From a virus: a DNA stretch of 54,978 bases. The notes below the pieces were generated by a model. The model was not told the DNA's origin. It did no database searches and saw only the letters and a program-made list of their open reading frames with translations. The stretch covers positions 1-54,978 of IMG/VR virus record IMGVR_UViG_3300023242_000561. One strand, written 5' to 3'. A program made the translations under genes and the position numbers. Below are positions 1-54,978 of this stretch, piece by piece; position 1 is the stretch's first letter, and each line of letters begins with the position of its first letter.

Positions 1-78
1 CGTTTCTTTTATACCAAACGTGTGCCAAATTGAAACCCAAGATTGCTTTTTGCATCGACGCGATGGTAAATGAATGCC

Positions 79-148
79 AACGTATGTAGAACATACACCC
101 TCTTAAAGTCATAAGCTTTAAAATACAAATTTTAAAGTCACAAGAATT
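79..148 (+). repeat. 70-nt leader repeat, copy 1
   Basis: This 70-nt stretch is identical to 504-573. It holds two dyads: GTATGT/ACATAC around AGA (82-96) and 9-bp arms CTTTAAAAT/ATTTTAAAG around ACAA (116-137). It also holds a direct repeat TTAAAGTCAYAAG with a 29-nt step. It lies about 30 nt before the start of a tiny gene. The dyads could be repressor sites or RNA hairpins in a leader; the sequence alone does not decide. Confidence 0.9.
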
Positions 149-180
149 AAGAAATAATAATAACTTTTAAAATTAAGATT

Positions 181-252
181 ATGCCTAATCACGTAAAAAA
201 AAGATTGAAAAAATTTAGGAAAGAGATAATGTTGAATGGTGCGCTTTCTTAA
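181..252 (+). CDS. tiny basic peptide (23 aa), hypothetical
   Basis: A 23-codon reading frame starts at ATG 181 in the context GATTATG, the same ATTATG setting used by other + strand starts here. It follows the 70-nt repeat by 32 nt. The peptide is very basic (KKRLKKFRKE near residues 6-15) and has no recognisable domain. Its stop overlaps the first base of the 17-nt boundary repeat. It occupies the same slot as the 40-aa gene after the second repeat copy, but the two peptides do not look alike. It may be a leader peptide or a small DNA- or RNA-binding peptide. Function is unknown and translation is inferred only from context. Confidence 0.45.
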   Translation: MPNHVKKRLKKFRKEIMLNGALS

Positions 253-268
253 TTGTGCCTAACGTTAA
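252..268 (+). repeat. 17-nt boundary repeat, copy 1
   Basis: ATTGTGCCTAACGTTAA is identical to 700-716. It sits at the 3' end of the tiny gene. Just downstream, TTAAGGC (265-271) and GCCTTAA can pair across an 11-nt loop, and TTCGTT/AACGAA can form an alternative hairpin. GCCTAAC fits the RYYYAAC core of integron attC sites, but no complete attC site is visible. Confidence 0.8.
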
Positions 269-319
269 GGCTATGTTTCGTTGCCTTAAAACGAAGCTAA
301 TTATTAACTACAAATGATT

Positions 320-505
320 ATGAGCAATGAAAATATAGCCAGTGTTAGCAAACGTTTTATTATCGAGGTATTCTTAAACGATAGAAGACTAGAATATAGA
401 GCTTCTAATAATGAAATGGATATTGATAAAGAACTGATAGAGTTAAAGAGGACTTACAAAAGTAATAACTGTGTTTTCTATAAAGGTAAACTAAATGTTT
501 GCTAA
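320..505 (+). CDS. hypothetical small protein (61 aa)
   Basis: The reading frame encodes 61 aa from ATG 320. An in-frame ATG at 314 is possible, but 320 has the ATTATG context typical of this phage. The product is charged and soluble: an N-terminal half FIIEVFLNDRRLEYRA that could form a beta hairpin, then an acidic/lysine-rich helix-like segment, and a C-terminal Cys. The stop TAA lies inside the TAACG that opens the second 70-nt repeat, so gene end and repeat are fused. No family is recognised. It is the second gene of the first duplicated module. Confidence 0.6.
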   Translation: MSNENIASVSKRFIIEVFLNDRRLEYRASNNEMDIDKELIELKRTYKSNNCVFYKGKLNVC

Positions 506-573
506 CGTATGTAGAACATACACCCTCTTAAAGTCATAAGCTTTAAAATACAAATTTTAAAGTCACAAGAATT
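504..573 (+). repeat. 70-nt leader repeat, copy 2
   Basis: Identical to 79-148, with the dyads at 507-521 and 541-562. It begins inside the stop codon of the upstream gene and ends 14 nt before the ATG at 588. Perfect identity between copies 425 nt apart, when the genes they precede differ, means either recent duplication or strong selection on the element. Confidence 0.9.
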
Positions 574-587
574 TAAAAATAAATATT

Positions 588-710
588 ATGACAGAACTAG
601 AAAAACATAGAGAAACTTGGCAAGATAAAACTGAAAGCCAAACGGATAAAACACCGTATGAAGTATTAGAGCAAATTACAAAGTTGAAAGACGAAATGTA
701 TTGTGCCTAA
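588..710 (+). CDS. hypothetical small acidic protein (40 aa)
   Basis: The frame encodes 40 aa from ATG 588 (context TATTATG), 14 nt after the second 70-nt repeat. The peptide is highly charged and helix-prone (LEKHRETWQDKTE, then YEVLEQITKLKDEM), suggesting one or two short helices, perhaps a coiled coil. The last residues and stop (TGTGCCTAA) are part of the 17-nt boundary repeat, so the coding end is made by the repeat itself. No family is recognised. It holds the same position as the 23-aa gene at 181-252. Confidence 0.6.
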   Translation: MTELEKHRETWQDKTESQTDKTPYEVLEQITKLKDEMYCA

Positions 711-716
711 CGTTAA
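700..716 (+). repeat. 17-nt boundary repeat, copy 2
   Basis: Exact copy of 252-268. Here it supplies the last codons and the stop of the 40-aa gene. Two identical boundaries behind different tiny genes support a modular, cassette-like organisation. Confidence 0.8.
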
Positions 717-753
717 AATGTATGGTTAGTGCCGACTAAATAAAACATAAATT

Positions 754-993
754 ATGAAAATAGAAGAACAAATTTTACAAATATTACACGACTTTGAAAC
801 ATTTAAGTTAACAAACGATGAACAAGGTGTTTACGCAAAAACAACAAGCTATATACCATTTATTGACCGAATTAAGGCATTAACTATACATAGTGTTGTT
901 GTGCCGAAGGGTACGTTGTGCGATTGCGGAAGTAGTGATTTTGATAAGCTAGGATTCTGCCCTTGGTGTGATACTGATGCTTATTCACATTAA
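754..993 (+). CDS. small zinc-ribbon-like protein (79 aa)
   Basis: The frame encodes 79 aa from ATG 754 (context AAATTATG). The N-terminal half is helical and charged. The C-terminal third carries CDCGSSDFDKLGFCPWCD: a CxC pair, then CPWC after about 11 residues, the spacing of a small zinc-binding knuckle or ribbon. Such proteins in phages are often early regulators or host-takeover factors, but no specific family can be named. It is the last gene of the second duplicated module. The following ~400 nt hold no confident gene. Confidence 0.7.
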   Translation: MKIEEQILQILHDFETFKLTNDEQGVYAKTTSYIPFIDRIKALTIHSVVVPKGTLCDCGSSDFDKLGFCPWCDTDAYSH

Positions 994-1170
994 TTATAAC
1001 GGTTTAAATATGAGTAGTGGCGTGAAAAAGGGTTAACAGTAGCGTACATAAACCAGTAACCCTGCTAGTTATACAGACTAAATACACCAAGCCTTTACTG
1101 TATATGGTAGGTGAGAAAGCTGTTAGATGTACTTAGCCATTACTTATATTTATTGTTTGTTAGCGTAAAA

Positions 1171-1207
1171 AGAGAAACCCCATCCTAATAAGAATGGGGT
1201 TATCTCT
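1171..1207 (-). terminator. hairpin, possible leftward terminator
   Basis: The stem is AACCCCAT/ATGGGGTT extended by AGAGA/TCTCT, with a single unpaired A and a 10-nt loop. Read on the - strand it is followed by TTTTTACG, a short U-run. On the + strand there is no U-run. It would act on late transcripts that pass the hairpin at 1638-1669. The weak U-run keeps confidence moderate. Confidence 0.45.
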
Positions 1208-1263
1208 CCAAAAGAAAAGAAAACAACCGTAAGGAATGTTTAGTCTTTAATTTCTTACAATGA

Positions 1264-1377
1264 GAACCAACCTCTGAATGTGCAGCAGCTATAAGCGATC
1301 CGAGCGACCAGTATATGAAAGGTATGGAAATGAAGGAAAAGTACAATGAAATAAAGAGTGTTCTAAATACCCTCTAA
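1264..1377 (+). pseudogene. possible remnant of a small gene
   Basis: An open frame runs from a TGA at 1261 to TAA at 1375-1377 and reads like a real protein tail (ECAAAISDPSDQYMKGMEMK, then a charged helix). Its first ATG is only at 1315, leaving 20 aa. An ATG at 1260 in another frame ends after five codons, so one frameshift near 1270 would restore a longer start. It may be a decayed small gene, or the real gene may start at 1315. Evidence is compositional only. Confidence 0.25.
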
Positions 1378-1401
1378 CAGTTAAGATAAAAATAGTACGA
1401 A

Positions 1402-1590
1402 ATGGCAAGAGTAAAAAATATATGTATAAACTCTTTAAAGATTGGTAGTATGGTTAATACTTGTAAACTTTGTGAAATGATTGATGTTAGAATAGGATTG
1501 GAATATTTCTGTATAGTGTATGCTAATTTGCTTTATAAAGCCCCTGAGATTTCAATATTTGAAACTCCTGAAGCCTTAGATACGGAATAG
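1402..1590 (+). CDS. hypothetical small protein (62 aa)
   Basis: The frame encodes 62 aa from ATG 1402. The peptide begins MARVKNICINSLKIGSMVNT and contains CKLC near residues 21-24, a lone CxxC pair, plus a hydrophobic stretch (LEYFCIVYANLLY) too short and mixed to be a sure membrane segment. It ends about 50 nt before a strong intrinsic terminator, so it is the last gene of the + strand run and converges on the late operon. No family is recognised. Confidence 0.6.
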   Translation: MARVKNICINSLKIGSMVNTCKLCEMIDVRIGLEYFCIVYANLLYKAPEISIFETPEALDTE

Positions 1591-1637
1591 TTCTGGAAAT
1601 GGCTTTAAAATCAAAACTTATTATGAATAACTCCCTT

Positions 1638-1673
1638 ACCTCTAGGCTGTTTGACATATGCCTAGAGGTTTTT
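1638..1673 (+). terminator. strong intrinsic terminator between convergent blocks
   Basis: A perfect 10-bp stem (ACCTCTAGGC / GCCTAGAGGT) with a 12-nt loop is followed by TTTTT on the + strand. It ends the + strand small-gene run. It lies 10 nt from the 3' end of the leftward late operon, so the stem could also slow or end late transcripts, though that side lacks a U-run. Confidence 0.9.
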
Positions 1674-1682
1674 AAGTCATTA

Positions 1683-4600
1683 CTACTTAGAGAATATTTT
1701 TAACCATTTTCTTTTCTCTTCAGGATATTGTGCTTCAAACACATTCTTAAGAAATGATCTTTGTATAACAAACTTCTCAAATGGGTTCTTACCTTTATAA
1801 GGTCCACTTTGTAGCTCATCTGTGAATACAAAACTCTTATAGAAACCTACAACACTATCTAACTGATTAGCTATTGCGGTAGGCGACTTGATTAGATTTA
1901 CAGCTTCTATTGGTGATACCAAAGCAGTAAGTTCTAGTACTGTTTTATGTGCTTGGAACAAAACAAACTGTGATAACCAATCATCATCATCATCATCGTC
2001 AAATTGAGATAAAAGAATCTGAAAAATAGCATACATTAGTGCCATAGCTGCTAATTCTAAAGCAGTTCTTAATAAGTTTCTTTTTTCCATTGGAGATAAC
2101 TTATTCCAATATTCAACAGCTTTTTTACTACCTTCACCACTAAGACGAATACTCATTAATTTACTAACAGCTTTTTGGTTTTCTTTATCTTTAGTTACTA
2201 CATTAAAATAACCTCCTACTAGGTCTTTAAGAACTCTACCAGATGTTCTTAAGTAACCTTCATCTTCCATACCTGTTCTAGGGTTAATACCCTTAGCTTT
2301 CATTCTTGTTGAAATACCGTTAACTAAGAAGTTACGGTGTAGTAAAAGTGTTTGTCCCAAAGCATCTCTACTAACAGCAGACCTGTCTAAACCTGACACT
2401 CTTCCGTCAATCCTATCCCCTATTAAATTCACTTTACCTTTCAATAAAGAAAGTTGTTCTTCAAGTTTTGGAACTTCTTTATATTCCTCTTTAAGTTGAC
2501 GAGTACCTTTTTCATCAATACTGAACATACTCCTAACTGTAGGATAACTCTCCCACTTAGTCATATCTCCACCATTGTTCTTATATTCCTTCTTGCTTAT
2601 AAACTTACCGTCTATCAGTCTATGATAGTTGAGTTGACTTATTACAAGTTGACCTTTAGTAGCATGATCAAATATCTTATACCCACCGAAGAACATATTT
2701 CCCTCATTGATAAAACCCCTTTTTAATTTGTTTATTGAACTATTACTAAATTGTGATACCGCAGTTTCAGTAACTTCAAAGTAATCCATCCACATTTGAA
2801 CTTCAGAAGTCTGTACTTTTGACTCCATATCTGGAATAATCTTAGTAATTAACTCTTTATAATACTCCTGTTTAGATTCTAACTTAGTTCTAGTATCACT
2901 ATATTCTCCAACTATATCTTCAATAGCTCCATATATAGATGAAGTTATTGCTGAAGTAACTATAGTAAATGGATTATTACCTAAGTTGTTTCTTCTAACA
3001 TAAGCTGAGAAAGAAGCTAATATTTTTGATATGTTAATCTGCTTACCAAAGAAAGGTAAGTCTACAGTCATTTCACTTAACTCTTCACCATATACATAAC
3101 CGTCTAAGAATGATGCAAACATCTTTGTTGCATTTTCTGTGTTAGTAGCTTTTTTATTCTTATTTAAGTTAATTCTAGATTCTAATCGGTTTAAAACTAT
3201 ATTAAGATCAGGAGCTATACTAGCCATTCTCTTAAAGTTATGTGCCATGTTTACATGTTTGGCTAATAAGAACGCTATATCCTGAGACATATCACCATCA
3301 ACGTCACTTAGTTTCTTTCTATAATAGACAGGAATCATTCTGTTTAGTTTCTGATTATCTAAATCTATAGAATCATCTCCTTTAAGACCAAACATATCAT
3401 CGTCTTCTCTTGAAAAGATAACGTCTTTAATTGGTTCTTTAATACCCTCCCAACCTTCAGACCAAACTAAGAAACGCTCTAATGGTTGTTTTCTAATTTG
3501 AGGTAATAGAAATAGGTTTCTGCCTGATATTTTATTTTCAGGTAAGGCTCTATCACCTAAAGCTTTAACAGATAGAGTTGTAATATACAACTTCTTCTGA
3601 GCTTCAGTCATACTACTATATTTTTTATTAACCCATTTTTGAGAAGGTAATATCCTTTCATTAGCAAAAATACTACTAGCTTCTTCAAATTCGTCATTCT
3701 TGACAGAGTTTTCTCTCATCCAAGCACCCCATCTTTTAGTGTACATTAAAAGTCTGTTCTGTTTATCTACTTCTGCTGAAGTAACATTAAGTGGAGAAGT
3801 ACTTTCATATTTTTGAAAGAACAAGGCTCTAGTTTCAGATATTTCTTCTTCAACTTCACTATAGCTTTCATAACCAAAAGATTTAGCTAATTCGTTCATT
3901 ACTTCATCTTTACTCTGAAACCAAGCTTCCCAAAGATAGGGTGATAACATATTACCTGTTCTTTTATCATCATCAGAATTTCTTTCATACATGTAGTCCA
4001 GACTATTAACTCCTTCAGCTTTAGCTTCTTTAATTGCATTCGCTAGAGTCTTACTAGCTTCTATAGTAACATCAGAAGCTTCATCTTTTTTAAGTTTAAC
4101 CGCAGCATACATATTACGTAGAATCTTATCATCTACATCAGCCATAGAAGCGAAATTCTTAGATAGTGACCAGATGTCACCTCTTTTTTGTTTCAATTCT
4201 GTACGTATATCTTCTTTATTCTTATACCCACCTCTATCATTCTCCCAAATAAAATTCACAGCACGATCTTCCATCTTATCTATAAGGTGCTGCTTAATTG
4301 TATTAGCCAAACCATTAGCTTGACTTAATGAGTTTGCTGAGTAAGCAGTCAGATCAAATCCATACTTTTTAAATTCTTCTACAGTAACTTCATCATCTTT
4401 TAAATGATGTAGTTTATTAGTAATGTTACTAAAACTAACTACAACATCATGCATATCTACTAGTTCTTTAGCAGTAAAGTCTACATTTTGACCTAGTTCT
4501 TGAAACCTATCTAAGAACTGACTCATATCCTGTATTGCTTTTTCTGCGAATAGAGTAATACTATAAACTTCATTACTCTCACGTATTGCAAACTTCATTC

Positions 4601-7088
4601 TATTTTTAATATCTCTTAACTCACTTGTAGAACCACCTGAGTTTCTAAGATTAATAATAATTGAATTTAGTTCTTCAATGGCCTTTTGAGCAATATTACG
4701 AACCTTTTCTACGTTAGGGTTCTCAAAATCCATATGATCACTAGGGTCTTCTACAGTATTATAGATGTTATCGTCGTTACCATAATCATCTACATCTCTA
4801 TTTGGACTTACTTGAGATACTGAGGTAGCCCCTTGACTAGGGGAAATGCTCGCAACTATTCTTTCTTTCTGAGTTCTAGAAGAATTGTCTGTACCTGTAT
4901 AAACCATTTTACCTGTAGCTACGGAATATACATTTCCTTTATTGGAAACTATATATCGAGTACCATTATATTCAGTAGTGGGATAACTACCTAATACTTC
5001 TAGATTAGAGGGATCAGGTGTTCCTGAAAATTTAGTTCCGTCAGGTCTGACTAACTGTGCTTTACCTGAATCATTAATGTTCCACAATAGATATAACTTT
5101 CCATTATGTCTTACAACACTACCAGATTTGACTTTTTTGTCTTGATCATCAAATAACTTAACTTCATCTTCATTTTTAACTTGATCTCCTAAAGATACAG
5201 TTCTTTCTTCTTGAACTGCTGAAGCCATAGGAGAAGTCTTGTTACTATCTAAGTGACTTGATTGAACAGGATTATCTATTAATTGATCTTTACCTGTATC
5301 AGGATTATTAGAAGAATGAATTACAGTCTTATTACTTCCTCTAGTTACAGCCACATATAAAGCTTGACTTCTTTCTCTATTAGTTCTTCTATCTTTTTGA
5401 TTTAGGAGATTGTCTTCTAATACATATACATTACGATACGTAGAACCTTGAGACTTATGTGCAGTAACTACATATCCATAATCTAGTCTAGGAAAAGCTT
5501 CGGTAGTTAAGAAAGCATGATACTTGTTATACTTATTGTAAAAGTTATCAATAATATTCTGTATTTTTTTTCTACTGGGTCTATCGAGAAACATTATCTG
5601 TTGGCTAACATCACCAGTTAGATTGTTTCTAACATCAATATAAGAACCTGAAAGTCCTTTTATAAAAGCTACTAGATTTCCTTTTTTATCTTTAATTTCT
5701 TTACTAAAATCTTGTACTGGAACAGGTTCACTTATTACAGTATAATCTACTGAGTTTTCAATAATAGGTTCTTTCTTGTTATCTAAGTTTGTAGTATAAG
5801 CAGTTAATTGCTCACCTTTAACAACTAGAGCTTTATCATTAAGACCTAACTTCTGTCTAGCAAACTGATTCATATGGAATACAGACTGCTTTGACTTTTC
5901 ATTAGTTTCATTATTATAAGTAACAATCTTTGTATTCTTAGAATTATTGAGAAAATCTCTTTTCCACATCTCTAATATAACAGTAGCGTTGTTACTAAAT
6001 ATAATTCCTGTGTTTGTATCTTTATCAAATTCAGTAACTCTATCTGAGTCTTTTAAAGGTGAAGCTTTCGCATTATCTCTTAAATCAATATTGGCTACTA
6101 TTCTATCACTAACTTTAACAATAGGTGATTCTTCACCTTGTCTCATTCTTTCAGTAAGCTCAACTAAAGTATGATCAAAAGAAACGCTATCAGAACCATT
6201 TTCACCAATAGGAGGTAGTTGAGCATTATCTCCCATGAATATAACTTTAGCTGAAGGATTCATCCAAGTCTTCATTTCTTTAAACAAGTCTTTTGTTAGC
6301 ATAGAAGCTTCATCCATTACTACAACTCCTGCTTTAGATATAGGAACTCCACCATTTTTTCTAGCCCATAGATCAGGCATAAAACTAAATGTCTTTTCAT
6401 TTAGCTTTATAGATAAGGCAGATTGTATAGTAGACACATCATCACCAGCTTCACCTACATCTTGTAAAACATATTTGGCTTTATGGGTAGGTGCTACATA
6501 CATTAGATTCTTACGGTTGTTCTGTTCCATAAGAACCTTTTTAATAATAGTAGTTTTACCTGTACCAGCTCTACCTTTAAGTGTTGCAAATTGAGCATCA
6601 CTATTATTTAAAAAGTCAGTAAGTTTATCTATGGCTACTTTTTGTTGTTCGTTAGCTTCAACTCCTGGAAAAAGTTCATACTTTGGCTCTATGGTTGTGT
6701 CTTCAACTGTGTAATAAGTAGTAGGACTATCACCTTTTAACTCTTTATTATTTAGATTACGAGTAAATTTAATATGAGGTTCACCATTCGCATCTAGTTC
6801 TTGTAGTTGTGATTGATTCTCACTTACCATAGGGTATAACCACTCACCTATTTTTCTACGAAAACTATTGGAATATACTTCAGCTTTACGTCGTAAAGCT
6901 AAATTTCTATCTCCTGTCTCATTTAATAGTTGTTGGAATAGAATAGATTGCTCCCCATTAGAAGTCATCTCTAGACTATAACCGTTGTTTAATGACCATA
7001 ACGCATAGGCTTTTTCTTTACCTACAGCATTAGTTAGTTCATCAAACTGAGACTTAACAACTTGATCATTTAGATTTGGACAAACCAT
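1683..7088 (-). CDS. SF1 helicase fused to a large virion-type protein (1801 aa)
   Basis: Residues about 140-600 form a complete SF1 (RecD/Dda/Pif1-like) helicase: Walker A GRAGTGKTT (172-180), Walker B MDEAS (258-262), motif III GDNAQLPP (286-293), LTERMRQ (311-317), TAHKSQGS (542-549) and ALYVAVTRG (576-584). All key ATPase residues are present. About 1200 residues follow that are helical, charged and unlike any helicase, with one hydrophobic segment near 1676-1694 and then seven Asp in a row (about 1697-1703). The start overlaps the stop of the RNA polymerase gene (ATGA), so the two are translationally coupled. It is the last gene of the late operon, beside predicted virion cargo. I infer a protein packed in the capsid and injected with the polymerase. 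A non-virion replication helicase is the alternative. Confidence 0.85.
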   Translation of the reverse strand: MVCPNLNDQVVKSQFDELTNAVGKEKAYALWSLNNGYSLEMTSNGEQSILFQQLLNETGDRNLALRRKAEVYSNSFRRKIGEWLYPMVSENQSQLQELDANGEPHIKFTRNLNNKELKGDSPTTYYTVEDTTIEPKYELFPGVEANEQQKVAIDKLTDFLNNSDAQFATLKGRAGTGKTTIIKKVLMEQNNRKNLMYVAPTHKAKYVLQDVGEAGDDVSTIQSALSIKLNEKTFSFMPDLWARKNGGVPISKAGVVVMDEASMLTKDLFKEMKTWMNPSAKVIFMGDNAQLPPIGENGSDSVSFDHTLVELTERMRQGEESPIVKVSDRIVANIDLRDNAKASPLKDSDRVTEFDKDTNTGIIFSNNATVILEMWKRDFLNNSKNTKIVTYNNETNEKSKQSVFHMNQFARQKLGLNDKALVVKGEQLTAYTTNLDNKKEPIIENSVDYTVISEPVPVQDFSKEIKDKKGNLVAFIKGLSGSYIDVRNNLTGDVSQQIMFLDRPSRKKIQNIIDNFYNKYNKYHAFLTTEAFPRLDYGYVVTAHKSQGSTYRNVYVLEDNLLNQKDRRTNRERSQALYVAVTRGSNKTVIHSSNNPDTGKDQLIDNPVQSSHLDSNKTSPMASAVQEERTVSLGDQVKNEDEVKLFDDQDKKVKSGSVVRHNGKLYLLWNINDSGKAQLVRPDGTKFSGTPDPSNLEVLGSYPTTEYNGTRYIVSNKGNVYSVATGKMVYTGTDNSSRTQKERIVASISPSQGATSVSQVSPNRDVDDYGNDDNIYNTVEDPSDHMDFENPNVEKVRNIAQKAIEELNSIIINLRNSGGSTSELRDIKNRMKFAIRESNEVYSITLFAEKAIQDMSQFLDRFQELGQNVDFTAKELVDMHDVVVSFSNITNKLHHLKDDEVTVEEFKKYGFDLTAYSANSLSQANGLANTIKQHLIDKMEDRAVNFIWENDRGGYKNKEDIRTELKQKRGDIWSLSKNFASMADVDDKILRNMYAAVKLKKDEASDVTIEASKTLANAIKEAKAEGVNSLDYMYERNSDDDKRTGNMLSPYLWEAWFQSKDEVMNELAKSFGYESYSEVEEEISETRALFFQKYESTSPLNVTSAEVDKQNRLLMYTKRWGAWMRENSVKNDEFEEASSIFANERILPSQKWVNKKYSSMTEAQKKLYITTLSVKALGDRALPENKISGRNLFLLPQIRKQPLERFLVWSEGWEGIKEPIKDVIFSREDDDMFGLKGDDSIDLDNQKLNRMIPVYYRKKLSDVDGDMSQDIAFLLAKHVNMAHNFKRMASIAPDLNIVLNRLESRINLNKNKKATNTENATKMFASFLDGYVYGEELSEMTVDLPFFGKQINISKILASFSAYVRRNNLGNNPFTIVTSAITSSIYGAIEDIVGEYSDTRTKLESKQEYYKELITKIIPDMESKVQTSEVQMWMDYFEVTETAVSQFSNSSINKLKRGFINEGNMFFGGYKIFDHATKGQLVISQLNYHRLIDGKFISKKEYKNNGGDMTKWESYPTVRSMFSIDEKGTRQLKEEYKEVPKLEEQLSLLKGKVNLIGDRIDGRVSGLDRSAVSRDALGQTLLLHRNFLVNGISTRMKAKGINPRTGMEDEGYLRTSGRVLKDLVGGYFNVVTKDKENQKAVSKLMSIRLSGEGSKKAVEYWNKLSPMEKRNLLRTALELAAMALMYAIFQILLSQFDDDDDDDWLSQFVLFQAHKTVLELTALVSPIEAVNLIKSPTAIANQLDSVVGFYKSFVFTDELQSGPYKGKNPFEKFVIQRSFLKNVFEAQYPEEKRKWLKIFSK

Positions 7089-10000
7089 CAGTTACATATC
7101 TTTTCGTTAAACTTACCTTGTAATAAGAGGTCGTCTGATTGCGTGTCCTCTATATTGTAATTAACATCACCTTCCAAACTTCTATAAGTTATTCCAACAA
7201 TGTTTTTCCTATCCTCAAAACTTATTTCTATTTCTTGTTCTGTTTGAGAATCAAAAGCAATAAACACATTATCATTTTTAACACTTGTTAATCTTAAGTT
7301 CTTTTTGACATCGTTGTGCATGTAACTAATACTTTTAAATGTTTCAACAAAGTCATGAGCATTAAGTGTATTAATGTCATTAAGAGCCTTAACTTCTTGT
7401 GCTTCAGTATATGTGTTCTCTAAAACTCTACCTTCCTGTAATGCTTCTACAGCTAACCTAAACCCTTTAGCTAGTGCTGTGTTTTGAGAAAGATCGACTC
7501 CTAATTTTTTAGCGATAGAAGCTAGGAAATCTAAAACATCTTGAAAGAAACTTCCTAAAAACGTATTACCTTGCAAAGATATAGTTTTTGTGAAACTTCT
7601 GAAGTTTTCATTAGTAAACATATGAGCTACAAACTCAGCTCTATTATCTAGAGCATGAAAATATCTAGAGTTTTCTATTCTTATAGGTCTAGTATCTCCT
7701 TTTTTTCTAGCTTGTTTCGCTTGTTCATACTCCATTAAGTATTTCTCATAAGCTCTCTTACTAGTAGGGCCACCTGTTTTATCATTATTAATATGATCTT
7801 TAATTTTATTCATTAAAGAATCAATCTTATTAACTAACTCTCTAGCTTCTTTAGTAGTAGGATTATTTAATGCTTCTACTGTAATTGAATGAATTATCTC
7901 TTCTAATACCTTCTTATCGAAAGAATCTTCATTATTGAGTTGATTTACATTAATGTATATCTTACCTTCTTTACTATTGTAATTTGATGAATATTGATTA
8001 GTAAACTCAACTTTAGTTTTATTAGTGTTGATATAACCTTTTATAAATCTAGCTAGTTCTTTAAATCCTTCATTCTTACTACCCATTTCTATCTTAGAAA
8101 GTAAGGCACTAACAGAAGCATCTTTATTTAGATCAAGATTATAAGTAGGTTCTGGCATTAACAGACCTTTAGTCAATTCTAATTGACTACGCATCTCTGT
8201 AGGTAAGGCTGTTGAACTATACGTAGAATAGAACTTGTCGTTTCTAGGATTATAAAAAGTATAGTTACCTTTATCATCTAAGAAACCTATCTTAACTACA
8301 CCATTTTCTAATTCTCTTTTAACAAACTTACTTCTAGAATCTAAACTCTTAGTAACTTCATCTTCAAAATTAGGTAAGTATTGTGAATTATGAAATGCGA
8401 ATAAGCCTACAAAATTTTTAACAAAATCACTTTCACTATCTATAGAAGTATTAAAGTTTATACCTCTTAGATATTCATACATCCCTAACTCTCTAAATAA
8501 TTGAGGTGGTATAAACCTAGCGTAACTCTTAGTATATGATAGCGGATTTAATACATACGCCTTAATCAAATCTTTAGCTAACTCTTTAGTATCAGGATTA
8601 GTATATAAAGCCACAAAAGAAATAGAGATACGATCACTATCAACAAGATTACTCTTATCATTAGGATATATCATAACTGAACCACCATTCTTTAGATTTG
8701 ATCTGGATAACATATTTAGAAATAAGTTGTCTGGATATTTCTCTAAAGCTGCACTAACATCTTTGAATAATCCTGATTTATTAAATAACCTACTTCTTAA
8801 ACTATCTACATCTTCTCCTTCAAATATAGGATTGTCATTACTACCGTAGATATAAGCTCTAAAAGCATTCCACATCTGCTTTTCAGCAGAACCTTTATTA
8901 GGTAAATCCTGTAGATACTTTTTCAACATTGTTTTAACTGTAACAAAAAGTGTTGATCTATAAGGGTAGATACTCTTAAACATACCTACACCTTCTTCTA
9001 AAGTAACTCTAGCGACAGAACCTTGAATGTTAGGTTGCTCACCATTAAATAAGTCTTGTAGATTTTGAAGATGTTTAGTATCTTTAACATTCTCCATAGC
9101 TTCAGCTTTAGCTACAGCAGCAAATAGATCAGTACCTATACCAGAAGTATCTGAATATGTTTGAAGAACTGATTGTACTTTACGTAACTCTTCTGATACT
9201 TCAATTAAGTAAGATAATCTTTTCATAATCTCTGAATCAGAAGCTTCCAAGTTATTAAAAGACTTATCATCTATCGGATTAAATACAAACTTACCTTCAC
9301 TATTTCTAAGATTTCCTATGTTTCTATCTTTAATAGTTTTAGCTAATGCTAAACTTTTAATCTTACTAGAATCTAAACTACTATTCTGTAGTTGTAATTC
9401 TTTGAGATTTCTATTATAAGCTAGAACTACAGGTTGATTAAAGAAGTTCTTGATGTCATCTAAGTAAAATCCCATGTGAGCTAGTAGTGAAGCTTCACCT
9501 GAGTTATCGTAACTTAAATTAAGTGCTCCTAATAACGGATCATTTTCATTATCTACAGCAGCATTAAGTAATGCTATAAGTACTGACTTTTTAGGTACTT
9601 CTTTTTTACTAGACCTTCTTGATGCTAAAGACTTAGCTTTAACATTACCTAAACTAAAATTATTTCTAGTTAGTTTAATGTTACTATCTTCTAATAAAGC
9701 ACTAAAAGTTAAGTTTACAGCATATACGCCAATAGCCTGAGATGCATCAGAACCATCTAAAAATCTATCAAATAAAATATCAGGATTGATTAACCAAGAA
9801 TCTCTTTGTCCTTCTCTTCTTCTTTTTAATATTTCATCTCTATACTTAGGTAACTCTCTAGTAGAAGTAGGTCTTATACTTTCTAAGAAACCTTCTTTCG
9901 ATAACATAAGATTTCTTCTTATATCTAACATCTTGTTTCTAGACAACATGTTTTGATAATCTTTATATAGATTATTACCTTTGTCTTGTTGAGTTTCACC

Positions 10001-13000
10001 TAATACATTAGTACCACTTTTCTGGAATAGTTCTTCAAATACTACAGTAGAATCACTAACGGCCTTTAATCTACCGTTATGTTCATACATATATCTGTGA
10101 TATAAGAATAACTTATCCACATCAAAGTCAGAACCCATTTGAGCAACTAAATCTCTAGATGCAATTACCATATTAGAATTAGGTAAGAAACCTGCTATCT
10201 CCACATAAGTCATAGATGAATGTGCAGAAGTCGGAACCCTAAAACCAAAAGCTTCTAATACTGACTGATCTATTCTCGATAAGTCTAACATCATCCTACC
10301 ATCTTTCATGACGGTATATTCAGACATGTCTATCTTAGTAGACTCTCCTGTATCTATGTTAGGCATAGAGAAGTCTTTAGGTACAAGCACCTGACCAGGA
10401 GCTACTTTATATTCACCATTTCTTGCTTTCTCAGCACTAAACTGATCAGCAGGTATCTCACTACCATCATTGTTAACAAAACGCATAGGTTTTAAACCTG
10501 TAGTTCTGTCAAACTTGTCTGTAAATATTATACGAGACTTACCTGAAGATTTTTCGTTATTACCGATAAAACCTTGTTCAGAAACTAATATAAGTTGTGA
10601 ACCAAATGTTTCCTGCTTGATAACATTATTACGTATCATACCTACTATAACTGATTCATATATATCAGCTCTAGGGTGTAATGCTAAATCTACTTCAAAT
10701 ACTTCACCATTAATATCATCATCAATAACATTTAACGCTTCTTCTTCTGCTGAAGTTAATCTACCATCTCTAGCTTGTTTAAGTAATTGTTTACGAAGTT
10801 TACGTACATCAATAGATTCTGAATTAGGAACCATTATGTCATTCTTAAATCTATCTAAACCTTGTAAACTAAACTCAAGAATACCTTTCATAAAGTCTTC
10901 TTTCATCTTATTTACTTCAGGAGTATTAGGCATACCTTGAAAGATTTGTACTTTCTCCTGAGCAGCTATCTTAGTTTTCTGAGTCTTTTTGCTAGGGTTA
11001 TCTTGTTGTATTCCTAAGTATTTTCTAGGAAGTACATAAGCATCTCCAAACTCTCCATCAACGAACTTTCCATCAGACCAACCTTCAAATACTTTAACGG
11101 CTGAAGATTTAATTGCTGTTTTATATGCAGCTCTTACTGATCTAACTCTACCTAATTTTTTAAACGATTCAGCTTCTCGTTTCTCCATCTTAATACGTAA
11201 CTTATCAATTTCAAAGTCAGCAGTAAGTTCAGGATTAAGCATATAACTTGAAGACTTAATATATTCTTTAACTTCAAATCCTTGATCTGTTATACTAAAT
11301 CCTGAGTAAACAGGTTTAATAGGAGATGATTTTTCTAAGAACAACTCTAAATAGTTTTCATTTTCAGTACCTTCAGCTCTAAGAACTGAAAACAGTTCAT
11401 CCATATAATAGTGATCACCTCTAGTTATAGCATCTGTATATACTCTATCTATAGCTTCCCACATTCTAGTAGGAATTTGACCATCATAGTAAAGAGTTCT
11501 GAAGTGTTCTCTAACAGTAGTCATTTCCTGAGCATCAGCAGATTCAATATTTCTATATTGATCAGCTTCTTCTTTAGATAATAGTGCATCATATTGATAC
11601 TGTATCTGAGAAGGTCTAGGATCATCATTAAGTGCTAGTAACTCGAAATCATAATCATTATCTGGAACAACATTACTTTTAGAAGGAGTACTTAACGATG
11701 TTAATCTTTTGAAGAAGTTATCAGCACTTTTATCTATAGATGAAACACTGTCACCACCTTTAGAATAAGAAGCAGGATCACCTAAGAATGTAGATTGCAT
11801 ATTTATTTGAAACAAAATATCGTTAACCACATACTGTGCAACAAACTCATTAAAATTAGTTTTCTCAGAAACACCTTTAGCTAAGTTAGCTTTAGTTATT
11901 CCTAATTCCTTAAACTGTTTAATCTTATCATTTATAAGATTATTAACCTCTTCTTGTATCTTGTCAGCAATTAAATTTCTTACTGTCTTACCGTCTTCAG
12001 ATACTTGTTCATCTAATGATTTTAAAGTAAGATCGTCATTCCATATTTCATCAGTATTACCACCATATTTACTATGATTAAGTCCTGTGAACTTATAGAA
12101 TTTATTAGCTTTCTTATATTGATCAGGTATTAGGTTTTTATCTTTAGCATTTTGAATACCTAATATTCTATTTATTTCTCCCATAGCAGCTTCAAACATA
12201 AGTCTTCTACCTCCTGCTGATAAACTAACTTGAGTATTATCAGGATTGTCAGCATAAATTACATTTAGTCCTACATCATAAGTAGGTGCAGTAACTACTA
12301 AAGCTCTAATTTTACCTACAATAGGAAATAAGAATCTAGCTACTCTACCATTAGCTTTCTGTTTAGAGAACAACATTAACTTTGTCTTCTCTATAGATTT
12401 TTTATCTTGTTGTCCAACACCTAATCCATACTTACCTGTTTCATCAAACTTAGATGAATCAAAAGGTACTATTTCAAAGTTATCTCTCATGATAGCTTGA
12501 TCTATAGCCCTAACTCTAATACCTTTTTCATCTAAATACTCTTTAGAAGCTAACTTCAATAACCAGTTTTGATAAACAGGACTAACCCCTTCCTCATAGA
12601 AGTAACCTGAAAATAAACTCTTTCTAAGTTTATCCTCAATACCTACTTCATTCATAAGGTCTTTCATCATTCTTGAATAGAACTTATGATGCTCAATAGT
12701 ATGTTGAAGACTACCTCTACCATTACGTACACTAAGGGTATAGTAGTTATTACTATTCTCAGATTCCATAAAAGCGATTTTCTCTACTATACTAGAGTCT
12801 AGAAATTCAGGATTATTATTCTGTAGCTTATCATAAACTTCTTTTAATCCAAACTGACTAGCAGTAAAAACTAACTTAGGATTAAGAATACTTTTTTTAC
12901 TTATAGTAATACCATTTTGAGATATTTGAAAAGCAGTACTGTCAGAAATATTAATTCCAATATAACCCAATAATGTTTTTATTTGTTGAGGAGTATATTC

Positions 13001-16000
13001 AGTTTGATTAGACATAGCGTTGAAAGAATCCATGAATTTTTTCTTCATGTTTTTATAATTCTCACTATTTACATCACCTACTATTAGTCCATCTTTAATT
13101 ATACCTGTACCATTAAGTAAGATGTTGCTATTCCAAATTTCAACAATTTGTCTTGTTAATCCAAATTGATCTGAACGTAATACTTGACTTCTAGCATTCT
13201 CAATAACTGAAATTAAATTAGACTTAGTTTTATTAAAAAAGTTAGCTAATTCTATCTGAAGTCTAGGTTTATCAGGAGTAGGGTATTGATCTATATGTTT
13301 TAGAAATGCTCTTAAATGAGTCTTCTTTTCAGAACTAGCTTTATCAGCTATCAGTCTTATTAACTCGTCATAGTTTTCTACTTTATCCGCAGTTAAATCC
13401 ATAAGGTCGTTAAGAAGAACATCAGCTTGAACAAAACTTCTTAAACCGAAAGCTCCTTTACCAGCAGGAACATAAAACAATAAATGTTTTAGTCTTGTAG
13501 ACATAGTAGCCCTTTGATCTATTGAACCATCTTGATCATAGTAGTTACTTACCGTATAACCATCTAGTTCATTTATATCAAATTCTTCTGATTCAGTTTC
13601 ATCAAAATCCTGATCTCTTCTACTTATTAGTTGTTGTGCTTCTAATTGTCTTTTAATAAGAATACTAACGTCAAAACTGTTAAGTAATATTTTACTTAAT
13701 ACTTCTTCTTGATATGAACCTAAAGGTAATGTTTTTCTCAATTGTGTTAACTTTCTAAAATAGGTATTTAACAATGAAGTTAAATCATTGTCACCTCTAG
13801 TAGCTCTATTTACAATAAAGAAAATACCTTGATTTACAACATCTTGTAGAGAACGATTATCTATAAAATCTAAAAGACCAGCAGCTTTAATGAGACTAGC
13901 TCTTTCTTCATAAGGGTCTTCTATAGTATTAAAAGTAGAATCATCATCTTCTAAATCTTCACCTAATAAATCATCAAAACTTTCATCAGAAGCATTACCT
14001 TCTAAACCAAACATTTTGTTTAGTAAATCACCTGTAGGGTCTTTGGATGTTGTTTGTTCATTATATAGTTCAATACTGAGTTCATTAATTCTTTCAGCTT
14101 TATTTGAAGCAATACTCTGTTCTCTTGAAGTTAATGTTTGACCTTTTATATTTTTATTAATAATAGATAATAAAAAGGAATCATCTATTTCACCAGAATC
14201 AACATATTTATTATATACTTCATCGGAGATATCTTGATTTTCACCTTCAACACTGTTAGGTACAGGTACAGCTCTAGCTACATTAGTCATAGAAGCAGGA
14301 GGTACAGCACCTTCAAAGTTTAATAATAATCTTTCTGCTCTAGTGTAATGAAAGAAGTTACCACTAGGACTTCTTTGTTCTATTACATTAGTCTTAGTAT
14401 TATTAAGTACAAATGATTTATAACTATCAATTGGCCTACCGTCAGCACCTAAGTCTTTAGATACTTCATAAGTACCATCTTCATTTTTACTTATGATTAC
14501 CGTATTACCATAACCTTCAAAGTTTTCTTTAACTATGTTGATATTGGTTTTTTGTAACAGACTATTTAAAAAACCCTTTCTAGAGTTGAAATCTCCTATA
14601 TTTCTCAACTGAATAATCTGATTACCAGCAGGACTTTTATAACCTATGTTAATTACAGGTCTACCTTCTTCTTGAGTTAGTGAAAAGAACACATCTCTAT
14701 TAGATACTTTAGCTAGTGCTGCAAATTCTGATTCATTTTGAAATTTATCAACATGAACAAAATACTTTAAGAACTTTTCAAACTTTTCTATTTGTGAAGT
14801 AAGATTAGATACTTCAGAAACAGCATCTAAATCCGCAGCAGCGTTGAGAATATTGTTGATACTATTCTTGTCTTCAGGGGAGGTATTAGGATCACCTAAC
14901 TTAAAGAACATTTCCATACCATTACTAACAGTATTTGCATATTCCGCTTTCAAAGTCATTGTCTCTATGGGTACAGGTCTAATACCAGCAGGAGTAGGTA
15001 ATAAAACTACAGTACTTCCTACAGCAATACTATCTACCTTAGCGATAGTTTCAATAACCTCACCTCTATTATTCTTAAAACCTTGATGTGTCTTTACAGC
15101 AAACTCTATATTAGGATTGAGAAAAGCTATAGCACTAAGTACGTTACCTTCAGGTACATCAGGAAAGAATTTTCTATCTTCCTTTACCGCAATCCAACCT
15201 TTAGTAAAACCTAATACTGGAACAATAAGCCTGTCATTGTTATTAGGCATTAAGCTCATAAGTGAAGCAAACTGTTCTCTTATTTCTTTACCGTAATGTT
15301 CTTCTATGTTTTTTAATAAAGTTCCGTTCTTAACAGTACCTATCTTTCGTCTATCTCTAGTCCAGACAATTATCTGAATACTACCATCACTTTTCGTTTC
15401 TCTTTGAAGTTCAACGGTATCACCATACTTTAATGCGAATACTGTTTCAGCTAGAGAAGGATCATTGAGAGTTCCATCTTTTGCAGTATTTAAAGAAGAT
15501 ACAGGTATTATACTATTTACAGCATACGATCTTCTACCTTCACTACCTACTTCAGATTCTTCTGAAATATTTTCTTTATTATTAATAGGTTTACTATTAC
15601 CATCAGTACCTTTAGGTATAGTATTACCTGTTATTGTAACTTCAAGTTTTATATCTTGAGTTTTACTAGGTGGAGTAGGTTTGTCAGTTTTCCTTCTAGT
15701 TTTCCTTCTAGTTTTCCTTTTAGGTTTACTAGGTGGAGTAGGTTTGTCAGTTTTCCTTTTAGGTTTACTAGGTGGAGTAGGTTTGTCAGTTTTCTCTTTA
15801 GGTGATGAAGTGAGTGTTAGAAGTCTGTCAAAATCTTCCTCAGTAGCTAATTGTTTACCTTCGCTTCTAAGTTGTTCTACCGCTTTTATAAATTCTTCAT
15901 CTGCTTCATTATTAACAATACCCTGCTCTTTAGCCATTAACACAGCCTCAGCATTTCTTTCAGCCGTCTTAGCGAATGCTTCAAGTGTGTTAATAGTATC

Positions 16001-18337
16001 TTCATCAGCGTTCTTAATATTCTGACTGATAATCGCAAATATGTTTTTAATTTCTTTTTCTTCTTCTCTAATGTTTTTGTCTAACTGTTCTTGACGATTG
16101 ATAGCATCTTCATCACCTTCAACATCATTAGGAAAAAAATTATCAAAATCTTCATCAGATTCTTCTGAAGCGTTAGGAGAACCAATAGGAGAAGCTTCAT
16201 CAGGTTTTACTATTTTTGTATTAGTTATAACACCTACTTTCTTATTCTTCTGTGCTGCTTTCTGTGCTTCCTCTTCTTGCTTTACCTTCTCAACTTTATT
16301 AAGAACTTTATCAATGTCTTTTATTATTGCTTCTTTATATACCTCATGTATATTAGAATTACGAACTTTATTCTTTACACTTTTAGCAGCCTTCTCTACA
16401 CTTTCCGTATCTTTGTCTTTACGAATAGTATCAAAATCACCTATAATATCAGCAAAAGTTTGTTGAGTTTCCTTACTTTTAAGATTGTCAATTACTTCTT
16501 GATGTTGTTGTATTGACTTATTAACTGAAGCTCTTTTATTCTTGATTTGTCTTCTTTTAGCATATTGTTCAGAAGATATAACTCCTATTAGATAGGCTTC
16601 TACGGTTTGTCTAGTACCTGCATTTTCAGTACGTTCTAATCTAGCACTAAGTCCTTCAATGTAAGCATCTAGATTTCCTGAATCTTCAAGAACTCTATCA
16701 ATGTCTGATAGATTAATATCTTTTAATATCTCAAATGCAGTACTCTCTTCTTTAATTCCTGAAAGGTCTAAAACATTACTCTTTATATCAGTTAATGTTT
16801 CACTAAGCTCTTTATTTAAATCATTCTTATGTTCATTTAAAGATTCAATTACAGCAGTAAATCTAGTTATATCAGAAGCTACTGCTCCGTATTTAAGATT
16901 GTCTTCATATTGTCTAGCATAATTAGAAAGTTTCTGACTAGCCTTTGCAGCTTTTAGTCTAGAAGCTTGAGGTAACTTCTCATCAGCAGCTACTTTATCA
17001 TAAGCTTCTTGTAAGAAAGGTAGAGTACCATCATCAAAAGAATTAATTGCTTGAGAAGCTAATAGCCTATTCTCATACAAAGCTATCTTATTTTTATCAC
17101 CTGATTGTGTAGCTTTCTCTAAGTTTTCTATATCAGCTACATGATCAAATAAAGCTTCTGAAAATTCTTTAGGACTAATAGCATTACTATCATAAATAGA
17201 CTCTATGGCAGTTTGTATTTTATTGTATTCTTCGTTTCTCTTTTTACCACCTATAACATATCTAAGACCTTTACTTATTCCTGTTTGTAAACCACCACCT
17301 AAAGCACCTGATACACCTACAGCAAGACCTTCTTTAGTAAATATAGAACCTATAGCACTACCTCCTAAACTATTTTCTTGTTGACCTATTTTACTTTTAC
17401 CTAAAGCTATTCCATAAGAAGACGAATATAAATTAACTTCTTCTTCAAAAAACTCTTGCCCCATTTCAAAAGGAACAGATAAAGCACCCTGACGTACTAG
17501 ATTCTTTCTAGCTTGTACGGTAGCTACTTTAGCAGCTACACCTAATGTAGTTAGTCTTTTAACTTCTCTAGCGTAAGCACTACGTAATCCAGAACTACCC
17601 GTCTTAAGTAATGCACCAGCTGAAGTCAAGTTAAGTAATATATTAGCACGGTTTTTAGCAATTACTCCTGATGCTGCTTCAGCAGCATAAGCTCTAGCAG
17701 TATCCTTATCTAATCCTTCTTCTGCATATAAGTCCATCATTTGATCATAAACTTGAGATGCTTCAGAAGCTCCTTCTGCTTGATTAAGCGTAATAGCATT
17801 TAATCCAACACCTAATATAGTAGCCATAATACCTGATATACCTGAGGAAGCTATAGCTGTACCAATAATAAAACCACTTACCGCACCAGCACCTACGAAA
17901 CCTATAGCTGATTCACCTATATTAGCTACAGTTTTAGACCAGAACTTAGGATCAGCAGGATCCCATACTTCATTAGGATTCTTATTATATATAGGATAAT
18001 CTTCTCTAATATCTTGTTTTATTTCTTGAGCTTTCCTAGCTATAGGATTACCTACTTCATCATCTTGATTAATATAGTCCTCAAAGTCAGCCATGTTTGA
18101 GAGATATTCAACAACAGATATAGCCCCATTGATACTCATCTGAGCACCTACGTTCATAGTAGTATCCCAAAAACCTTGATTACGAGATTGGTGACTATAT
18201 ATATCACCTTCACTAGGAAGCCAATTCCCAGCATATCTAGCATCTATGTTTTCACCTATATACGCACTACCACTCTTAAACAGTGGGTTTACTGCATGTT
18301 GAGAAGCTCTAACTTCACTTAGAGGTTTTTTAATCAT
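7088..18337 (-). CDS. giant virion RNA polymerase, crAss type (3749 aa)
   Basis: The catalytic double-psi barrel signature is visible: RVPTSAH (2700-2706), then IAGFLP, then GSDFDVDKLF with the metal-binding DxDxD at 2737-2741. This parallels the R-P-T-x-H...NADFDGD pattern of cellular RNA polymerase beta-prime. Crass-like virion polymerases (for example that of Cellulophaga phage phi14:2) carry such a DxDxD loop and are injected for early transcription. N-terminal residues 145-183 are hydrophobic and Gly/Ala-rich, suggesting a membrane-interacting ejection segment. A Lys/Pro-rich repeated linker sits near 846-893. Near the C-terminus, LEEIIHS (H3483) and AEFVAH (E3568) resemble a zincin metallopeptidase with the first His replaced by Glu. 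The length far exceeds a minimal polymerase, so several virion domains are fused. Start at 18337 follows a 20-nt gap. Confidence 0.9.
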   Translation of the reverse strand: MIKKPLSEVRASQHAVNPLFKSGSAYIGENIDARYAGNWLPSEGDIYSHQSRNQGFWDTTMNVGAQMSINGAISVVEYLSNMADFEDYINQDDEVGNPIARKAQEIKQDIREDYPIYNKNPNEVWDPADPKFWSKTVANIGESAIGFVGAGAVSGFIIGTAIASSGISGIMATILGVGLNAITLNQAEGASEASQVYDQMMDLYAEEGLDKDTARAYAAEAASGVIAKNRANILLNLTSAGALLKTGSSGLRSAYAREVKRLTTLGVAAKVATVQARKNLVRQGALSVPFEMGQEFFEEEVNLYSSSYGIALGKSKIGQQENSLGGSAIGSIFTKEGLAVGVSGALGGGLQTGISKGLRYVIGGKKRNEEYNKIQTAIESIYDSNAISPKEFSEALFDHVADIENLEKATQSGDKNKIALYENRLLASQAINSFDDGTLPFLQEAYDKVAADEKLPQASRLKAAKASQKLSNYARQYEDNLKYGAVASDITRFTAVIESLNEHKNDLNKELSETLTDIKSNVLDLSGIKEESTAFEILKDINLSDIDRVLEDSGNLDAYIEGLSARLERTENAGTRQTVEAYLIGVISSEQYAKRRQIKNKRASVNKSIQQHQEVIDNLKSKETQQTFADIIGDFDTIRKDKDTESVEKAAKSVKNKVRNSNIHEVYKEAIIKDIDKVLNKVEKVKQEEEAQKAAQKNKKVGVITNTKIVKPDEASPIGSPNASEESDEDFDNFFPNDVEGDEDAINRQEQLDKNIREEEKEIKNIFAIISQNIKNADEDTINTLEAFAKTAERNAEAVLMAKEQGIVNNEADEEFIKAVEQLRSEGKQLATEEDFDRLLTLTSSPKEKTDKPTPPSKPKRKTDKPTPPSKPKRKTRRKTRRKTDKPTPPSKTQDIKLEVTITGNTIPKGTDGNSKPINNKENISEESEVGSEGRRSYAVNSIIPVSSLNTAKDGTLNDPSLAETVFALKYGDTVELQRETKSDGSIQIIVWTRDRRKIGTVKNGTLLKNIEEHYGKEIREQFASLMSLMPNNNDRLIVPVLGFTKGWIAVKEDRKFFPDVPEGNVLSAIAFLNPNIEFAVKTHQGFKNNRGEVIETIAKVDSIAVGSTVVLLPTPAGIRPVPIETMTLKAEYANTVSNGMEMFFKLGDPNTSPEDKNSINNILNAAADLDAVSEVSNLTSQIEKFEKFLKYFVHVDKFQNESEFAALAKVSNRDVFFSLTQEEGRPVINIGYKSPAGNQIIQLRNIGDFNSRKGFLNSLLQKTNINIVKENFEGYGNTVIISKNEDGTYEVSKDLGADGRPIDSYKSFVLNNTKTNVIEQRSPSGNFFHYTRAERLLLNFEGAVPPASMTNVARAVPVPNSVEGENQDISDEVYNKYVDSGEIDDSFLLSIINKNIKGQTLTSREQSIASNKAERINELSIELYNEQTTSKDPTGDLLNKMFGLEGNASDESFDDLLGEDLEDDDSTFNTIEDPYEERASLIKAAGLLDFIDNRSLQDVVNQGIFFIVNRATRGDNDLTSLLNTYFRKLTQLRKTLPLGSYQEEVLSKILLNSFDVSILIKRQLEAQQLISRRDQDFDETESEEFDINELDGYTVSNYYDQDGSIDQRATMSTRLKHLLFYVPAGKGAFGLRSFVQADVLLNDLMDLTADKVENYDELIRLIADKASSEKKTHLRAFLKHIDQYPTPDKPRLQIELANFFNKTKSNLISVIENARSQVLRSDQFGLTRQIVEIWNSNILLNGTGIIKDGLIVGDVNSENYKNMKKKFMDSFNAMSNQTEYTPQQIKTLLGYIGINISDSTAFQISQNGITISKKSILNPKLVFTASQFGLKEVYDKLQNNNPEFLDSSIVEKIAFMESENSNNYYTLSVRNGRGSLQHTIEHHKFYSRMMKDLMNEVGIEDKLRKSLFSGYFYEEGVSPVYQNWLLKLASKEYLDEKGIRVRAIDQAIMRDNFEIVPFDSSKFDETGKYGLGVGQQDKKSIEKTKLMLFSKQKANGRVARFLFPIVGKIRALVVTAPTYDVGLNVIYADNPDNTQVSLSAGGRRLMFEAAMGEINRILGIQNAKDKNLIPDQYKKANKFYKFTGLNHSKYGGNTDEIWNDDLTLKSLDEQVSEDGKTVRNLIADKIQEEVNNLINDKIKQFKELGITKANLAKGVSEKTNFNEFVAQYVVNDILFQINMQSTFLGDPASYSKGGDSVSSIDKSADNFFKRLTSLSTPSKSNVVPDNDYDFELLALNDDPRPSQIQYQYDALLSKEEADQYRNIESADAQEMTTVREHFRTLYYDGQIPTRMWEAIDRVYTDAITRGDHYYMDELFSVLRAEGTENENYLELFLEKSSPIKPVYSGFSITDQGFEVKEYIKSSSYMLNPELTADFEIDKLRIKMEKREAESFKKLGRVRSVRAAYKTAIKSSAVKVFEGWSDGKFVDGEFGDAYVLPRKYLGIQQDNPSKKTQKTKIAAQEKVQIFQGMPNTPEVNKMKEDFMKGILEFSLQGLDRFKNDIMVPNSESIDVRKLRKQLLKQARDGRLTSAEEEALNVIDDDINGEVFEVDLALHPRADIYESVIVGMIRNNVIKQETFGSQLILVSEQGFIGNNEKSSGKSRIIFTDKFDRTTGLKPMRFVNNDGSEIPADQFSAEKARNGEYKVAPGQVLVPKDFSMPNIDTGESTKIDMSEYTVMKDGRMMLDLSRIDQSVLEAFGFRVPTSAHSSMTYVEIAGFLPNSNMVIASRDLVAQMGSDFDVDKLFLYHRYMYEHNGRLKAVSDSTVVFEELFQKSGTNVLGETQQDKGNNLYKDYQNMLSRNKMLDIRRNLMLSKEGFLESIRPTSTRELPKYRDEILKRRREGQRDSWLINPDILFDRFLDGSDASQAIGVYAVNLTFSALLEDSNIKLTRNNFSLGNVKAKSLASRRSSKKEVPKKSVLIALLNAAVDNENDPLLGALNLSYDNSGEASLLAHMGFYLDDIKNFFNQPVVLAYNRNLKELQLQNSSLDSSKIKSLALAKTIKDRNIGNLRNSEGKFVFNPIDDKSFNNLEASDSEIMKRLSYLIEVSEELRKVQSVLQTYSDTSGIGTDLFAAVAKAEAMENVKDTKHLQNLQDLFNGEQPNIQGSVARVTLEEGVGMFKSIYPYRSTLFVTVKTMLKKYLQDLPNKGSAEKQMWNAFRAYIYGSNDNPIFEGEDVDSLRSRLFNKSGLFKDVSAALEKYPDNLFLNMLSRSNLKNGGSVMIYPNDKSNLVDSDRISISFVALYTNPDTKELAKDLIKAYVLNPLSYTKSYARFIPPQLFRELGMYEYLRGINFNTSIDSESDFVKNFVGLFAFHNSQYLPNFEDEVTKSLDSRSKFVKRELENGVVKIGFLDDKGNYTFYNPRNDKFYSTYSSTALPTEMRSQLELTKGLLMPEPTYNLDLNKDASVSALLSKIEMGSKNEGFKELARFIKGYINTNKTKVEFTNQYSSNYNSKEGKIYINVNQLNNEDSFDKKVLEEIIHSITVEALNNPTTKEARELVNKIDSLMNKIKDHINNDKTGGPTSKRAYEKYLMEYEQAKQARKKGDTRPIRIENSRYFHALDNRAEFVAHMFTNENFRSFTKTISLQGNTFLGSFFQDVLDFLASIAKKLGVDLSQNTALAKGFRLAVEALQEGRVLENTYTEAQEVKALNDINTLNAHDFVETFKSISYMHNDVKKNLRLTSVKNDNVFIAFDSQTEQEIEISFEDRKNIVGITYRSLEGDVNYNIEDTQSDDLLLQGKFNEKICN
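15661..15800 (-). repeat. in-frame tandem repeat encoding Lys/Pro linker
   Basis: Three copies of a unit containing ACTAGGTGGAGTAGGTTTGT lie in the polymerase gene, with extra short TTTTCCTTCTAG units between. They encode KPTPPSKPKRKTD-type repeats plus RRKTRRKT (residues about 846-893). The segment is strongly basic and unstructured, a likely hinge or nucleic-acid-binding linker between the N-terminal virion part and the polymerase. Tandem DNA repeats make its length prone to change. Confidence 0.85.
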
Positions 18338-18357
18338 GTTACTATGTATTTAAACTA

Positions 18358-20562
18358 TTACTGAGGTAAAGTTAACCCCATATAAACACTAACTTTATCA
18401 CCTTCACTACCTACTTCTTGAAGGCTTTTTCTTATTACGGTTTCTTTATTACGTTCTACACCTGTAAGATTAGGTAAAAGTTCTTTGAAATAAACTTTTT
18501 TATCTGACCCTATTTTAGGAGATACTTTAACTTTAGTTTCTGTAAGTGAGTTTGAACTTATATCAGCTAAAGGTACAGTTATTTCTAAATATATATCATC
18601 TTCATTCTCGTTTGTAGCATTAGAAATGAGTTCTTGATAAGATGTTGCAAAAGACCTAGTTAGTCTCGCAGAAGAATTATCTAAGATACCTTCAGGTCTT
18701 CCTATAAGATAATCTTTACCATTGAAATTAAATACTTCAGGATAGTAAGCGAAATCTTCTGCTATATTGGTATAGAAGTTTTGAGGAGATTGAGTTCTAG
18801 AATAACGGACATTGGTAAGATCGGCTGTCATTGATTTTCTTAACTTTTCTTTATCATCAGCATTCATAACTTCATCACTACCTGAGTTCATCTCATATAC
18901 ACTTCTACTAGTTAGATTAACTACAGTATTTTCTTCATGGTCATTCTTCTTAGCAGTAGGAACAATCTGTCCGTTATCTAATACATTAAGAACTAATATA
19001 TTACCTTTTCCATCTTTAGATACTGTACCATAATCAATAAACAAAGCTTTATTATCGTTACTATTACGTTTCATAATATCTTTACGATAATTAAGATGTT
19101 TTTTCATTGCTGAAACGAAATTAGCATCAGATTCTTCAGTAAAATCAGTAGTATGTTTAGTATAAGCTCTTCTTACAGACTTATCAGTAGTAATTGCTAA
19201 ATCCATAAACTGTTTAGTAGTAGGGTCTTCCATCATACTACTCATTGTTATCTCTTCACCACTACCGAATAGTAATCCTGTAATTACATTAAAAGCTCCT
19301 GCTACAACTTTATTAAAATCATCATCATACTCAGCTTCTTCAAATTCTTTAACACCCTCATCATACAACTTTGCAGGATTACGCTTATCTATAATCTTAG
19401 CAAGCTCTTGTACTTGTTTTTTTAATAGTATATCAGGTACTTTTTGTCCAGCAAGATCAGCTTCATATAAGTTTATTAAACTATTAGGAGTATCTGTACC
19501 ACTACCTGAACCAGTCATATACGGACTAAATGTAGAACTCTTATTTAGTTCTTCTGTTACTTTAAAAGCTGTTCTTTCTGAAGCAGCATTTATCAAAGGT
19601 GTTACTGCATAGTTCTTGTACAGTTCTTTCAAATATGTATCTTCAAGATTCTTCCTAACTCTAGGATTTTCAACTTGATCAATTTTAGACAACTCTTGTG
19701 CTATTATTTGAGCATCTTGATTACTTACGTTATATTCACTAACAAGTTGTTGGAAAGGACTATCCATACCTCTTTGAGAAGCATCAAACTTTAGTAGAGT
19801 AAGTTCACTATCAATAGCTTTACGTACATCAGGATTGTTTTCCATAAACGCACTATAAACTCTAGTAGCTTCTTCTCTACTAATATATTTAGTACTGGTG
19901 ATGTCTTGAGACTCTACTCCAATATATTGTTTAAATCCAGCAGCAATTTGTTCTTCAGTAACTCCAGGTATGCTCTTTAAACCTATAAATAAATTTTCAG
20001 TAGTTGTCTTACCGTTTACATTAAAACCTACTCCTAATTTATTAAGTTGATCTTGCCAATCTATAGTGAAAGGTACAAAATTACTAGTGTAACCTTTGAA
20101 GCTACCATCTGGAGCTTTACCACCAAGAGGTTCGTTAGATTGAGCTACCATATCGTTATAGCCAATGGCCTTACGTTTATCTTGCTCATTAACATTAGAT
20201 TCCATAATAGACTTAACTACCATGTTTCTATCATCAGTTTGCTTTTTAACTCCACCAATAAGAGTTCTAGGGTCATTATAATCTTTAGAAAACTTTCTAG
20301 CTTTATCTCTTACTTGTATATGACCATAAGGACTATTAGCTTCTTCATCAGTTATCTCATATTGATGCATGGCCTTTTGGTAGGCATCATTATCAAAATG
20401 TTCAATTTTACTTTTGAAGTTTTCAAACAAGTCAAAAACCTGATCAGTTTTAGCTTGTTCTTGAGAAAAAATAGCCAAAGGGTCTTTGTTACTAACAAGA
20501 CCTTGATTATCTGCATATGTAGTATTAGGTCTAAACTTAGAACTGGATTGCCTTATAGCCAT
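18358..20562 (-). CDS. probable virion cargo/structural protein (734 aa)
   Basis: The 734-aa product begins MAIRQSSSKFRPNTTYADNQ. It is rich in charged and amide residues, has no membrane segment and no recognisable enzyme motif. It looks mostly helical in the N-terminal 450 residues and more beta-rich after that. It lies 7 nt downstream of the 557-aa gene and 20 nt upstream of the RNA polymerase gene, inside the block that in crAss-like phages encodes proteins stored in the head and ejected. I infer a cargo or tail-interior role from position. Nothing in the sequence shows it directly. Confidence 0.75.
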   Translation of the reverse strand: MAIRQSSSKFRPNTTYADNQGLVSNKDPLAIFSQEQAKTDQVFDLFENFKSKIEHFDNDAYQKAMHQYEITDEEANSPYGHIQVRDKARKFSKDYNDPRTLIGGVKKQTDDRNMVVKSIMESNVNEQDKRKAIGYNDMVAQSNEPLGGKAPDGSFKGYTSNFVPFTIDWQDQLNKLGVGFNVNGKTTTENLFIGLKSIPGVTEEQIAAGFKQYIGVESQDITSTKYISREEATRVYSAFMENNPDVRKAIDSELTLLKFDASQRGMDSPFQQLVSEYNVSNQDAQIIAQELSKIDQVENPRVRKNLEDTYLKELYKNYAVTPLINAASERTAFKVTEELNKSSTFSPYMTGSGSGTDTPNSLINLYEADLAGQKVPDILLKKQVQELAKIIDKRNPAKLYDEGVKEFEEAEYDDDFNKVVAGAFNVITGLLFGSGEEITMSSMMEDPTTKQFMDLAITTDKSVRRAYTKHTTDFTEESDANFVSAMKKHLNYRKDIMKRNSNDNKALFIDYGTVSKDGKGNILVLNVLDNGQIVPTAKKNDHEENTVVNLTSRSVYEMNSGSDEVMNADDKEKLRKSMTADLTNVRYSRTQSPQNFYTNIAEDFAYYPEVFNFNGKDYLIGRPEGILDNSSARLTRSFATSYQELISNATNENEDDIYLEITVPLADISSNSLTETKVKVSPKIGSDKKVYFKELLPNLTGVERNKETVIRKSLQEVGSEGDKVSVYMGLTLPQ

Positions 20563-20568
20563 ATATTT

Positions 20569-22242
20569 TTATTGATTTAGCTTATTTAATCTTTTTACTA
20601 TTTCTTTCTTGGTCATACCCATTCTTCTCAATTGAGAAGGAGATAAATCTAACATTCTTTCTAATTCTGCTTGCTGAACTCTAGGGTCAGAAGAACCTAA
20701 GAGAGCAGAATTGTTTGTAGCGTTCTGTTGTTGCTCATTATATCTTTGAGTACCAACAGTAATATCAGTCATCATTCCAGCAATATCATCATTCTGAGCC
20801 ATTACTGATTCATCTAGAAACATTTGTTCATTTCTACGATTCATCTCATTAATCTGAGTATTCATCTGATCAGCTCTAGCTTCTTGTCCAGCATTAAAAG
20901 TTAGATTTCTACCAACAACTTGATTCTTTGCATCAAAACCTTGATTAGCTAAAGCTATCTTACTAGCGTTAGCACCTATTGAAGAACTAGAGTTTTCATC
21001 TATTGAGTTGTTAGTATTTACTATATCTTGTTCAATACTCGCAACACCTAAATTATTATCTATAGTATTAGCATCAACATTTGATAAAGGTTGTGCTATC
21101 TTAGGATTTTGCATTCTTCTTCTTAATAGAGAGTTACTTATAATATCCGCATTAGATAATCCTAAGTCTAAGACTTGTCCAAAAGCATTACCTAAAGGAT
21201 CACCAGCATCATAAGGACTAGAGTTATTAAGAGGAATATCAGCAGAAGGTTTAGCCAAAGTATCTGGCCTTGATGGTAATTCCATAGGACTAGCTTGACG
21301 AGTACCTAAAGGTTGTATAGTACTATTACCATTATTTCTTTCATTCAAATATATCTGAGGATCACTAGTCATATTAAACAAAGGATCAGTATCTAGATTT
21401 AAACTAGGGTCAGATTCTAAAGTTTTCATAAACTGTTCTAATGAATTAGCATCTGAAGTGTCCATAAACCCTTCATCATCTTTTGAAGGAAACATATATT
21501 CACTTGTCGTTTCCATGTCAAATGGAAATGGAGTGTTAGGTTTTCCAGACAACGCTAATTGAGAAAACATATCGTTATTACCTAAATTAAACTTTCTTCT
21601 TTTCCTCATCATACTCTCTGCTTTATTTCCTTGAATGTCATATAACTTCATATGCTCTTCATCATAATGTTGAGCATTGAGTGAGTTTGTTATCTTACTA
21701 GGATAGTCTTCAATATGTTCTTCAGAACGATGTCTTTGTTCATGTTTTGCTATCTTTTCACTAGCCATAGCGAAAGTGTCTTCAGGTTTTAAACCGAATT
21801 TAGAATCAAACATAGAAGCTTCATCACCTAAAGGCATTTGATCTTCATTACTCATTATAAATTGATCTCTATATATAGTCTCTCCTGATTCAACTTCACC
21901 AGAACCAATAGGTATTCCAGACATACCTTCATCACCATATCCTTCATGAGTCTGGTTATTAGCGCCTTTATATCTTTTTAAATCTCTACCTATTATTTCA
22001 GAAACATCACCTTCTTGTAGAGGTGTACCATACCTACTTATTTCACCACCGAGTCTAAACATTCTACTATTAGTAACACCTTCAAACTCATAATTCTCAT
22101 TAAGATATTGTTGATGTGCCTTAGTCTTAGCTTGACTTATTAGTTGTTCAGGACTAGGACTATTATCTTCTTGCAACATATTAATAAGTGCAGGGATGCC
22201 CATCTGCATTCCAGCTAGTAATAATTGAGGAGGTATTGGCAT
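20569..22242 (-). CDS. probable virion cargo protein, Asn/Gln-rich (557 aa)
   Basis: The N-terminus MPIPPQLLLAGMQMGIPALI is hydrophobic. It is followed by a long polar, low-complexity middle rich in Ser, Asn, Gly and Pro. The C-terminal ~150 residues are Gln/Asn/Met-rich and helical (QMNTQINEMNRRNEQMF), ending with a short basic helical tail (RRMGMTKKEIVKRLNKLNQ). This pattern is common in internal virion proteins that unfold to pass the tail. The gene lies between the muzzle gene (6 nt away) and the 734-aa gene. By position it matches the cargo genes that follow the muzzle gene in crAss-like phages. No enzyme motif is seen. Confidence 0.75.
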   Translation of the reverse strand: MPIPPQLLLAGMQMGIPALINMLQEDNSPSPEQLISQAKTKAHQQYLNENYEFEGVTNSRMFRLGGEISRYGTPLQEGDVSEIIGRDLKRYKGANNQTHEGYGDEGMSGIPIGSGEVESGETIYRDQFIMSNEDQMPLGDEASMFDSKFGLKPEDTFAMASEKIAKHEQRHRSEEHIEDYPSKITNSLNAQHYDEEHMKLYDIQGNKAESMMRKRRKFNLGNNDMFSQLALSGKPNTPFPFDMETTSEYMFPSKDDEGFMDTSDANSLEQFMKTLESDPSLNLDTDPLFNMTSDPQIYLNERNNGNSTIQPLGTRQASPMELPSRPDTLAKPSADIPLNNSSPYDAGDPLGNAFGQVLDLGLSNADIISNSLLRRRMQNPKIAQPLSNVDANTIDNNLGVASIEQDIVNTNNSIDENSSSSIGANASKIALANQGFDAKNQVVGRNLTFNAGQEARADQMNTQINEMNRRNEQMFLDESVMAQNDDIAGMMTDITVGTQRYNEQQQNATNNSALLGSSDPRVQQAELERMLDLSPSQLRRMGMTKKEIVKRLNKLNQ

Positions 22243-22248
22243 ATTATC

Positions 22249-25200
22249 TTACTTTGTTACTTGTAGTTTAACACTTACTTCAGAAATAGATAAATTTTTG
22301 TTTGCTTTCCAGACTAGTCGCAACACTATAAAATTACCAATAAATCGCTTTTTATCAAAGTCTGTCAGGAAATTATCTAGGTCATTTACGTTTATGTTAA
22401 ATCCTGTTTCAATGTTGATAGAAAAGTTTCTATTGGCTATAATATCTCTTATCCCATTAAGATACCAATAATCTTTTCTTTTTCTAAGATTAGCATCAAT
22501 ACCTTCAATAGTTTCTTTTATTATCACATCAACTATACCTGTGTGTTGAGTTCTATTTCTTACAGAAAACTTATCTATAGATACCTCATGATTACCTTCT
22601 ACATAAGCATCAAACATGAAAGCTTTAAAGAAACCTTCAGTACCCTGAGTTAACTTAAAAGGTATATCTAAAACACATTCCTGATCAACAGTATCAATGT
22701 AGTTACCTGTATATCCTGTATTAAGTAGATATATAGTATTTTCTTTTATTCCGTATAATTGACGATCTGTAGCAAAGAGGTAATCGGTATTGTAAGAGTG
22801 AAAAGACATCCATTCTTGTCTGTCAAGGGAATATGATAATGTGAACTTAATTTGATCACCACCTGAAAGTAATATTCGATTATACTTTTCATCATATGCT
22901 ACAGTAACACCATCACCATTAAATACAGAACCTTCAGTATTAGTAAAGTATTTCGCAAAGAAGAATCTAAATCCATCATTACTAATTTCTTTTAAAGTAT
23001 CAGCATATAGAAACACTTTACCTAAATTAGTATCAATAAATATATAACCACCTTTGAAAGACCAACAATACATACGGTTAGTAAGTCCTGCATAATTAAC
23101 AGGTATAGGTTCAGCAGGATCATATTGTAATATATCTCCAACACCTATCGTTACTAAAGTAGAACTAGCATCTAACCTACCAACACCTCTAGTTACAGAA
23201 AGTCCTCTCTCCTGATGTATAATTAATTCATCTCCTTTAGAAGAAAAGTTAGTAACAGCACCCCAATCTCTACGTTTTAATTCTGTGTAAGCTCCAGGAT
23301 TAAATGATTTCCATGATATTCTTTGCGCTTCTTGTTGATTTGAATTAGAACGAATAACTCTAAAAGGAAACTCATTTACAAAATCTATATTAGGTTTAGC
23401 TACAGTTATTACTTCTAACTCATTAAGTTTAGAATACTGCACATTATATAAACCTTTACCCCAACCTTCAACACCAACACTAGCGTTAATGTTAGTTACA
23501 TCAGGATTATCACCAGCACTTTTAGGATAAAACTTAGTTTTAACATCTTCTCCTTCATAGTTTAACATACTTATATCAGTATCATAGACTAAATTAGACA
23601 TCAATGTTCTAACATGTCTTGTATACTCTAAAGGTTCTGTATACTCAGCATCAACAAGCATCTGATCTAAATTACAACCTATCGCTAAGTGACTATTTAT
23701 TGTTATGAAGTTATCACCATCATAATTAATAACATTGTCGTTTACTTTAAATAAAGGTAAGCTTATTAGTTTTTGATTAAAAAAACTAGTATAAACATTT
23801 GTCTTAATTGCTCTTATAGTATATAATCCTGAACCATAACTTGCCATTGGGAAATAAGGTTGTACCCCGTTTTTATATTGGTAATTAATATTTATACCTG
23901 AACCTGAACCCCAATAGTATCTTCCAAAAGGACTAACTAACAACAAGAACTCTTCTGAAAATCTACCTGTGAGTCTAATTGGTAGATTCTTATTTTGCAT
24001 AGAGTAATCATTAGGAAAATCATAATCTTCATCTTTTTGTACATTAGGATTAGAATTAATCGTAAGGAACCTACCTGTGTACCTTATACTATCTAAGAAC
24101 ATCGGTATGAACTTAGTTAATACTATAGGTAAATTACGATGCATAGTACCTAACATGCTATTTCCAAAATTCTTAGTATATATTAAAGAACCTGACTCAT
24201 TAACATTATCAACAACTCTACGTATTATATTAGCGTTAGATTCTAGAAAAGAACCTGTTCTTTTTTGTTCATCGTATGTTAAGTTAATACCATTTCTCTG
24301 ATATGTATATTCTAATTGAACGTGTGTGATATTGTTTATTTCAGAAGGTTTGTTTCTAAGTAGACTACTCGTTTTACATTGTAGAAAGTTATGATTCAAT
24401 GGTTGGTAATAAGTATCTCCTGAATTTGTAACTCCAGCAGTACCCCAATTACCACCTGCTGAAAAAACCGTTAGTAGACCTATGCTATGTAATGTAGTTT
24501 CTGTCATGGCTCTAACATGATCAGTACCAAACACAGTAGCATTTGTATAATCTCTTTTAGCGTAACAAATTCGATAACCTATTATCTTACTATCTAATCC
24601 AAACTGAACTAGCTTTTGTTCAAAGTTTTCAATACTTAAAGAAATCTTAGGTAGTTTCTCAGCAGGATTTTTAAGTCTAATACCCCCTAGAAGTTGAGCA
24701 AGACTAGGCATTACATGATGTCTAACATTACCTGAAAGACCCATACCATTAGGATAGATTTCGTCTTTGTTTTCCCAATAACCTAATTTACCTTTTAGAC
24801 CATTACTATCACTTTGAGTTATAGTAGAAGTGTCTCTAGTATGAAATATCTGTAGATAATTTTCTTCATTTAAATTATTTGCTATTTCTAAATCTAATTC
24901 AAAAGTACTAGGATTGTAACTACTAGGATTATTTCTCAAATCAATTATCCTGTCTTTTACATTAAATGTACTTAGAACATCTCCTGTATCATCACTGTTT
25001 CTTGTTATTATTTCAAAATCATAAGCTTGCCTACCGGGAATATGATAACCTCTAGTATAACTACCGTCAGTCTTTAATCCCTGAAGGTATAAGGCATAAA
25101 CCTCACTAGGAGCTAATGTTTTTTCAAAACTAATTTTATTAGTACCTTCTATAGTCTTGTATGAAGCACTATCTTCAGATGTGAATAGAATTTCTATATC

Positions 25201-26178
25201 GTTAGCCAAAGGTTGTAAATCAACCTCTTCTGATTTTAAATCACCTAACCATAACTCACCTGTATGGTTACCTATAGCTGCGGCACTAGTGTAACTACCT
25301 GCTGTCAGATTTAAAATTGAAGGTGTTATTGACTCTCCACCTGTATATACGATTCTTGTAGTACTACCTAAAGGAACTCTTTCTAACTTATTTACTATTT
25401 GTTCACCTTCAGTAAATTTTATAATATATGGAACAATACTATCATAATTTAAGTCACATTCGGTAGCTATGAAAATAAATCCATTACCACTACTTTCATC
25501 TTCTTTACCACCAAAGTAATCATTCATATCTCCTGTATTACCAGTACCTATCCAATAAGGGCCTGTAACTGAAAATATATTAGTTTCATCATTATCATTA
25601 AGATAAGCTAAACCTAAAAAATAGCAACCGTTATTAACACTACCACCTGTGTAGACTTCCCCTGTTACTTTAGGAACTACTATTTTAGGAAATACTAAAG
25701 TGTCTTCTAGCTGTTCCATATCAGTAATAACTAGAGTTTCTTTAGTTCCTATATTAAGAACTCTAGGTGCATTATTAGCATCTATCCAAGCAAGTATAAC
25801 TTCTCTTTTAAAGTTATAATCAAAAACTCCTTTAATAGGAAAACCTACTGATAAATTAAAGTTAAAAACATTGTCTATGTTTTTTTCAAAAACACTAGTG
25901 TTGTTATTTGATATTGATATTTTCAAATAAACTAACTCACTAGTATCTTTGAATATAACAAAATCATTTTCATCAAGAGGTATAATACCACAAATATTAC
26001 CTGAAGTAGAAGTATATACAGGTGTAGTACTTTCTTCAGTATTACGACTATCGTACTTCTTACTATATACAGTATTCAAGGAATAAACTAGTTTAGGATT
26101 ATTCTTATCCTCAACATCATTTAACATTCCCTGATTAAGTAACTTGGGAATTATAACGTCAGCATTGCTACTTTTCAT
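22249..26178 (-). CDS. tail muzzle / P22 gp10-like stabilization protein (1309 aa)
   Basis: The 1309-aa product begins MKSSNADVIIPKLLNQGMLN and is beta-rich throughout, with many short strands, Gly/Asn turns and repeated Tyr/Phe positions (GVFDYNFKREVILAW, FNKEY-like segments, YNRILLSGGD). Size, composition and place right after the ring protein gene fit the tail stabilization or muzzle protein of crAss-like phages, related in role to P22 gp10, which closes the tail tip. Its ATG overlaps the upstream stop (TAATG). The assignment rests on gene order and protein character and not on a single motif. Confidence 0.8.
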   Translation of the reverse strand: MKSSNADVIIPKLLNQGMLNDVEDKNNPKLVYSLNTVYSKKYDSRNTEESTTPVYTSTSGNICGIIPLDENDFVIFKDTSELVYLKISISNNNTSVFEKNIDNVFNFNLSVGFPIKGVFDYNFKREVILAWIDANNAPRVLNIGTKETLVITDMEQLEDTLVFPKIVVPKVTGEVYTGGSVNNGCYFLGLAYLNDNDETNIFSVTGPYWIGTGNTGDMNDYFGGKEDESSGNGFIFIATECDLNYDSIVPYIIKFTEGEQIVNKLERVPLGSTTRIVYTGGESITPSILNLTAGSYTSAAAIGNHTGELWLGDLKSEEVDLQPLANDIEILFTSEDSASYKTIEGTNKISFEKTLAPSEVYALYLQGLKTDGSYTRGYHIPGRQAYDFEIITRNSDDTGDVLSTFNVKDRIIDLRNNPSSYNPSTFELDLEIANNLNEENYLQIFHTRDTSTITQSDSNGLKGKLGYWENKDEIYPNGMGLSGNVRHHVMPSLAQLLGGIRLKNPAEKLPKISLSIENFEQKLVQFGLDSKIIGYRICYAKRDYTNATVFGTDHVRAMTETTLHSIGLLTVFSAGGNWGTAGVTNSGDTYYQPLNHNFLQCKTSSLLRNKPSEINNITHVQLEYTYQRNGINLTYDEQKRTGSFLESNANIIRRVVDNVNESGSLIYTKNFGNSMLGTMHRNLPIVLTKFIPMFLDSIRYTGRFLTINSNPNVQKDEDYDFPNDYSMQNKNLPIRLTGRFSEEFLLLVSPFGRYYWGSGSGININYQYKNGVQPYFPMASYGSGLYTIRAIKTNVYTSFFNQKLISLPLFKVNDNVINYDGDNFITINSHLAIGCNLDQMLVDAEYTEPLEYTRHVRTLMSNLVYDTDISMLNYEGEDVKTKFYPKSAGDNPDVTNINASVGVEGWGKGLYNVQYSKLNELEVITVAKPNIDFVNEFPFRVIRSNSNQQEAQRISWKSFNPGAYTELKRRDWGAVTNFSSKGDELIIHQERGLSVTRGVGRLDASSTLVTIGVGDILQYDPAEPIPVNYAGLTNRMYCWSFKGGYIFIDTNLGKVFLYADTLKEISNDGFRFFFAKYFTNTEGSVFNGDGVTVAYDEKYNRILLSGGDQIKFTLSYSLDRQEWMSFHSYNTDYLFATDRQLYGIKENTIYLLNTGYTGNYIDTVDQECVLDIPFKLTQGTEGFFKAFMFDAYVEGNHEVSIDKFSVRNRTQHTGIVDVIIKETIEGIDANLRKRKDYWYLNGIRDIIANRNFSINIETGFNINVNDLDNFLTDFDKKRFIGNFIVLRLVWKANKNLSISEVSVKLQVTK

Positions 26179-26891
26179 TATGTTATATTTGTGTTAGGTA
26201 ATATCCTACTTATATTCTTATCTCTACTACTGTATTGTGTAGTATAAGCATTTAACATAGTTAACCATTCAGCATCAAAAGTTCTAAGCTCTTGACGACC
26301 TGGTGATTTAAGTTCTACTTGAGCTGCTCTTAACTCTTGTCTTTTTGCTTCAATTAATTCAAAAGGATTTTTATAAGTAGGATGCTTATATCCTCTACTT
26401 AATAATCTGAACATTATGTGCCATTCCGCAGCCATTAAGAAATGTTCATTATCAGGTAACATAGGAAGTCCACAAGAACCTAAAGGAAGCTTCTTATAAT
26501 ATAAGTCAACTATACCTGTCTCAAAAGAAAAATGTAGATATTGAGGTGTAAGATAGAAGTATCTTATTCTAGGTATATTCCTATTAGAAGTTCTAGTAGG
26601 TCTGTTGTTAGTCATATCCAGATTTACAGGTTTTAATGAAGTATCTGCATTAGGATAATAATCTACATTCATATCTGCACGATAGGCACAAGGTAACTTA
26701 AGTTTATAGGCTACTACATTTTCTAGTCGTGTTTCAGCATATAGATTAGGAAAACGTATTCTAGCTACACGTAGTAATTCACCTAACCATGAAAACACAT
26801 TACCTTCAAGTCCAGATTGATCAACACCAAAGTTGTTAAACATTCTAGCAACAAGGTCTTCTGATTCTATAAAATTAGTTGAATTGTTCAT
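26178..26891 (-). CDS. tail ring/tubular protein, P22 gp4-like (237 aa)
   Basis: The 237-aa protein contains NVFSWLGELLRVARIRFPN near the N-terminus and YFYLTPQYLHFSFETGIVDL in the middle, followed by a helix with AAEWHIMFRLLSRGYKHP. Alternating helices and a short beta insert of this kind are typical of head-to-tail adaptor or tubular proteins of podoviruses, and crAss-like phages place such a ring protein directly before the muzzle gene, as here. It overlaps the upstream gene by 17 nt and the muzzle gene by 1 nt. The role is to join portal and tail. Confidence is moderate because the call is by context and general pattern. Confidence 0.75.
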   Translation of the reverse strand: MNNSTNFIESEDLVARMFNNFGVDQSGLEGNVFSWLGELLRVARIRFPNLYAETRLENVVAYKLKLPCAYRADMNVDYYPNADTSLKPVNLDMTNNRPTRTSNRNIPRIRYFYLTPQYLHFSFETGIVDLYYKKLPLGSCGLPMLPDNEHFLMAAEWHIMFRLLSRGYKHPTYKNPFELIEAKRQELRAAQVELKSPGRQELRTFDAEWLTMLNAYTTQYSSRDKNISRILPNTNIT

Positions 26892-27414
26892 CGTATTGTA
26901 ATATTCGTTTACGTTTTACTTCACCTTTACCTAAGTAAGATTTAATATTTCTTTTAAAAGGAACACCTACTTGAATACTATAATAAGCAAATAAAGAACA
27001 TACTTCTTTTACCCAACGGTGAGTTCTAAAAGAGGTTCTTACATAAAAAGGTTCATCACTATTATCATACTTAATCTTCCAAGGTTCACCTTCATTACTT
27101 ATAGGTTCACCTTTTTCATTCTTAGTAAAAGCTAAAGGAGTACCCCCTCTCTCTGTTATCTCCTTCTTTAACTTATTGGACAACCCCCAATTAATATTAT
27201 GAGCATTGTTAGAATCTTCAGGTCTAGCAACTCTAATTATTTTGATTGTTCCAATACCAAAGAAGTCTACTTGCTCTGCATTAACTACTAGTCTATGAGT
27301 AAGTAATGTTAAATAAGAACGTAGAATCGAGTTAACTTCAGTAATAGTTAACTTCTTACTATGATTCTTATTATAAAATCCTTTAATATGTCTTCCGTTA
27401 AGCCTGACCATCAT
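26875..27414 (-). CDS. HU/IHF-like DNA-binding protein, extended (179 aa)
   Basis: Residues about 20-65 (LTITEVNSILRSYLTLLTHRLV, then VDFFGIGTIKIIR) match the layout of an HU/IHF monomer: two helices then the FGxG-type turn leading into the DNA-binding arm. The protein continues for more than 100 residues with a Gly/Lys-rich middle and a basic tail (KGEVKRKRILQYDEQ), so it is about twice the usual 90-100 aa. IHF-like genes inside the structural block are a known crAss trait. It overlaps both neighbours by 17 nt. It may bend DNA during packaging or sit in the virion. Confidence 0.65.
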   Translation of the reverse strand: MMVRLNGRHIKGFYNKNHSKKLTITEVNSILRSYLTLLTHRLVVNAEQVDFFGIGTIKIIRVARPEDSNNAHNINWGLSNKLKKEITERGGTPLAFTKNEKGEPISNEGEPWKIKYDNSDEPFYVRTSFRTHRWVKEVCSLFAYYSIQVGVPFKRNIKSYLGKGEVKRKRILQYDEQFN

Positions 27415-28057
27415 CTACATTTACTTCTCTATCTTCACTAGGTATAGCAAGGATATTAAATTCATTATAAAAATCTTTACGTATAATCTCAAGTATGTCT
27501 TCTGAACAAGGATATTCTTGATCATGACTGTAACAGTTACTACTATTACTACATCTAAACTCAAGTATCTTGTCAGGATCACCTAATAGACCTTGAACTG
27601 TTATCTTTGTTAAGTCTTTAGATACAGGATTAAATAAAACTAGATAATCATTTACCAATGCGTATAAAGGAACTTTACCTATTATCCTTTGTCTCAAAAC
27701 AGACTTGATTTGAGGGGCTTTGGTGAAAGTATAAGGTTTTGAATAATCATCTGGCCCAACGTAAGAAAATGGCAACAGACCATACATCATCGTCTTGGGT
27801 AGCTTTTTAGTTGACCGCAATACATAATCACATTCATCGACTGAAAACCCACAACATTCAATCATTGGTTTTTCTTCGATGTCAACACAAAAAGCTTGCA
27901 TGAAAGCATCAGTATTGATTGCGTTTCTAGCAAGTTCTTGTTTAAGAAAGTAAGCTCTTTTACTGTTTGTATCTTTCTTTAAAGATTCAACAAACTCAAA
28001 GTTTTCTTCTTTCTTAGCCTTTATAGCAATACTATATACAAACTCATTTAACGTCAT
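27398..28057 (-). CDS. structural-block protein of unknown role (219 aa)
   Basis: The 219-aa product has a helical N-terminal third, a central beta-rich part (KVPLYALVNDYLVLFNPVSK, then ITVQGLLGDPD) and six or more Cys scattered in the middle and near CSNSSNCYSHDQEYPC, which might bind metal or form disulfides. Genes of this size sit before the ring and muzzle genes in crAss-like phages and belong to the head-tail connector. It overlaps the next gene by 17 nt and the preceding one by 4 nt (ATGA). A minor ring or connector protein is the best guess, from position only. Confidence 0.6.
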   Translation of the reverse strand: MTLNEFVYSIAIKAKKEENFEFVESLKKDTNSKRAYFLKQELARNAINTDAFMQAFCVDIEEKPMIECCGFSVDECDYVLRSTKKLPKTMMYGLLPFSYVGPDDYSKPYTFTKAPQIKSVLRQRIIGKVPLYALVNDYLVLFNPVSKDLTKITVQGLLGDPDKILEFRCSNSSNCYSHDQEYPCSEDILEIIRKDFYNEFNILAIPSEDREVNVDDGQA

Positions 28058-28554
28058 TCTTTTCTAGTTAAGTAATTAACAGTAAGAGCTACAGCCGTAC
28101 CAGCACCAACAACAAAAGTCCATTTTCTAAAGGTAGTATATCTACGTTTAGTTTTGTTGTGATTAGATATTTCATATACTAAAGCATGTCTTAATTCTTT
28201 AGAAACTTGTTTATAAGAAGTTGTTACTGAATCACTAAGTAATCTAGCATTCTCTACTGTTTTTACAGCTTCTCTATGCATAGCATAAGCACTATCTTTC
28301 TCACGTTTAGAAGCCTTCATTAAAGAATCTATATTAGGATATTTCTCAGTAAATTCTTTGACTCTTTTTTCATAGTCATATCTTTCAGCAGCAGTACGTA
28401 TATCTAAAAACACTCCTGTTCTTTTAATAGTAACTACAGTATCTTTTTTAAATACAACCTCAAACCTACTCTGAGCATTAACAGTAGATGTTAAAAATGA
28501 AATTACTGCTAATAGAGTAACTAGTACTACGATTACTTTTTTAATTGTTACCAT
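28054..28554 (-). CDS. membrane protein with signal and C-terminal TM, spanin-like (166 aa)
   Basis: Residues about 4-26 (KKVIVVLVTLLAVISFLTST) form a signal peptide or membrane anchor ending VNAQS, a plausible cleavage site. A long charged helical region (about 60-135, KASKREKDSAYAMHREAV and on) is likely coiled coil. A second hydrophobic stretch, WTFVVGAGTAVALTVNYL, lies near the C-terminus before RKE. It overlaps the 122-aa membrane gene by 14 nt and lies close to holin- and endolysin-like genes. That layout suits a spanin that helps disrupt the Gram-negative envelope, but a membrane segment at both ends differs from usual two-component spanins. Other envelope roles are possible. Confidence 0.6.
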   Translation of the reverse strand: MVTIKKVIVVLVTLLAVISFLTSTVNAQSRFEVVFKKDTVVTIKRTGVFLDIRTAAERYDYEKRVKEFTEKYPNIDSLMKASKREKDSAYAMHREAVKTVENARLLSDSVTTSYKQVSKELRHALVYEISNHNKTKRRYTTFRKWTFVVGAGTAVALTVNYLTRKE

Positions 28555-28909
28555 TTCTTCTTTGGTTTTCTAAGTATCTTAGGTAATCTTGTTCTATAGA
28601 ATCAAGTTCTTGATCTGTTCTTTGTCTAACTACATTATTAGCAGCTTCACTTAGTAGACTGTCAGCATGATCTAAAGTTTTACTTTGGTAATATTTTTCC
28701 AATTTAAAAAATAAAATATCAGTTAACAACCTTAAAGAGTCTCTTTGTTGTTCAACTTTGTTCATTCTAATTACCATAGAATCATATTTGGCTATCACAG
28801 CATTGTCATTAGGATTTGATATACCCCCTAGACGAGGGGAAATAATCGAAATACCACCTAACACTCCTGCCACTATCAATATTGTCATTAAGATTTTTTC
28901 TGTAAACAT
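28541..28909 (-). CDS. Rz-like membrane-anchored coiled-coil protein (122 aa)
   Basis: An N-terminal membrane helix (ILMTILIVAGVLGGISIIS, about residues 6-24) is followed by about 90 residues of charged, helix-forming sequence (MNKVEQQRDSLRLLTDILFF and on). This is the form of an inner-membrane spanin (Rz-like). It lies 4 nt after the holin-like gene and overlaps the next membrane gene by 14 nt, so the two may work as a pair. Rz proteins diverge quickly, so the call is structural. Confidence 0.6.
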   Translation of the reverse strand: MFTEKILMTILIVAGVLGGISIISPRLGGISNPNDNAVIAKYDSMVIRMNKVEQQRDSLRLLTDILFFKLEKYYQSKTLDHADSLLSEAANNVVRQRTDQELDSIEQDYLRYLENQRRNGNN

Positions 28910-28913
28910 AATA

Positions 28914-29174
28914 TCAATTTAAAGGTTTATTCTCTACTATTTCAACACCTTCTATAGTAAAAAAGTTAACTATAAATTCAGCAATCGCTTGTAACAAAAC
29001 AGAAGTCAACGCAATCCATAAGAACATCTTATTAGGTGAATCAGATGATAGTGCACCACCTAAACTAGAACCACTAATTACAGTACAAAAACTACGAATA
29101 GCGATACCTAGCTGTTTCATTCTAGGTGGCGTAGGCTTGAAGTAATTATTCCACAACTCTTTGTTTGTTTTCAT
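28914..29174 (-). CDS. holin-like small membrane protein (86 aa)
   Basis: The 86-aa product has a charged N-terminus (MKTNKELWNNYFKPTPPRMK) and two hydrophobic segments: about residues 21-42 (QLGIAIRSFCTVISGSSLGG) and 49-72 (KMFLWIALTSVLLQAIAEFI). It ends in a short acidic tail. Two-pass proteins of this size beside an endolysin are usually holins, which open the inner membrane at lysis. It is 2 nt from the endolysin gene. No family-specific motif is recognised. Confidence 0.7.
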   Translation of the reverse strand: MKTNKELWNNYFKPTPPRMKQLGIAIRSFCTVISGSSLGGALSSDSPNKMFLWIALTSVLLQAIAEFIVNFFTIEGVEIVENKPLN

Positions 29175-29176
29175 TC

Positions 29177-29740
29177 TTAAGCATTAGGATAAATAAAACC
29201 TATTAATACCAAACCATTTTCCTTAACTGTAAAATCAATAGGTCTGTCTTTAATAAGAACGTGAGTACCTTCTCTAGCACCTTCTTTATTGGTATTACCT
29301 TCAACTGTTTGCATAACAGTTCTGTCCATATTAATATCTACTACCGCAGGAGATATATGACCCATCCAAGTACCTTTACCTTCTTTATATCTTTGCCAAA
29401 CAGCCATAGCTCCTATTGAAGGTTCAACACCTGTTTCAAATTTAGAATGTTTTTTAAACTTACTAAACGTACTTACTGCCACTTGTGTAAACAGTAAATC
29501 GAGTAGACCATAATAGTTAGCATCATATTGCTGATATGCTTCTTTCCAAACCAACTCTGCAAATAGATCACACCAAGCTTCACCAGCATCAAAGCCTACA
29601 ACTTCCATTTTCCTTTCAAATTCAGGGTCTTTAAATCCCTGATTACCTTTTATTTCTTCTTGACCTACATACTTAAGAGCCGTCTTAACTATTATGTCAT
29701 TTATATTAAACCTATTATTAGTCTTAGCGTTATTATTCAC
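29177..29740 (-). CDS. endolysin, CHAP/NlpC-P60-like peptidase (187 aa)
   Basis: The single domain shows a papain-like peptidoglycan hydrolase layout: catalytic Cys in GEAWCDLF (C57), His in WMGHIS (H128) and a polar third residue in VEGNTN (E147/N149). The spacing Cys-His about 71 residues and His-Asn about 20 fits CHAP-type amidases/endopeptidases. There is no signal peptide, so it needs the neighbouring holin-like protein for export. At 187 aa it is a minimal one-domain lysin, usual for phages of Gram-negative hosts. The alternative is a tail-bound wall hydrolase, but the lysis neighbours favour endolysin. Confidence 0.85.
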   Translation of the reverse strand: MNNNAKTNNRFNINDIIVKTALKYVGQEEIKGNQGFKDPEFERKMEVVGFDAGEAWCDLFAELVWKEAYQQYDANYYGLLDLLFTQVAVSTFSKFKKHSKFETGVEPSIGAMAVWQRYKEGKGTWMGHISPAVVDINMDRTVMQTVEGNTNKEGAREGTHVLIKDRPIDFTVKENGLVLIGFIYPNA

Positions 29741-29750
29741 AATCTATATA

Positions 29751-30236
29751 TTATTTTATATTTGATATTATCTCTAGTAGAGTATCACTACCTGCTAAAC
29801 CTTTTATTACTGCTATTAATGCAAGCATAATAAGTACTGCTTGCCATACCACTTTTAATGTATAACGACCAAACCTTAATAGATTATCTTTAAGTTTATC
29901 AGTCGCATCTATAGCAGCTTCTTTATTAGATTTATCTACATCAATTTTAGAAAAGATTTCATCTATTATTTTTAATTTTTCTTGAACTCTTTCTTCAACT
30001 TGATTTACATGTTTATCAGCATTTTCAGTAAGTAATTTAACTTTCTCTTGTAGGTCTTTCTGTCTTCTAATAACACCAGATTGATCATTATCAGGACTAC
30101 CATATAGACCTGTATTCATCTTTTCTAATCGCCCATTGATAATCTCTAAGTTATTAGTTATAGAATTAAGAGTATTATTAAATCTATGAAATTCTTCATT
30201 AAGTTGATTTACTGTTTTTTGTTCTCTAGCAGTCAT
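29751..30236 (-). CDS. coiled-coil protein with C-terminal membrane segment (161 aa)
   Basis: The first 125 residues are almost wholly helical and charged, with coiled-coil character (NEEFHRFNNTLNSITNNLEI, then DLQEKVKLLTENADKH). A membrane helix follows near 131-150 (VVWQAVLIMLALIAVIKGLA). It lies between the tail-fibre-associated 136-aa gene and the endolysin. Proteins of this form can act as lysis accessory factors or as tail-associated membrane proteins. I cannot decide between them. No signal peptide is present. Confidence 0.6.
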   Translation of the reverse strand: MTAREQKTVNQLNEEFHRFNNTLNSITNNLEIINGRLEKMNTGLYGSPDNDQSGVIRRQKDLQEKVKLLTENADKHVNQVEERVQEKLKIIDEIFSKIDVDKSNKEAAIDATDKLKDNLLRFGRYTLKVVWQAVLIMLALIAVIKGLAGSDTLLEIISNIK

Positions 30237-30245
30237 TATTTTATT

Positions 30246-30656
30246 TTAAATTTCAACGTATGCTATTCTTACTCTAACAGTAGAACCCCCCGTTACTGCA
30301 ATAGATGTTTGTACTTGAACACCTCTACCATCTAAGTTAATATTAGTTTGAGATATTGCTGCTCCTTCAGTATATTGAAATAAACTAGTAGATGCTAAAC
30401 TAGTTTTTATAGTTAGTGTAGTAGAAACGTCTTCCCATTTTAGTCTTAATATTGCAGCACCTACAAATACTGAATTAACATCTACTTTAATACTTAAAGG
30501 TCTTATGGTTTTACCTGTTACTGAAGAAACTAAATCAGCAAAAGTAACGTGCATATTAGTATCGTTGGGCTTGAAAAATTGCATTAACTCGTTATGAGTT
30601 ACAAATTCCAATATAACATCACCTATCTCACTTACTGTATTTCCAACTATTGCCAT
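30246..30656 (-). CDS. small beta-rich protein next to tailspike (136 aa)
   Basis: The 136-aa product is beta-rich (GAAILRLKWEDVSTTLTIKT, VQVQTSIAVTGGSTVRVRIA) with a short helical start, and lacks membrane segments and Cys. It lies 32 nt downstream of the tailspike gene. This suits a small structural protein, such as a fibre tip, chaperone-like cap or collar component. No family is recognised. Confidence 0.55.
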   Translation of the reverse strand: MAIVGNTVSEIGDVILEFVTHNELMQFFKPNDTNMHVTFADLVSSVTGKTIRPLSIKVDVNSVFVGAAILRLKWEDVSTTLTIKTSLASTSLFQYTEGAAISQTNINLDGRGVQVQTSIAVTGGSTVRVRIAYVEI

Positions 30657-30688
30657 TTTATTGACTTAATTTTCTTGTAGTTTTCATA

Positions 30689-32755
30689 TTAATAAAAATC
30701 TGGGTTTTGTCTTACTGTTTGAAGTTGTGGCGTTTCTGCTATTATAGTAGTGTTTCCACTTATAACTGAATTAGCTCCATTAGTGTAATCCAATGGTGCA
30801 GAAGTAATATAATTATCTTTAAATATAATACCATTACCATCATTTGCAGCATTAGGCACTGATCTCCCTAATCTTGCTGAATTAGGAAATCCTACTATTC
30901 TATTTCGTGTTATTATCGGCCCTTGTATTGCTGTGGCATTAGCCGCATTAACTCCAAAGGAAAATATCCCATAATCATAAGAGGAACTTCCATATATTTT
31001 ATTTCTATCACAATCAAACCCTGGAAACATTTTAACGGCACAAGTCACACCTGACTCATCATCACTTGGAGTTCCTTGTCTACAAATAATGATATTGTCC
31101 ATAAACTCACAACCCTGAAAAGTCCATCCAATACCTTGTGCGCCACCTCTTTGACAGTTGAAAGCACTTGAGAAGCCTAATATGGTATTATCGTTGTATT
31201 TACAGTTTCTATGATAATGATAAATTGTTTCAGTCGAAGCATCACTTTTAACAGGGTATGTTATTGCATTATCTACATCAAAGAACATTCCATATTTCCA
31301 ATATGTACCCTCTGTTACTCTTCGATTATCTAATGTATTTCCTGAAACGTTTATGTTCATTCCATTTACAGAAAGTAAGTATTCATTAGCTGTAAATTGT
31401 GAATCAACAGGAAATGTATATCCATCAGTTAAAATAAAGTCGTTATCTTTTACTTGAATATTAGAGCCAAGCAAGCCTGTGATTTGTGTATTAGTAAATT
31501 CAGTGTTTTTTATCTGAACTCCATCAAATAAGCCATTTTGTGCAAGTGTTGATCCTATTACAGTAAAATGTACTGCTCTGCAATCAGTTATAAAACTACT
31601 CTCTATTTTAAGATTCTTTAAAAACCCATCATTGTCTGAAGCAGAGCAAGAAATAACACCATCTAAATTTCCAAGTTGATCTCCTGTCATGCTTATATCA
31701 GCATCACGTGTTGAATTAAGATCGCCAATAAAACGACCGCCACAATCATTGATGTGATTTCCCATAGAAGATATACGCATAGTGTTAGCCGATGCAACTA
31801 TTACTGCCTCACTATGGGAAGAGGCTACTGTGTTAGACTCACAAACATTGTTTATTATGTTTCCTAAAAAAGTAATTCCGTCTGTACTTAATGGATCATC
31901 ATCTGATACATGAATAACAGAGCCATTACTATTATAAGCCCTGTTTCCTGTAAATATTATGTTAATATTACTGAATATATTTTCATTAGGAATATTATAA
32001 AAATGACATTGATGAATAATGCTTTTTTTGTCAATTTGTGTAATATTCTTATTTAGATACCAACTTACTGTCCCTGTATTATTATCTCTATTTCCATCAA
32101 ATCTCAATCCATAAATTTCTGTAGGGGTTGTGGTAGAGCCTTTAAATAAAGTCCAGTCTCTAATAACAGAAGCCCCAATAGGGTATTCTCCTGCAATATC
32201 TAAATTTCCTGATGTAGGAAGATCAACAGGATCAGTTAGGGTTATTGTATTGTCTACTATTAAAAGTATAACATTGCTTGACAAAGTAGCATCAGCACTA
32301 TTTTCATTAGTTCCTGTACCACTATAAGTTCCTGATGAATCAGTTATAAATACCTTATCACCTTCATTAAAGACAGACGCATCTGCAACCTGTATAGTAG
32401 TTGTTTGATTGATAGCAGCAGAAGAAAGTGTTGTTTTTATTTCATCTGCTCTTTTTATTATTGCTCCGTAACCAAGTGTTATGGCAGTTGGATGTATAAA
32501 ATTTAACGCAATAGTATCTCTTACGAGATAAGTTTTTCCTGATGTAAATTCAACAATTCGTTCCCCCGCAGCAGCACAAGCAGTGTAAGCTGCTATAATA
32601 GCATCTGTATCATCTGTTACACCATCTCCAACAGCCCCATATTGATCTACATTTATCACGGTTACACTACTGTCTATGAAATCACTAAATTGTAATTGAG
32701 TCGGTCTTTTACCTGTTGTAAAGTTACTCTTTATAGATGCTCTATCTCTTGCCAT
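30689..32755 (-). CDS. tailspike with pectate-lyase-type beta-helix (688 aa)
   Basis: Residues 35-53 (VDQYGAVGDGVTDDTDAI) are the classic entry motif of Pectate_lyase_3/right-handed beta-helix tailspikes. About 500 residues of short repeating strands with Asn/Gly/Ile turns follow. The N-terminal 30 residues (RASIKSNFTTGKRPTQLQFS) differ and probably join the spike to the virion. Such proteins bind and often cleave surface polysaccharide. The family's catalytic residues vary, so I do not claim lyase activity. It sits 4 nt after the lectin-domain gene, making a host-recognition pair. The base pattern in both looks less repetitive than in neighbouring genes, which may reflect exchange, but I did not measure it. 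Confidence 0.85.
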   Translation of the reverse strand: MARDRASIKSNFTTGKRPTQLQFSDFIDSSVTVINVDQYGAVGDGVTDDTDAIIAAYTACAAAGERIVEFTSGKTYLVRDTIALNFIHPTAITLGYGAIIKRADEIKTTLSSAAINQTTTIQVADASVFNEGDKVFITDSSGTYSGTGTNENSADATLSSNVILLIVDNTITLTDPVDLPTSGNLDIAGEYPIGASVIRDWTLFKGSTTTPTEIYGLRFDGNRDNNTGTVSWYLNKNITQIDKKSIIHQCHFYNIPNENIFSNINIIFTGNRAYNSNGSVIHVSDDDPLSTDGITFLGNIINNVCESNTVASSHSEAVIVASANTMRISSMGNHINDCGGRFIGDLNSTRDADISMTGDQLGNLDGVISCSASDNDGFLKNLKIESSFITDCRAVHFTVIGSTLAQNGLFDGVQIKNTEFTNTQITGLLGSNIQVKDNDFILTDGYTFPVDSQFTANEYLLSVNGMNINVSGNTLDNRRVTEGTYWKYGMFFDVDNAITYPVKSDASTETIYHYHRNCKYNDNTILGFSSAFNCQRGGAQGIGWTFQGCEFMDNIIICRQGTPSDDESGVTCAVKMFPGFDCDRNKIYGSSSYDYGIFSFGVNAANATAIQGPIITRNRIVGFPNSARLGRSVPNAANDGNGIIFKDNYITSAPLDYTNGANSVISGNTTIIAETPQLQTVRQNPDFY

Positions 32756-32759
32756 GTTT

Positions 32760-35700
32760 TTAACTAATTATAAATGTTGAACCTATCTGTAAATAACCAA
32801 TTCCTAATAAAGCAAAAAAGTTTAATCCTATTTTTGTAATAAGATAATTTCTTATCTTCAATCTTTCATCGGCATCTAATATATTATCATACTTATAAGC
32901 TCCTGCTATATACCCATTGAATGGTAATGAGTCATCTCCTAAAACCCCTATTTTATCAAATGTAGTAGCCCCTCCAATTAAACCTATATTCGCTTCTGTA
33001 ACATCACTGGTTAAGAGATCAATTAAATCACCTAAATAAATATTGGCAGTTCCATCATTTTCTACTTGTATTGAAAAAACATACCATTCATCATTTAATA
33101 AAGTAGTATCTCCAATTAATGATGTAGCTACAGCCCCTATTTCGTTTGTTACCCTCAATTTACTACTTGATAAATCAATAGTAAATCCATCCCCTGCTGT
33201 TCGGTTAGACCATATTACTTGATTTGCAATAACATCATTAGACTTGAACATACCTATAATAGAGAATTGAGCTGTATTTAAATCTCCAATAGAACCGCCC
33301 AAAACCACTCCCTCATGACTGTATTCATTTTTATTTAACAAGCCCTCTCCCCAACTATATTGAACAGGATTATTAAATACATCAATAATAGCAGTTGGTG
33401 AATTAGACAAGACTAAGCTCGAATTTGAAAAAGTACCAAAGTATTCCGACGCTACTGAATTTGTTAAATCTTCAAAATCATGTCCTGAATAAGAATGTTC
33501 TAAAACACCCTCTATGCTATGTGTGTATGATAATATTAATCCATGAAAATAGAAATCTGCCGTTGCTCTTCTAAAGCCAAGATTGTATTGAGTAGAAACC
33601 CAATCAACAGGTGCTGAAAGTGCAATTACATCAGGAACACCATTGATTGTAGCGGTTACCTCTTGATCTGCTTGACTCCATGACAAAGTAATATCATATC
33701 TATTTCCAACAACCATTGTCGTATTATTGAATATGGCTTGATTAACATTATTAGCAGAACCTCCCCATCTGAATTGTAGTCTTCCCCCTGAATTAATGTA
33801 TAAAACATATACAGAAGTCGCACCTGAAAGTAGTGCACTGTTAGAGCCTAATGTAAATGGAACTATATTAAATGTTAATTCCCAATCTTCTGCGGTTAAT
33901 AAGTCTGCTAAATCTCCTAAATAAACAGCGTTAGAACTTCCATTGAATTGCTTATAATTAGATAATCCATGTAAATCTGACTGGATTCCGTAATTAGTTA
34001 CTATAGATGCAATACTACTTCCTGTCGTTGGGGCGTTATTGTCATTTCCTGAATAGTCAAATACTATTTTTCCTGCTCCTGAAATATTTCCCTCACACAT
34101 AGGTGCTATTAAAACCGCCGTCTGATTTATTAAATCGTTCGGGGTCAAATAAGTCGATGTTTCTAAAACAGAAGAAAATAAGCTATTCATAACAAAATCA
34201 CCATAGGCAGCCGCTATTCTACCAATTTCTAAATCATTGGCATCTATATTTGCAATAATCTCTACAAATGATGGGTCTGTTGTAATAGTTGTTGTTTCAA
34301 CACCATTGACTTTTATGGTTCCTGAAACTCCTGTTAGAGTTAAAACTCCTGACATTGCTTCTAAGTTAATACTGCCACTCCATTGTAATATTTTTTCAGT
34401 TGTAGTGTCTAAGTTTAGCCAAAAAGATGTGTATCCAATCGTTCCTATATTACCAAATAGTATAGCATCTGAATTAGTACTTTGAAAATCTATCCCACCG
34501 CCACTTAATATCTGTGCATCTGGTAATGCAGTACCTACAAATGCTGGTATAGTGTTACCGAATAAATCAGTAGAACCTACTTTCAATACATTGATAATGT
34601 TAGGCCCGTTAATAAATGTTATAAATTGATCTCCAACTAAACCAGTAACGGTTCTTTGGTTATTAAAATCTACATATCTAATCTTTCCTTTATAATAACC
34701 TACTCCACTTCTACCACCTATAGTAAGGATAGAACCTAGCATAGCTGCGTTAATTAAATCCTTTTCTTCTATTAAAACACCATCTATTGTAAGAGATGTT
34801 TTAGTTCCTCCTTCTACATCAAATCTAATAGTGTGGAAATTATCATCAAAATAAGATAAATCAATAGAACTAAATATTAAATCATCATCTAATAAAGTGT
34901 TGTATTTAATAGTTCCATTTCCTCTTACTGATACGTTGTCTAAAGATGAACTTCCAGATAAAAAAACTTCATCACCATTATCTAAACTTGGAAGCGTTAA
35001 CCTAATTTCTACATATCCATTATTAACATCAGTCGGAGCTACGTCATTAAAAGAAATAGAGTCATTTATTCCATCAAAATCATAATATTGATTCCTTTCA
35101 TCTTCATTAACTAGATAACCTACAATAGGTGCAAATACTGTAAGATCACTAGTACATGATACTGTTGCATTCAATCTATCTGGTGAGTAGTCTAATACTA
35201 AATTACCATCTTCTGCAATACCCTCTTGCATAAAGAAAGCTCCTTTAACAGCAGAAGTTTGTACATAGGTTCTTAGTTGAGAAGTGGTTAGCTCTTTAGT
35301 TGATAACCCATCATTAGACATGATAAAGTCTTTGATAGATACATCTCCATAAATACCACCAGTAGCATAGTAAGCTAAGTCAACGCCTAATAGAACACCT
35401 ATTGAATTAACTATTCTTACGTGATGCCATACGCCTTCTGACATAGTAGTTGTTTCTACATCATCTACATAGATAGTAGTAACACCTGATCCACCAACTC
35501 TAGTTATTGTATTAGTAGTTAGATTGAAGTTGGAAGCAATACCTTTAAAACCAAATAGCATCTCTGTAGCTGTATCTGCTTTAACCCAAAAGTTTATAGT
35601 GGTATAGCTAGTAGCTCTGTTATGTATAGATAATGTATCAGAATTAGCTGCTGTAAAGTCTAAAGCGTAAGCAACTTGCTTAGGAGGTGATGTATTAACT

Positions 35701-35849
35701 ATATTATTTAATTGAAAACCTGATGTTTCCCAATCCCCTCTAGCCTCATTCTTTATTTCTGAAACAAATAAAGCACCTGCTTCAACAGGTACAGGAAAAC
35801 TATCTAGTACTTTTGCATTAACTACACATATCGCATTGCCTATAAACAT
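32760..35849 (-). CDS. multi-lectin adhesin, LamG/concanavalin-like domains (1029 aa)
   Basis: The protein contains several similar beta-sandwich units of about 180 residues. Each opens with a pattern like DFTAANSDTLSI (64-75), FDGINDSISF (about 258), FQSTNSDAILF (about 455) or QFNGSSNAVYL (about 630), followed by strands and a W/F-rich core (TINFWVKADTA, WHHVRIVNS). This is the form of LamG/concanavalin A-like domains. The first and third units are clearly related to each other (shared VNGVETTT/VDDVETTT), so the array grew by duplication. Such domains bind glycans. Next to the tailspike, it is probably a receptor-binding fibre. The C-terminus is hydrophobic (FFALLGIGYLQIGSTFIIS). Confidence 0.8.
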   Translation of the reverse strand: MFIGNAICVVNAKVLDSFPVPVEAGALFVSEIKNEARGDWETSGFQLNNIVNTSPPKQVAYALDFTAANSDTLSIHNRATSYTTINFWVKADTATEMLFGFKGIASNFNLTTNTITRVGGSGVTTIYVDDVETTTMSEGVWHHVRIVNSIGVLLGVDLAYYATGGIYGDVSIKDFIMSNDGLSTKELTTSQLRTYVQTSAVKGAFFMQEGIAEDGNLVLDYSPDRLNATVSCTSDLTVFAPIVGYLVNEDERNQYYDFDGINDSISFNDVAPTDVNNGYVEIRLTLPSLDNGDEVFLSGSSSLDNVSVRGNGTIKYNTLLDDDLIFSSIDLSYFDDNFHTIRFDVEGGTKTSLTIDGVLIEEKDLINAAMLGSILTIGGRSGVGYYKGKIRYVDFNNQRTVTGLVGDQFITFINGPNIINVLKVGSTDLFGNTIPAFVGTALPDAQILSGGGIDFQSTNSDAILFGNIGTIGYTSFWLNLDTTTEKILQWSGSINLEAMSGVLTLTGVSGTIKVNGVETTTITTDPSFVEIIANIDANDLEIGRIAAAYGDFVMNSLFSSVLETSTYLTPNDLINQTAVLIAPMCEGNISGAGKIVFDYSGNDNNAPTTGSSIASIVTNYGIQSDLHGLSNYKQFNGSSNAVYLGDLADLLTAEDWELTFNIVPFTLGSNSALLSGATSVYVLYINSGGRLQFRWGGSANNVNQAIFNNTTMVVGNRYDITLSWSQADQEVTATINGVPDVIALSAPVDWVSTQYNLGFRRATADFYFHGLILSYTHSIEGVLEHSYSGHDFEDLTNSVASEYFGTFSNSSLVLSNSPTAIIDVFNNPVQYSWGEGLLNKNEYSHEGVVLGGSIGDLNTAQFSIIGMFKSNDVIANQVIWSNRTAGDGFTIDLSSSKLRVTNEIGAVATSLIGDTTLLNDEWYVFSIQVENDGTANIYLGDLIDLLTSDVTEANIGLIGGATTFDKIGVLGDDSLPFNGYIAGAYKYDNILDADERLKIRNYLITKIGLNFFALLGIGYLQIGSTFIIS

Positions 35850-35858
35850 ATTATATAT

Positions 35859-36143
35859 TTAATCTTTACCTATATAAACTGTTCCGCTAGATAGTTGAAT
35901 ATCTTTAATTGGTATTCCTAAATAGAAACCAGGCTTCCATGATTCACTAGCACTAGGTCCTGTAAAAGAAGTATTACCTGTATCTAGTGAGGTGAATGTT
36001 GCTTCTTCAGCAACTAGAATACCATAACCATTAACATTTTCATGTAATGTGGTATCACCTATTCTTATAGTACCTTTATCAAAAGACACTCTTATTAAAA
36101 GCTTTTGTAGAAACTTAACTATTTCTCCTGTCAGTGTGTTCAT
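35859..36143 (-). CDS. small structural-block protein (94 aa), hypothetical
   Basis: The 94-aa product starts MNTLTGEIVKFLQKLLIRVS (amphipathic helix) and continues with beta-type segments and Gly/Thr-rich turns (ATFTSLDTGNTSFTGPSASE). It lies 10 nt before the lectin gene and 5 nt after the 96-aa gene. The place directly before the large adhesin suggests a small adaptor or fibre-base protein, which is inference. No domain is recognised. Confidence 0.6.
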   Translation of the reverse strand: MNTLTGEIVKFLQKLLIRVSFDKGTIRIGDTTLHENVNGYGILVAEEATFTSLDTGNTSFTGPSASESWKPGFYLGIPIKDIQLSSGTVYIGKD

Positions 36144-36148
36144 AATTA

Positions 36149-36439
36149 TTAAATTAAAGTTCCATCAAGTTCATCAACTCCTCTATCATACATTTCAGAT
36201 ATTATATTATCTAAGTCAGTAGTATAGAAGTTTATTAATTCCACACCTGTAAATAAAACATAAATATCATCTTGTTCAGACTTACTTCTCTTACCTCTTA
36301 TAGACTTGTTCATTACTTTATCACCAAGTATATCTACTCTAGTTTTACTAGCAGTTGTTACAGCAGCGATATTTGTATTAAGATTAGCAGCCACAATTTG
36401 ATTGTTTACATTCTCTACAATAGCGTTTGATTCTATCAA
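36149..36439 (-). CDS. small structural-block protein (96 aa), hypothetical
   Basis: The 96-aa product begins with an Asn/Val/Ala-rich helix-like stretch (ENVNNQIVAANLNTNIAAVT), has a basic middle (NKSIRGKRSKSEQDD) and an acidic end. Its start lies 56 nt inside the 3' end of the 380-aa gene, in another frame. The next Met is at residue 42, so the overlap appears real, unless the gene uses a non-ATG start. A minor tail component is likely from context. Confidence 0.55.
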   Translation of the reverse strand: MIESNAIVENVNNQIVAANLNTNIAAVTTASKTRVDILGDKVMNKSIRGKRSKSEQDDIYVLFTGVELINFYTTDLDNIISEMYDRGVDELDGTLI

Positions 36440-37526
36440 ATTTACTGTTTATATCTGTATAATTTGATAGTCCGAAGGAATATTTTGCAGCAATCCATAA
36501 TGTGAAGATAATTTCCCAATCGGGATTCTGTTCACAACCATCATCTTCAAGGAAAGCTAATACATCTTCTTCAGATATTCTGTTAAGGCATTTGACTGTT
36601 CTACAGTCTATCATATATGCCCTTCTGGCAAAAAGACCTGTACTTATATACAACTCAACAAAGTATAAACCGTCTTGAGTAGTAGGAAAAGTATATACGG
36701 TAGTTCCTGCAACATAATCAGTATCACTAACTATATTATCATCAGTACCTCTATAGACTACTACAGTTTGAGGTTCAGTAGATATCTCATCAATTACATC
36801 TTCAAGATTTATTGTAACTGTACCACAATCATCACTAACTACTATCTCTTCTTGTAATCTTTCTATGAGATATTCTTCAGGTGTTACGGTAAACTCTAAA
36901 TAAAGGTCTGTAGTGTTAACATCAAATTCAACATATATATCTGAGTAAGGTTCTATTGTAGCTTCTACATATATATCAGGAGTATTTACAGTAAACTCTG
37001 TATAAATATCTAAATAAGATTCAGATAAGAACTCTACATATATATCAGGAGTGTTGACTGTAAATTCTAAGTAGTTGTCATAAGTTACCATAAAATCAGA
37101 GGTAACTACAACAGTAGCGTTAGAACCAGTATTAACTACGGTATCTGTAGTAGTATCTACTCTGATTTCCATAACATAGGCTTTCCCATATGCAGGAACA
37201 CCTACTAGATTTAAAATCAGATTGGTTAAACCTTGCCAAGCTGTTAAAATAGCATCTTTGTCAGCAGCAGAATTTAATGCGTTGTAAGTAACCGTATCTA
37301 TACTATCAAAAGTAATCGAAAGAGCGTTACCTTGTAAATCTCTAACAAGTACAAACTCTTCATACTTGAAACCTGAGGTTGACATAGTTTCACTAGCTAC
37401 ATCTAATAAGTTTGTATAAGTAGGGGTTAAATCTGCAAGATTATCTACTTCAAAACTTAAAAATGCAGGTACGTCTGCTATATCATCATAAACGGTACTT
37501 AGTACTGGGTCTGTTGTTAAAGCCAT
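36384..37526 (-). CDS. structural protein with 23-residue tandem repeats (380 aa)
   Basis: Residues about 152-220 are three tandem 23-residue units with the pattern YxEFTVNTPDIYVEF...YxDI, each likely two beta strands. The C-terminus carries seven Cys in 57 residues (DCRTVKCLN ... CEQN ... RYCRECKQSNCGC), which may bind metal or form disulfides. The N-terminal 140 residues are mixed helix/strand. It starts after the only 120-nt gap in this part of the operon. A tail or decoration protein is likely by position. The repeats suggest a fibrous spacer. Confidence 0.6.
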   Translation of the reverse strand: MALTTDPVLSTVYDDIADVPAFLSFEVDNLADLTPTYTNLLDVASETMSTSGFKYEEFVLVRDLQGNALSITFDSIDTVTYNALNSAADKDAILTAWQGLTNLILNLVGVPAYGKAYVMEIRVDTTTDTVVNTGSNATVVVTSDFMVTYDNYLEFTVNTPDIYVEFLSESYLDIYTEFTVNTPDIYVEATIEPYSDIYVEFDVNTTDLYLEFTVTPEEYLIERLQEEIVVSDDCGTVTINLEDVIDEISTEPQTVVVYRGTDDNIVSDTDYVAGTTVYTFPTTQDGLYFVELYISTGLFARRAYMIDCRTVKCLNRISEEDVLAFLEDDGCEQNPDWEIIFTLWIAAKYSFGLSNYTDINSKFDRIKRYCRECKQSNCGC

Positions 37527-37646
37527 TCTTTAAAATTAAAAGTACTTAATACAGTTTTAAGCTACTACTTTTGGTAGTACACTAACTGCAACTTTATTAA
37601 ATTCATAAACAAAATAGGCAATACAGTTTCTTTATATTTCTTTTAA
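37527..37646 (-). promoter_or_regulatory. intergenic gap with weak host-type promoter and hairpin
   Basis: This is the widest gap inside the late operon. On the - strand it has TAAAGTTG (37589-37596), one mismatch from TAnnTTTG, with TTG 22 nt upstream (37619-37621). A 6-bp hairpin TACTAC/GTAGTA lies at 37563-37579, just downstream of where transcription would start. It has no U-run, so it is not a terminator. It could allow internal re-initiation or protect a processed 5' end. Confidence 0.25.
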
Positions 37647-38300
37647 TTAAATATCGCTATTGACAACATCAACACTAGTGGTTAAATATCGGGTAGGCAT
37701 AGAAGAAGTGATCTTCAGACGATATTTATAACTACTATCTCTATCTAATTCACCTTCTAATCCTGAATTAGGTTTAGGGTTAATAGTAATATCAACATAA
37801 TCAGAAACTTGTCCTGCAATAGTAATTTGAAAAGATGCTGTTAAAGTTATAGGAACATGTTCTACTATCGCATTAGTCGTTTTGTTGATTTTGATAATGG
37901 TAATATACTGAGTATCTGATAAGCGTGATATATCAGTAACTACAGTACTTCCATCATTAGCTCCTGTGTTATTGGAACCTGTATAACGCATAGCTCTAAC
38001 ATCAGGAAGCCACCCTGCGCCTGAAGTATTATCAGGGTCTTTCTTTCTTCTAAGCCTAATCTTAACGTCAGTAAGTGCATCAATATCTGTTATAACAGGA
38101 TTATTTGTTGCAATTACTTGACCAGCAGGAATGTTACCACCAGGAGCAGTTTCAGGATCAACATAACCTACTGAACTTGTATCACCTTGATATACTCCTA
38201 TTGCAATACTACCTGTGAAATCATCAGGTGTTATAAAACTAAATCCTCTAGGATTAGTACTAACGTCATAAGGACTTGTATTTATTGTTTTTATAGACAT
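37647..38300 (-). CDS. beta-rich tail/decoration protein (217 aa), hypothetical
   Basis: The 217-aa product starts MSIKTINTSPYDVSTNPRGF and is beta-rich with Gly/Asn/Thr loops. The last third (LTASFQITIAGQVSDYVDIT) resembles an Ig-like or fibre-type sandwich. No Cys or membrane segments are present. It lies 2 nt after the 184-aa gene. Context suggests a tail or head surface protein. No family is named with confidence. Confidence 0.6.
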   Translation of the reverse strand: MSIKTINTSPYDVSTNPRGFSFITPDDFTGSIAIGVYQGDTSSVGYVDPETAPGGNIPAGQVIATNNPVITDIDALTDVKIRLRRKKDPDNTSGAGWLPDVRAMRYTGSNNTGANDGSTVVTDISRLSDTQYITIIKINKTTNAIVEHVPITLTASFQITIAGQVSDYVDITINPKPNSGLEGELDRDSSYKYRLKITSSMPTRYLTTSVDVVNSDI

Positions 38301-38302
38301 GA

Positions 38303-38857
38303 CTAGCTATTTAAAATTTCAGACATATAATATTCAGCTCTATTGAAATCTCCAATTTCAAATCTACCTCTAGTAGCAACAAGAGCCTTGTGATGTAAAA
38401 GTAAAGTATCTTTAGAAGCGTTATTTTTAGCTCCGCTTTCTATCCAAGCTTTTCTAAGAACCATCAGTTGAGTGTATAGAAGAAAATCTCCTAATATGTT
38501 AACATCTACTTTATCAGTAGCATCAGCATAAACAGGAACCATTATTTCTTCATCATCACCTGACGCATTGTACGTTTTAAAAACTCCTTCTGTGGTAGCA
38601 TAATAGGTTGCTCCATCAGTTACACCGTCACTTGCGGGATCATCAGTATTAGTATATTGACACAAAGAAACTTTAAATACTTCAGAAGCCTGTAAAGGAA
38701 CTTCCCAAGTACTATCTGTAACAGGATCAGCATTAGTAACTAATGTTAATTCGTCAACTAGAATAACAACCGCAACAGCACTTCTATCTGCATAGGTAGA
38801 AGTGTCTGTTACGTTTATTAATTGGTTGACATAATCTTTAGTGAAAGTATATGTCAT
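38303..38857 (-). CDS. structural-block protein (184 aa), hypothetical
   Basis: The first 110 residues are beta-rich (TYTFTKDYVNQLINVTDTST, then STWEVPLQASEVFKVSLCQY). The last 60 are helical (ILGDFLLYTQLMVLRKAWIE). Such a beta body with a helical tail is common in ring or collar proteins. It lies between the 359-aa and 217-aa genes with gaps of 16 and 2 nt. A minor ring protein is possible, from order only. Confidence 0.55.
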   Translation of the reverse strand: MTYTFTKDYVNQLINVTDTSTYADRSAVAVVILVDELTLVTNADPVTDSTWEVPLQASEVFKVSLCQYTNTDDPASDGVTDGATYYATTEGVFKTYNASGDDEEIMVPVYADATDKVDVNILGDFLLYTQLMVLRKAWIESGAKNNASKDTLLLHHKALVATRGRFEIGDFNRAEYYMSEILNS

Positions 38858-38873
38858 GGTTAACTATTAAGAA

Positions 38874-39953
38874 TTAGGCTGTTGTAGCAGCTTCATCATC
38901 AACAATAGCTTCATCAGCACCAGCAAGTCCAAGCAAGTTGTTCAACACTTTCATGAAGTCAGCTTGGTTTTGACCAGCAGCATCGTTGTCACCATCTGCG
39001 AAAGCAACAACAATTTCAATAGACTTGTCACCTTGAACCGCAACTCCAGGAGTCGCAGTAGGAGCACCTACTACAGGAGAGAATGACAAAGTAACTAAGT
39101 CATAAGTACCTCCACTAACTACACGGTTTGCAGGTTTAGGGAATAAACCATCAACTTCCTGATGATAACCTTTGTACTGCTGAACTCTATCTTCAACAGC
39201 TTTCACATTAGCATAAGTTCCAACAGGATATATTGACGCAGTATCAACTGTGATAACTACTCCAAAAGAATCTTCCCATCCAGCTACACTAATCTCAAAT
39301 GATTCTCCTGCATTGTTAGCAAGAAAGTCAATATGTTCATCAGTAGAAGTAGTATCCGCAGTAGCAGTAATAGCTAAACCGCTATCATCGTTAACTCTGG
39401 CTGCAACTTCAGTAATGACTTGAGCAATAGTGGGAGTAGTATAACTAATACCACTAACCTTACCTGTGAAAGCCTCCATTGATACAGAGTAAGAATAAGT
39501 CTCACGGTTGTTGTTAAGTTCACGAATATGAACGGTGAATGTATCACCACCAACAACTGTCACAGGTTTAGCAAGAGGAGTAGTAGGATTACCTACAGAA
39601 ATAGACTGAGCTGTACCAGCTAAGTATTCTTCTGAAGTCATACTAATCGCACTTCTAATAGGAATAGGTAGAGAAACTCTACATCCTGTAGCTAAACCTT
39701 CAGCAATAAAGATTTCTTGAATCTTACTCTTAATAGCTCCTGTTGCAGCAACCGCAGAAAGCTTACTTCCTGTCGGTGTAGTTGGAGCAGCATCATCTTC
39801 AATTAAAAGAACTAATCCTCCATCTACCATAGCATAAACTCCTAATGAACCTTCATTAAGATCATACGGATCAATTGCACCTTCTGTTGTAGTAGATGCT
39901 GCCTTTGTACCAGCATATACTACTCGTTTGGCAATAAATAAATCTTTTCTCAT
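38874..39953 (-). CDS. probable abundant structural or auxiliary head protein (359 aa)
   Basis: The 359-aa product is Ala/Thr/Val/Gly-rich and beta-type in the middle (TFTVHIRELNNNRETYSYSV) with a helical, acidic C-terminus ending DDEAATTA. It lacks Cys beyond one and has no membrane segment. Composition and length fit an abundant virion protein. In crAss-like phages an auxiliary capsid gene lies a few genes after the major capsid gene, as here (third gene downstream). A tube or sheath-like role is the alternative. The sequence does not settle this. Confidence 0.6.
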   Translation of the reverse strand: MRKDLFIAKRVVYAGTKAASTTTEGAIDPYDLNEGSLGVYAMVDGGLVLLIEDDAAPTTPTGSKLSAVAATGAIKSKIQEIFIAEGLATGCRVSLPIPIRSAISMTSEEYLAGTAQSISVGNPTTPLAKPVTVVGGDTFTVHIRELNNNRETYSYSVSMEAFTGKVSGISYTTPTIAQVITEVAARVNDDSGLAITATADTTSTDEHIDFLANNAGESFEISVAGWEDSFGVVITVDTASIYPVGTYANVKAVEDRVQQYKGYHQEVDGLFPKPANRVVSGGTYDLVTLSFSPVVGAPTATPGVAVQGDKSIEIVVAFADGDNDAAGQNQADFMKVLNNLLGLAGADEAIVDDEAATTA

Positions 39954-39994
39954 TGTTTTGTGGGTTAAAGATTTTTAAAAATATAATTAAAATT

Positions 39995-40678
39995 TTACTT
40001 TGTCAAATTCTGTTCTGCAACCTGAATTTGGTAGTCGTTAGTGCCACGTTTTCTCATTCTACGTACAACACCGTTAACTATTTCTCCTTGAAACAGATTA
40101 GGAATATCAGTGTACTCATACTCAGAGTCAGAATACACAAGTTTTCTGAACATCCTAATATAGTCAAGTTGAATTTTGTTAATTACAAAGTCACCTATTC
40201 TTTCAAACTCAATTCTAGTATTAATACGTCTACCTCTCATTGAATAAACCTTACTTTTACTATAAGGATTATTACTTCTTTGATAGTTAGTATTAGAACT
40301 AATTCTAAGAGGAGCGTCGTGGCTATTGCCACAATACTCTCCTTTGAATTTAACAGATAACGGTATAATACAACGACTTATTAGTGTTCCATTTGAATTA
40401 AGTGTAGTTGTACCATCAGGTAAAAGAAAGTGAGTTGCTCCGTTTATAATATTGAGTTCTTCACTCGCAATTAGATTTGCTAATCTCTCACTATCTTCAC
40501 TATACTTATCAACTAGTTTACCATTTTGAACATCGTGAGGCAACTGCATCTTTATGAAGTTCATGATCTCAGCATTAATGGCTAGATCAATTTCTTCTCT
40601 AAGATAGTCTTCGTTTACAGTTAGCCCTGTGTCTTGAAGTTCTTGATCAATGTTTATATGGAACTCTTTGTTTGTCAT
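39995..40678 (-). CDS. head-completion/connector protein candidate (227 aa)
   Basis: The N-terminal half is helical (LREEIDLAINAEIMNFIKMQ). The middle is beta-rich with Asn/Ser loops, and a helical segment follows (IGDFVINKIQLDYIRMFRKL). It overlaps the 296-aa gene by 1 nt. It is the second gene after the major capsid gene, where tailed phages often encode head-completion or ring proteins. No diagnostic motif is visible, so this is a positional guess. Confidence 0.5.
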   Translation of the reverse strand: MTNKEFHINIDQELQDTGLTVNEDYLREEIDLAINAEIMNFIKMQLPHDVQNGKLVDKYSEDSERLANLIASEELNIINGATHFLLPDGTTTLNSNGTLISRCIIPLSVKFKGEYCGNSHDAPLRISSNTNYQRSNNPYSKSKVYSMRGRRINTRIEFERIGDFVINKIQLDYIRMFRKLVYSDSEYEYTDIPNLFQGEIVNGVVRRMRKRGTNDYQIQVAEQNLTK

Positions 40679-41568
40679 TATACTAAAGCTGTGCTTTTAT
40701 CTCTTTTGAGTCTGTCTTTAAGCTGCTCTTTATAACCATGATTCTTTTCGTCTAATAAGAAATCAATGACCGCTTCTTTATCTTCGCCTATCTTTCTGTC
40801 TCTATCCCAATAGGCATTGCCTGATGTTCTTAGAGTACCGTGAGTAACAAGCATATCAATAAAGTATCTCAACATGATATGTGGATCACTAGCAATTTGA
40901 TTAAAATCAATTACTGTGTCCATGTTAGAAGCTACTTCACGAAGAAGTAATATCCTATCATCATGTGTAAGATTTTCTACATCATCTCTCTTATGAACGA
41001 ATTGAGTCTGTTGCAATAGAACCAAAGTTCTCTTTTCATCATTAGAAGCTTCTTGATAGAACCGCATAGCTTTATCAAGTTCTGTATTAAGCTCCATCTT
41101 ATGACTTCTTGCAACGTCTGGATCAACTAGAACAAACGCTTCAATAGATTCAGGAACAGAATCTAGTATTCCCTGCTTGACTTGTTCTAACGTAAAAATG
41201 TTCTTCTTACGTCTTAACCATTCAAACTGAACCCAATGTCTAAGGTTCATAGGTGTACCGTCTTCTTTTACTGAAACATTTAACTCATAACCATCAGTGG
41301 GAGAACTACCAGCAGGAACGCTGATAGCCATATCCCTCCAAAAGTCATCTATTTTTTGCCTAAGTTCAGGATCATCTTTACTTATGTTCTGAATTTTCAT
41401 TACATAAGCTTCACCTTTAGTGTCTGGCTCAAATGGATTGAGTGACTTCCCTGTAAGGTCGTCAGTTTCAGAACCACAGATTTTGATAGACTCCTCTCTT
41501 ATTTCTTTAGGAATCCTATCAAACTCTATGGGTCTTCTTTGCAAATACTTCTTTTCAACTTTTGTCAT
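40678..41568 (-). CDS. protein next to major capsid gene (296 aa), hypothetical
   Basis: The 296-aa product is helical and highly charged, with a defined N-terminal region (RRPIEFDRIPKEIREESIKI) and a conserved-looking core (LRHWVQFEWLRRKKNIFTLE). The C-terminus is basic (KEQLKDRLKRDKSTAL). It lies 13 nt after the capsid gene. No enzyme motif is recognised. A capsid-associated or assembly role is inferred from position. Confidence 0.6.
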   Translation of the reverse strand: MTKVEKKYLQRRPIEFDRIPKEIREESIKICGSETDDLTGKSLNPFEPDTKGEAYVMKIQNISKDDPELRQKIDDFWRDMAISVPAGSSPTDGYELNVSVKEDGTPMNLRHWVQFEWLRRKKNIFTLEQVKQGILDSVPESIEAFVLVDPDVARSHKMELNTELDKAMRFYQEASNDEKRTLVLLQQTQFVHKRDDVENLTHDDRILLLREVASNMDTVIDFNQIASDPHIMLRYFIDMLVTHGTLRTSGNAYWDRDRKIGEDKEAVIDFLLDEKNHGYKEQLKDRLKRDKSTALV

Positions 41569-41581
41569 TACAACAATTTAA

Positions 41582-43060
41582 TTACGCTAACAACATTTTA
41601 AAACTGTTGGTAGGTCTAGGGTGATGTAATCCAGCAGTTCTACCGAACTCAATGCTAGAAGCATCAATATCGTTAGACACTACATTACTATTGTAACCAG
41701 CGAAGTTCATGTCATTAACACCAAGTACCGCTTTCTCCCAAGCAACATTACCTTCTTCAGCTAAGAAGATTAGGTTAGGCTTTGAAGAATAAGTACTCTT
41801 GTCAATGAAATACATATCACCTGATGCTTTAGGAAGGTTAGTTCCAGGATAGTTAGCTGACTTAAGTGCTCTCGGCCCTTTATCAAGTACAGCATTATAA
41901 ACAATCTTAATGGTATGACCATCAACATGCTTATACTGTACAAAGTAACCTCCGTACTCTAAACCACCATCAACATTCCTTACGAAACTTCCATCATTAA
42001 CAGTAATAGTCATGTTCAGACTATTCATCTTAGTATGTAAAGCTTCAGAAAATAACCTTCTACCTAAAGTACCTGTATGTAATTCGATAGTCACTTTACC
42101 ACCATCAGCGTTTTGTGATGCATTGTAGAACACCTCATCAATCATACTAGAAAGCATACTTTCAGTAATGGTTGATACACTTCGGCTGTTCATAATCTGC
42201 TCGTCAATACCTGACATGTGAGGAGTAGGTTCGCCTGAATTAATATCATAATCCATGATGTTACCTTCAGTATCTCTATTGTAACGTGACCACCACATAG
42301 AGTATTCAACAGAAGACATCATTTGTAATTCAAACAAATATTTCTCAAAGTCAACGTAAGTAGTGAATACTTCATCGTCAATTTGAGCTTCCATAACAAG
42401 AACCTTGTTACCTACGTTTCCTTCATAATTCAAAGTATCACGTACAAATTCAGCAGAGTTTCTCACTTTGCTCCAAGCTTGTCCTTTAAAGCTGTTACCT
42501 CTTGAACCTTTAAGACCAACTCTCGTAGGCATTTTAGTCCAAAGTTTACCACCAGCAAAGTCACTCAAAGGAACATAAGCGTTAACATTCTTACCAAGAA
42601 CTTTCATGGTATAGACTGTCTTATTACCTCTAGGCTCTACCTTATAGATTTTACAATGTTGACCTGAAGGTGATTCAACTTCATGATCTCTTTCGTAGTA
42701 TCTCTCAGTTGACCAAAACTCAAAGAAAGTCTTGTTCTTACCTGGAGTACCTGAACTATAAGGACTACCAGCACTATAAACGCCTTTTCTAGGTCTACCT
42801 AATACTCTGTCCTGTGAAGATAAGTCTGTTGAATCCAACAGCTTAACATTACCCTCTCCTAATGTGGAAAGGTAAAGCGGAAACTCAGCACTACCATCAC
42901 CAGATGCTCCCCATCTAGCAAATAGTTGAGTTATCGCAGGGTGCAACAACGTAGCTTCTGGAGCTACTTTAAGCTCTGTAAGACTGTCTATGCTAGTAAA
43001 CTTCTCAGCACTATACACATCAGGGTACACAGCAAATTGTGGGTTAATACCTCTTGCCAT
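41582..43060 (-). CDS. major capsid protein, HK97 fold (492 aa)
   Basis: The 492-aa protein lies directly after portal and scaffold-like genes, the standard place for the capsid protein. It starts MARGINPQFAVYPDVYSAEK and contains a long loop region (YYERDHEVESPSGQHCKIYK, possibly the E-loop and neighbours), a mixed helix/beta core with many Gly/Trp, and a conserved-looking C-terminal half (NVAWEKAVLGVNDMNFAGYN). Size fits crAss capsid proteins (about 500 aa). No prohead protease gene is seen beside it. The fold assignment is by order and size. Confidence 0.85.
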   Translation of the reverse strand: MARGINPQFAVYPDVYSAEKFTSIDSLTELKVAPEATLLHPAITQLFARWGASGDGSAEFPLYLSTLGEGNVKLLDSTDLSSQDRVLGRPRKGVYSAGSPYSSGTPGKNKTFFEFWSTERYYERDHEVESPSGQHCKIYKVEPRGNKTVYTMKVLGKNVNAYVPLSDFAGGKLWTKMPTRVGLKGSRGNSFKGQAWSKVRNSAEFVRDTLNYEGNVGNKVLVMEAQIDDEVFTTYVDFEKYLFELQMMSSVEYSMWWSRYNRDTEGNIMDYDINSGEPTPHMSGIDEQIMNSRSVSTITESMLSSMIDEVFYNASQNADGGKVTIELHTGTLGRRLFSEALHTKMNSLNMTITVNDGSFVRNVDGGLEYGGYFVQYKHVDGHTIKIVYNAVLDKGPRALKSANYPGTNLPKASGDMYFIDKSTYSSKPNLIFLAEEGNVAWEKAVLGVNDMNFAGYNSNVVSNDIDASSIEFGRTAGLHHPRPTNSFKMLLA

Positions 43061-43099
43061 AATAAATCAATTAAATTTACTTTTTTGTTTACAATTTTA

Positions 43100-44368
43100 C
43101 TATCTTCCTAGGTCTTGCAATTTCAAAGCAAGCTTCTTCATACTACTAGGTTTCTTAATAGCAGCATTCTTACCACCACCATTTAATCTAGAAGTAATAT
43201 CAAGACCTTCAAAGTCTTTCATACCAAACCCACCTTTATTAGAGCTACCTGAAGTCTGTACATTAAAGTCTTTCCAAACAAGATACTTGAACAACAAGTC
43301 TTGTTTAACATTAAGTGCATCTTCTTTCTTTTCTATTTCAGTAAGTCCTGTATCGTCTCTCTTAGTCAAGGCTTCAACAAACTTAGTGAGTTCATTGTCA
43401 GCTATCTTAAGCATACCTAAGTCTTTCGACTTAAGAACATTTACCATCTCAACTCTCTCCGCTTCTCTATTTCTATTAACAGCATCCATCCTGTTCTGAT
43501 AGTTCTGCTTTATTGTTTTTAGAGTTTGTGAACGAGCATTGTTTATCTTATCCGCTATTTCTTTAGCACTCTTGACAAGTTGATCATTCTCAGCTAAATT
43601 CTCAATAACTCTATCTGCAACTTCTTTAGAAGTTCCTGTCATAGAATTACGTACAATAGACTTCAAAGTTTCTTCAGGAGTATTTTCATCAATCTTAATT
43701 GAATCAGTACCACCTGTTGTAACAAACTGAGCAAAGTCTTTTGAATTATAACCAGCTTTAATAAACTCGTCATGTAAAGCTAAAGTAGGATTGTTCTTAA
43801 ACTCTCTTTGGATGATAGAAGCTTTGTTTTTCTCAATCAGATCATTTGCATAATCTGTAGCTAACTGCTTTAACCCATCATAAGATTCAGGATATTCAGC
43901 TTGAGTTTCAAAACCTAAAGATTCTCTAAATGAAGAAACTACTTTCTTCTTAGGTTCATCATCATCACCTTCTTCTCCAACAGCAGCTTGAGCAGCCTTA
44001 GCAGCTTTTTCTTCTTCACTATCACCACCCTCTTCACCAGAAGAACCTGATTGTTCTTTAGCTTTATCTAAGACCTGTTGAGCCATTTTCAACTTCTCCT
44101 TTGGATCCTTAATGGCACTAAAATGTACCTTAAGTCCATCATCCATATGTTCAGTAGCTTCATTAAATAACTTGTCGTTATTATCACCACCTGAACCATC
44201 TGATCCTGCATTTAAAGGATCACCACCTAAACCACCCTCATTACCAGCACCCTTGTTATCATTATTGAGTTTACTAGTATTTAAGGGCCTACCCACACTA
44301 AAAGTGCCACTTAACGGTTTTATAGTTTCCGCTAATTGAATGCCATCATTTTGACCACTTTGTTTCAT
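43100..44368 (-). CDS. scaffold-like protein between portal and capsid genes (422 aa)
   Basis: Residues about 35-150 are low-complexity, Gly/Asn/Ser then Glu/Ala-rich (GGDSEEEKAAKAAQAAVGEE). The rest is helical and charged with coiled-coil tendency (KQNYQNRMDAVNRNREAERV). The C-terminus is basic (KKPSSMKKLALKLQDLGR), as in scaffolds that bind the capsid protein by a positive helical tail. Placement between portal and capsid genes supports scaffolding. Some crAss phages have no clearly named scaffold, so this is inferred from general features. Confidence 0.65.
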   Translation of the reverse strand: MKQSGQNDGIQLAETIKPLSGTFSVGRPLNTSKLNNDNKGAGNEGGLGGDPLNAGSDGSGGDNNDKLFNEATEHMDDGLKVHFSAIKDPKEKLKMAQQVLDKAKEQSGSSGEEGGDSEEEKAAKAAQAAVGEEGDDDEPKKKVVSSFRESLGFETQAEYPESYDGLKQLATDYANDLIEKNKASIIQREFKNNPTLALHDEFIKAGYNSKDFAQFVTTGGTDSIKIDENTPEETLKSIVRNSMTGTSKEVADRVIENLAENDQLVKSAKEIADKINNARSQTLKTIKQNYQNRMDAVNRNREAERVEMVNVLKSKDLGMLKIADNELTKFVEALTKRDDTGLTEIEKKEDALNVKQDLLFKYLVWKDFNVQTSGSSNKGGFGMKDFEGLDITSRLNGGGKNAAIKKPSSMKKLALKLQDLGR

Positions 44369-44432
44369 AGACTACAATTATATTAAAATTAACAACATAT
44401 TCACAACTACTATTATAAGGGGAAGTATCTAA

Positions 44433-46796
44433 TTATTTTTCACCAACCACTTTATTCTTGAGTTGGGTTTCCTGATTGATTCTAGCAATCTTTTCTGAGG
44501 ATTTAATTTTCTCTCTATCAACATTGATTTTTTCAGAACCAATTTTGAAATCCATAACTGTTTTCATTCTCTCATTAAGAAGCTTCGTCATTCCTTCCCT
44601 ATCCTTAACATTACCATTATCATCAAGTTTTTCTGCCATGTCAGCATAAAGCTTACGCATTTCAATACGTTCTTTAGTCTGATCAGTATTAAGGCTTGCT
44701 TGATACCTTGTCATTATATCTTTATCTTTTAAAGAATTTTCTAATTGGCTTTTACCTTGTTCTACTTCAACCATAGCCTGTTGTGCTCTCTGTTGCGATT
44801 CTTGGAGTTGTTGTGACATTCTTTCAAGCTTGTCGAGAGCTTTACTCATTTCACCCATATTGTCAGCTCCAACGATCTCTTTTATCAATGCAGGAGAAGC
44901 TGAATTTTGAGCAAATGTGAAAGCCAGTTCTCGCATCTGTCTTAGTTTAACTTCTTCTCTAGGGTCAAATCTAAAATAGAATCCCATTTCTTCTTGTGTA
45001 TGATTAGGATCAATCTCATAGTAAGTTTGCTGACCAGCATTATTCTTATACATACCTTGCTTACCGTTCTGCCAAGCAGACTGTCCATAATCAATAAGAC
45101 CTTGGCCTTCTTTCTCTAAGAACTTCATATAACGTAATATGAAATCTTCCATAGAAGTAGAAGAATTTTCTTGTGCCATACTAGCAACACCTTTACCTGT
45201 AGATGGAGATATGTCTCCTATTCTAGCATCACTAAAACCTACCTTACGCATAGCCATCATTATGATCTTATCTACATAGTCCATCAGGAACTTAAGATAC
45301 TCATGGAAACTAAGATCAATACTTTTTATATACTGTAGTGCTCTAAGTACATTATCATCAACATCTTCTATGAAACCTATACCTTCAGTTTCTAAGAAGT
45401 GTAAGAAGTCAAACATATCTAAGTCTTCTTTCTCTGGAATAATACTTAGTGGTAAGAAAGTAAGTCTACCTTTTGATCTTCCTAAAGTCATCATTCCTTT
45501 GTACAAAGCGAAGTTAATATTATGTTCAAATGGCATAAGTCCTTCTACAAAAGACTGACCTCTAAATAACATACCGTTATATCTCTTCTTAATATTTGTA
45601 GGGTCATTAACTTTTCTTCTTTGTTTACCTAATATTCCCACACCTATACTTATATCATCAATTCTAGTACCTTCAAAGTTTACAGGTAAATATCTCCAAT
45701 TAGATACTTTACTGTGATCAAAATAATCTCTAGTAACTAGAACTTGATTTTGAGCACCTGTTACTGGATCAGGAACTATTATGTCACCCATCTCCATATA
45801 ACCAGTAAACTCTATATGAAAAACAAAGTGTTCTTCTTCACCACTACTTATGGTAGTCTCACCTAACGGTTGTCCTATTTTTATTTTAGATAAAGGCCCG
45901 TAAGGACTATTCTGCATACTTACCGTCTTTGCAGATAGACCCTGTAATATCATATTGTTACGAAACTTACTACTAGATACCCCATTCTGTAGTTTCTCAA
46001 TTTGTTTTTCACTAAGTATGTCTCCAAAGTTTGATATAATCTCAGAGACTTTCATTAGTTTACGTCTTACTACAGCTTCAGAATCTTCAAGATACTTTAT
46101 ATTCCTAGAAGCATAGAAGCCTATTTCATTAGGGTGAATAATCTCATGTACAGCTCGGTTATCATATACATACTTGTAAGTAAATATACTATTAGTACAT
46201 AGTATATAATATAAACCTTCTGCAAATTGTTCATCTAAATCTAATTCAGCACGTAACAACTCATAGATAGTCTTATTACTTTCAATATAATCATCAGCCC
46301 AAGCTTCCTCAAACTTCTTCATGTCGTTAGGATAATCTACAGGAAACCTATCTGTTTCAACAGGAAAACCTAGATCATTTAATGTAGTTAGGAATAATTG
46401 ATTAAGTTTCTCTCTAGAGTACTTAACCATTGCAATCTTCTTACGATTAAATGATTCAGGAGACTTTGATAGAATGTGACCTTGCTTATCACGTTTCCTA
46501 AACTCCCCTAGAATGGTATTAACCAAAGTAGGTATAATAATACCATAGTTAAATAATCTTGCAGGAACTTTCCTATCAGGTTGATCATCTCCATGAGGTT
46601 TGAGTACATAGTTATAATCATCCTCAATAAGCATACCTTCCGCAGCAGCAAAGTTCTTTTCAAAATCATTTTCATTAAACGTACTGTTTGCTATGTAAAA
46701 GTCCATAGCTTGTGTTAACAGATTCTTAGGATTTTCCTTAGTACCTATGTTTTCTGTTAACTTATTAAACGGAACTCTTAAGTTGGGCTTTGTCAT
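44433..46796 (-). CDS. portal protein (787 aa)
   Basis: The gene directly follows TerL (2 nt gap) and encodes 787 aa. Features fit a portal: an N-terminal region with RLFNYGIIIPTLVNTILGEF followed by RKRDK, a mixed wing domain, a mid-protein helix (HEYLKFLMDYVDKIIMMAMR) that could line the channel, and a long helical/coiled-coil C-terminus (about 660-787, QQLQESQQRAQQAMVEVEQG) as in a barrel. Length is typical of crAss portals. It forms the 12-fold ring through which DNA is packed and released. Confidence 0.85.
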   Translation of the reverse strand: MTKPNLRVPFNKLTENIGTKENPKNLLTQAMDFYIANSTFNENDFEKNFAAAEGMLIEDDYNYVLKPHGDDQPDRKVPARLFNYGIIIPTLVNTILGEFRKRDKQGHILSKSPESFNRKKIAMVKYSREKLNQLFLTTLNDLGFPVETDRFPVDYPNDMKKFEEAWADDYIESNKTIYELLRAELDLDEQFAEGLYYILCTNSIFTYKYVYDNRAVHEIIHPNEIGFYASRNIKYLEDSEAVVRRKLMKVSEIISNFGDILSEKQIEKLQNGVSSSKFRNNMILQGLSAKTVSMQNSPYGPLSKIKIGQPLGETTISSGEEEHFVFHIEFTGYMEMGDIIVPDPVTGAQNQVLVTRDYFDHSKVSNWRYLPVNFEGTRIDDISIGVGILGKQRRKVNDPTNIKKRYNGMLFRGQSFVEGLMPFEHNINFALYKGMMTLGRSKGRLTFLPLSIIPEKEDLDMFDFLHFLETEGIGFIEDVDDNVLRALQYIKSIDLSFHEYLKFLMDYVDKIIMMAMRKVGFSDARIGDISPSTGKGVASMAQENSSTSMEDFILRYMKFLEKEGQGLIDYGQSAWQNGKQGMYKNNAGQQTYYEIDPNHTQEEMGFYFRFDPREEVKLRQMRELAFTFAQNSASPALIKEIVGADNMGEMSKALDKLERMSQQLQESQQRAQQAMVEVEQGKSQLENSLKDKDIMTRYQASLNTDQTKERIEMRKLYADMAEKLDDNGNVKDREGMTKLLNERMKTVMDFKIGSEKINVDREKIKSSEKIARINQETQLKNKVVGEK

Positions 46797-46798
46797 AA

Positions 46799-48967
46799 TT
46801 AATTTCTTCTTTCTATACGATCTGACCTTAATACTCCATTAGGTAATCCCGAATCAGAATTTTTCCCCAAAATACGAGAAAAATATTTACTTTTTGAATC
46901 ATTTGTCACACTTGATATTTTAGCTATCTTCTTTTTCCAAGCCATTTCTTTTCTAAAGAACATACCTACTCTTAATGCAGCTATTCTATCAAAGTTACCT
47001 TCATCGTCATAAACTTCTAATTCTTTATGAAGTCCAGGATCAGGAATACGATCTATGGTATAAATCTTTCTACCTGTATCACCATCAGTACTTCTTTCAT
47101 TAAATAACCAATCTCTTAGGTATTCATCTCCAATCTTTTTTCTTGTGTTATCTCTACCTGAAGATATTTTAACACCAAAACCACTACGCATAGAAGTACT
47201 AGCAATATTCTCATTAAAGTCAAGAGTTAGTTCAGGAAATAACCATCTCACCTTATTGTTAGCTTTCGCAAAACCTACTATGTCACTACCTTCATCTTCA
47301 AAACAAATCTTAGCATTATAGTATTCAGCCAAATCAAATAGTATCTCATTAAACTGACTAGTACTACTAGGTCTACCTATATAAGAAGCTATAATCGTAT
47401 CATCAGGTTTAGCGAAGTTATTAATATTTCTTATAACATATATCGCACCTACAGAAACAGAAGTAGGAGCTTCATCAAAGTTAAAAGGGTCAACACATAT
47501 ATAATGTAACCATTCAGGTATTTCACCTGTTTCAGGGTGTCTCCAAGGTGGATCATATACTATAACACAACCAGGTCTTTTAGATTTAGGTTTAACAGGA
47601 TAATCATAGAAAGGAGCTATGTCCATAGTACGTACAAAAGTCAAGTCTTGTCCTACTCTCTCAAGCTTACCACAGATAGACATATTATCTATATATCCTG
47701 TCTGCTTCATATCTATAGCTAATTGACTTATGTAGTCAGGTCTAAAGATATTAACCCCTGTATTAAGCATAGCTTCTTTAGGTTCAAAGGGGTGTTCCGC
47801 AGCGTGTTGTAAAAAGTCATTAGGATCATCAGAGTCTCTCATTATAGCACGTTTCTTTTCAAGTCGTGCTTTCATAGTAGCCTTATCTGAGTTACCGTTT
47901 TCATCTTTACAGTTAATGTTCATATAGGCAGGAGTAAACAAACAGAAAGGTCTTCCGTGTCTTCCTTTATCCCATATGTTATTTAATGGTAATATATTAT
48001 GTGGTCTAGGGTTGTAAGCCATTTGTTTCATTGAACTAAAGTTAGAGCCTTCAGTACCACCTGTACCCCAACCTAATCTTAATCCCCATGATATATCACC
48101 TTGTCTTACAGAGTCATCTGTTATACGCCATGCACGAATGTAGTTAGCAAAGTTACCTATCTCTTCATAACTAATTAACTTACCCCTCTTACCTCTAATC
48201 TTTTCTACATCATCTTTAAGTGATATACCTATAACCTCACTCATAAAGCTATCCGCACTTTCCATCTCAGTAACAGGGTCTTTAAAAGAAGCTCTAAAGT
48301 GCATCTCACTAGCTGACTTCTTTACATCACTAGCTTTAGTAAATCCAGTATTCTCATTTATAAATGAAAGATAACTAGTAAACTTATTATAAAGACCGTC
48401 ACGTTGTAAGTATTCTTTGTTATCTGCTACAATGAAACTCTTAGAACCTGGTATAGTAAAGTAGTTTCTGGCTGGCATACTTCCACCCATATAAGAAGCA
48501 CCTACACCCCTTGGCTTGAGATACATAGCATCAAATCCACCAGAAGCAATATCATCTTCAGAAAAGAACGGTAGTTCCTCAGCATGATCTGTACCTATGT
48601 AATCTAACTTCTCTAAGTTTCTTAATCCATTCTCTGCAACTTCACAATAAATAAAGAAGTCATAATTGACATCCCACATAGCAGGAAAGTCTTTCTTTCT
48701 TTCTCCAACTCTTCTAGCATTAGTTGACTTAGTACCATGTGTCTCACCGTAAGTTTCTTCTGTTATATCTATAGGACAGAAATTTAACCAGAAATAATGA
48801 TAACCACTTATGTAAACATCACCAACACGATAACCGTATATACTACGTTTAGCACGTTCTCTCCAAAACTGGTTATATTCATCTGTACCAGGTTCACCAC
48901 AGTCATACTTACCATGACGTTTGAAGTAATTGGCATCTTCACTAAAATAGGCTGAGTTTGTTAACAT
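46799..48967 (-). CDS. terL: terminase large subunit (722 aa)
   Basis: Both enzyme halves are visible. ATPase: KPRGVGAS at 151-158 is a deviant Walker A with the lysine at the front, as in lambda-type terminases, and LISYEEIG at 264-271 is Walker B with its catalytic Glu. Nuclease: an RNase H-like Asp at D493 (CVDPFNFDE) and an acidic cluster FEDEGSD at 557-563 supply metal ligands. The N-terminal ~120 residues (RSIYGYRVGDVYISGYHYFW) are typical of crAss TerL proteins. It pumps and cuts DNA at the portal. It overlaps the upstream gene by 1 nt. Confidence 0.92.
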   Translation of the reverse strand: MLTNSAYFSEDANYFKRHGKYDCGEPGTDEYNQFWRERAKRSIYGYRVGDVYISGYHYFWLNFCPIDITEETYGETHGTKSTNARRVGERKKDFPAMWDVNYDFFIYCEVAENGLRNLEKLDYIGTDHAEELPFFSEDDIASGGFDAMYLKPRGVGASYMGGSMPARNYFTIPGSKSFIVADNKEYLQRDGLYNKFTSYLSFINENTGFTKASDVKKSASEMHFRASFKDPVTEMESADSFMSEVIGISLKDDVEKIRGKRGKLISYEEIGNFANYIRAWRITDDSVRQGDISWGLRLGWGTGGTEGSNFSSMKQMAYNPRPHNILPLNNIWDKGRHGRPFCLFTPAYMNINCKDENGNSDKATMKARLEKKRAIMRDSDDPNDFLQHAAEHPFEPKEAMLNTGVNIFRPDYISQLAIDMKQTGYIDNMSICGKLERVGQDLTFVRTMDIAPFYDYPVKPKSKRPGCVIVYDPPWRHPETGEIPEWLHYICVDPFNFDEAPTSVSVGAIYVIRNINNFAKPDDTIIASYIGRPSSTSQFNEILFDLAEYYNAKICFEDEGSDIVGFAKANNKVRWLFPELTLDFNENIASTSMRSGFGVKISSGRDNTRKKIGDEYLRDWLFNERSTDGDTGRKIYTIDRIPDPGLHKELEVYDDEGNFDRIAALRVGMFFRKEMAWKKKIAKISSVTNDSKSKYFSRILGKNSDSGLPNGVLRSDRIERRN

Positions 48968-49656
48968 TAATCTATCTTTCTAACTGATACACCACCATTA
49001 TGACCATTGACAATATCATCTACATTTTTCTTCTGTTCTAAGTAGTTGATATTCTTACCACCTTTTCTACCTTTACTTTTACTAGATAGTTCAATAGTAT
49101 GTTGCTTCTCTAACTTATCTAAAGAGTTAATCTTATCAGGAAGTTCCTTAGAGAACTTAAATATTTCATCTAACTGATTCAACAAGAAAGAAGTATTATC
49201 GTCCTTCTTACCACCACTAGTTTCGTGAGGTTCATTCATTTTCATTTCAGCATACTCAAGACCTTCTTTCACTTTAGCTTTTAGTAGCTTAATAACACTA
49301 TTAGTTAACCTTAAAGCATCTTGAGTTTCCCATATAGTATCTAACGTAAGTGTTCTTTGTTGATACTTATATTCAGCAATACAACTATTAACTTCATCAG
49401 GAAGTTCATAATCTTTATCCATACCTAATGATCTACGAACCCTTGACTCTGCTTCATCAAGTTCATAGTTATTTAAGTATGTACTACGATAATCTGCCAT
49501 ATAGTAGATATACGTAAGAAGCCTAAGTTTTTCTTCCTTATCCTTACTTTTATCTTCACTATATATCTTCTTCAGTAGGTTCTTGAACGGAACTACTGAA
49601 AACAGAATCGGATTGTACTTCACCATCCCACTCTCTATTACTACGAGGTCTACCAT
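48967..49656 (-). CDS. gene before terminase, possible small terminase (229 aa)
   Basis: The 229-aa product is helical and charged, with a conserved-looking segment (VPFKNLLKKIYSEDKSKDKE, then LLTYIYYMADYRSTYLNNYE) and a basic tail (KSKGRKGGKNINYLEQKK). Start 49656 has an A-rich leader, but it places 98 nt inside the HU-like gene. An in-frame ATG at 49626 cuts this to 68 nt. The position just before TerL and the helical, basic nature would suit a small terminase or DNA-recognition partner. No winged-helix motif is clear, so this stays a suggestion. Confidence 0.6.
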   Translation of the reverse strand: MVDLVVIESGMVKYNPILFSVVPFKNLLKKIYSEDKSKDKEEKLRLLTYIYYMADYRSTYLNNYELDEAESRVRRSLGMDKDYELPDEVNSCIAEYKYQQRTLTLDTIWETQDALRLTNSVIKLLKAKVKEGLEYAEMKMNEPHETSGGKKDDNTSFLLNQLDEIFKFSKELPDKINSLDKLEKQHTIELSSKSKGRKGGKNINYLEQKKNVDDIVNGHNGGVSVRKID

Positions 49657-49885
49657 TTCTTTTTAAGGTTAATCTATCTAAAAATCTAGGAACAAACTTA
49701 TACTGACCAAATGCTTTAAAGCTAAATACAACTTGTTTATCTTTGTTATCTTCTATATGAAACCTAAAGAACTCAGGAACAATATTAATAACATCTCTAA
49801 CAACTTCTTCACTCATTCCTGTTTCACTACTAATTACTTTCACATCAGCATCAGTAATGATAGGTTTTATTCTTCTATTTCCCAT
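49559..49885 (-). CDS. HU/IHF-like protein (108 aa)
   Basis: Residues about 10-70 follow the HU/IHF layout: a helical pair (DADVKVISSETGMSEEVVRD, VINIVPEFFRFHI) and then VVFSFKAFGQYKFVPR, which matches the FGxF-type turn before the DNA-binding arm. A basic arm (RLTLKRNGRPRSNR) and an acidic tail follow. This is close to standard HU length. It overlaps the upstream gene by 19 nt and the downstream gene by up to 98 nt. It probably shapes DNA for packaging or regulation. Confidence 0.65.
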   Translation of the reverse strand: MGNRRIKPIITDADVKVISSETGMSEEVVRDVINIVPEFFRFHIEDNKDKQVVFSFKAFGQYKFVPRFLDRLTLKRNGRPRSNREWDGEVQSDSVFSSSVQEPTEEDI

Positions 49886-50199
49886 ACAAATATTATTCCT
49901 TTATGACTACTACTCAATAACAAAAGTTCATTAATGACGAGTTCGTTATTAGCTTTCAAAATTACTGACTTATCTTTCAGACTTTTTATATATACATTAA
50001 TATTACTAATGTTTAAATCAGAAGCTAATTGTCTTCTGACTTCAGTAGTAATACACTTTTCATTAAGTCTTGTCATACACTTTAAACACTTCACTAATAC
50101 TTCACTCTCTTTAGGAGATAGATTAAACACACCTTGTAACAACTGAAGGTAGTCTTCGTAATTTCTTATACGTATCTTGAATACTTTAAAGTCTTTCAT
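49867..50199 (-). CDS. small winged-helix-like regulator (110 aa)
   Basis: Residues about 25-85 resemble a winged helix-turn-helix: NLSPKESEVLVKCLKCMTRL, then EVRRQLASDLNISNINVYIK (turn and recognition helix), then a two-strand wing (SVILKANNELVINELLLL). Such proteins bind DNA and control transcription. The start overlaps the nuclease stop by 4 nt (ATGA). The role is unknown. Control of late genes is a reasonable guess because it sits early in the late operon. Confidence 0.6.
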   Translation of the reverse strand: MKDFKVFKIRIRNYEDYLQLLQGVFNLSPKESEVLVKCLKCMTRLNEKCITTEVRRQLASDLNISNINVYIKSLKDKSVILKANNELVINELLLLSSSHKGIIFVWEIEE

Positions 50200-51071
50200 T
50201 TCTTTTTATAATACTTCTTACCGTAAGCTCTCAATATCTTTTCTACTAAGTCAGGTCTATATTCAATAACGTAAGGTTTAAATTGATCAGTTAGCCTACC
50301 CTTCTTATCTCTTATAATATGTTCTATAACTAAACCACATATCTTATAACCAACTTGCTCTAGCATCCAAGCATATATACATAACTGTAAGGTATAATGA
50401 CTAAAGTTACAATCAAGTAACTCATGTACAGGCATTCTCATATGCCTCATATTAAAAGAAGTCTTGTTTAGTTTTTTGTTAGTCTTATAGTCATACAGAT
50501 AAACATTAATACCGTGTTTCTCAATTCTGTCAATAGTACCAGCTAAAGGAAAGTACTTCTTGTTATATATAACGGCTTCTGTGAATATACCATTGAACTC
50601 AAGGGGCGCATGAATAATATCTGAATCTCTACCTGAAGTTACATTAAGAACTTTACCTGAATGAACATTACTATCTTTAATAGTACTACGTATAACTCTA
50701 GCGTTATTGGCATCATTTTCCATATCATCATGAAAAGCAGTACCTTCAGCAGTAGCATCTTTCCATTGATCTAACCAATACTGTTTACGTTCTAACACCG
50801 CTTTAATAAGGAAGGGATTGTTATTATAAACACCTTGTCTTCGTTTATCTCTAAACGTGTTTACTACTTTAGTCCAATCCCTTCCTGAGGCATTATATAA
50901 CTGTTCCCATATACCACTTTGTTGAAAAACATCTTTGATAGCTTTATAAGAAGACATCTTATGTGCATCAAAAGGATCAGACTTAAACTTACTGATTACT
51001 CTAGATACCGACTCATACTCAAGTCTAGCATCATCGAAATACTGATGTTTCTCTAACTCTAACTTAACCAT
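50196..51071 (-). CDS. PD-(D/E)XK nuclease, RecB/Cas4-like (291 aa)
   Basis: The nuclease core is visible in order: GTAFHDDME (H114), E165, the catalytic GTID (D181), DYKTNK (D194, K196) and the helix QLCIYA (Q229, Y233). This is the H...GxxD...DxK...QxxxY layout of the RecB/Cas4/PDDEXK_1 group. The protein is a single domain of 291 aa without a helicase. In crAss-like phages a PD-(D/E)XK nuclease beside terminase genes is usual. It may process DNA ends for packaging or recombination. All catalytic residues are present, so it is probably active. Confidence 0.85.
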   Translation of the reverse strand: MVKLELEKHQYFDDARLEYESVSRVISKFKSDPFDAHKMSSYKAIKDVFQQSGIWEQLYNASGRDWTKVVNTFRDKRRQGVYNNNPFLIKAVLERKQYWLDQWKDATAEGTAFHDDMENDANNARVIRSTIKDSNVHSGKVLNVTSGRDSDIIHAPLEFNGIFTEAVIYNKKYFPLAGTIDRIEKHGINVYLYDYKTNKKLNKTSFNMRHMRMPVHELLDCNFSHYTLQLCIYAWMLEQVGYKICGLVIEHIIRDKKGRLTDQFKPYVIEYRPDLVEKILRAYGKKYYKKK

Positions 51072-51076
51072 ACTAA

Positions 51077-51913
51077 CTAGTTTTTCTTATCTTTAGTGGG
51101 TTCAGATGATTGTTTCTTATCCCCTTGAGGAGAGGGATTATGCTTATCCTTAATGCTACTATTCACCAAAGCTCTAAACTTCTCATATCGTATGTTGTAC
51201 AAATCAGAAGTTTTAAACTCAGGAGAAGGTTCAAACATGGTTAAAGCTTTGATCTGTTTTATAGTTCTGGCCGAATTAACTTTCTTTTCTAAGTTATCAA
51301 AGAACTCATTGATATTAGCTTCCAATTCAGCATCTACTTTCTTACCTTTAACTGCCTCATTATTAGCTTCAATATCTTTCTTAACTCGATTAATATCTTC
51401 TTGTTTTTCAGCAATAGTTTTCTCAACTACCTCTAATGGTCTTTCCTCCTCACTATGATCTCTAATAGAATCTTGTTCCATCTGTAAAAATATCACAGAT
51501 TCACTAAGTAGTGTCCAGATTCTTGTTCTGACTATGTTAGCCATATGACTACCTGTTCGATTGAAACTACCTACAATTTCAATTATGTTCTTCAGGTGTA
51601 TCTCAAGAATGTCAAGTTGTTCCAGATAAACTATAGCTTTAGGTCCATTACTTGTAGGAAAGTGTATTGGTGTACGATCTTGTTTCTTTTCAGAATCTCC
51701 CAACTTCAAAGTGTTATTAAACTTAGTTAGCCACCGATTAGCCAAGTCAATTCTCTCAGTAGCATAAATCACATTTATACTAGCTTCTTCTCTCCATAGG
51801 GGGTCATTAAGTTTTAACACTTCTGTAGGACTTAACTTTAAACTCTTAAGAAGTGAAGACATTATTGTTAAATGATTCTTAATCTGTGCTATTATCTCTT
51901 TCTCTATATGCAT
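51077..51913 (-). CDS. helical coiled-coil protein (278 aa), hypothetical
   Basis: The 278-aa product is almost entirely helical and charged (EKTIAEKQEDINRVKKDIEA), with a Lys/Asp/Ser-rich, probably disordered tail (PSPQGDKKQSSEPTKDKKN). No enzymatic motif or membrane segment is seen. It is the second gene of the late operon, 5 nt before the nuclease gene and 11 nt after the 49-aa gene. The role is unknown. Confidence 0.65.
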   Translation of the reverse strand: MHIEKEIIAQIKNHLTIMSSLLKSLKLSPTEVLKLNDPLWREEASINVIYATERIDLANRWLTKFNNTLKLGDSEKKQDRTPIHFPTSNGPKAIVYLEQLDILEIHLKNIIEIVGSFNRTGSHMANIVRTRIWTLLSESVIFLQMEQDSIRDHSEEERPLEVVEKTIAEKQEDINRVKKDIEANNEAVKGKKVDAELEANINEFFDNLEKKVNSARTIKQIKALTMFEPSPEFKTSDLYNIRYEKFRALVNSSIKDKHNPSPQGDKKQSSEPTKDKKN

Positions 51914-51924
51914 AATCTTACTAT

Positions 51925-52074
51925 TTAAAGTTTCAAATCGTCTGCTGTAGGTGCAATCTTAGTATTATTAGGATTGTAACTTTCAGGATATGGATTAGGC
52001 TCATTCAATCTTTTTAAATTCATACCTAACCACATTATACTTTCCTGTAGTTTATTTGATTCTTGTCCATTCAT
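51925..52074 (-). CDS. first gene of late operon, 49-aa hypothetical
   Basis: The frame encodes 49 aa from ATG 52074 (context AAACATTATG, matching other starts). It is polar, with an amphipathic start (NKLQESIMWLGMNLKRLNEP) and a Pro/Asn/Tyr-rich second half. The gene ends 11 nt before the 278-aa gene and starts 20 nt after a perfect terminator hairpin, so it is the first reading frame of the late operon. No family is recognised. Good spacing and start context support that it is real. Confidence 0.7.
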   Translation of the reverse strand: MNGQESNKLQESIMWLGMNLKRLNEPNPYPESYNPNNTKIAPTADDLKL

Positions 52075-52090
52075 AATGTTTAATTTAAAA

Positions 52091-52120
52091 TAAAAAAGGG
52101 TAGGCTAATACCTACCCTTT
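52091..52120 (-). terminator. intrinsic terminator ahead of the late operon
   Basis: A perfect 10-bp stem (AAAGGGTAGG / CCTACCCTTT) with a 6-nt loop is followed, on the - strand, by TTTTTTATTTT. It lies 43 nt after the 197-aa gene and only about 20 nt before the first late gene. Transcripts from the upstream promoter must pass it to reach the late operon. Confidence 0.9.
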
Positions 52121-52162
52121 AAGTGCTTTATTTATTACAGCACGTTAACCCACAAAACAAAC

Positions 52163-52756
52163 CTATTCTTCTACTTTAGGAGCAGTACTAGGTACTGAAA
52201 CATTCTCAACAGGAGCAGGCTTAATCATTTCAACTCTTGTCTTTTCAGGTGGAAGTTCGGCTTTGTTTACCTTATTAAGTGTCTCATTTAAAGACGCTTC
52301 ATATTCTTTATATGCAGGAACATCACCTTCAGTAAATGCAATTACTTGTTCACTAAGTAACCAGAAGATGTGTCCTCTTACATTATATCTTATAGGTCGT
52401 GTTTCGCTTAAGTCTACATAAGCATACTCACCTACGTTAAACATAGAACCTTCAGCAACACTAATGATCTTATAAGCTCTCATTCCATTCTTGAAAGTCT
52501 CTGCTTGCCATTGTGCTCTCTGTTGATCACTAACTATAAAGCTTAATTTAGGCATAGGTGGTATAGCAACGGCTATATAACCAGGAACTAGTTTAATGTT
52601 AAACTCACCTCTTTTCTGATCAGGTTGATATTCATCAAACGTACTAAAGGTTTGTTTACCACCAAGGGGTTTACCGTTATGGTCAAAAACAGGAGATGAT
52701 TGTGAACCGTTGCTCTTTCCAATCACATCTCGCAAATCTCTTCTTTTGTCATTCAT
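52163..52756 (-). CDS. 197-aa protein with its own host-type promoter, hypothetical
   Basis: The start is placed at ATG 52756 and not at the more upstream in-frame ATG 52867, because a host-type promoter and an operator-like dyad occupy 52780-52812, inside the longer version. The 197-aa product has a beta-rich middle (YIAVAIPPMPKLSFIVSDQQ), an OB- or barrel-like series of strands (FNVGEYAYVDLSETRPIRYN, HIFWLLSEQVIAF) and a Pro/Lys/Glu-rich tail. No domain can be named. It is cut off from the late operon by a terminator, so it can be expressed alone, perhaps as a regulator. Antitermination, DNA binding and virion roles are all open. Confidence 0.7.
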   Translation of the reverse strand: MNDKRRDLRDVIGKSNGSQSSPVFDHNGKPLGGKQTFSTFDEYQPDQKRGEFNIKLVPGYIAVAIPPMPKLSFIVSDQQRAQWQAETFKNGMRAYKIISVAEGSMFNVGEYAYVDLSETRPIRYNVRGHIFWLLSEQVIAFTEGDVPAYKEYEASLNETLNKVNKAELPPEKTRVEMIKPAPVENVSVPSTAPKVEE

Positions 52757-52779
52757 AATAACTCTATTAATATCTGCAT

Positions 52780-52812
52780 CAAAGATAGTACAAAAAAGTT
52801 TGTACTTCCAAA
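52780..52812 (-). promoter_or_regulatory. Bacteroidota-type promoter for 197-aa gene
   Basis: On the - strand, TTTG (52809-52812) lies 21 nt before TATCTTTG (52780-52787), a full match to the Bacteroidota pattern TTTG...TAnnTTTG. Transcription would start about 52770-52775, giving a leader of about 15 nt before ATG 52756. This promoter is evidence for a Bacteroidota host and for the shorter gene start. Confidence 0.75.
52788..52805. promoter_or_regulatory. operator-like dyad inside promoter spacer
   Basis: Perfect 7-bp inverted arms GTACAAA and TTTGTAC, separated by AAAG, lie exactly between the two promoter boxes. A dimeric repressor bound here would block the host RNA polymerase. The palindrome could also form an RNA or DNA hairpin, but the location favours an operator. 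Confidence 0.6.
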
Positions 52813-52870
52813 CGAATAGTATAAGAATTTTTATACTTTTTATTTCGTAGATATATAAAAAGCTCATATG

Positions 52871-52959
52871 TAGAAAAGTGTATTTAAATTTTTATTAGGA
52901 ATTTTTTATGGAACATATATAGAAAAATGAATTTGAAAAAATTATAGGAATTTTTTGTG
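52871..52959. repeat. two imperfect tandem 49-nt repeats
   Basis: Copy 1 begins at 52871 and copy 2 at 52920. Both follow TAGAAAARTGNATTTRAA, an A/T run, then AGGAATTTTTTRTG (52897-52910 and 52946-52959). They lie upstream of the 197-aa promoter, between the divergent blocks. They may bind a regulator or be phage-specific promoters for the - strand. Confidence 0.75.
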
Positions 52960-53044
52960 TGAGGGAATCCACATAAAGAATCGACCCCCACTTACTAAAC
53001 AGATGGAAGTACCCCCATCGAATCACAAGATTCCAGACGAATAC

Positions 53045-53060
53045 TATAGATAAGTATAAA
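53045..53060 (+). promoter_or_regulatory. TATA-rich motif A, candidate phage promoter
   Basis: TATAGATAAGTATAAA matches TATAKATARGTATAAA, found again at 54293-54308 and 54354-54369. It lies 138 nt before ATG 53199. It does not match host promoter boxes. It may be a promoter for the injected phage polymerase, which is inference. Confidence 0.45.
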
Positions 53061-53118
53061 TTAATTCAACTCTATAAGGTTAATTCAACCACATAAGGTT
53101 GAGTTAATCACTTAATGG
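53061..53118 (+). repeat. tandem 19-nt repeats (iteron-like)
   Basis: TTAATTCAACTCTATAAGG (53061-53079) is followed by TTAATTCAACCACATAAGG (53080-53098) and a degenerate third copy to 53118. The second copy and TTGAGTTAA can also pair as an 11-bp hairpin (53080-53109, one G-U). They could be protein-binding iterons of an origin or operator. Confidence 0.65.
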
Positions 53119-53151
53119 TCAACAAGAGTTCAGACGACTCTTAAAGATAAG

Positions 53152-53177
53152 GATTGCAACGAAGCAATCTGTTTTTT
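53152..53177 (+). terminator. terminator-like hairpin just before gene (attenuator?)
   Basis: GATTGC/GCAATC with a 6-nt loop is followed by TGTTTTTT. It ends 21 nt before ATG 53199. Preceded closely by the AAGAGT/ACTCTT hairpin, it looks like an attenuator or a gate at the start of the + block. Confidence 0.65.
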
Positions 53178-53198
53178 AACTCAATAACCAATTTAATT

Positions 53199-53546
53199 AT
53201 GGACACTTTGAATCCTAATGCCCAAGGTAGTGCAGATCAATCATTTGATCTTGATAGTTTCGTTAGTGAAGCTAAGGTTTATGGTCGTAAGATTTATGAA
53301 GACGTTAAGACTTCACCACCTATTGCTGTAACTGAACAGTTTAAGGTGGAGCAGCAGACTTATGAAGACGGTACTGTTGGTCATGCAATCAGACATGAGT
53401 TACCTAAAGGAACGGTTTATCATCCGTTACGTAAGGGTGTTCCTACTGATTTACCAGCTTATCGTTTAGTTATGTTGAGAGCCATTACAGCATGGCCTGA
53501 GCGTAATATCGAAGTTGGTAAGATTGCTTATGCAGCTATTCAATAA
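53199..53546 (+). CDS. MDT-family early protein 1 (115 aa), hypothetical
   Basis: Start 53199 is chosen over 53154 because ATTATG precedes it and because it aligns with the 121-aa paralog at 54527 (MDTLNPNA and MDTVNVNA). The longer start would lie in the terminator hairpin. The two proteins share a pattern of F...YG..xY, then Y-x-P, then Y-x-L...W and a V/K-x-x-I-x-x-x-A end. The product is soluble, mixed helix/strand, without known motifs. It is the first gene of the + block and overlaps the next gene by 1 nt (TAATG), so they are coupled. An early, abundant protein is likely, from the leader in front. Confidence 0.75.
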   Translation: MDTLNPNAQGSADQSFDLDSFVSEAKVYGRKIYEDVKTSPPIAVTEQFKVEQQTYEDGTVGHAIRHELPKGTVYHPLRKGVPTDLPAYRLVMLRAITAWPERNIEVGKIAYAAIQ

Positions 53547-53734
53547 TGTTTAGTTCTTCACTAAGAATAACAGGGCTATTTATAGCTCTGTTATTTACTC
53601 TAACTATTGCTGCTGTAATACTTAGAGGTTACATAGCTGAAGCACTCGCAGGTGTTGAGTTATTATTCAGCTTTAGTATTGTTCCTTTATCTTTAGTTTC
53701 ATTAGTTGTGTTATCAGCAATGAAGAGAAGATAA
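53546..53734 (+). CDS. tiny two-pass membrane protein (62 aa)
   Basis: The 62-aa product is mostly hydrophobic: segments about 6-27 (LRITGLFIALLFTLTIAAVI) and 36-57 (GVELLFSFSIVPLSLVSLVV), ending KRR. It begins in the stop codon of the 115-aa gene (TAATG) and ends in the start of the next gene, again by TAATG. Possible roles are superinfection exclusion, membrane modification or a small holin-like protein. None can be shown. The overlap chain supports that it is real. Confidence 0.65.
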   Translation: MFSSSLRITGLFIALLFTLTIAAVILRGYIAEALAGVELLFSFSIVPLSLVSLVVLSAMKRR

Positions 53735-53877
53735 TGATGTCATTAATGATAGTAGTCACAGAACTGCTATCATTATTTCTCCAAGCGGCAACAGTTGATA
53801 AAACTCAAGATGAATTAACTTTACTTCCTGAAGGACTAAGTAAATTTCTATATAAAATAGTTGTGAAATCTAAATAA
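53734..53877 (+). CDS. tiny coupled protein (47 aa), hypothetical
   Basis: The 47-aa frame starts at ATG 53734, overlapping the preceding stop by 1 nt (TAATG), and ends TAA 53875-53877. A hydrophobic start (MMSLMIVVTELLSLFLQAAT) is followed by a polar segment and a Lys-rich end (FLYKIVVKSK). The N-terminal stretch could be a membrane anchor or a signal. The third link in a chain of one-base overlaps, it is probably made by coupled translation. No family is recognised. Confidence 0.55.
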   Translation: MMSLMIVVTELLSLFLQAATVDKTQDELTLLPEGLSKFLYKIVVKSK

Positions 53878-53903
53878 AAGCGTAAGAATCTTATATAGTT
53901 TCT

Positions 53904-53915
53904 TATATATAAGTA
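53904..53915 (+). promoter_or_regulatory. partial TATA-rich motif (copy D)
   Basis: TATATATAAGTA matches the first 12 positions of the motif found upstream of the + strand genes and then diverges (CTAC). It follows the three-gene chain directly. It may be a decayed promoter or a chance AT-rich match. Confidence 0.25.
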
Positions 53916-53982
53916 CTACAATGCTATAATAATATAATATACTATTTTTAAAATTCTATGCAAGAGGATGCTGAAAAAAAAT

Positions 53983-54042
53983 ATATTAATATAATGAATT
54001 TATTTCCTCGCTTCGCTCGTCATAAATTCATTATATTAATAT
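53983..54042. other. large perfect 21-bp hairpin
   Basis: Two perfect 21-nt arms (53983-54003 and 54022-54042) flank an 18-nt loop (CTCGCTTCGCTCG core). Eight A precede the left arm and GTCTTTTTCTT follows the right arm, so either strand could terminate here. The arms are AT-only except one G/C each, which favours easy cruciform extrusion. It may be a bidirectional terminator, an origin structure or a packaging landmark. Confidence 0.8.
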
Positions 54043-54286
54043 GTCTTTTTCTTCGTAGCTAAGCTTCGCTTTGCACCTTTGTGAGCTGAGTGATTGCTAG
54101 TCTTATCATTGAGCTTAACTCATCTGGAGTTGTATGATGTGTACCAGCAACAGTAACTAAAACTCATGTCAAATAACTCAACTCATTTTACAAATTAATT
54201 TTTAAATTAGTTTCTATATTAAATCTAAATGAGATTCTGCTTAGACCAGATGAAATGTGATTCAGCATTTCAAAAACAATTTTCAT

Positions 54287-54308
54287 ACACCTTATATATA
54301 GGTATAAA
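54287..54308 (+). promoter_or_regulatory. TATA-rich element, copy B (22 nt repeat)
   Basis: A 22-nt element (ACACCTTATATATAGG then TATAAA) is repeated exactly at 54348-54369, 61 nt downstream. It contains the TATAKATARGTATAAA motif (54293-54308). With the copy at 53045 this makes three sites, all on the + strand and all before + strand genes. Confidence 0.55.
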
Positions 54309-54313
54309 TAAAC

Positions 54314-54340
54314 CTCTCAAAATTTCAGACGAAATGAGAG
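54314..54340 (+). other. bulged hairpin with AGAC loop
   Basis: CTCTCA/TGAGAG arms, an AAA bulge, then TTTC/GAAA close an AGAC loop. The same AGAC loop closed by C-G occurs at 53024-53045 and 53120-53142. It lies between the two TATA-rich copies. Confidence 0.5.
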
Positions 54341-54347
54341 AAGAGAC

Positions 54348-54369
54348 ACACCTTATATATAGGTATAAA
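54348..54369 (+). promoter_or_regulatory. TATA-rich element, copy C (22 nt repeat)
   Basis: Exact copy of 54287-54308, with the motif at 54354-54369. It ends 157 nt before ATG 54527 and is followed by a 25-nt pure pyrimidine run (54375-54399). Confidence 0.55.
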
Positions 54370-54408
54370 ATTGGCTCTCTCTCTCTTCTCTTCTCTTCTG
54401 AAAACTAG

Positions 54409-54476
54409 AACCCACAAGATTCCAGACTATTGTCAATTACCACTAAAGTATGAACCCACAAGAGTCCAAACTCTTT
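54409..54476 (+). repeat. paired GAACCCACAAGA elements in leader
   Basis: GAACCCACAAGATTCCAGAC (54409-54428) and GAACCCACAAGAGTCCAAAC (54452-54471) lie 43 nt apart. The second forms a 6-bp hairpin AAGAGT/ACTCTT with CCAA loop (54460-54475). Related sequence lies at 53024 and 53120 before the paralog gene. Confidence 0.65.
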
Positions 54477-54526
54477 CTATATTAAACGTAGTTTATATTT
54501 ATTTTTAATTTTTAAATTTTATTATT

Positions 54527-54892
54527 ATGGACACAGTTAATGTTAATGCCCCAGTAGCAAATGTATCAGCTACACCTCAAGTTGCACCACAAGTTGCAGG
54601 TTTCTTTGATGATCTGCAAGAGTATGGTGAAGCAGTTTATGGACTTCATAAGGAACATACGACAGTAAATGTCAATGATGATCCTTCATTGGAGATTGTA
54701 CAAAATGACAAAGGTTATTCTATTAAGTTAAGAACACCTCAAAACACCGCTAAGTACATACCTATCAAAGGAAATAGGTTGTCTGATAGTGGTATTTACG
54801 GTTTGAGTGAGTTTATTGCATTGAGAGACTGGCAATCAGACACAGCATCAGTCTCCAAAGGCAACATCAGCAAATTTGCTGTAGCCAAATAG
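54527..54892 (+). CDS. MDT-family early protein 2 (121 aa), hypothetical
   Basis: The 121-aa product starts at ATG 54527 (ATTATTATG context). It has a Val/Ala/Pro/Asn-rich start (NVNAPVANVSATPQVAPQVA), probably flexible, then a domain shared in pattern with the 115-aa protein at 53199: FxxxxxYGxxxY, YIP against YHP, YGL...W against YRL...W, and a final I...A. Its leader also carries the TATA-rich element and CACAAGAKTCC repeats seen before the paralog, so gene and control were duplicated together or kept together. It ends 25 nt before a strong terminator, so it is a single-gene unit. Function unknown. Confidence 0.75.
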   Translation: MDTVNVNAPVANVSATPQVAPQVAGFFDDLQEYGEAVYGLHKEHTTVNVNDDPSLEIVQNDKGYSIKLRTPQNTAKYIPIKGNRLSDSGIYGLSEFIALRDWQSDTASVSKGNISKFAVAK

Positions 54893-54917
54893 CACTCATT
54901 TAACACAATTATTTATT

Positions 54918-54955
54918 ATAACCACTAGTACTTGTTTACTAGTGGTTATGTTTTC
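54918..54955 (+). terminator. strong intrinsic terminator after 121-aa gene
   Basis: A perfect 13-bp stem (ATAACCACTAGTA / TACTAGTGGTTAT) with a CTTGTT loop is followed by GTTTTCT. It ends the single-gene + strand unit. The last 23 nt of the window hold TCTAACGCAG, echoing the TAACG gene boundaries near the left end. Confidence 0.9.
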
Positions 54956-54978
54956 TAACGCAGTTAAATTTATTAGTT

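Follow-up and report, generated by a model that had tools for sequence, protein, structure and literature searches.

Organization of the locus

The window (the whole stretch of DNA analysed, 54,978 nucleotides, positions 1 to 54,978 of the IMG/VR record IMGVR_UViG_3300023242_000561) carries on its minus strand an uninterrupted ORF of 1801 codons that lies directly after a giant virion RNA polymerase (RNAP) gene and closes the late operon as its last large ORF (Table 1). A chance ORF was ruled out by the 1801 codons and by the homologous modules found throughout. An earlier inspection, here termed the sequence-only reading, had described the product as a complete SF1 helicase module (residues 140-600) fused to a 1200-residue virion-type protein with a late hydrophobic segment and poly-Asp, encoded by the last gene of a late operon and ATGA-coupled to the gene of a virion RNA polymerase. 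The operon position and the identity of the upstream gene were borne out; the junction, however, reads TGATG and not ATGA, the RNAP stop and the start of the helicase ORF sharing a single base.

Table 1 Features of the helicase-cargo locus (window coordinates)
Positions	Strand	Feature	Details
1176..1201	-	Terminator-like hairpin downstream of the operon	11 pairs, T-rich tail; consensus match only
1683..7088	-	1801-aa ORF	Cargo head module, SF1B helicase and gp49/gp65-like cargo module
1686..3629	-	C-terminal cargo module	Residues 1154-1801; conserved in crAss001 gp49, phi14:2 gp65 and phi4:1 gp35
1977..2078	-	Conserved hydrophobic helix, then DD..W (poly-Asp) motif	Residues 1671-1704
3630..5303	-	Middle region	Residues 596-1153; part (710-1074) weakly similar to cr118_1 gp15
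5304..6680	-	SF1B Dda-like helicase domain (predicted)	Residues ~137-595; motifs all intact
6549..6575	-	Walker A, GRAGTGKTT	Residues 172-180
6741..7088	-	N-terminal head module (MVCPNL...)	Residues 1-116; common to gp49-like ORF starts, cr118_1 and cr52_1
7080..7082	-	Codon of Cys3	Sole cysteine of the 1801-aa protein
7086..7090	-	TGATG	Overlap of RNAP stop and helicase ORF start
7088..18337	-	Virion RNA polymerase ORF	3749 aa; homologue of the phi14:2 gp66 core
7094..7096	-	Codon of Cys3748	Sole cysteine of the RNAP, penultimate residue
10112..10135	-	RNAP catalytic motif, GSDFDVDK	RNAP residues 2735-2742

In the human gut, few groups of viruses are as abundant as the crassviruses. Crass-type TerL, portal and major capsid proteins, together with the giant DxDxD RNAP, place the window in Crassvirales. 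Suoliviridae are among the best TerL matches, at only 30-36% identity, and no relative has a TerL more than 36% identical to that of the window, except for a contig that is 100% identical and comes from the same virus. A core profile of the GSDFDxDK domain, built without phi14:2, matches phi14:2 gp66, a two-barrel virion RNAP, at 6.5e-125 and also finds the RNAP of the window, for which PHROGs and Pfam searches returned no matches. The cargo-family alignment was too divergent to serve as collection query, and alignments of TerL, of the head module and of the helicase were used instead.

The helicase domain

By its motifs, profile match and predicted fold, the domain at residues ~137-595 is a complete SF1B (Dda-like) helicase whose activity, ATP-driven 5'-to-3' unwinding, is predicted. 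All SF1 motifs are present, which bears out the complete module of the sequence-only reading: besides Walker A (Table 1), the protein has APTHKA (199-204), MDEASM (258-263), GDNAQLPP (286-293), HKSQGST (544-550) and YVAVTRG (578-584), so that Walker A and B and SF1 motifs III, V and VI are intact. The domain matches the PHROG of Dda-like helicases, phrog_325 (E 5e-75), and Pfam finds AAA_30 (8e-23) and UvrD_C_2 (9e-9). In an AlphaFold2 model of residues 1-640 the helicase core has a pLDDT of about 90, and the best PDB match of this model is T4 Dda (3UPU, E 5e-26). While motifs and predicted fold are held in common, T4 Dda is a free enzyme of ~440 aa, whereas the helicase of the window is embedded in a cargo protein of 1801 aa.

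The helicase is flanked by modules of a virion cargo family

Judged by sequence homology, both ends of the protein (residues 1-116 and 1154-1801) are modules of the cargo family that is annotated as "RNA-polymerase-associated" in crassviruses. The head of the protein is 52% identical over 79 aa (residues 1-79) to the start of cr118_1 gp15; further on, residues 736-1788 align with crAss001 gp49 (E 8e-42), 1185-1738 with cr118_1 gp15 and 1191-1776 with phi4:1 gp35, and the cargo-family profile matches phi14:2 gp65 (E 2.4e-68). The late hydrophobic segment and the poly-Asp do exist; they are the hydrophobic helix and the DD..W motif that are conserved in the gp49/gp65-type C-terminal family. The "virion-type" part of the sequence-only reading is thus upheld by homology to virion cargo, while its novelty is not, the family being the known gp49/gp65 one. 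Structure prediction, which had been suggested for the entire part beyond the helicase, was carried out for residues 1150-1801 only (AlphaFold2, nine sequences) and gave a pLDDT of 44.5, too poor to yield a usable fold, and the model was left out of fold searches. Pfam recognized no named polyvalent domain (LPD, ART or MPTase) in the protein.

crAss001 gp49, phi14:2 gp65 and phi4:1 gp35 have the same ~640-residue C-terminal module, the same hydrophobic helix with DD..W and, like the protein of the window, their only cysteine near the N-terminus; crAss001 gp49 and phi14:2 gp65 also follow the virion RNAP, as does the window protein. They differ from it in having no helicase, with total lengths of 1349-1914 aa.

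crAss001 gp47, gp49 and gp50 were detected in virions (PMC6235969; PMC10172136), and the records of phi14:2 gp65, gp66 and gp67 and of phi4:1 gp35, gp37 and gp38 bear "experimental MS/MS" notes. Homologues of the C-terminal part are therefore virion proteins by mass spectrometry, and not the non-virion replication proteins that would have spoken against packaging. Since its flanks are homologous to crAss001 gp49, phi14:2 gp65 and phi4:1 gp35, all virion-detected, the helicase-bearing protein is very probably packaged together with the RNAP. Relatives that carry the helicase on the RNAP chain itself, and the pair of terminal cysteines, strengthen this reading.

The place of the helicase in related phages

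Twelve other genomes of the survey have the helicase on the RNAP polypeptide itself, C-terminal to the catalytic motif; they do not count as 12 independent cases, two of them (G063 and G064) being almost the same. The 12 are cr118_1 and cr50_1 (Suoliviridae) and the IMG/VR contigs G048, G049, G051 and G058-G064; in all of them the next ORF carries the cargo module, which in G048 and G051 was detected by whole-record search only. The giants of cr118_1 (gp14-gp15) and cr50_1 resemble the window in that the same helicase family adjoins the same RNAP and cargo modules, but there the helicase forms the C-terminus of the RNAP polypeptide, whereas here it resides in the downstream one. RNAP and cargo module are a single polypeptide in p-crAssphage, jaberico, G016 and G033, which by sequence is a Rosetta-stone link between the two.

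In the replication blocks of p-crAssphage, jaberico and cr127_1 a related helicase stands as a gene of its own, and the first two phages carry this helicase in that stand-alone form only. A whole-genome search left the helicase family unmatched in crAss001, phi4:1, cr128, cr85, cr113, cr52 and others. With many crassviruses lacking the helicase or having only the stand-alone gene, crassvirus transcription does not depend on a virion helicase.

Phylogenetically, the helicase of the window groups with the RNAP-fused helicases of G048 and G049 (support 97/90), inside a wider RNAP-fused set (97/91) and apart from the stand-alone Dda proteins; it is 39% identical to that of G048. Residues 3456-3638 of the window RNAP match residues 1252-1435 of the G048 protein, whose helicase begins near residue 1511; past this matching region the window RNAP runs on for some 110 residues and then ends. 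On these alignments the module order (RNAP, helicase, gp49-like) is unchanged, and the polypeptide break falls before the helicase here and after it in the relatives. The break, with the CPN head module, would have moved from after to before the helicase; equivalently, a helicase that terminates the RNAP polypeptide in relatives would have come to lie inside a cargo protein of the gp49/gp65 family. The search for the same fusion in other crAss-like phages, proposed as a check, thus gave a divided answer: the identical layout was absent, while a helicase on the RNAP chain was present in the 12 genomes. Other phages, too, carry a helicase on virion cargo; what sets this one apart, among the genomes surveyed, is the location of the helicase on the downstream polypeptide, of which no other example was found. 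The crassvirus literature searched does not describe a helicase-RNAP fusion, and two GenBank records label giant ORFs "exonuclease V" and "DNA helicase".

In cr52_1 (L129:13468-18177), the cargo-protein slot that holds the helicase in the window contains an ART-PolyVal domain (3.9e-9), which suggests that the slot accepts different enzymes. The RNAP giant of G010 (L123) holds a degraded-looking SF1 helicase (AAA_30, 3.5e-7) in its N-terminal half, a long way ahead of the catalytic motif.

Cysteines at the ends of cargo polypeptides

The RNAP and the helicase-cargo protein together contain two cysteines in 5,550 residues, and these lie at the facing ends of the two polypeptides (Table 1). Similar placements occur in phi14:2 (gp67, only Cys1797, the last residue; gp66, only Cys3 and Cys2179; gp65, only Cys3), in phi4:1 (gp38, only Cys1957, the last residue; gp37, only Cys4 and Cys516; gp35, only Cys3), in crAss001 (gp47, only Cys2339 of 2341; gp50, Cys5, 1334 and 2404; gp49, only Cys5) and in the RNAP of FPSV-S29 (only Cys4418, of 4419 residues).

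Cysteines were counted in 75 adjacent ORF pairs (each ORF of at least 400 aa) from 36 Crassvirales loci, a tail cysteine being defined as one within the last 12 residues and a head cysteine as one within the first 8. Tail and head cysteine occurred together in 37 pairs, neither occurred in 37, the head cysteine alone in 1 and the tail cysteine alone in 0 (Fisher p 1.1e-20, a value inflated by genome relatedness, yet divergence is great and the break places differ). The head-only exception is the cr106_1 RNAP, the partner of which is encoded on the other strand and ends in KECLE. A held-out set fetched later gave 6 pairs with both, 11 with neither, none with the tail cysteine alone and 2 with the head cysteine alone; in both of the latter the only cysteine of the upstream protein lies 18-20 residues before its end, just past the fixed cut-off. 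Tail-head pairs were seen in the window and in L003, L004, L121, L122, L242-L252 and L263-L267, in giants that have hardly any other cysteine. Two chains are fully fused, those of G016 (4627 aa, 0 Cys) and G033, and have no cysteine at either end.

Three other causes were rejected. General cysteine abundance would not produce the pattern, the internal frequency being just 0.048%; native ligation at an exposed N-terminal cysteine does not fit cysteines at positions 3-6 instead of 2; and a constraint on DNA or overlap at the gene junction is contradicted by the gp47-like proteins of crAss001, cr85, cr106 and cr128, which end in cysteine although their genes are on the opposite strand. Because these opposite-strand proteins obey it, the rule concerns proteins, not gene junctions. 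Literature searches on crassvirus cargo cysteines found nothing.

We propose that Cys3748 of the RNAP and Cys3 of the cargo protein join these two giant proteins inside the virion, most likely by an interchain disulfide, which would permit ordered threading and release in the reducing cytoplasm; from the positions of the cysteines we regard this as likely, though the assembly of virions in a reducing cytoplasm counts against it. A rather unlikely alternative is that the terminal cysteines coordinate a metal for docking, or attach the proteins to some other part of the virion, instead of bonding consecutive polypeptides. It draws on the statistical nature of the cysteine pairing and on the exact places of the terminal cysteines, which vary by several residues between proteins. 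With one cysteine per end, however, a junction would offer a metal no more than two ligands; tail and head cysteines co-occur, and the two fully fused chains have neither. Disulfides have moreover been shown between other proteins of the crAss001 virion (PMC10172136).

Generalized, the disulfide reading makes it fairly likely that the virion cargo of crassviruses is one continuous covalent chain, in which disulfides would rejoin every polypeptide break so that the cargo leaves as a single string in fixed order and comes apart in the cytoplasm. The string would consist of the ejection proteins, the virion RNAP, the helicase and the gp49-like protein, passing in that order through the narrow tail, and proteins linked tail to head, most simply by disulfide, would be the equivalent of the single-polypeptide versions. 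Bayfield et al. propose storage of the cargo close to the portal and its extrusion, N-terminus leading, in a partly unfolded state (PMC10172136). The cysteine rule would offer a directly testable mechanism by which giant cargo is kept in order while being drawn through a channel less than 50 A wide.

Three small ORFs touch on this pattern. In G039 a 328-aa ORF between RNAP and cargo protein (L273:7944-8930), with cysteines only at 3 and 325, looks as if it were a small extra bead of the chain. phi4:1 gp36 (L004:11806-12165), 119 aa long and without terminal cysteine, stands between the signature-bearing gp37 and gp35 and is probably an inserted gene outside the chain. The cargo protein of csAssE-Sib seems to be split by a frame change into a 281-aa ORF (L006:11467-12312), which has the head Cys5, and a 1885-aa ORF (12212-17869) with the remainder.

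Proposed packaging and role of the helicase

The whole is best explained, with a probability of roughly 0.6, by a cargo protein with an embedded SF1B helicase that is co-packaged with the RNAP, cysteine-linked to it and aids its transcription. In the phage of the window such a linkage would join the RNAP to the helicase-cargo protein, and both would be injected physically joined; with two cysteines in 5,550 residues, this phage would be the purest case of the proposed chain. We put forward, tentatively, that in the new host the helicase beside the polymerase may separate or translocate the incoming double-stranded DNA, allowing the virion RNAP to start on the early genes and travel along them; the "start-up machine" of the sequence-only reading is, for helicase and polymerase alike, a role that we infer. 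N4 is thought to depend on host gyrase for the access of its virion RNAP to double-stranded DNA. The N4 virion RNAP is reported to be inactive on native DNA in vitro and to transcribe only denatured DNA (PMC12633501), which makes a strand-opening partner plausible. Delivery of a helicase along with the RNAP would be one means of opening its template, either at this point or as the DNA enters, and, if true, would answer how virion polymerases reach double-stranded incoming DNA.

Dda-type enzymes translocate along DNA, and SF1B enzymes work on single strands. The former property, and a fusion that puts the helicase in ejected cargo, would suit a different, unlikely role, in which the packaged helicase, placed behind the RNAP at the inner membrane, acts as a DNA-entry motor that pulls or ratchets the genome in and does not open promoters. 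The latter property counts against a motor, the incoming DNA being double-stranded, as do the many crassviruses without this helicase. In favour of a motor, the authors of the P23-45 work suggest that in fused virion RNAPs the translocation of the genome is coupled to transcription (PMC10770324).

The N4 virion RNAP and the polyvalent ejected proteins (Iyer 2017, PMC5512222), P1 DarB among them, are likewise injected giants built of several domains, of which the enzymatic ones are exchangeable, though no sequence homology to them was detected in the window protein. The N4 enzyme is a single chain in which no helicase is described, whereas the window splits RNAP and helicase-cargo into two polypeptides, and P1 DarB combines a methylase with an SF2 helicase, unlike the SF1B helicase of the window.

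That the helicase is a late-expressed replication or recombination enzyme, fused by accident and either left unpackaged or active only in the producing cell, would accord with the stand-alone relatives in the replication blocks of other crassviruses; we consider it improbable, as the helicase groups with RNAP-fused and not with stand-alone helicases, its fusion partner belongs to a family detected in virions (PMC10172136; MS/MS notes of the records), and fusion with virion polypeptides recurs in many genomes. An assembly chimera is very improbable: although the in-frame fusion is seen on a single contig and covered by none other, the 5.4-kb frame is unbroken, head, helicase and tail each match crassvirus proteins, the head bears the expected lone cysteine, and the window RNAP lacks exactly the helicase that is present at that place in G048.

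Viral contigs scanned with single proteins revealed no close relative of the fusion, and exact-DNA scans across both domain boundaries no second contig covering it. The IMG/VR contig 3300035698_004706 is of the same virus and 99.96% identical to the window, over 35366-49512 only. The cargo genes of cr113_1 (L010), cr52_1 (L015) and MT835560 (L011) contain many TAG codons read as sense; those of the window are free of them.
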